A stretch of DNA of 23,837 nucleotides from a virus: positions 1 to 23,837 of IMG/VR virus record IMGVR_UViG_3300005262_000015, one strand, 5' to 3'. Made by a program: the position numbers and the translations under genes. A model generated the notes under the pieces. The model made no database searches. It was given only the letters and a program-made list of their open reading frames with translations, and was not told where the DNA came from. Positions 1 through 23,837 of this stretch are shown in pieces (within the stretch, counting starts at the first letter, position 1; the number at the start of each line of letters is the position of its first letter).

Positions 1-1
1 G

Positions 2-61
2 GTGCAAATCGATGACGGCCGTGGCCGAAGGTACCCCTTCCGGATGAATAACCTAGAGTAG
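2..61 (+). CDS. possible 3' end of an upstream gene (partial)
   Basis: The frame beginning at base 2 reads VQIDDGRGRRYPFRMNNLE and then stops (TAG at 59-61). It enters from the left edge, so only the last 19 residues can be seen. One other frame is also open for about 14 codons, so this is only a likely tail of a gene. The residues match no family I recognise. About 85 bases separate the stop from the next gene, with nothing recognisable in them. Confidence 0.25.
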   Translation: MQIDDGRGRRYPFRMNNLE

Positions 62-145
62 TGCCACCCGCTCGGGAATATCAAGTCCATTTGGCCGTCG
101 GATGAGCGGGCGATCATTGGCGATCAACAATTGGGGAAACGTGAG

Positions 146-706
146 ATGCCCGAGTATAGATATCCTGGCTATGGACCGACCGGCGAAAACTGGCTGACTC
201 CCCGCGCGAAGACCAAAGGTGGTTATCACGGCGGAAGTGACAATCCGGCAAGTCCAGGAACGCCGGTCTACGCCCAGTACGACGGAGAAATATTCAGAAC
301 CGGAAAAATTGGTGGTTACGGCATGTCCGTTGTCGTCAAGTCAAAAGCCCCAGATGGTACCGTCTTCTATCACCTCTATGGCCATCTCGGACCGGATCCG
401 CTGCCTCCACCGGGGACACCCGTCGCTGCAAATGAGCCCATTCCGGGCGCGGTGATCGGTACCACGAAATACGTTCGTGATCAGGGAGGTCTTACGTCTG
501 GCCCGCATTTGCATCGCGAGATCATCTCCGGCAAAGCGCCTCTACGTAGCGACCCGAATGAGGGGTTCGGACTCTATTCCAGCGACATCACGCACAAGGC
601 TGACCCGGACACGTTCGACATCAATCATCCTCTCTTTCCATACCAGAACGGGGAGCCGAAGCCGGCGCTTCAATCCCGTCCGGCTGCATCGCCGGATCAG
701 ATCTAA
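146..706 (+). CDS. M23-family (LytM-like) metallopeptidase, phage cargo
   Basis: 186-residue zinc endopeptidase of the M23 family, which cuts peptide crosslinks in peptidoglycan. The zinc site can be read directly: HxxxD at residues 28-32 (HGGSD), the YHLYGH stretch at 75-80, and GPHLH at 119-123. ATG 146 is chosen over the in-frame TTG at 131 because GGGGAA lies 7 bases before it. There is no signal peptide or membrane segment, so it needs an export route: the virion, a lysis system, or none. The family core ends near residue 130; the last 50 residues are Pro-rich and look like a tail. The lipoprotein gene 520 bases downstream could be its partner. A general lytic enzyme is the alternative, but the neighbourhood favours cargo. 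The family call is firm; the role is inferred. Confidence 0.85.
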   Translation: MPEYRYPGYGPTGENWLTPRAKTKGGYHGGSDNPASPGTPVYAQYDGEIFRTGKIGGYGMSVVVKSKAPDGTVFYHLYGHLGPDPLPPPGTPVAANEPIPGAVIGTTKYVRDQGGLTSGPHLHREIISGKAPLRSDPNEGFGLYSSDITHKADPDTFDINHPLFPYQNGEPKPALQSRPAASPDQI

Positions 707-721
707 AAATCCGAAATCGGC

Positions 722-750
722 TTGACGCGTCGGGCAAAACACATCTAAAT
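722..750 (+). promoter_or_regulatory. possible sigma-70-like promoter
   Basis: TTGACG at 722-727 (five of six matches to the -35 consensus) is followed 18 bases later by TAAATT at 746-751, a moderate -10 match. The next T-rich hairpin ends only about 55 bases downstream, so the pair may frame a very short transcript rather than drive the following gene. The TTGACGCGTCGGGCAAAACA stretch looks familiar to me from Bradyrhizobium intergenic regions, but I cannot check that here. Confidence 0.3.
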
Positions 751-778
751 TGGCATCATCGGAAGACTCCACATCGAA

Positions 779-808
779 CCCGCGCGTAGAAACTGCTGCG
801 GGCTTTTT
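779..808 (+). terminator. possible weak rho-independent terminator
   Basis: CCCGC at 779-783 can pair with GCGGG at 798-802 across a 14-base loop, followed by C and five T residues at 804-808. The stem is short (5 bp) and the loop long, so it is at best a weak terminator. It sits about 70 bases after the M23 gene, where one would be expected. Confidence 0.35.
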
Positions 809-974
809 CATTCCAATTTCAGAGCTCGGATGGCTGCGACGCTCCGTGGCTTCGCCTCGATGATGCGCGGTCACCGCAGCGCGATCAGCCCGCCGTCGTT
901 CGAGCCATCACTGTCCAGACCGGCGTGAGCGTGCCGGGCGGTGGCGGACGGCTCTCGCGAGTAAATTGTGTGGG

Positions 975-1060
975 GACGCTCCGCGGCGGAGGTGCAGATC
1001 TCCGCGAGGGTTGGCGGCGGCGACGCCAATTCGGCCGCGCGGCTGGTGCACATCATCCAT
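975..1060 (+). pseudogene. portal gene sliver (internal fragment)
   Basis: This stretch aligns without gaps to portal bases about 3715-3800. In 1011-1060 against 3751-3800, roughly 41 of 50 bases agree, including the shared stretches GCCAATTCGG and GCGGCTGGTG. It stops matching after about 1060 and is flanked by unrelated sequence, so it is a recombination remnant rather than a gene. It lies 2.4 kb before the main portal copy, the only such fragment on that side. The rest of the 707-1228 gap shows no gene. Confidence 0.7.
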
Positions 1061-1228
1061 TGGTGGCAGCCGAGATCTCGTTTGATTTCGTTTCCTCTTT
1101 GTTCTATCAAACCAGAGATAGCGAGTTGATGATAGCGCTCTCAGGATGCGACGGGTGCCGGAGTTGGTATTAGCGGCCTTGTCGTGCAACCGGCGAGGCG
1201 ACGTGCACCCAATCCCCTGGGGTAAGCA

Positions 1229-1708
1229 ATGAAGTATCTATCGGGCGAAGCTCCAGAAATGCCGAAGTTTCCCATACTCAAAGTTCTCGCGCTCCTGGCA
1301 ATCGCCTTCATGATCTCCGGATGTTCGTGGTCCGGGCCGTGGCCTCGCGTCGACATCGATCTCGAGCCCTTGGGCAAAGGTGAGCTGGCGAAGTTCATTG
1401 GCCGCAACTCCAACCACGGCGTCGATGATCTGCCGCAACTGACGAAACAGTTCATCGTCGAACAGACCTCTGCCAAGGGCATTTCTCGCGACGACGCAGA
1501 AGCTCTTGGTTTGCAGTGCGCCCCGGCGCCCAGCAAGGAGTGCAGCTATTCGGGCGAATACTGGGTTCGAGACGACCAGCGATATGTCCCGCGCAATGGT
1601 CCCGACTATCGAGCACGATCAGTTTATCATATCGACGTCCGGCTCTCGTGTTTGAAGCCGCATGACGCCGTCGTGCAAGCTCATAAACGCTACGTTCCCG
1701 ATGAGTAA
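1229..1708 (+). CDS. small lipoprotein, candidate periplasmic immunity or accessory protein
   Basis: 159 residues with a clear lipoprotein signal: a hydrophobic stretch at residues 16-29 followed by lipobox ISGC, with Cys32 as the lipidation site. The mature part (about 127 residues) is soluble, with two further Cys pairs in the regions ALGLQCAP/KECSYSG and RLSC, and a Tyr/Arg-rich end. GGGG lies 6 bases before ATG 1229; the in-frame ATG at 1259 would also keep the lipobox. The family is not recognised. It follows an M23 peptidase and comes 12 bases before the next cargo gene. A membrane-anchored periplasmic protein next to a cell-wall enzyme suggests self-protection, but a phage spanin or unrelated lipoprotein cannot be excluded. 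Confidence 0.7.
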   Translation: MKYLSGEAPEMPKFPILKVLALLAIAFMISGCSWSGPWPRVDIDLEPLGKGELAKFIGRNSNHGVDDLPQLTKQFIVEQTSAKGISRDDAEALGLQCAPAPSKECSYSGEYWVRDDQRYVPRNGPDYRARSVYHIDVRLSCLKPHDAVVQAHKRYVPDE

Positions 1709-1719
1709 GCAGGTGAATT

Positions 1720-2799
1720 ATGGCGGAAGGCCAATATCGTATCGTCAAAGTGGAGCTTCCCCTTCTTGGTGGGATCGCCGGCCACAATTTTCTCGCGTTG
1801 ATCGACCCGAATGGGAACGTGATTGGCGAGTTTCACGGCCTGGCGACTGACGCGGAGGGACATGCCAAGCCTATCGGAAATTTGCCGTCTGACAGGTTGA
1901 AAGGCCACGATGACAAGCGCTGGTATCAACCCGATTTTGCTCAGGCAGAGGTAGCCTCGGGCGATCAGGCCAGGATCATGAATCTGTGGAACGCCGCCGC
2001 AGCTGCCCGCACAAATATGGACGCGCGGGACATCCATTATCCCTGGTTCGGACTAGGTCAGAACAGCAATTCGTATTTGAGCACGTTGATCGCTTCCATG
2101 GGCTTGACGGAGCCGCGGCTGCCTGGCGGCGCGCCCGTGAAGCCAGGCGCGGGAAGCATGTTGCTCGACCCGAAGGACATTCAGGATATCCAGCGGCAGT
2201 TCAATATCGGTGTGGTCCGCTCCGGGAGTGCATCGAACTCAGGTCCGCAGCCGGGCGGTGTCGATCAGCCGAGCCGTTTTGATTCAGTTACATCACCGTT
2301 TGGTTCTGTTGGAGCACCGGGCGACCGCGCAATTGCACCATCGGCCCGCACTCCACGTTCTCCGGTCCCGCTCCCGCAGGACTTGCCCAGCACCGCGGTC
2401 TCCGGTGCGAAAGGTCCGACGTCGCTAGGTGGGCCTAATGGTCCAGCACCATTGGCGCCACCTTTGCCCTCTCGCTCACAGCTTCCCGCAAGGCCCGCCC
2501 CGGCGGGCGATCCGATGCTGCGGCCGTTGCACTTCGCGTCCGATCAGCTCAGTTCGCCTGCGTTTCCTCCGACACGATTTCCACTCGAGGCGCTGCTGGC
2601 GCCCGATCGCAGTGGCGCGTTGGATCAATGGGCCGCGTCTTCATCGCGGAGGGACGCGTCTGCATCCAGGCAACCTGCTTCCGCGGGCCTGCCAGACGAG
2701 GCCCCCTCGATTGCACGGGACGATCCATCCAATTTGGATCGGCCGGCTGGAGGACTGCTCGGCATGATCCAGCAATACATGCGCAGTGGCGGATACTAG
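1720..2799 (+). CDS. large proline-rich phage cargo protein of unknown function
   Basis: 359 residues in two parts. The first 140 are globular: a GHNFLALIDPNG motif at 21-32, GEFHGLATD at 36-44, and GQNSNSYLSTLIASMGL near 111-127. This His-first, Asn/Ser-later order recalls circularly permuted papain-like (LRAT/NlpC-type) folds, but no Cys stands in the expected place, so this is a guess. Residues 150-340 are Pro/Ser/Ala-rich and probably disordered. The C-terminus, GGLLGMIQQYMRSGG, resembles a segment of the M23 protein encoded at 13524-14378 (GGLPGMIADYLRQTQ), so the two share a tail module. It follows the lipoprotein gene after 11 bases. No signal peptide is present. Confidence 0.6.
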   Translation: MAEGQYRIVKVELPLLGGIAGHNFLALIDPNGNVIGEFHGLATDAEGHAKPIGNLPSDRLKGHDDKRWYQPDFAQAEVASGDQARIMNLWNAAAAARTNMDARDIHYPWFGLGQNSNSYLSTLIASMGLTEPRLPGGAPVKPGAGSMLLDPKDIQDIQRQFNIGVVRSGSASNSGPQPGGVDQPSRFDSVTSPFGSVGAPGDRAIAPSARTPRSPVPLPQDLPSTAVSGAKGPTSLGGPNGPAPLAPPLPSRSQLPARPAPAGDPMLRPLHFASDQLSSPAFPPTRFPLEALLAPDRSGALDQWAASSSRRDASASRQPASAGLPDEAPSIARDDPSNLDRPAGGLLGMIQQYMRSGGY

Positions 2800-2914
2800 G
2801 CTCGCTCAACAGCAAACGGTCCCTGTCACTTCGCAATCAGCATGGCAGTATGATTGTGCTCTGTTGTGTGTGACTGCTGGACGACTTCTTGCTTTGTCTT
2901 GGAGCCGATATCAG

Positions 2915-3163
2915 ATGGTAGTCGGTTGGGTTCTGGAGTTGATCTGGTGGGGCGTCGGCTATGCCGTGGCACGACTGGTGCTGCCTCTCGCATCTTTCGG
3001 CAAGGTCCAGGTTGGGACCGCCCGCGACTCCGGCGGATTTGGTTGGCTGGGTGTGCGACGCATCGACAATGGACGATTTGAAGTCGAGGCTACTTTCGCT
3101 GCACTGGTCGGCTTGGTGATTTGCTGCGCCGGGCTTGCAGCAACTATGTACTTTGTTCATTGA
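2915..3163 (+). CDS. small inner-membrane protein, candidate immunity partner
   Basis: 82 residues if begun at ATG 2915 (GGAG about 10 bases upstream). A longer reading from GTG 2786 overlaps the preceding gene and has no better ribosome site. Two hydrophobic stretches flank a short polar loop: residues 3-28 and the C-terminal LVGLVICCAGLAATMYF. It should span the membrane twice. I do not recognise a family. As the gene directly after a cargo protein, it would fit a membrane-located protector, or equally a holin-like or orphan membrane protein. Nothing in the 214 bases between it and the portal gene looks coding. Confidence 0.5.
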   Translation: MVVGWVLELIWWGVGYAVARLVLPLASFGKVQVGTARDSGGFGWLGVRRIDNGRFEVEATFAALVGLVICCAGLAATMYFVH

Positions 3164-3428
3164 GTGGCCGCACTTTCGGCCCTCGTATCAGAAGCGAGCG
3201 GACGACGTCGCCCCTTTGGGCGCTGCGACTGGCTGTCTGAGACAACCATTAACCGCGCGTCCCAATTTTTGAGACAGGTCACCGAAGGGGCCGTTTCTGT
3301 CTGTGGGGCGTCGCCTTGATGTCCGCCAGCGGACTGCTCTTCCAGTCTGAAAATAGAGCGCAGCAGCGCTGATCAAATTGACGACTCGCGGCAACCAGCG
3401 CCCGACGCGATCGAAGGTTCAACAAAAT

Positions 3429-5090
3429 ATGTCCATTCCCTTGCTGGCCCCGGCGCAACCCGCGCCGATGGGCTCTCTCGTCACGCATGACGTCACCATC
3501 GTCACCACGCGCAAGCTTGCGCAGGCGCGGGTGATGGGGGTGCCGCCCGAAGAGTTCGGCATCGAGCGCGGTGCGCGCAGCATCCGCGACTGCAATTATT
3601 GCTTCCACGAAGTCGTCACCAAGACCGAGGCGCAGCTGATCGCGGAAGGCTTTGATGCCGGTCAGATCAGGGCCTTGCTGCCGCACAACGGCACGAGCGA
3701 GATCGAGACGCTGGCGCGCGACACGGTGGAGGAGCATCTGTCCGCAACCGCCGGCGGCGGCAGCGCCAATTCGGCGGCGCGGCTGGTGCGCATCACCGAG
3801 CACTACGTGCGGATGGACTATGAGGGCTCGGGCCGTCCCTGCCTTTATCAGGTCATCACCGGCGGCGACCAGGCCGAGATCTTGCGCAAGGACGGCAAGG
3901 ACTGCATCACGCCGTTCGACGAGATGCCGTTTGCGGCGACCACGCCGGTGCCGGTGACGCATCGCTTCTTCGGACGCTCGATCGCCGATCTCGTGATGCC
4001 GCTGCAGCGCGAGAAGACGGCGCTGAAGCGCGGCGCGCTCGACAATCTCTATTTGCACAACAACCCGCGTGTCGAGGTCGCTGAGCAGAACGCCGGGCCG
4101 AACACGCTGGACGACCTCCTGGTGTCGCGGCCGGGCGGCGTCGTCCGCACCAAGACTGCGGGCGGGCTGAACTGGCAGGTGGTGCCCGACATCACCACGT
4201 CGATCTACCCGATGCTGCAATATCTCGACGCCGAGCTCGAGATCCGCACCGGGCTGGCCAAGCAGGCGCAGGGCATCGACGCTAACGCGCTGCAGAACCA
4301 GTCGGCTACGGCAGTCGCGCAGGTCTTCTCGGCCTCGCAGATGCGCATCAAGCTGATCGCGCGCGTCATGGCTGAAGGCGTGCGCGACATCTTCGCGCTG
4401 CTGCACGGCACGATCCGCAAGCATGGTCAGCGCGAGGAGACGGTGCGGCTGCGCAACACCTGGGTCGCCGTCAATCCGCGCAATTGGAAGACGCGCGAGG
4501 ACATGACCATCAATGTCGGCCTCGGCGCGGGCGGCAAGGCGCAGCAATTCGCCCAGACCATGGCGATCGCCAACGTGCAGAAGGAGCTGCTTGCCGGCGG
4601 CAAGCTCAACCTGGTCGGCGACCGCCAGCTCTACAACACTGCGGCCGAGCTGACGCGGATCATGGGGCACCGCAATCCCGACCAGTTCTTCAGCGATCCC
4701 ACGGCCGTCAATCCGCAGACCGGGCAGCTGTTGAATCCACCGCCGGCACCGCCGCAGCCGCCACCCGATCCGAAATTGCTGGCGCTTCAAGCGCGCGTCC
4801 AGGCCGATCAGCTCGCCGCTGCGCACAGGGTGCAGATCGAGCGCGAGAAGGCGCAAGCAGATGCGATCCATCTCCAGGTCAAGACCCAAGGAGAGATCGA
4901 GCTTGCCAAGATCAAGGCCGCGCTCGACGCCAAGATGACGGTGCTGGAGACGCATCTGAAGGCGGCGATCGAGGCAGGCAAAGTACAGCGCTCATATCCG
5001 CCAGGCGCCCGCAAGGCGAGAGACGGCCACCACTACGTGCCGGACCCGAGCCGTCCCGGAAAGCATCTGCTGGTCGTTCATCATGGCTGA
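3429..5090 (+). CDS. phage portal protein, SU10/P22-like type, 5'-truncated
   Basis: Portal subunit: forms the dodecameric ring at the head vertex through which DNA enters and leaves. Recognised from VMGVPPEEFGIERGARSIRD near the start, the FFGRSIADLVMPLQREKT segment, and the long Gln/Lys/Ala-rich helical C-terminus after a PPAPPQPPP hinge. From memory of the family, the VPPEEF segment normally lies some 200 residues in, whereas here it is about 35 residues from the first ATG, so the N-terminal third is missing. ATG 3429 is preferred over TTG 3378, with GAAGG upstream. The stop overlaps the next gene's start by 8 bases. Parts of this gene recur at 975, 6972, 9665, 11262 and 11778. A functional head would need an intact copy elsewhere. 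Confidence 0.85.
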   Translation: MSIPLLAPAQPAPMGSLVTHDVTIVTTRKLAQARVMGVPPEEFGIERGARSIRDCNYCFHEVVTKTEAQLIAEGFDAGQIRALLPHNGTSEIETLARDTVEEHLSATAGGGSANSAARLVRITEHYVRMDYEGSGRPCLYQVITGGDQAEILRKDGKDCITPFDEMPFAATTPVPVTHRFFGRSIADLVMPLQREKTALKRGALDNLYLHNNPRVEVAEQNAGPNTLDDLLVSRPGGVVRTKTAGGLNWQVVPDITTSIYPMLQYLDAELEIRTGLAKQAQGIDANALQNQSATAVAQVFSASQMRIKLIARVMAEGVRDIFALLHGTIRKHGQREETVRLRNTWVAVNPRNWKTREDMTINVGLGAGGKAQQFAQTMAIANVQKELLAGGKLNLVGDRQLYNTAAELTRIMGHRNPDQFFSDPTAVNPQTGQLLNPPPAPPQPPPDPKLLALQARVQADQLAAAHRVQIEREKAQADAIHLQVKTQGEIELAKIKAALDAKMTVLETHLKAAIEAGKVQRSYPPGARKARDGHHYVPDPSRPGKHLLVVHHG

Positions 5091-5180
5091 TTATTCTCTG
5101 GTGCCGGTCGAGCATCAGCCGGACTTCGAGAATGTCACTCTCGTTCCTGTTGAGCACGATCCGTTCAGTGCCGATGACGT
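4850..5180 (+). repeat. portal 3' end plus cargo leader repeat, copy 1
   Basis: First of three imperfect direct repeats joining the last portal codons (KTQGEIELAKIKAALDAKM, then RSYPPGARKAR) to the leader of the next gene (DYSLVPVEHQPDFENV). The other copies are at about 7035-7350 and 9795-10110. The copies differ at scattered third positions, so they are diverged paralogues or imports from related phages, not recent tandem duplicates. Different cargo follows each. Confidence 0.85.
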
Positions 5181-6114
5181 AACGCAGCGGGCGCAAAGCC
5201 CGCAAGCGCAGACTCAACACCCTGCGATGGGATCCAGCGCACCGACACTTGGCGTTTCAACAACAGACTCCACGGGATCTGCTCTCACGGCAGGGGCCAG
5301 TGACTTCTTCAGGTCCATCCCTCGCGGGGTCGTCTCTGGCTTCAATAGCGCGGCGAGCGCATTGGGACGCGCCACGCAGGCCGAGATGGGGCAAGACGTC
5401 GACGCGCCGACTCCAGAACAGGGAATGCAGATTCTCGAGAAGGAAGTCACGGGGCCGATGTACAGGCCGGAAGGCCGGGCGGGCCAATTCGGTGCATCAG
5501 TCGGGGAGTTTCTCGGCAATCCGGCTTCCTATGTGGCGCCTGGAAGCGTGCCTCTCAAAGTCGGAGCGGCTGTGCTGGGAGGCCTGGGAAGCGAAGCCGG
5601 AGGCCAACTTGGCGAAGGGACTCCTTGGGAAGGGCCTCTCCGATTCGCCGGCGGTGCACTCGGCGTGCTCGGTCCGCTCGGTGCGGCCAGGTTAGGAACG
5701 GGCGCACGCGCCGCGCAGACTCTGCCGCGCGCCGCAGAAGAAGCGAGCGCAGGGCTTGGACGAGCGGCAGAGAACGCGCCATCAACCTTTTATAGAGGCG
5801 ATCAAGCCGGCCTCACGGAATTCCGGTCGCATGCCGCACGAGTGGGAGGCCAAGCCCACTCCGAAGCGGTCTTGGCAAAAGGGGATAAGCACGACTTGAT
5901 GACGAAGCACTCGCTTGACAGCCGAAATCCGCCGTCTCCATATATCGCCGTAACCACCGATCCTAACGTTGCCCGATTGCACGGTGAAACGACCTACCGG
6001 CTGCAATTGGCACCCGGCCGAGCAACTCCAAACTCATTCAGTCGATATAGCGAAAGCGAATATCTAGTTCCGCACTACATATCACCGGATGAAATCAAAG
6101 GGACACTTCCATAA
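5083..6114 (+). CDS. leader-bearing cargo protein with C-terminal ADP-ribosyltransferase-like toxin domain
   Basis: 343 residues. Residues 1-30 are the shared leader with a doubled LVPVEHxP motif; 31-65 are a polar linker; 70-205 are Gly/Ala-rich, with FFRSIPRGVVSGFNSAASAL and a second apolar stretch around 150-205, like phage ejection-protein or pre-toxin segments. Residues 234-343 carry an ADP-ribosyltransferase-like pattern: FYRGD (Arg238), SPYIAVTTD (Ser285, Thr291-Thr292) and SESEYLVP (Glu324-x-Glu326), matching the R / S-T / ExE signature of enzymes that move ADP-ribose from NAD to a target. The ATG lies inside the last codons of portal, so translation may be coupled. Two small genes follow at once. 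Family is called from motifs; the target is unknown. Confidence 0.75.
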   Translation: MADYSLVPVEHQPDFENVTLVPVEHDPFSADDVTQRAQSPQAQTQHPAMGSSAPTLGVSTTDSTGSALTAGASDFFRSIPRGVVSGFNSAASALGRATQAEMGQDVDAPTPEQGMQILEKEVTGPMYRPEGRAGQFGASVGEFLGNPASYVAPGSVPLKVGAAVLGGLGSEAGGQLGEGTPWEGPLRFAGGALGVLGPLGAARLGTGARAAQTLPRAAEEASAGLGRAAENAPSTFYRGDQAGLTEFRSHAARVGGQAHSEAVLAKGDKHDLMTKHSLDSRNPPSPYIAVTTDPNVARLHGETTYRLQLAPGRATPNSFSRYSESEYLVPHYISPDEIKGTLP

Positions 6115-6127
6115 GTCAGGGTGCGAC

Positions 6128-6478
6128 ATGCCGACATTTCCATTGCCTCCGTTTCCAGCATACATCCCGACGAAAAGTCTCAAGCTGTCTGATGTGCCGA
6201 ACGAATCAGAGTCGTTGCGGGTCATTGGACGGTTCGCGTTGACTTTTGATCGGTCCGAGGACGACCCATACAAGCTTGACTGGCGGGACCTGCCTGCCTT
6301 GTCAACCGATAGCGGGCTGGTGCGGCTTCGGGCGCACCTGTTCTTGGCGCAACGGCGCTGGAACCATATGAGCGGCGAGCCGGACGACAGCACCATCTTA
6401 GCTATCCGAAGGGTTGTTGCTCTCATTCGCGCGATGTTGTCCGAGCAAAGCAAAGATGCATCGGAGACCGAAGCATGA
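6128..6478 (+). CDS. small cytoplasmic protein, candidate immunity to the ART-like toxin
   Basis: 116 residues from ATG 6128 (AGGG 8 bases upstream); a longer reading from ATG 6089 would overlap the toxin gene. It has no signal peptide or membrane segment, begins with a Pro/Phe-rich stretch (MPTFPLPPFPAYIP), and ends in a helical region with ALIRAMLSEQ. I know no family for it. Its position 13 bases after the toxin gene, and the ATGA overlap with the following gene, point to a co-translated toxin/immunity unit. Either this gene or the next, or both, could give protection. Confidence 0.6.
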   Translation: MPTFPLPPFPAYIPTKSLKLSDVPNESESLRVIGRFALTFDRSEDDPYKLDWRDLPALSTDSGLVRLRAHLFLAQRRWNHMSGEPDDSTILAIRRVVALIRAMLSEQSKDASETEA

Positions 6479-6954
6479 AATATCCTGCCCCCACTTGGCG
6501 AGGGCTCGTCCGCGCGGAAGCGCCAGGCTGGTTTGTGGATCGGATGGCGCATTACACAGACCGGCAGAGGAGCTTTCTGGTCTACGAGCATGGGACTGCG
6601 GTTTTTGATAATGGCTCATCCGAGCCGGATATTGCTAAATGTAACGCGGCGTTGCTGGACGTCGTAACGCATGCGCCTGACTTTTCGGTCAGGCCGATGC
6701 GCGACGGTAACTTCATCGTCGAGTTCAAGGGGCCGGTATACGGCCTCGTCGATGGTGGGTTCTTTAAGCAGAATCGACACCAGCTATCGCTAGATGCGAA
6801 GAAGCATGGTCTGATTCCTACCGAGAAACTTTTGTATCCGAATGAAGCCAGCGTTAAAGCTGGTGAGCATGTCATCGGTCTTTACGCACGCGCAAATCTG
6901 TTTCTGGATGTTGAGTCCCCCGTTGTCGTAGGACGGTTTACTCCGTCCATTTGA
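6475..6954 (+). CDS. second small cytoplasmic protein in the ART cassette, candidate immunity
   Basis: 159 residues, soluble, starting inside an ATGA overlap with the gene before it. The middle holds a compact alpha/beta-looking segment (SFLVYEHGTAVFDNG, then FSVRPMRDGNFIVEFKGPVYG); the end is apolar (GEHVIGLYARANLFLDV). The Gly-Asn-Phe-Ile-Val-Glu-Phe strand is of a kind seen in small immunity-like proteins, but I cannot assign a named family. The gene ends 17 bases before a portal fragment begins, so it closes the first leader cassette. It could protect against the ART-like domain or be an orphan. Confidence 0.6.
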   Translation: MKYPAPTWRGLVRAEAPGWFVDRMAHYTDRQRSFLVYEHGTAVFDNGSSEPDIAKCNAALLDVVTHAPDFSVRPMRDGNFIVEFKGPVYGLVDGGFFKQNRHQLSLDAKKHGLIPTEKLLYPNEASVKAGEHVIGLYARANLFLDVESPVVVGRFTPSI

Positions 6955-6971
6955 ACCTTGCCGGAGAGAAG

Positions 6972-7269
6972 CCGAGCGCAGCTCGACTCCGCGCTCGCAG
7001 CGCATCAGGCGCAGCTCCAGCAGCAGAAGGCTCAGAGCGACGAGATCCATCTCCTGGTCAAGACCCAAGGAGAGATCGAGCTCACCAAGATCAAGGCCGC
7101 CCTCGACGCCAAGATGACAGTGCTGGAGACGCATCTGAAGGCGGCGATCGAAGCAAGGAAGGCGCAGCGCTCATATCCGACGGGCGCGCGCAAGGCGAGA
7201 GACCGCCACCACTATCTGCCGGACTCCAACCGTCCCGGCAAATATCTACAGGTCGTTCATCATGGCTGA
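6972..7269 (+). pseudogene. portal C-terminal fragment, second copy
   Basis: An open frame gives AQLDSALAAHQAQLQQQKAQ and continues with KTQGEIELTKIKAALDAKM, LETHLKAAIEA and RSYPTGARKARDRHHY, parallel to the last ~100 residues of the portal protein. There is no convincing ribosome site or start, and the rest of the portal is absent. Like the parent gene it ends in VVHHG, with the leader ATG of the next gene 8 bases before its stop. It may still be transcribed and read through into the next cargo gene, which would keep the coupled start working. Confidence 0.8.
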
Positions 7270-7350
7270 TTATTCTCTGGTGCCGGTCGAGCACCAGCCG
7301 GATTTCGAAAACGTCTCGCTCGTGCCGGTCGAGCACGATCCGTTCAGCGA
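7035..7350 (+). repeat. portal 3' end plus cargo leader repeat, copy 2
   Basis: Second copy of the repeat that begins at 4850. Bases 7061-7320 follow 4891-5140 closely, including the overlapping stop and start (CATCATGGCTGA). Divergence from copy 1 begins just after the second LVPVEHDPFS motif, so homology covers the junction of two genes and stops where the variable cargo begins. Confidence 0.85.
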
Positions 7351-7948
7351 TAGTGGCCTGCCCCAGCAGACGCCTGCGCAGCTGGCGCAGATGCCGATTC
7401 AGTTTCCGCAGGGCCAGCCGCCGGTTCGACAGGCGCAGTCCCCGCAGACACAGGCACAACCAGCACGGCCAGAGCCGTCAACGCTGCCGCAACAACCGGC
7501 AACGGGAGCCAATCAACCCGTGTTGAATGGAGGGGGCTATGGTGGGGCGTTTGGCAGCGTTGGAAGTGATTCAAGCGTTGGAAGTGATTCAAACAATCCG
7601 CCATCGGATCAGGGAGCGGCCGAGCCAGCTCCTTTTGGCGGCTACGCCAATCCGACGCGCGCGGAGTCGCTGGTTAATCAGGCCAAGATGAACGCCCAGA
7701 AGAAAACGATCGAAGCCGACTCAGGCGCAGGTCGCGACTTGGATGGAGGAGAACTCTACGGCTTTGCGACCACAAAACTCCCGATCTCGGAATTTCCGAT
7801 CGACGGGGGGACAGGACGGCAGTTCACAACAGACAGGCCGTTCTACGCATTTGACGGAAAGCGCTATGCGATCATCGATGCCAGCCCAGAGCGGCCGGTG
7901 ACTGTCAAAATCCCCGAGGACGGGAAGTTCTCGATAACTCGTCCTTGA
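7262..7948 (+). CDS. leader-bearing cargo protein with unassigned C-terminal domain
   Basis: 228 residues. Residues 1-30 are the leader MADYSLVPVEHQPDFENV plus SLVPVEHDPFS. Residues 36-120 are a Gln/Pro/Ala then Gly/Ser-rich linker that includes a doubled VGSDS unit encoded by an 18-base tandem repeat. Then comes PFGGYANPTRAESLVNQAKM, a motif repeated at the end of the next gene's product. The last ~80 residues (ELYGFATTKLPISEF ... RYAIIDASPERPVTVKIP) look like a small beta-rich domain of no family I know. Its neighbour is a secreted protein, so if this is a toxin it probably acts in the periplasm. It may also be a truncated structural protein. Confidence 0.65.
   Translation: MADYSLVPVEHQPDFENVSLVPVEHDPFSDSGLPQQTPAQLAQMPIQFPQGQPPVRQAQSPQTQAQPARPEPSTLPQQPATGANQPVLNGGGYGGAFGSVGSDSSVGSDSNNPPSDQGAAEPAPFGGYANPTRAESLVNQAKMNAQKKTIEADSGAGRDLDGGELYGFATTKLPISEFPIDGGTGRQFTTDRPFYAFDGKRYAIIDASPERPVTVKIPEDGKFSITRP
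7556..7591 (+). repeat. 18-base perfect tandem repeat, two units
   Basis: The unit AGCGTTGGAAGTGATTCA occurs twice without mismatch inside the linker-coding part of the cargo gene, giving the doubled SVGSDS peptide. Perfect identity suggests recent slippage. It keeps frame and only lengthens a flexible linker. Confidence 0.9.
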
Positions 7949-8019
7949 AAGGGTTGCGATATTGACGGCCGGCTTACATATCCTACTGGCTCTCTTTCCG
8001 CCAAGTATGAGGCAAACCG

Positions 8020-8958
8020 ATGTTGCGGGCAGCTCGGATTATTTTGGCACTGGCGGCGACGGTGCTCGCTCCGGTCGCGCTGGCACAAAAATCAAGCGGG
8101 TACATGGACCTGAATGATTTGAGCAGCGATTACGGTGCGCAGCTCGCTGTCTTCCGCATCGTGATTTCGAAAACCGACGCGATCTGCCCGCAGCAAACGG
8201 GACTATTTCGAATTGCGCCGAATGGCAGCGTGAGTGACATCGAGGCCATTCTCTCGTGGCCCCTCGAGTGGGTCAGCAGCGGCGGCAAGGTTATGGACCT
8301 ATCGCCCGTTCCCGCCCCCGATGACTTTACGTACCGCCGGCGTCTCGCGATGGAGGCCTGCCGCATTGATCTTGACATCACCGAGCAACAGAAACGGGAT
8401 GGCGAGTGGGTGCCGTTGTTGTCGCGACTACGACCCAATGCTCCGGAACGGCCGAGTGCCACCCCGAGTCACGCAATCGACGAGCCGCCGGCCATGTCGT
8501 CAGCCGGAATCGAGGCGTTCGATCGGCACATGCGCGCGCGGGCGCATGCGGGAAATTTACTGCAGGGATGGATCGCGACTTCGAAGGGCACGGTGGGATT
8601 TGAGGGGGCGAAAGACTGCTTCGATGCAGTTGCGACTTATCGGATCGATCAACTCGGCTTGACGCTGTTGTTTCCCGCCGGCCTGGAAGGAGAACTTAAT
8701 CGGTTCTTTATCGAGCGCGTCGACGCCGATGCCGACCACAGCACACTCTTTCTCTCGCGCGGTTCCTGCCGCGTCGGGTTTACGATCAGCGCGTCGATCT
8801 TCCGCGATGGCGTCTGGATTCCGCTCCCCATCGCGCCGCCAAGGCCGCAGCCGAGCCCGGATGCCGGCCCTGCCTTTGGCGGCTACGCCGACCCGACGCC
8901 GGCTGAGTCTCTAGCCAATCGGGCTCAGATGGAAGAGCTGATGAGAATGAGGAAATAG
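8020..8958 (+). CDS. secreted two-domain protein, candidate periplasmic immunity
   Basis: 312 residues with a standard signal peptide (residues 1-22, cut after VALA). The mature protein contains two related halves: each has a Cys (56; 190), then a second Cys in CRIDLDI or CRVGFTI (114; 240), then 13 residues later DGEWVPL or DGVWIPL. The pattern suggests an internal duplication with one disulfide per half. The C-terminus, FGGYADPTPAESLANRAQM, repeats a motif of the preceding cargo protein and looks grafted on. GAGG sits 8 bases before ATG 8020. It is the first gene after a leader cargo gene, so periplasmic protection is a fair guess. I know no family name for the halves. Confidence 0.65.
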   Translation: MLRAARIILALAATVLAPVALAQKSSGYMDLNDLSSDYGAQLAVFRIVISKTDAICPQQTGLFRIAPNGSVSDIEAILSWPLEWVSSGGKVMDLSPVPAPDDFTYRRRLAMEACRIDLDITEQQKRDGEWVPLLSRLRPNAPERPSATPSHAIDEPPAMSSAGIEAFDRHMRARAHAGNLLQGWIATSKGTVGFEGAKDCFDAVATYRIDQLGLTLLFPAGLEGELNRFFIERVDADADHSTLFLSRGSCRVGFTISASIFRDGVWIPLPIAPPRPQPSPDAGPAFGGYADPTPAESLANRAQMEELMRMRK

Positions 8959-9037
8959 CAGTCCAAGAGAAGCGACATCCAACCGGTCGGCGGTTCAACC
9001 GCAGAGCCTTGCTGGCGATTATCTTGAGGAACTTCCA

Positions 9038-9300
9038 ATGCCAGATACGACAGTTAAGTATGTCGTAATCGACCACAATCCCGGGCCGTTGACGGTGATC
9101 GTGCAGCCTTGGGCTGAGTAGGTTGTTCTTTCGTCGGATTCTCAACTATTGCTGAAGTCCTTTGCGACAGGGAAGGTGTGCTGGAAGTGGTGCCGAGCGG
9201 CAACTTCCTTACCGTATGGGTTTGGACTGGATGTCGAGCCATGCTTGTTTTGAATGGCCAGGATCTAACCTTGCCATGGCTTCTCAGGCCATCTCCTTGA
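9038..9300 (+). pseudogene. broken small gene, probable immunity relic
   Basis: A strong ribosome site (GAGGAA, 6 bases before ATG 9038) begins a frame reading MPDTTVKYVVIDHNPGPLTV and IVQPWAE, then a TAG at 9119. The same frame continues VVLSSDSQLLLKSFATGKV; then one base (a G near 9178) appears to be missing, and the shifted frame continues VLEVVPSGNFLTVWVWTGCR and ends at TGA 9298. Rejoined, it would encode a coherent protein of about 87 residues. Two independent lesions mean it is dead. The good ribosome site shows it was once expressed. Small size and setting suggest an immunity gene whose toxin has been lost. Confidence 0.7.
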
Positions 9301-9578
9301 GGTTCTTTCCCATCAACCCTCGCACGCAGAAAACTAGTTTCGAGCCGGTCTACGTCATGATGTTGGATCAGAAACCCGACTTTCCTCGGGGCCTCATACC
9401 ATTCGCCGACGATCCCTCAGGGGACATGTTTCTTTATAGTGTGAAGCCAGAGTCGTTTGGGAATATCATGTTCATTTCCCACGAAGATTATGAAGATCCT
9501 GATCGATACATTGTGTTTCTCGCCCCAACGCTGAAGCAATTTATCGAGTCTCTCACTGAACTACCTGAAGGGTTGTAG
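9276..9578 (+). pseudogene. SUKH (SMI1/KNR4-like) immunity protein, C-terminal fragment
   Basis: The frame reads FFPINPRTQ, then PRGLIPFADDPSGDMFLYSV, GNIMFISHEDYEDPDRYIVF and LAPTLKQFIESL. The order 'IPFA-D-x-x-GD-F-y-v', a short strand, then an end helix is that of the SUKH superfamily, common immunity proteins for bacterial nuclease and other toxins. A full SUKH protein has about 130-150 residues and starts with an N-terminal half that is missing here; at most 100 residues are open from ATG 9276, and the first ten overlap the neighbouring relic. It is best read as a truncated orphan immunity gene. It might still make a short protein. Confidence 0.7.
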
Positions 9579-9664
9579 TGGCAGCGGAGCGGTACGGTCT
9601 AAGGATCTGCGGGCAAGATCGTGATTGTGTGGCTCGACGCCTGTAGAATGAAGGCACGCGGGCC

Positions 9665-10003
9665 GAACGCCTGCTGAAGCAACTCCCTGCCGCACCGACC
9701 GCCGCCCGAACCAAAATTACTGGCTGTGGAGGCGCGGGCGTAGGTCGACGCCGCGCTCGCGGCGCAGCTCGGCAACAAAGAGCACAGCACGACGCGATCC
9801 ATCTCCAGGTGAAGACGCAAGGAGAGATCGAGCTCGCCAAGATCAAAGCCGCCCTCGACGCCAAGATGTCCGTGCTGGAGACGCATCTCAAGGCGGGGAT
9901 CGAAGCGGGGAAAGTGCAGCGCTCATACCCGCCGGGTGCACGCAAGGCGAGAGACGGCCACCATTATGTGCCGGACTCGAACCGTCCCGGCAAATATCTG
10001 TAA
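9665..10003 (+). pseudogene. portal C-terminal fragment, third copy (frameshifted)
   Basis: Begins with PPPEPKLLAVEARA in the portal frame, meets a TAG at 9739, and after a frame change near 9800 continues as KTQGEIELAKIKAALDAKM, LETHLKAGIEAGKVQRSYPP and RKARDGHHY up to TAA 10001. The upstream part is much more decayed than the last 200 bases. The parent gene's overlap with the leader start is gone: here the stop precedes the leader ATG by 11 bases. Confidence 0.8.
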
Positions 10004-10110
10004 GGTTGTTCCTCATGGATGACTATTCTCTGGTGCCGGTCGAGCATCAGCCGGACTTCGAGAATGTCGCTCTCGTTCCAGTCGACCACGATCCGTTCAG
10101 TGCCGATGGC
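9795..10110 (+). repeat. portal 3' end plus cargo leader repeat, copy 3
   Basis: Third copy of the repeat at 4850 and 7035. The leader reads MDDYSLVPVEHQPDFENV here, followed by ALVPVDHDPFSADG. The junction differs: an inserted GTAAGGTTGTTCC-like stretch separates portal stop and leader start. Homology again ends just after the second LVPV motif. Confidence 0.85.
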
Positions 10111-10677
10111 CTCATGCCGCAGGCGCCGGGGCCACAAGCGCAGGCTCAGCCACCGCAGACAACACCGACTTCACCAGCGCAGCCGGCGCCACTGGCCCAG
10201 CCGCAACAGCCTCATGACAGAATCGCGAGCCATGCGATGGACCAGATAGGTTCAGAAAAATGGAGCGATGATGCAGCGAAAGGATTCTACAAGGCGCATA
10301 GCAACAAATGCAACCTGTTCGTGTATGATATCCTGACCGGGGCCGGAGCGAGCCCAGGTTATCCTAACGGGTCATGGTTGTTTTCCTATCCGCCGACGGC
10401 AGGGCAATGGGCAAACCCAAACTACCCGATCCGTGGATGGCGCGTGCTGGGCCCAGAGGAAGCTCCCAGGGCGGGCGATGTCGTGACTCAGAAGATTGAC
10501 TATAGGGATGCGAGCGGGCATGTGATGATTGTTGGACCAGACGGTCACCACTTTATTGGTACAGGAACCAGCGCCGGGCAGCCGCACGGCACCATCGTGC
10601 ATATGCCGCCGCGAGATAATCTGGGCCCAGATGGCGCCTCGCATGGGCCACTCGTGTTCAGACGTTTTGGAGAGTAG
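10015..10677 (+). CDS. leader-bearing cargo protein with CHAP/NlpC-P60-like amidase domain
   Basis: 220 residues: leader (1-30), Gln/Pro/Ala linker (35-66), then a papain-like cell-wall hydrolase domain (70-220). The catalytic pattern is visible as NKCNLFVYDIL with Cys99 at the head of a helix, and SGHVMIV with His169; PRAGDVV just before is the usual strand leading to the His. Such enzymes cut amide bonds in peptidoglycan stem peptides, like the Tae amidase effectors. ATG 10015 is preferred over the in-frame TTG 10006 because it restores the leader. It lacks a signal peptide, so it needs a delivery route. The next gene starts 2 bases after its stop and encodes a secreted protein, as expected for toxin and periplasmic immunity. 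Confidence 0.8.
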   Translation: MDDYSLVPVEHQPDFENVALVPVDHDPFSADGLMPQAPGPQAQAQPPQTTPTSPAQPAPLAQPQQPHDRIASHAMDQIGSEKWSDDAAKGFYKAHSNKCNLFVYDILTGAGASPGYPNGSWLFSYPPTAGQWANPNYPIRGWRVLGPEEAPRAGDVVTQKIDYRDASGHVMIVGPDGHHFIGTGTSAGQPHGTIVHMPPRDNLGPDGASHGPLVFRRFGE

Positions 10678-10679
10678 CG

Positions 10680-11279
10680 ATGCGACGGTTGGGCCTGTGT
10701 TTGGCTTTGTGCTTTGGATACCTGGCAGCTTACTGCCCAGTGTTCGCAGACCCGGCGGATCAGCCTGATTCTAGCGTCCGAATGAGTGATTTTGCCAGGC
10801 AGGTTGTCACGGTCGATAAACAAGCCGGGCAAATCATCGCTCTGAAAGGGCTGCTTACCTACGAGCCGTTCGTCAAACTTGCCAATGAGGGGAGCAAGAA
10901 TATTGATGCATGTATTCAGTTCCTGAGCGAGCAGGGGCACACGCCGCAACAGCGAGATATCGCAATCTTGTCCATGCACAAGCTGGCTTTTCAAGACGAC
11001 GTCGTGTTTCTGAGAAAACTGGCAGAGGCGTTCGACCAAGGGCTGGTATCCCCCGTTGAACTTGGTTCGGCGGTAGCTCCAACGTGGGCGTTCTCCACTG
11101 CGCTTATCGAGAATTACACGGACGACGGCGTTCGGTCAGTTCTCAGGGAGATCGCAGCGCGAAAGGATATTCGCCCCCAAACCAGATCTATCATTGAAGG
11201 CACACTTTCCGGCCAAGCGGCCGCCGACTTGCGATGGTCCCGGTGGAATTCTGGTTCCACAAAATCTCCACCTCGCTAA
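10680..11279 (+). CDS. secreted helical protein, candidate periplasmic immunity to the amidase
   Basis: 199 residues with a signal peptide (residues 1-23, cut after VFA). The mature part is predicted helical from its sequence (KLANEGSKNIDACIQFLSEQ, VVFLRKLAEAFDQG, DDGVRSVLREIAAR). GGAGAG lies 5 bases before the ATG, inside the end of the amidase gene, so the two are co-translated. A helical periplasmic protein paired with a cell-wall amidase has the same logic as the Tae/Tai pairs of type VI secretion; I do not claim family membership. The final residues (STKSPPR) are encoded by DNA that already resembles the portal relic that follows, so the native C-terminus may have been replaced. Confidence 0.7.
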   Translation: MRRLGLCLALCFGYLAAYCPVFADPADQPDSSVRMSDFARQVVTVDKQAGQIIALKGLLTYEPFVKLANEGSKNIDACIQFLSEQGHTPQQRDIAILSMHKLAFQDDVVFLRKLAEAFDQGLVSPVELGSAVAPTWAFSTALIENYTDDGVRSVLREIAARKDIRPQTRSIIEGTLSGQAAADLRWSRWNSGSTKSPPR

Positions 11280-11360
11280 GCGTTACGTCAAGATAGCCGA
11301 GAAGAATGTGGGGCCGAATACGCTCGACGATCTTCTGGTGCCGCGGGCCGGGCGCCGTCG
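11262..11360 (+). pseudogene. portal gene internal fragment
   Basis: Aligns to portal bases about 4042-4142: the encoded VKIAEKNVGPNTLDDLLV parallels VEVAEQNAGPNTLDDLLV of the portal. The match ends near GGGCGCCGTCG. It overlaps the last codons of the preceding secreted protein and leads directly into a toxin relic, so it marks another cassette junction. Confidence 0.8.
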
Positions 11361-11369
11361 CAGGCGGTT

Positions 11370-11534
11370 CGAAAGGGAGTCAACGGGCATGGGACCGTGT
11401 TCAACCAGACCATCAATGTGACGGGAGCCAATGGCCGCACAATCCCGGTTGTCACGGGCCGGACGATCGGAAAGGACGGCGTGCCACGGCTCAATACAGC
11501 CTTTCAAAGTAAATCCAATGTTCGAGTTACATGA
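11370..11534 (+). pseudogene. toxin C-terminal relic, DUF6883-like
   Basis: A frame with no start of its own reads KGVNGHGTVFNQTINVTG, then ANGRTIPVVTG and KDGVPRLNTAF, ending at TGA 11532. The 'G-P/A-N-G-R-T' strand followed by a 'PRL-x-TA' end recalls DUF6883, a family I remember as often standing beside DUF4926 genes; the next gene is DUF4926-like, which supports this. Only about 50 residues are left. The 5' part was replaced by portal sequence. The stop overlaps the next gene's start region by 17 bases. Confidence 0.5.
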
Positions 11535-11769
11535 CGTCGTTATATTGAAGCATGAGATACCCGGGATACCGGTGCCGGCCGGTTCTCAAGGAACCATCGT
11601 GTACGTGCCTGACGGCGACCCATCAGGATTTCTGGTCGAGTTTACGGACGCGGTGGATGCATACGGTCGGGACGCGAACGGCGAGGATACGCTGGGAGTC
11701 TATCCCGTGCCCGCCGCCGATCTCAGGGAAGGCGATAATTCCTGGAAAGAAGCCAGGAAGCGTCGCTAA
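11518..11769 (+). CDS. DUF4926-like small protein, candidate antitoxin/immunity
   Basis: 83 residues from ATG 11518; a longer in-frame reading from 11431 would be shadow sequence of the toxin relic. It shows the DUF4926 pattern: LHDVVILKHEIPG at the start, PAGSQGTIVYVPDGDP (a small SH3-like turn), FLVEFTDAVDA, and an end with a VYPVPAADL strand. DUF4926 proteins are short, cytoplasmic and often lie directly downstream of a putative toxin gene. Here the start lies within the upstream relic, so it was translationally coupled. Its toxin is now truncated, leaving it as an orphan. Confidence 0.7.
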   Translation: MFELHDVVILKHEIPGIPVPAGSQGTIVYVPDGDPSGFLVEFTDAVDAYGRDANGEDTLGVYPVPAADLREGDNSWKEARKRR

Positions 11770-11777
11770 GCCCGAGT

Positions 11778-11995
11778 TCTAACGCGCATCGCGGGCCGCA
11801 CGAACCCGATCCTTTCGTCAGGGATCCGAGCGCGATCAACCGCAGGCCAGAAAATTCCAGCATCCGCAGCTACTGCCCGACCTGAAACTATTTGGCTGTG
11901 CAGGCGAGGGCAGATCGACGCGGCCCAGCAGGCGCACCCTCAGTAACAATTTGCGCCGAACAACGCGATCCGTACCCGGGTCGAGATGGGTTGGC
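11778..11995 (+). pseudogene. portal 3' region, heavily decayed fourth copy
   Basis: Follows portal bases about 4647-4880 with many changes: ACGCGCATC-x-GGGCC matches the LTRIMGHRNPD region, GATCCGAGCGCGATCAA the DPTAVN region, then CTGAAACTATTTGGCTGTG the PKLLAL region, ending in a ...GCGATCC block. Several stops break the frame. After this relic the ordinary phage gene order resumes. Confidence 0.65.
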
Positions 11996-12023
11996 GCACC
12001 GGCCCAACAACGAGGAGGAAATC

Positions 12024-12323
12024 ATGTCCGACGAGACGACACTGGAGAGGGCGGCCGCGCGGGCGGCCCGAGCCGAGGCGCTGCTCGACGACGAATTGCT
12101 GAGGGAGTCCTTCGACGCCCTCGAGCAGAGCTATGTCGCCGCTTGGCGCGCCACCGCGGTTGACGATACCGCGGGGCGCGAGAAGCTCTTCCTCGCCATC
12201 AACATCGTCGGCAAGGTGCGGGGCCATCTCGCCGGCGTGGTCGCGAACGGCAAGTTGGCGCGCGCGGAGCTGAAAGAGCTTGCGGAAACGGCAGAGCGGC
12301 GGAAGCGGTTCGGGATCATTTAG
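12024..12323 (+). CDS. small conserved phage protein of unknown function
   Basis: 99 residues, almost entirely helical and charged (RAAARAARAEALLDDELL, FLAINIVGKVRGHLAGVVAN, ELKELAETAERRKR). ATG 12024 is preceded by an ideal AGGAGGAA, the best ribosome site in the window. It looks like a small protein I remember near portal and capsid genes of other alphaproteobacterial prophages; no function is known to me. A scaffold-like or packaging role is possible from its helical character, but this is inference. It marks where the core phage genes continue after the cargo array. Confidence 0.7.
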   Translation: MSDETTLERAAARAARAEALLDDELLRESFDALEQSYVAAWRATAVDDTAGREKLFLAINIVGKVRGHLAGVVANGKLARAELKELAETAERRKRFGII

Positions 12324-12414
12324 CTGTTGCAACCAAAGCGAGAGTGGTGCAGGATGTTCCTTGTTTGTTCTTTGGAAGCTGGCACATCGCTTTGCCTAAC
12401 AGTTGAGTGATTTC

Positions 12415-13527
12415 ATGCGGTTCTGGCCGATTGATCTTGATCTGCGCTGTTCGCTTTTCTTGGCTGCGTTTGCGTTGCTTGCCCCGACGACGGCGTGCCG
12501 CGCCGAAGGAGCTTTGCCTGCCCCGCCAGCCAAGCCTCCGGTCGTTCCGACCTTCGAGAAATTGCCGCATGCGCCGTTGCCCAAGGGCGACTTCATCGGG
12601 TGGTGCGGGGATCGGGAGCGTTATCTGCTCGCGACGGATGGTGAGTATATCGACGCATACGATGGAAGCACGAAGATCTCCGCCCCGTCTCCCACAGGGT
12701 CCAGATGGACCCAATGCGGAGCGGACGGCAAGTACATCGTTTTTCCTGAGGAGGACGCCGGACGCGTGAGGAAGTTCGAGCTCGAGACCGGCAAGAGCGC
12801 GATCCTGGCGACGTACGACAGCCGGTCACGTCGGGAGATCGGCATGGCATTCTCCCCAGACATGAAGACCGTGGTGTCGGACCAGCCGCTGCAGTTGACG
12901 GCGGAGGCTGGACAGTTGCGCACGATCATCGTGCCCGGGACGGTCGGGCAGCCGGTCTATAAAATCGTTTGGTCTCCCGACAGCTCGAAATTCTTCGTGG
13001 CTCACGCCGATACAGTCGATGTCCTGGACGCGCAGGGCAAGAGGATCGGAGGTGGCAAGATTCGAAAGCTTGCGGGTGTAACCTCGGGGTGGTTTGACGT
13101 TGAACAGAAGTCACTATTTCTGTTTCTCGTGTCGGACGACATTCAGGGCATCGGCAATCTCGTGAGATGCCGCATCGCGGATTGGCGATGTGTGCAACTG
13201 AAGGAGCGCGTTGAGCAGGCCGCGGGCGGTGGCAAGGGATTAATGGGCATCGTCGTTCCGATCGACCGCCCGAAGCTGCCTGACGACGATTCAAGCGTTC
13301 CCTACCAGCGCTACGCGGCGGAGCTTCGCGACAATTCGTTTCGTCTGTTGGCTCGCCAGGAGTTTACCCGGGCAGCCGGTCAAACCAGCCCTCGGCTGTA
13401 TGTGTCCCCAACGGGCGCTACGGCGGTGCTGTCTTGGTGGCTGACGGAGCGGGCGAAATGTCCCGATGCCGCCAACGACAAATGCCAACCTGGATGGATA
13501 CTGGATATCGGAAAGGCCATTAAATGA
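12415..13527 (+). CDS. secreted beta-propeller-like protein
   Basis: 370 residues with a signal peptide (cut near residue 30, after CRA). The mature part has repeated WD40/PD40-like strand motifs: GMAFSPDMKTVVSD, KIVWSPDSSKFFVA followed by DTVDVLDAQGKRI, and RLYVSPTGATAVLSWW, so a beta-propeller is likely. Six Cys occur, probably as periplasmic disulfides (for example KCPDAANDKC near the end). ATG 12415 is preferred over the in-frame TTG 12403. Its stop overlaps the start of the M23 gene by ATGA. A secreted protein made together with a wall-cutting enzyme could be its protector, with the order reversed compared with the other cassettes. Confidence 0.65.
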   Translation: MRFWPIDLDLRCSLFLAAFALLAPTTACRAEGALPAPPAKPPVVPTFEKLPHAPLPKGDFIGWCGDRERYLLATDGEYIDAYDGSTKISAPSPTGSRWTQCGADGKYIVFPEEDAGRVRKFELETGKSAILATYDSRSRREIGMAFSPDMKTVVSDQPLQLTAEAGQLRTIIVPGTVGQPVYKIVWSPDSSKFFVAHADTVDVLDAQGKRIGGGKIRKLAGVTSGWFDVEQKSLFLFLVSDDIQGIGNLVRCRIADWRCVQLKERVEQAAGGGKGLMGIVVPIDRPKLPDDDSSVPYQRYAAELRDNSFRLLARQEFTRAAGQTSPRLYVSPTGATAVLSWWLTERAKCPDAANDKCQPGWILDIGKAIK

Positions 13528-14378
13528 GTGATCCTTACAATCCCGGGCCGCCGTTTCGCCCTACCTCGGCTTATGGCCGACGAAAAGATCCGATCACCGG
13601 CGAGCTGGGAAAATTTCACCCAGCTCAGGATTTCGCGGCTCGCCCCGGCACTCCGATTCCGGCAGCGGCACCGGGCGAGGTTGTTTACTCTGGTTTCAAC
13701 GACAACTTTGGCAACACCGTCATCGTGCGGAATGAGGCAGGCTATAGCCTCTATGCCCATATGGAAGATGGCAGCCCGATGCCAAAGGCCGGTCAGCGCG
13801 TATGGCCTGGAGATTTCATTGGCAATGTTGGGAGCACCGGTGCCCGCAGCACTGGCCCTCATTTGCATTATTCGGTCATCAAGAATGACCGAACAACGCG
13901 GGTCCTGGAGAACAAACGCGGAGGAGGGCCACTTGGCCTGGAACTGAACGGAGATCCGGACAAGACGCCGATCAACACTATCGACCCTGCAAGATACGAC
14001 ACTAGTGTGCCGTATCTGGTTCAGGCGGCTGCCACCGGAGCCAATGGCTCGGTCGTGCCTTCAGCACCGCTGAGTGGATTGGGCTTTCCAAATCGCGACG
14101 GCGTTGTTGCCGATCGCTTTGGAGCCTGGAATTCCCTGTCAGGTAACACGGCAAACGCTCGGTCGGCGGCGGTGCCGCGGGCCGGAGGATTGCCGGGCAT
14201 GATCGCCGATTATCTGCGCCAAACCCAGGGTGTGGCGAGCAATTCGCAATTGCATGTCCCGCCGGTGCCTTTCGTGGCTAACAATGATCGATTTTCAGAG
14301 GGGCAGCCGGCGACTTTCGATGATCGTTTTGGCGACTGGTCTCAAATTCGTCGATTGTCGTCGCATCGAGAGCCGTGA
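13524..14378 (+). CDS. M23-family metallopeptidase with phage tail-module C-terminus
   Basis: 284 residues. The M23 zinc site is complete: HPAQD (His32, Asp36), YAHM (His79) and GPHLH (His113, His115), so it should cut peptidoglycan crosslinks. The peptidase ends near residue 165. The C-terminal 110 residues carry two DRFGxW motifs (RFGAWNS and RFGDWSQ) around GGLPGMIADYLRQ, which resembles the end of the protein encoded at 1720-2799. No signal peptide. Translation is coupled (ATGA) to the secreted propeller-like protein upstream, and a secreted ClpP-fold protein lies downstream. It shares the fold with the product of 146-706, but the sequences differ widely, so they are not recent duplicates. 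Confidence 0.85.
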   Translation: MSDPYNPGPPFRPTSAYGRRKDPITGELGKFHPAQDFAARPGTPIPAAAPGEVVYSGFNDNFGNTVIVRNEAGYSLYAHMEDGSPMPKAGQRVWPGDFIGNVGSTGARSTGPHLHYSVIKNDRTTRVLENKRGGGPLGLELNGDPDKTPINTIDPARYDTSVPYLVQAAATGANGSVVPSAPLSGLGFPNRDGVVADRFGAWNSLSGNTANARSAAVPRAGGLPGMIADYLRQTQGVASNSQLHVPPVPFVANNDRFSEGQPATFDDRFGDWSQIRRLSSHREP

Positions 14379-14433
14379 TCGTTCCACGACAGGAGCCTGC
14401 CGCAATGTGCGACTTCCGGGCCAAGAGTCGAGA

Positions 14434-15276
14434 ATGATCCAGGGTCGTACGCACCTGCGCTCGCTGACACCGCTTCTGTCCTGTGCTGTCGCTTTTCTGC
14501 TTCTGTTTTGTGGTCAGGCTGGCGCACAGGCGAGCTTGTTCGACAAGGAGGTCGCCTATCGCGCCGCAGACTATTGCCGCGGTGCTGCCGTGCGACCCAT
14601 CGCGCTTAGCGACGACCAGACGGTCCTGTGTCTCGACGGCCGGATCGAGAAGGAAACGGAGGTATCGGCGGCAAGGAGGTTGAGGGAAGGCGGTCTCTTC
14701 GTCGTTCGAAGCGCGGGAGGCGACATTGCGTCCGCAATTGCTCTTGCCAATGCGCTGCGTGAACGACGCGCAATGGTCGTTGTGTACGACCAGTGTCTGT
14801 CGAGCTGCGCCAGCTATCTTCTGATCGCATCCGATCGGAGCTATGTGCTCAAAGGCGCCCTGGTCGCATGGGACTATGAGAGCAGCGATCCCGCGCTTCC
14901 ATCATGCGCCAGATTTGCGATGGAAAAGGCGCAGGATGGAGATTACCGGCTGCAGCGTGGCTCCTGTCAGCCTTTTTCAGCCGACGAGGCTCAGTGGCGG
15001 GAGACCCTGCTGGCCCAGAGCGGGTTTTACAAAGAGCGCATGGTCGACCCGTACTTCGAGCCGCCGCCGGACAATCGCTACGTGAGAAAGGTCGTCAAGT
15101 CCCTCTATCCCGATACTCGCGCTTACCATCATATCGGATGGACTCTCCATCCCAGATACTTCGCGCGATTGTTCAGGGCCAAGATTGTCTACGAGTCCTA
15201 CCCGGAAGGGCAGGCCGAGGTGGACGAGATGGTGGCCCGGCTGCGCCTCGACATGAGGGTGATATACGATCCGTAG
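14434..15276 (+). CDS. secreted ClpP/crotonase-fold protein, probably periplasmic
   Basis: 280 residues from ATG 14434, giving a clean signal peptide (1-31, cut after GAQA). The core has the ClpP-like order: FVVRSAGGDIASAIALANAL (Gly-Gly and helix), then YDQCLSSCASYLLIAS, where Ser123 or Ser124 stands at the nucleophile position, then YVLKGALVAWDYE. In catalytic relatives (COG3904-like periplasmic proteins) that last strand ends in a His; here Asp147 stands there, so activity is doubtful. Ten or so aromatic residues mark the C-terminal half. A longer frame reaching back to 14230 overlaps the M23 gene and lacks support. It may be a periplasmic partner of the peptidase. Confidence 0.65.
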   Translation: MIQGRTHLRSLTPLLSCAVAFLLLFCGQAGAQASLFDKEVAYRAADYCRGAAVRPIALSDDQTVLCLDGRIEKETEVSAARRLREGGLFVVRSAGGDIASAIALANALRERRAMVVVYDQCLSSCASYLLIASDRSYVLKGALVAWDYESSDPALPSCARFAMEKAQDGDYRLQRGSCQPFSADEAQWRETLLAQSGFYKERMVDPYFEPPPDNRYVRKVVKSLYPDTRAYHHIGWTLHPRYFARLFRAKIVYESYPEGQAEVDEMVARLRLDMRVIYDP

Positions 15277-15581
15277 ACCTGGCACTCGCGCGACTGGGGA
15301 GTGAACGGGCGCAGGAAACTCGCAGGCCGTTACGGGTGCGATATTGATCGTCAGCTTCGCATAGAGTTCTCGACGCTTCCATACGTCTATGCCGCCCCTG
15401 CCTGGATAGCGCAGGTTCCCGGCAGCTAAGGCTCGCCACGCCGAACCGGAATTCACTTCCGCGCCATCGGATCAGCGAGATCCGCAACGTTGCAACCACA
15501 AACACCAGTGCCTTTGCGCGCTGGCGTGCAGGAAACGCCTGCGCGTCACGCGACGCAGTGGGCCTTCATCAGGGAATCCAG
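15277..15581 (+). other. intergenic stretch with an open extension of the upstream gene
   Basis: After TAG 15274 the same frame stays open for 50 codons (TWHSRDWGVNGRRKLAGRYG and on to PAWIAQVPGS) until TAA 15427. This could be the lost end of the gene before a nonsense change, or chance, since stops are rare at this GC content. Bases 15430-15570 show no gene, hairpin or repeat that I can recognise; they lead into the ribosome site of the capsid gene. Confidence 0.4.
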
Positions 15582-16544
15582 ATGACTCTACCGACTTCAA
15601 CTTTCGTCACCTACTCCGCGGTGGGCAACCGCGAAGACCTCAGCGACATGATCTATCGCATCGATCCCGTCGACACGCCCTTCATGAGCGGCGTCGACAA
15701 GGAGAAGGCGACTGCCGTCAACCACGAATGGCAGACGCAGGCGCTTGCCGCTGCCGACGGGACCAACGCCCAGCTCGAGGGCGACGATCCCAACACCAAC
15801 ACGACCACGCCGACCGTGCGGCTCGGTAATCTCTGCCAGATTTCCTACAAGGTCGCGCGTGTCTCGGGCACGCAGCAGGCGGTGGATCACGCCGGCCGTG
15901 ACAACGAACTCGCCTACCAGGAGATGCTGAAAGGTCTCGAGCTCAAGCGCGACCTCGAAACCATCCTGTGCGGCACCAACCAGGCCAAGGTGGCCGGCAA
16001 CACCACCACGCCGCGCAAGACGGCGTCCGTCCTGTCCTGGATCGTGTCCGCAACGTCGAAGGGCACGGCCGGCGGCGCGGCGGATCCGGCTGCGGCCGAT
16101 GGCACCGGCACGCGCACGGACGGCACCCAGCTGGCCTTCACCGAGGTGCGTCTGAAGACCGTGCTGTCCTCGATCTGGACCAACGGCGGCAAGCCCGGCA
16201 CGATCATGACCGGCGCCTTCAACAAGCAGGTGTTCTCGACCTTCACCGGCCGGTCCACCGCGATCGAAGAATCCAAGTCGAAAAAGATCGTGGCGTCGGT
16301 CGATGCCTACGAATCCGATTTCGGCAAGCTGAAGGTGGTCGCCAACCGCTTCCAGCGGCCGCGCGACGTCCTGGTGCTCGAGCTCGACAAATGGGCGGTG
16401 GCCTATCTCAACGGCCGCAACATGATCTCGATCCCGCTAGCCAAGACCGGCGATTCCGATCGCCGGCAGATCCTGGCCGAATACGCACTGGTGTCGCGCA
16501 ACGAGAAGGCTTCCGGCGGCGTGTTCGACAACACCACCTCCTGA
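15582..16544 (+). CDS. major capsid protein, SU10/DUF5309 type
   Basis: 320 residues forming the head shell. Recognised by the opening TYSAVGNREDLSDMIYRIDP and DTPFMSG, the NHEWQTQALAAA strand, VSGTQQAVDHAGRDNELAYQ, the GGKPGTIMTGAFNKQVFSTF core segment, and the end VSRNEKASGGVFDNT, all typical of the SU10-type (DUF5309) capsid proteins with an HK97-like fold. AGGGAA lies 5 bases before ATG 15582; a frame from 15558 is not needed. The gene is strongly GC-biased at third positions, unlike the cargo genes. A terminator follows at once, so expression of later genes may be reduced relative to the capsid. Confidence 0.9.
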   Translation: MTLPTSTFVTYSAVGNREDLSDMIYRIDPVDTPFMSGVDKEKATAVNHEWQTQALAAADGTNAQLEGDDPNTNTTTPTVRLGNLCQISYKVARVSGTQQAVDHAGRDNELAYQEMLKGLELKRDLETILCGTNQAKVAGNTTTPRKTASVLSWIVSATSKGTAGGAADPAAADGTGTRTDGTQLAFTEVRLKTVLSSIWTNGGKPGTIMTGAFNKQVFSTFTGRSTAIEESKSKKIVASVDAYESDFGKLKVVANRFQRPRDVLVLELDKWAVAYLNGRNMISIPLAKTGDSDRRQILAEYALVSRNEKASGGVFDNTTS

Positions 16545-16575
16545 GCGGCCACGAACTTCATCCACCTCAACCTCG

Positions 16576-16604
16576 GGGCAGCCTTCGGGCTGCCCTTTCT
16601 TTTT
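16576..16604 (+). terminator. rho-independent terminator after the capsid gene
   Basis: A perfect 8-bp stem, GGGCAGCC / GGCTGCCC, closes a TTCG tetraloop and is followed by TTTCTTTTT. The TTCG loop makes it very stable. The ribosome site of the next gene (GGAGAG) begins right after the T run. It should cut most transcripts after the capsid gene and let a fraction continue, a common way to set capsid excess. Confidence 0.9.
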
Positions 16605-16615
16605 GGAGAGACAAG

Positions 16616-16978
16616 ATGCCGCTTCCCGGCAATCGCACCCTCAATACCGCCGACCTCTCGGCCTACACGCCGTCCTGCGGCGCGAGCCCCGTCGCCGCCT
16701 ATGTCCGCGTTCCCTTTCGTTGCCGCGTGTTGAAAGTCGCTGGCATCCTCGGCGGCGCGATCACGACCGCCGACGGCACCATCACCGTCGCGGCCAACGC
16801 GACGACACTGGCGACCTTCACCGTGACCCAGGCGGGATCTGCCGCCGGTCAGCTGTTCTCGACCGTGCCGCCGTCGCCGACTTATCTCAACGAGGACGAC
16901 GTGATCGTGCTGACGCCCTCGGGCGCCTCCGGCGCGGCCATCCCCATGCATTTCTCGATCTCCGTGAGGACCGCCTGA
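16616..16978 (+). CDS. small capsid-associated protein (decoration-like)
   Basis: 120 residues, mainly beta-strand, with Gly/Ala/Thr-rich turns (VLKVAGILGGAITTADGTIT, ATFTVTQAGSAAGQ, DDVIVLTPSGASG). This composition and the place right after the capsid gene suit a head decoration or fibre protein; no specific family is recognised. GGAGAG is 6 bases before ATG. The next gene starts 2 bases after the stop (TGACATG). Confidence 0.65.
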   Translation: MPLPGNRTLNTADLSAYTPSCGASPVAAYVRVPFRCRVLKVAGILGGAITTADGTITVAANATTLATFTVTQAGSAAGQLFSTVPPSPTYLNEDDVIVLTPSGASGAAIPMHFSISVRTA

Positions 16979-16979
16979 C

Positions 16980-17291
16980 ATGCCGTTCTTCTCCAAGCAG
17001 AACTCCTCGCGCGTCGGTCCGACCCAGACGGTCGCCTATGACGCCAGCGTCGGTGCGACCAACGCGTTTGGATCGGAGACCTTTCAGCTCCGCCTGGTCG
17101 CCAATTCCGGCTGCTGCTACCGCATCGGCGACGGCGCGCAGACCGCCACGATCTCCGATCCCTATCTGCCGGCGAACACCGTCGAATACGTCACTGTGAG
17201 CCCCGGTCAGCGCATTGCGGCACTGAAGGCCGCGACCAATGGCCTGGTTACGGCGACTGCCGGCACGCTCTGGGTGACGGAGCTGTCGTGA
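16980..17291 (+). CDS. small phage structural protein
   Basis: 103 residues, beta-rich, no signal peptide. It contains FQLRLVANSGCCYRIGDG and EYVTVSPGQRIAALKA, which read as edge strands of a small jelly-roll-like or decoration protein. It lies between two phage genes with overlaps of a base or two, so it is part of the head operon. No family name is known to me. Confidence 0.65.
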   Translation: MPFFSKQNSSRVGPTQTVAYDASVGATNAFGSETFQLRLVANSGCCYRIGDGAQTATISDPYLPANTVEYVTVSPGQRIAALKAATNGLVTATAGTLWVTELS

Positions 17292-17623
17292 TGGACGGTA
17301 TGCTGATCAGGCCTCATCTCGACAGCAACGGCCGCGAGCTCGCGATCGAGCATGTCCAGGACGTCGCGCCGATCCTGGAGTGGAATAGGCAGGCACGCCA
17401 GGACGAGCAGCGTGGAGATTGGGGGCGGCACGTCGCCCGCATCCCCAACGTCATCTACGTCCAATGGCTCAATGAGGCGCATGCTAGGGGCAACACCTCG
17501 CTGCGGCCGTTCACGCCCGAATTCGACGCGATCGTGCAGAAGAAGCTCGACGATCCCGAATGGTCCTATTTGCGGACCGATCGGCCGAAACTGCAGGCCG
17601 GCTGGTCGGCGGAGCTCAAATGA
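17291..17623 (+). CDS. conserved small phage protein, role unknown
   Basis: 110 residues from ATG 17291, which overlaps the preceding stop by one base (TGATG). It is charged and Trp-containing, with HVQDVAPILEWNRQARQDEQ and IPNVIYVQWLNEAHARG, and no membrane segment. Similar short proteins occur between decoration and connector genes in related prophages as I remember them; a head-completion role is possible. The stop overlaps the connector gene by ATGA. Confidence 0.7.
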   Translation: MDGMLIRPHLDSNGRELAIEHVQDVAPILEWNRQARQDEQRGDWGRHVARIPNVIYVQWLNEAHARGNTSLRPFTPEFDAIVQKKLDDPEWSYLRTDRPKLQAGWSAELK

Positions 17624-18273
17624 CTGAAATCACCGATTACACCTCACTGCAGTCAGCGGTGACCGAATATCTCGCGCGCGATCAGGATACGACGTTGATC
17701 GCGCGGATCCCGACTTTCATCCAGCTCGCGGAAGCCAAGTTCAACCGTCAGCTGTTCGTGCGACAGATGGAGCAGCGGGCGACCGCCCTCGTCGACCTCG
17801 GCTCGAACGAGCCGGAGTTCATCTCGCTGCCGTCGGATTTCCAGTCGATGCGCAGGGTTCGCCTCTCGAGCGTGACAGGCAAGCCATGCCTCGAATTCAA
17901 GTCCGGGACCCAGATGGATGAATACCGCTTCGCGACGTCCGATGTCGCCGCGCAGCCGCGCTATTTCACTGTTTTCGGCAACGAGCTCGAGCTCGCGCCG
18001 ACACCCGATGCGGCCTACACGATCGAGATGGTCTATCGGCAGACCGTTCCACCGCTTGCTGCGAACGGAAATAACTGGCTGCTGACCATGGCGCCCGATC
18101 TCTATCTCTACGCCGCTCTGCTGGAGTCCGCGCCCTACATCAAGGAAGACGCGCGCATCCAGACCTGGGGGCTCGGCTTCACGTCGGCGCTCGCCGACCT
18201 CAACAATCTCGGGCTGACATCGACCTTCAATGCCGGGCCAATGACGGTGCGCGTGTCCGGACAGGTCATCTAG
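17620..18273 (+). CDS. head-tail adaptor (connector) protein, SU10/P22 gp4-like
   Basis: 217 residues that would bind beneath the portal and begin the tail. Recognised by the N-terminal TDYTSLQSAVTEYLARDQDT, then LIARIPTFIQLAEAKFNRQL, the strand EFISLPSDFQSMRRVRL, YEIEMVYRQ-like YTIEMVYRQTVPPL, and the helix APDLYLYAALLESAPYI. This order is that of SU10-type adaptor proteins in podophages. ATGA overlap with the gene before it. A 9-base gap with AGGAGGG leads to the next gene. Confidence 0.8.
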   Translation: MTEITDYTSLQSAVTEYLARDQDTTLIARIPTFIQLAEAKFNRQLFVRQMEQRATALVDLGSNEPEFISLPSDFQSMRRVRLSSVTGKPCLEFKSGTQMDEYRFATSDVAAQPRYFTVFGNELELAPTPDAAYTIEMVYRQTVPPLAANGNNWLLTMAPDLYLYAALLESAPYIKEDARIQTWGLGFTSALADLNNLGLTSTFNAGPMTVRVSGQVI

Positions 18274-18282
18274 GAGGGCGAT

Positions 18283-18714
18283 ATGGCAAGCTTCAACAAG
18301 TTCTATTGTTTCGTGCAAGACGTCGCCAACGCGCTGCACGACATGAAGACGGGGACGGCCCAGGTCTACAAGGTCTATCTGACCAATACGGCTCCTGTCG
18401 CGACCAACACCGTCTACAACACGCCCGCGGATCTCGCCGCGGGTAACGGCTATACGGCGGGCGGCAACAGTGTCGGCACCATCACGGGTGCGCAAACGAC
18501 GGGGACGTTCAAGTTCACCGGTGCTGCGGACCCGTCATGGACGGCATCGGGCGGCTCGATCGGCCCGTTTCAATACGCCGTGCTCTACAATTCGACGTCG
18601 TCGACCAAGCCGCTGATCGGCTGGTGGGATTACGGCACCGCGGTCACGCTGACCAACGGCAATACCTTCACTATCGATCTCGATCAGACCAACGGCATCC
18701 TGACGATCACCTGA
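18283..18714 (+). CDS. phage structural protein, probably tail or fibre base
   Basis: 143 residues: a helical start (FNKFYCFVQDVANALHD) then beta-rich Thr/Gly/Asn repeats (YLTNTAPVATNTVYN, GTITGAQTTGTFKFTGA, GNTFTIDLDQTNGILTIT). The mix resembles minor head or tail proteins. GGAGGG is 6 bases before ATG 18283. The next gene begins one base after the stop. Confidence 0.65.
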   Translation: MASFNKFYCFVQDVANALHDMKTGTAQVYKVYLTNTAPVATNTVYNTPADLAAGNGYTAGGNSVGTITGAQTTGTFKFTGAADPSWTASGGSIGPFQYAVLYNSTSSTKPLIGWWDYGTAVTLTNGNTFTIDLDQTNGILTIT

Positions 18715-18715
18715 C

Positions 18716-19864
18716 ATGGCTGCATTTCTCAACAACTGCCGCTTCATTCCCACGGCCGGCGGCACCACGGACTGGGTCTATTCGTCGACCGTCGGCGGCT
18801 GCCAGTCGCCGGTGCTCGCCGGAGCAGTCGATGGCCGCAAGTACAAGTTCATCGCGATCAGCGGCGACCTGACCCAATGGGAGATCGCGGAGGGCCCCTA
18901 CACGGCGGCAAGCGGGACGTTCTCGCGCACGACCGTGCTTTGCAATTCGTCGGGCTCCGGCGTCGCTGTAGGGCAATCGGGCGCGGGCTCGAAGATCAGC
19001 TTCATCGCCGCGCCGAACGTTGCGGTTGTCGGCATCAAGGAAGACCTGATTTCGATCGAGGAGGCGAACGCATTTACCGACGCGCAGAAGGCGCAGGCGC
19101 GGCAGAACATCGACGTTCGCGCATATGGCCAATGCAGGCTGGTGAAATCCGGCGCAAACCTTGTGTTGTTGCCACTAAACGGCAATTTGCTAACGATCAA
19201 CGGCCTGGCGTGCGCCATTCCGGCCGCGGGCGTGTCACTGGCCCCGACAAGCCTCACTGCCGGCGTAACCTATTACATCTATGCGTCCGCTTCCGGTGTT
19301 GCTGTCAATGGGCTTGAAGCGTCGACAATCGGTCATGCGACGTCGGCAACGTCCGGCAATGTCGGCACCGAAATCAAGAGCGGCGATGACACACGCTCGC
19401 TTGTCGGCATCGCTCGCGCGATTTCCGGCCCAGCCTGGCAAGACACTGCAGCCCAACGCTTTGTACGAACTTGGTTCAACCGCACGCGCTTGTCCGTGAC
19501 CGGCGCAACCGACACCGCTTCGACCGAGGCGAACAACGGCACCTACATTGAAAAGCTGGTGTCGAAGGCCGAATTCGTCTGTTTTTCCGATGACGCTATT
19601 CTTGCCGGCGCCTACGGCATGATGACGAACACGTCAAACGGTTGGACGGGACTACAGGTCTTCGTCGATGGCGCTCCGACCGGCATCGGACTCGATTGGA
19701 ATATCATCACCTCAGGCGGGCGCGCGAGTTACAATCCGTTGTGGCCGACAAATGTCGCGTCCGATGGATACCATTACGTGTCATTCGGGATGAGAACGGT
19801 AGGCGGTGGCACGGTCTCTGTCGCCACCTATCAAGGTATGGCCGCGATCGCGGTGGTTGGATAA
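18716..19864 (+). CDS. tail fibre-like protein
   Basis: 382 residues. The first 110 look like an attachment region (FIPTAGGTTDWVYSSTVGGC, WEIAEGPYTAASGTFSRTTV, SKISFIAAPNVAVVG); the rest is beta-rich with SGVAVNGLEASTIGHATSA and a C-terminal receptor-like domain (GTYIEKLVSKAEFVCF, GWTGLQVFVDG, YHYVSFGMRTVGGG). Such an order is common for phage tail fibres. Receptor specificity cannot be told. It follows the preceding gene without spacing. Confidence 0.65.
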   Translation: MAAFLNNCRFIPTAGGTTDWVYSSTVGGCQSPVLAGAVDGRKYKFIAISGDLTQWEIAEGPYTAASGTFSRTTVLCNSSGSGVAVGQSGAGSKISFIAAPNVAVVGIKEDLISIEEANAFTDAQKAQARQNIDVRAYGQCRLVKSGANLVLLPLNGNLLTINGLACAIPAAGVSLAPTSLTAGVTYYIYASASGVAVNGLEASTIGHATSATSGNVGTEIKSGDDTRSLVGIARAISGPAWQDTAAQRFVRTWFNRTRLSVTGATDTASTEANNGTYIEKLVSKAEFVCFSDDAILAGAYGMMTNTSNGWTGLQVFVDGAPTGIGLDWNIITSGGRASYNPLWPTNVASDGYHYVSFGMRTVGGGTVSVATYQGMAAIAVVG

Positions 19865-19867
19865 GTC

Positions 19868-20476
19868 ATGTCTTTGCTTGGCTTTGACGCTCTTGGACGC
19901 TGGGCGCTCGGCCAGCTGCCGAGCAGCCGCGCTTTTGCACTTCTGGCGACGCAGGCTTCCTTCGCCCTCTCGGGTCGAGCATCTGCGTTTGGGATATCGG
20001 AAGCCGCCACGCCCGTTGGCACCCTCGCTGTCGGGACCGCGGCAGGTTTCAGAATCGCTGAACCGGCAAGCCCTGCACCTTTCGTCTGGTCCGGCAATGC
20101 CGCTGCCTTCGCATCGAAGCAGCTGAGCTTGAACGGCTCGTTTCAAGTGACGGGCGTCCTGACGAACGGGACGGCCCGCATGCTCTCCTCTCGGGGAGTG
20201 GCGTTTGTTTCGGGAACGTCGTCCCAATTCTACGTGTCGCTCGCGCTGAACGGCGGTGCCTTTGCCTGGGCAGGCGCCGAATCGACGCCAGGCCGAGACC
20301 ACGAGGCCTGGGTTCGACGGCCGTTCGACACGATGTCATGGCAGGTGGAGGCGACGCTACCGCTGCCAGCGTGGAGTGGATCCACCAACGCTGCAGGCGC
20401 GTGGACGGCTGACGTGCAGCCGGCGAATGCCTGGACACCAACTTTGATCGAACCCGAACCTTGGACGATCGAATAA
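19868..20476 (+). CDS. phage tail-associated structural protein
   Basis: 202 residues, Ala/Ser/Gly-rich, with FALLATQASFALSGRASAF and SPAPFVWSGNAAAFA repeats of alternating aromatic and small residues, and a Trp-rich end (WSGSTNAAGAWTADV, AWTPTL, EPWTIE). Common in alphaproteobacterial prophages next to fibre genes, to my memory; the function is not known. Its stop (TAA 20474-20476) lies where the next tail gene once began, before the cassette insertion. Confidence 0.6.
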   Translation: MSLLGFDALGRWALGQLPSSRAFALLATQASFALSGRASAFGISEAATPVGTLAVGTAAGFRIAEPASPAPFVWSGNAAAFASKQLSLNGSFQVTGVLTNGTARMLSSRGVAFVSGTSSQFYVSLALNGGAFAWAGAESTPGRDHEAWVRRPFDTMSWQVEATLPLPAWSGSTNAAGAWTADVQPANAWTPTLIEPEPWTIE

Positions 20477-20477
20477 A

Positions 20478-20538
20478 GCCACTGCTTGCCTACGGCGAAT
20501 ATCGCCCTGACGTCAGCGACTACGAAGGCCAGGCTTCG
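20478..20538 (+). repeat. 61-bp direct repeat, left copy (dead start of the tail gene)
   Basis: Identical over 61 bases to 22055-22115, which is the start of the intact tail gene. Here the start codon reads AAG, not ATG: one change at base 20477 would have converted an overlapping TAATG (stop plus start) into TAAAG. The frame is lost after the repeat. This is the left edge of an inserted 1.5-kb cassette. Confidence 0.95.
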
Positions 20539-20673
20539 GGGATTCTCAGCGCGAGTTCTCGGTCACGGTTACGCGCCACGTTCGTCGACAATGCAAATTT
20601 CACCGGGTGTTCGGCCTGCTCGCCCACGTGACGAGCGTCGGACAACGTCAGCGAGTTGAACACAGAGAGTTAC

Positions 20674-21219
20674 ATGAGCAATCCACGCTTTGATCCGAAC
20701 TACAGACAACTCACTCGGAAAGACGTTTCGCAAACCAGCAATGGCATAGCCCTTCAGCAGGATGGTTTCTCGGCTTCGCTCGAACCCAACAACGCGAACG
20801 CGCCTCAATCAATATTTGCCGGTCCTCAATCAAGTGATCGAGTGGCCCCGGTCGCCGCTGGATTTGGCCAGTTCTCGCGGCCGAGGCCTCTTCCGCCGTT
20901 TGGACCTGTGCCCGTTCCAGAAGGCTCAGAAGTACCGGCGCAAGAGTTCTGGCGGCGGCTGAAAGAATTCTGGAGCCTTATTTCGCCTCGGGTCGGAGCA
21001 TCTGGTGGAGGGGGCAGCGACTTTAACCGTTGTCTACGTGCTGCCAGTGGAAGCACCGAAGATTGGAACGAATTTTGCCGGAGTATTCCATCAGGTTTGA
21101 TGAGTAAGACAGTCGGAGGCGAGACCGCGAAACAAGCTTGCTGGTCAAAAACGTATGAGAGCGGAAACAACAAAACCGAATGGTGTGACAATCAATTCGG
21201 CAATTTCGACGCTCCCTAG
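20674..21219 (+). CDS. cargo protein with Cys-rich putative toxin C-terminus
   Basis: 181 residues from ATG 20674 (AGAGAG upstream); the in-frame TTG 20656 is less likely. Residues 1-75 are polar and disordered-looking with NNANAPQSIFAGPQSSD; 75-105 are Pro-rich with EFWRRLKEFWSLI; the last 65 contain five Cys-bearing motifs: FNRCLRAASGSTEDWNEFCR, then ACWSKTYES and EWCDNQFG. The pattern 'NRC...WxxFCR...CWxK...WC' is familiar to me from C-terminal ends of RHS/polymorphic toxins, though I know no activity. It lacks the DYSLVPVEH leader. A small immunity-like gene follows 107 bases later, and both sit inside an insertion in a tail operon. Base use is clearly less GC-rich than the flanking tail genes. 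Confidence 0.6.
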   Translation: MSNPRFDPNYRQLTRKDVSQTSNGIALQQDGFSASLEPNNANAPQSIFAGPQSSDRVAPVAAGFGQFSRPRPLPPFGPVPVPEGSEVPAQEFWRRLKEFWSLISPRVGASGGGGSDFNRCLRAASGSTEDWNEFCRSIPSGLMSKTVGGETAKQACWSKTYESGNNKTEWCDNQFGNFDAP

Positions 21220-21326
21220 CGGCTTGACCTTGTTCCGTATTTGTTCTTAGATCAAGGCAATAATGGAAGGCGCGGTTTGTGCCTTCGTCGATAGTTGCTG
21301 TCCGAACATTTGAACGGGCCTCGTTG

Positions 21327-21734
21327 ATGACCTGGAATGAACGCGCGCTGATAGAGTATGAATTCAACTACGGTAAGCTCCAGCGTAAGGCGGTAGCTCG
21401 ACTAGGTTTTCCCGAGCGCGATGAAACGTATGAGGACGAATGGGCTTGTTCATTTCAGATCGAGGGGTTCAAAGACAGTAGAGTTCGTCGAGCTCGAGGG
21501 GTGGATGGACTTCAGGCCCTGACAATCGCGAGTATGGCTGTTCGCGCGTCGCTTGACCGTTTGAAGATGATCAAATTCGAGAAAGAGTCTTACGAAGTCG
21601 TTTTTCCACGATATTTGCCGTTCTGCTTCGGTGTCGACTTTCATCGTCAGCTATGTCGGATGGTGGACGAGTGCGTGACGCAGAAGAAGAGACAGATTTC
21701 CAGGCTGCGTCGTCAGAGAAAGTCCCGCTCATAA
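21327..21734 (+). CDS. DUF6968-like small protein, candidate immunity
   Basis: 135 residues from ATG 21327. The middle reads EDEWACSFQIEGFKDSRVRR followed by GVDGLQALTIASMAVRASL; the 'W-x-C-x-F/Y-x-I-x-G ... GvD-x-lQAL' pattern is that of DUF6968 proteins, small cytoplasmic proteins often placed beside toxin genes. The end is Arg/Lys-rich. Only a weak ribosome site is visible. It follows the Cys-rich cargo gene within the same inserted cassette, so it is its likely immunity partner. Its AT content is higher than that of the phage core genes. Confidence 0.65.
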   Translation: MTWNERALIEYEFNYGKLQRKAVARLGFPERDETYEDEWACSFQIEGFKDSRVRRARGVDGLQALTIASMAVRASLDRLKMIKFEKESYEVVFPRYLPFCFGVDFHRQLCRMVDECVTQKKRQISRLRRQRKSRS

Positions 21735-22052
21735 GCTGATATCAAACTGCTGGCTCGCATGTCCCGTTTGCGCGCGTAGCGCGAGCGGCATTCCTTTACT
21801 CACGTGCGGAAGCGAGCGGTGAATGATCGGAAGCTACGAAGGCTCCGTCGTTCAGCGTTTGCCTGTTGCGATCTCAAAGATCACATCTCCAAGCCGAGGA
21901 TCCTTGCCGCAGGTCTGGCAAGTCGATGGCGGCTGATCCGGTTCACGTTGAGGAAATGGCGAGCCGCGTTGCGAGCCGTGGCTCCTGGAACCGCCGAACA
22001 GGAGCGGCACGCGCGCATTTTGGCGCGCACACTTTCGAAATAGGATCAAAAG
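21735..22052 (+). other. non-coding right part of the inserted cassette
   Basis: I see no gene here. An 80-codon Arg-rich frame (21804-22043) has no start signal and no protein-like pattern. A 6-bp hairpin, GCGCGC / GCGCGC around an ATTTTG loop, lies at 22011-22028 without a T run. The last 12 bases supply a new ribosome site (AGGA at 22042-22045) for the tail gene at 22053. Confidence 0.5.
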
Positions 22053-23525
22053 ATGCCACTGCTTGCCTACGGCGAATATCGCCCTGACGTCAGCGACTAC
22101 GAAGGCCAGGCTTCGCGCAACATCCTCAACGTCATTCCGCGCGGCGACGGCTACGGGCCTTTTCCTTCCTTCTCCGCGTACACGTCCGCGCTGCCAGCAC
22201 CGTGCCGCGGCGCCTTCTATGCGCTGAAATCCGACGGCACCGTCATCACCTTTGCCGGCACGGGCACCAAGCTCTACCGCCTCAACAACATCGACTTCAC
22301 CTGGGTCGATGTCTCCAAGGCAGGCGCCTCCTATTCGGCGCTTTCGGCGACTGCACAATGGCAGTTTGCCCAGACTGGTAACTTCGTATTCGCGACGCAA
22401 GCCAACGCGGTGCTGCAGGTCTTCGATCTCTCATCGTCGACGGCCTTTAGCGACGCATTGGGGGCGCCGCCGCAGGCCGCCTATATCAGCGTGGTCGGAC
22501 GCTTCCTGGTGCTGTCGGGGCTGCTCTCGACTCCGTACCGGATCCAGTGGTCCGGCCTGAACAACTTCAATGCGGTGGACAGCTGGACCAGCGGCATCAA
22601 GTCGTCGGACTTCCAGGACTTCCCGGACGGCGGCATCGTTCGCGGCGTCGCCGGCGGCGAATCCGGCATCGTGTTCCAGGACCAGGCGATCCGGCGCATG
22701 TCCTATGTCCCGGGCTCGCCGATCATCTTCCAGATCGATCGCATCACGCAGGACAAGGGCCTCTACGCGCCGTACTCGATCATCCGCGCTGGCGAGCGCA
22801 TCTTCTTCTACGCCGGCCAGGGCTTTCACAAGATCGAGCCGGGCGGCGTGCCGCAGCAGATCGGCCGCGAGAAGGTCGATCGCAGCTTCCTCGCCGATCT
22901 CGACAAGGGCAATCTTCAGCTCTTCATGGGCGCGGCCGACCCGCGCTCGACGCGGGTCTACTGGGCCTACAAGTCGGTGTCCGGAACGGTCGGGACCTAC
23001 GACAAGCTGCTCGGCTACGACTTCCTGCTCGACCGCTTCTTCCCGGTCGCGGTGACGGGCGAGTATCTGCTCGGTATCTCGCAGACCGGACTGACACTGG
23101 AGAATCTCGACAGCATCTCCTCGTCGCTGGATGCGCTGACCTTGAGCCTCGATGCTTACGCGACCGCTGTGCAGCCCGAGATCGCGCAGTTCTCGAATGC
23201 TCATGTGCTCGGGTTCTTCCGTGGCCCGAGTCTGGAAGCGACGCTGGAGAGCGCGGAGCAGGGCACCGACGACAACCGTATCACCATCCGCGGCTTCCGC
23301 CCGATCACCGATGCGGCGACGTTGTTCGGCTCGGTGTCCTGGCGCGACACGCCGGCGGCAGCGGCAACACCCGGCGCGGAGGTGCTGGTCAATGCCCGGA
23401 CCGGCCGCTGCGATATCCGGCGTGACACCCGTTATTCGCGCTTCAAGGTCCGTATCCCCGCCGCGACGAACTGGTCGTTCTGCGCCGGCCTCGTTCCCGA
23501 TCTCACACCGAACGGCACACTATGA
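22053..23525 (+). CDS. tail protein, probable nozzle/packaged-DNA stabilisation type
   Basis: 490 residues, beta-rich throughout. Recognised from LLAYGEYRPDVSDYEGQAS and NILNVIPRGDGYGPFPSFS at the start and the repeating strand pairs with IVFQDQAIRRMSYVPG, AGERIFFYAGQGFHKIEPG and ADPRSTRVYWAYKS. These look like the short-tail nozzle or P22 gp10-type packaged-DNA stabilisation proteins of SU10/P22-like phages, a beta-propeller fold that closes the head. The name is family-level only. It begins with a 61-bp stretch also present 1.6 kb upstream. The stop overlaps the next gene (ATGA at 23522). Confidence 0.7.
   Translation: MPLLAYGEYRPDVSDYEGQASRNILNVIPRGDGYGPFPSFSAYTSALPAPCRGAFYALKSDGTVITFAGTGTKLYRLNNIDFTWVDVSKAGASYSALSATAQWQFAQTGNFVFATQANAVLQVFDLSSSTAFSDALGAPPQAAYISVVGRFLVLSGLLSTPYRIQWSGLNNFNAVDSWTSGIKSSDFQDFPDGGIVRGVAGGESGIVFQDQAIRRMSYVPGSPIIFQIDRITQDKGLYAPYSIIRAGERIFFYAGQGFHKIEPGGVPQQIGREKVDRSFLADLDKGNLQLFMGAADPRSTRVYWAYKSVSGTVGTYDKLLGYDFLLDRFFPVAVTGEYLLGISQTGLTLENLDSISSSLDALTLSLDAYATAVQPEIAQFSNAHVLGFFRGPSLEATLESAEQGTDDNRITIRGFRPITDAATLFGSVSWRDTPAAAATPGAEVLVNARTGRCDIRRDTRYSRFKVRIPAATNWSFCAGLVPDLTPNGTL
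22055..22115 (+). repeat. 61-bp direct repeat, right copy (functional start of tail gene)
   Basis: Right copy of the repeat at 20478-20538; it lies within the first 21 codons of the intact tail gene. The two copies diverge on the base after the shared CAGGCTTCG. Perfect identity after an otherwise unrelated 1.5-kb insert implies a recent event. Confidence 0.95.
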
Positions 23526-23836
23526 CGGCTTACGTCCCGGGCATCACGGAGACCGATCTCAAGAAGATCGTGCTCGCGATCCAGCAGCTCGCCGCCGGCC
23601 GGTCGAACGCTGTCGGCAGCGTGACGCTGGCTGTGGGCGCATCGAGCACGACGGTGACGACAGCAAATTGCGCGGCGGGATCGGTGCCGATCCTGGTGCC
23701 GGCGTCCGCGAATGCGGCGGCGGAGGTCGGTAACGGGACGATGTATGTGAGCGCGGTCGCGAACGGCGCGTTCACGATCGCACATGCGAACTCCGCGACG
23801 ACGGGGCGGGTGTTCTTGTGGGCGGTGGTGGGGTGA
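23522..23836 (+). CDS. small phage structural protein
   Basis: 104 residues. It begins with a short helix (ETDLKKIVLAIQQLAAGRSN) and continues as beta-rich Ala/Thr/Val strands (GSVTLAVGASSTTVTTANCA, NGAFTIAHANSATTGRVFLW). Such proteins follow the nozzle gene in related prophages as I recall; possibly a fibre or tail-spike attachment subunit. The ATGA overlap shows co-translation with the gene before it. Confidence 0.65.
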   Translation: MTAYVPGITETDLKKIVLAIQQLAAGRSNAVGSVTLAVGASSTTVTTANCAAGSVPILVPASANAAAEVGNGTMYVSAVANGAFTIAHANSATTGRVFLWAVVG

Positions 23837-23837
23837 G

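What the first reader, a model, noticed from the sequence alone, without database searches (positions are those of the whole stretch)
5083..11769. A polymorphic-toxin-like cassette array built into a phage structural operon
Seen: three genes with a near-identical leader but unrelated C-terminal domains, each followed by small genes, and several broken toxin or immunity genes between them, all between portal and capsid genes. Known: constant N-terminus, swapped toxin ends and orphan immunity modules are hallmarks of Rhs, CDI and other polymorphic toxins. Inference: here the constant part belongs to a phage, so the particle (or its remnant) may carry the toxins, with the immunity genes protecting the lysogen. 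I do not know of a described family with this leader.
Basis: partly seen in the sequence, partly recalled or inferred. Interest (0 to 1): 0.88.

Follow-up and report, generated by a model that had tools for sequence, protein, structure and literature searches.

The report
Swappable toxins tagged for phage loading
A phage-derived element found in soil Bradyrhizobium bacteria carries a row of interchangeable toxin and immunity genes whose shared 28-residue start looks like the tag that short-tailed phages use to link the proteins they squirt into cells, so the particle may be a loadable toxin injector.

Summary
Three genes (5083, 7262, 10015) share a 28-residue leader, have unrelated ends, and are followed by immunity-type genes and decayed leftovers. 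The repeated unit is about 300-450 bp: the 3' end of the portal gene plus the leader.

The leader is not confined to one genome: it was found in 46 IMG/VR loci and 27 of 272 Bradyrhizobium genomes, with clear tip swapping and textbook pairs (WHH nuclease/SUKH, NucA-like DNase/ComJ, Tox-ART-HYD1/DUF6881). It is a polymorphic toxin family, but not MuF, Rhs or CDI.

New here: the leader and the portal's C-terminal tail form a two-part code. In unrelated phages the same tail ends one virion protein and the same leader starts the next gene (21 of 25 distinct tails, against 1 of 143 other ORFs). In several phages the pair joins proteins in ejection-protein positions. A second code occurs at the equivalent junction, and the two never cross.

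Best reading: the leader docks cargo to the portal or ejection apparatus, so toxins ride in the head and are injected. Loading is inferred, not shown. In eight genomes the element occupies one chromosomal neighbourhood with no tyrosine integrase nearby. Eleven genomes carry leader toxins without the phage; unexplained.

The parts
131..706 (+). M23-type peptidoglycan peptidase, first gene of upstream cargo island A
   Evidence: PF01551 E=3.7e-10
947..1066 (+). scrap of portal gene (portal residues 76-115)
   Evidence: tblastn 45% identity, E=9e-5; 72 nt at 984-1055 are 81% identical to 3724-3795
1229..1708 (+). lipoprotein-like candidate immunity gene, island A
   Evidence: position and sequence; no Pfam match
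1720..2799 (+). candidate effector of island A ending in the C-terminal tag AGGLLGMIQQYMRSGGY shared by island-A proteins of related elements
2786..3163 (+). small membrane protein, candidate immunity, island A
   Evidence: sequence; no Pfam match
3378..5090 (+). SU10-type portal protein body; the first ~170 residues are a separate ORF in relatives and lie outside this window
   Evidence: PF23899 E=1e-124, profile 171-587
5010..5087 (+). portal C-terminal tail RKARDGHHYVPDPSRPGKHLLVVHHG, the partner motif of the leader
   Evidence: present in Bradyrhizobium only where the leader follows; found in unrelated phages
4758..5216 (+). repeat copy 1 (portal 3' end + leader)
   Evidence: self-blastn
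5083..6114 (+). leader toxin 1: leader, hydrophobic middle domain, tip that is possibly an ADP-ribosyltransferase (FYRGD ... SPYIAVT ... ESE); starts inside the portal stop (8-nt overlap)
   Evidence: homologous tip in L004, L010, L027; Pfam support for the enzyme class is weak
6128..6478 (+). candidate immunity gene A of cassette 1
   Evidence: 78% identical gene in same place after homologous toxin in L004
6475..6954 (+). candidate immunity gene B of cassette 1
   Evidence: 86% identical gene in same place in L004
6973..7390 (+). repeat copy 2 (portal 3' remnant + leader)
   Evidence: remnant ORF 6958-7269 ends in the tail motif
7262..7948 (+). leader toxin 2 with a ~95-residue all-beta tip of unknown activity
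   Evidence: A4 alignment; AlphaFold tip pLDDT ~85, no PDB match
8020..8958 (+). signal-peptide immunity gene of cassette 2
   Evidence: 58% identical gene follows the same tip in L036; same pairing in L015 and L060
9038..9297 (+). broken orphan immunity gene, partner type of the DUF4951 toxin
   Evidence: two tblastn pieces to L009:8771-9034, E=8e-18, in two frames
9303..9578 (+). orphan SUKH immunity gene, start lost, partner type of the WHH nuclease
   Evidence: PF09346 E=8e-9; 74% identity to L006 immunity
9699..10148 (+). repeat copy 3 (portal 3' remnant + leader)
10015..10677 (+). leader toxin 3 with CHAP-like peptidoglycan hydrolase tip
   Evidence: PF05257 E=3.5e-4, below curated cut-off; homologues L059, L058
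10680..11279 (+). signal-peptide immunity gene of cassette 3
   Evidence: 34% identical gene follows the CHAP toxin in L059
11206..11360 (+). scrap of portal gene
   Evidence: blastn 11287-11360 vs 4071-4143, 80%; tblastn portal 179-221
11431..11769 (+). DUF4926 protein, candidate orphan immunity gene
   Evidence: PF16277 E=3.6e-8
11875..11971 (+). scrap of portal 3' end
   Evidence: blastn to 9704-9800, E=8e-5
12024..12323 (+). 99-residue conserved phage gene that marks the downstream edge of the leader island
   Evidence: 62% identical in ppBeUSDA76-2; present in most loci
12403..13527 (+). periplasmic candidate immunity protein, island C
   Evidence: sequence; no Pfam match
13524..14378 (+). 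M23 peptidase of island C ending SQIRRLSSHREP, a C-terminal tag shared with island-C proteins elsewhere
   Evidence: PF01551 E=1.3e-23; tag
15558..16544 (+). major head protein
   Evidence: phrog_1328 E=4e-99; pN/pS 0.17 across relatives

Best explanation
This is a polymorphic toxin system carried in the head module of a phage-derived element related to short-tailed SU10-type phages. Each cassette is: portal 3' end, leader, variable middle and toxin tip, immunity gene. The leader [LVPVDHxPDF...LVPVDHDPF] is an N-terminal docking tag. Its probable partner is the C-terminal tail [DGxHYVPDPxRPGKYLxV] of the protein encoded just upstream, here the portal, and in several other phages a protein in the ejection-protein position. 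Docking would load the toxin beside the portal inside the head, and it would be injected with or instead of DNA into a related cell; immunity proteins protect the producer. New cassettes recombine in through the portal-end/leader homology, land next to the full portal, and push older cassettes downstream, where toxins decay and immunity genes persist. Shown: leader/tip architecture, cognate immunity pairing, orphans, tail/leader co-occurrence, purifying selection. Inferred: docking, packaging, injection, toxicity, and the direction of cassette displacement.
For: Leader with many different tips, the same tip on different middles and the same middle on different tips. Cognate pairs: WHH then SUKH; NucA/B then ComJ; Tox-ART-HYD1 then DUF6881. 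The leader start overlaps the portal stop by about 8 nt (or slightly less) in nearly all phage loci. The first cassette is longer than later ones (median 299 vs 164 aa, p=0.001). Leader pN/pS 0.24 and head 0.17. Portal tail in 16 Bradyrhizobium element genomes, all with the leader; no leader in genomes whose portal lacks the tail. Outside this lineage 21 of 25 distinct tails are followed by a leader gene vs 1 of 143 other ORFs. Carriers include three portal families and proteins at ejection-protein positions such as Pam5 gp12/gp13. A second tail/leader code behaves the same way and never crosses. In T7, gp16-N is reported to stabilise the gp15 C-terminus (PMC8954989).
Against: No proteomics, binding or toxicity data. 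Eleven of 27 leader genomes have neither this phage nor any tail motif; their leader toxins, where read, sit at one chromosomal site with mostly intact pairs. Tail and leader are neighbours on one DNA segment, so within Bradyrhizobium their co-occurrence could be pure linkage. The scaffold gene is not in its usual place, so particle formation is not certain. The enzyme class of toxin 1 rests on motifs; its AlphaFold model was poor.
Confidence: 0.62

Rival explanations
1. The portal end and leader are kept only as DNA homology arms for cassette exchange; the leader has no protein role and the toxins are not loaded into particles.
For: Repeat copies share the portal 3' end plus leader at 81-86% DNA identity with sharp edges; scraps of portal sit between cassettes.
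Against: The leader changes mostly at synonymous sites (pN/pS 0.24). The same amino-acid pair occurs on unrelated carrier proteins in unrelated phages, and a different pair occupies the equivalent junction in other phages.
Confidence: 0.1
2. The leader is a signal for a host secretion system, and the phage-borne copies are passengers that use it.
For: Fourteen Bradyrhizobium loci carry leader toxin-immunity cassettes between a phosphomannomutase gene and an aspartyl-protease gene, and eleven leader genomes lack the phage head and portal. Several immunity proteins have signal peptides, implying periplasmic targets.
Against: In cyanobacterial podophage Pam5 and other phages the leader sits on long proteins in the ejection position with no toxin-immunity arrangement seen. 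Phage copies are translationally coupled to the portal.
Confidence: 0.13
3. The toxins act inside the lysogen, as addiction modules or to exclude competing phages, and are never delivered.
For: Toxin and immunity are adjacent, often with overlapping start and stop; intact pairs persist at the chromosomal site without the phage.
Against: Peptidoglycan-targeting tips (CHAP) with signal-peptide immunity genes make little sense for a cytoplasmic module; leader conservation and swapped tips are typical of delivered polymorphic toxins.
Confidence: 0.1
4. An ordinary decaying prophage that happened to pick up toxin genes.
For: Several pseudogenes; no tyrosine integrase near the element in eight genomes; scaffold gene displaced.
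Against: Head and leader are under purifying selection, the element occupies one chromosomal neighbourhood in eight genomes, and the same architecture recurs in dozens of loci.
Confidence: 0.05

Closest known systems
MuF polymorphic toxins of temperate phages (Jamet et al. 2017, PMC5576092; Zhang et al. 2012, PMC3482391; Bxa, PMC11699363)
   Same: Toxin gene directly downstream of the portal, constant phage-derived N-terminus, variable toxin tip, immunity gene after it, predicted loading into the head.
   Different: No MuF domain found; the constant part is a 28-residue tandem motif paired with a portal tail; carried by an SU10-type element of Alphaproteobacteria; several cassettes in a row with portal-end repeats.
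Podophage ejection proteins (T7 gp14/gp15/gp16, P22 gp7/gp20/gp16; review PMC8954989)
   Same: In other phages the same tail/leader pair joins consecutive genes at the ejection-protein position; T7 gp16-N contacts the gp15 C-terminus.
   Different: Here the partner of the leader is the portal and the cargo is a short toxin rather than a long channel protein.
Rhs and CDI orphan toxin-immunity arrays (own knowledge)
   Same: Displaced older cassettes keep a piece of the constant region, toxins decay, immunity genes survive.
   Different: No Rhs repeats or CDI transporter found; the constant region is a phage portal end plus a tag.
Polyvalent proteins of phages (Iyer et al. 2017, PMC5512222)
   Same: Some leader proteins in other phages carry a weak ART-PolyVal match and are probably virion-delivered.
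   Different: The Bradyrhizobium toxins are short, single-tip and paired with immunity genes.
Bradyrhizobium phage ppBeUSDA76-2 (OP596614)
   Same: Portal 70% identical, head 71% identical, same order of structural genes.
   Different: No leader, no portal tail, no cassette island; scaffold gene in the usual place; a different tail/leader pair on its ejection-type proteins.

Membership tests
Polymorphic toxin system (general class) | Conserved N-terminal region joined to many unrelated C-terminal toxin domains | tested here: met
   Leader with WHH, NucA/B, Tox-ART-HYD1, CHAP-like, DUF4329, DUF4951 and uncharacterised tips
Polymorphic toxin system (general class) | Cognate immunity gene directly downstream | tested here: met
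   SUKH after WHH, ComJ after NucA/B, DUF6881 after Tox-ART-HYD1
Polymorphic toxin system (general class) | Orphan toxin or immunity modules beside the main gene | tested here: met
   Window 9038-9297, 9303-9578; shorter downstream leader genes
Polymorphic toxin system (general class) | Tip is toxic and the neighbour neutralises it | not testable with these tools
   Needs expression assays
MuF toxin | MuF domain in the N-terminal region | tested here: not met
   No MuF family hit in any leader protein scanned against Pfam
MuF toxin | Gene immediately downstream of a portal gene in a phage DNA packaging module | tested here: met
   Leader overlaps or abuts the portal stop in 42 full-portal cases
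Rhs or CDI toxin | Rhs repeats, or CdiA-type large exoprotein with CdiB transporter | tested here: not met
   No such family found in the leader proteins scanned
Ejection protein (by tag) | N-terminal leader paired with C-terminal tail of the preceding virion protein | tested here: met
   21 of 25 distinct tails vs 1 of 143 other ORFs; no cross-pairing of two codes
Ejection protein (by tag) | Present inside the virion and expelled on infection | not testable with these tools
   Needs particle proteomics
Domesticated phage element (gene-transfer-agent-like) | Fixed chromosomal position without integration machinery | tested here: inconclusive
   Same neighbourhood in 8 of 8 genomes; no Phage_integrase match within about 200 kb; no tRNA in the flank loci scanned. 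Serine recombinases were not searched, and only about 15% of species carry the phage genes
Domesticated phage element (gene-transfer-agent-like) | Makes particles, possibly with host DNA | not testable with these tools
   Needs induction and microscopy

The most novel reading that the evidence does not exclude
Short-tailed phages link consecutive virion and ejection proteins with a small set of C-terminal-tail/N-terminal-leader codes that do not cross, and a domesticated phage in Bradyrhizobium has turned one of these codes into an open loading port: any toxin given the 28-residue leader is loaded at the portal and injected into rivals, making a modular head-borne weapon that swaps cargo by recombination.
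Probability: 0.5. Interest if true: 0.9.

Novelty: new variant of a known kind. Interest (0 to 1): 0.83.

Why it matters
If correct, a 28-residue tag is enough to address cargo to a phage head. That would give a simple, testable rule for how podophages choose which proteins to inject, and show a second independent route (besides MuF) by which phages became toxin carriers. It also predicts kin discrimination among nitrogen-fixing soil bacteria mediated by head-borne toxins.

Tried and rejected
AlphaFold of toxin 1 from ten sequences was uninformative (mean pLDDT 33), so its ADP-ribosyltransferase label stays tentative. The toxin 2 tip folded well (pLDDT ~85) but had no convincing PDB match. PDB sequence search with the CHAP-like tip and with the leader found nothing; with the tail only weak hits to unrelated proteins. 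NCBIfam gave no informative hit. The toxin 1 protein had no match among plasmids. I considered MuF, Rhs and CDI membership and rejected them for lack of the defining domain. I considered that the leader might be confined to Bradyrhizobium elements; scans showed it in other phages. Literature searches for Bradyrhizobium prophage polymorphic toxins and for ejection-protein docking motifs found no description of this leader; the library lacks most subscription papers.
Full report
Where it is. The window is a 23.8 kb virus record from IMG/VR. It encodes an SU10-type portal (3378-5090; PF23899), a major head protein (15558-16544; phrog_1328) and further structural genes. The closest named isolate with a similar portal is Bradyrhizobium phage ppBeUSDA76-2 (portal 70% identical). 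In that phage the portal is followed directly by a 99-residue gene, the scaffold and the head gene. In the window, about 6.9 kb of cassettes lie between the portal and the 99-residue gene, and about 3 kb of further cargo lies before the head gene.

The observation. Three genes share a 28-residue leader, MxDYSLVPVEHQPDFENVxLVPVEHDPF, itself a tandem duplication of one motif. Their ends are unrelated. The repeated DNA is larger than the leader: it also holds the last 60-100 residues of the portal. Identity falls from over 80% to background within about 60 bp at both edges. Between the cassettes lie an immunity pseudogene (9038-9297), a SUKH gene without its start (9303-9578), a DUF4926 gene and scraps of portal sequence.

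Not one genome. A leader scan of IMG/VR gave 46 loci, and a scan of genome contigs gave 20, nearly all Bradyrhizobium. A genus-wide search found the leader in 27 of 272 Bradyrhizobium species genomes. In all loci read, which overlap in part, there are 143 leader genes and 96 distinct proteins.

Polymorphic toxins. The middles and tips are shuffled. The SDFFRSIPRG middle carries the ART-like tip (window 5083, L004, L010, L027), a WHH-type tip (L035, L052) or a Tox-ART-HYD1 domain (L058). The WHH-type tip also follows a different middle (L006, L007, L030). Pfam names several tips: WHH (E=1e-11), Tox-ART-HYD1 (E=2e-27), NucA/NucB DNase (E=2e-6), DUF4329, DUF4951 and a sub-threshold CHAP. Genes directly downstream match known or expected partners: SUKH after WHH, ComJ after the NucA/B DNase (that ComJ inhibits NucA in Bacillus is own knowledge), DUF6881 after Tox-ART-HYD1. 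The pairing of toxin 2 with its signal-peptide partner (window 8020-8958) recurs in L015, L036 and L060, and that of the CHAP toxin in L059. Toxicity itself was not tested.

Coupling to the portal. In nearly all phage loci with a full portal, the leader start overlaps the portal stop, mostly by about 8 nt; remnant portal ends usually keep the same spacing. This predicts co-translation with structural proteins. The first cassette, next to the full portal, has a median of 299 codons; later ones have 164 (Mann-Whitney p=0.001). That is what insertion of new cassettes next to the portal, with decay of displaced ones, would leave. Leaders differ mostly at synonymous sites (pN/pS 0.24) and so do head genes (0.17). 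Related sequences are not independent, so these are descriptive values.

The tail. Within Bradyrhizobium, the portal tail RKARDGHHYVPDPSRPGKHLLVVHHG was found in 16 genomes with this element (one further weak hit elsewhere), and all 16 have the leader. Portals without the tail, about 20 genomes, have no leader. Linkage alone could explain that. The stronger evidence comes from elsewhere. In phages whose portals belong to other families (phrog_12082, phrog_156), and in others where the upstream gene is not a recognisable portal, the upstream protein ends in the same tail and the next gene begins with the leader motif. I then searched IMG/VR with the tail alone. Among 25 distinct tails outside the Bradyrhizobium lineage, 21 are followed directly by a leader-motif gene, against 1 of 143 other ORFs in those loci (p about 1e-21). 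The motif pattern was written after seeing examples, so the background count is the important control.

Ejection proteins. In the isolated podophage Pam5 (PMC9382816), gp12, a tail-lysozyme protein encoded after the head-completion gene, ends YVPDPNRPGKYLMVQP, and gp13 (692 residues) begins MANLVPVDYDPF...KLVPVDHDPF. The same order occurs in L042, L070, L184, L201 and L205. By position these are gp15-like and gp16-like ejection proteins; apart from the lysozyme domain they have no family match, so this assignment is inference. In T7 the N-terminal part of gp16 stabilises the flexible C-terminal part of gp15 (PMC8954989). A different pair at the equivalent junction, first seen in ppBeUSDA76-2 (tail GYRFKGGxPADxxSWEKV, leader with two GPWEQY motifs), holds in 26 of 26 distinct cases with that tail; the first code holds in 48 of 53 (one of them with both motifs); no case of crossing alone was found. 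A possible third code (tail VFKGGKWVPAQ, leader with two LPxGFVLDxP) appears in two loci. I therefore read the leader as a docking tag.

The element. Eight genomes (seven with leader, one leaderless relative) carry it in one chromosomal neighbourhood, beside CoA-transferase and acyl-CoA dehydrogenase genes. No Phage_integrase match lies within about 200 kb and no tRNA was found in the flank loci scanned. No repressor or replication genes were evident in the two regions read. A scaffold-like gene lies downstream rather than before the head gene. This suggests a domesticated particle, but particle formation is not shown.

The loose end. Eleven of the 27 leader genomes have neither portal, head nor tail motif. 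The chromosomal leader loci read (14) all sit between a phosphomannomutase gene and an aspartyl-protease gene, mostly with intact toxin-immunity pairs and sometimes several in a row. They could be reserves for exchange, immunity stores against the particle, relics, or a sign that another machine recognises the leader.

Verdict. This is a new variant of phage-borne polymorphic toxins, with a testable docking code behind it.

Noticed in passing
L050 (ppBeUSDA76-2) and L215-L257: A second tail/leader code joins consecutive phage proteins: upstream protein ends QGYRFKGGxPADxxSWEKV, next gene starts with two GPWEQY-like motifs; 26 of 26 distinct cases. A possible third code (tail IVFKGGKWVPAQ, leader LPxGFVLDxP twice) is in L229 and L233.
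   Followed up: partly
L004-L069 and L084-L098; window 3378: The SU10-type portal is split: its first ~180 residues are a separate upstream ORF, directly abutting in some phages and separated by up to several kb of cargo in others. L099 has an unsplit portal.
   Followed up: partly
window 1720-2799 and 13524-14378; L084-L092: Cargo proteins before the portal body share a C-terminal tag (GGLLGMIQDYLRNN) and many cargo proteins before the head gene share another (RRLxxR or RYLSSxR). Several contain M23 peptidase domains. These also occur in relatives without the leader.
   Followed up: partly
window 20467-20538 and 22044-22115: A 72-bp stretch covering the start of the tail gene at 22053 is duplicated (94%) on both sides of a two-ORF insert, another possible cassette insertion carrying a piece of the neighbouring phage gene.
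   Followed up: no
L104-L117: Leader toxin-immunity cassettes, singly or in rows of up to three, at one fixed chromosomal site between phosphomannomutase and aspartyl-protease genes, often in genomes with no related phage.
   Followed up: partly
L174:385-3099 and L212:85-3075: Portal proteins that appear to contain a terminase-like ATPase segment inserted between two portal halves.
   Followed up: no
G001 element (L081-L083 joined), about 37599-38795: A scaffold-like protein encoded about 11 kb downstream of the head gene instead of between the 99-residue gene and the head gene.
   Followed up: partly
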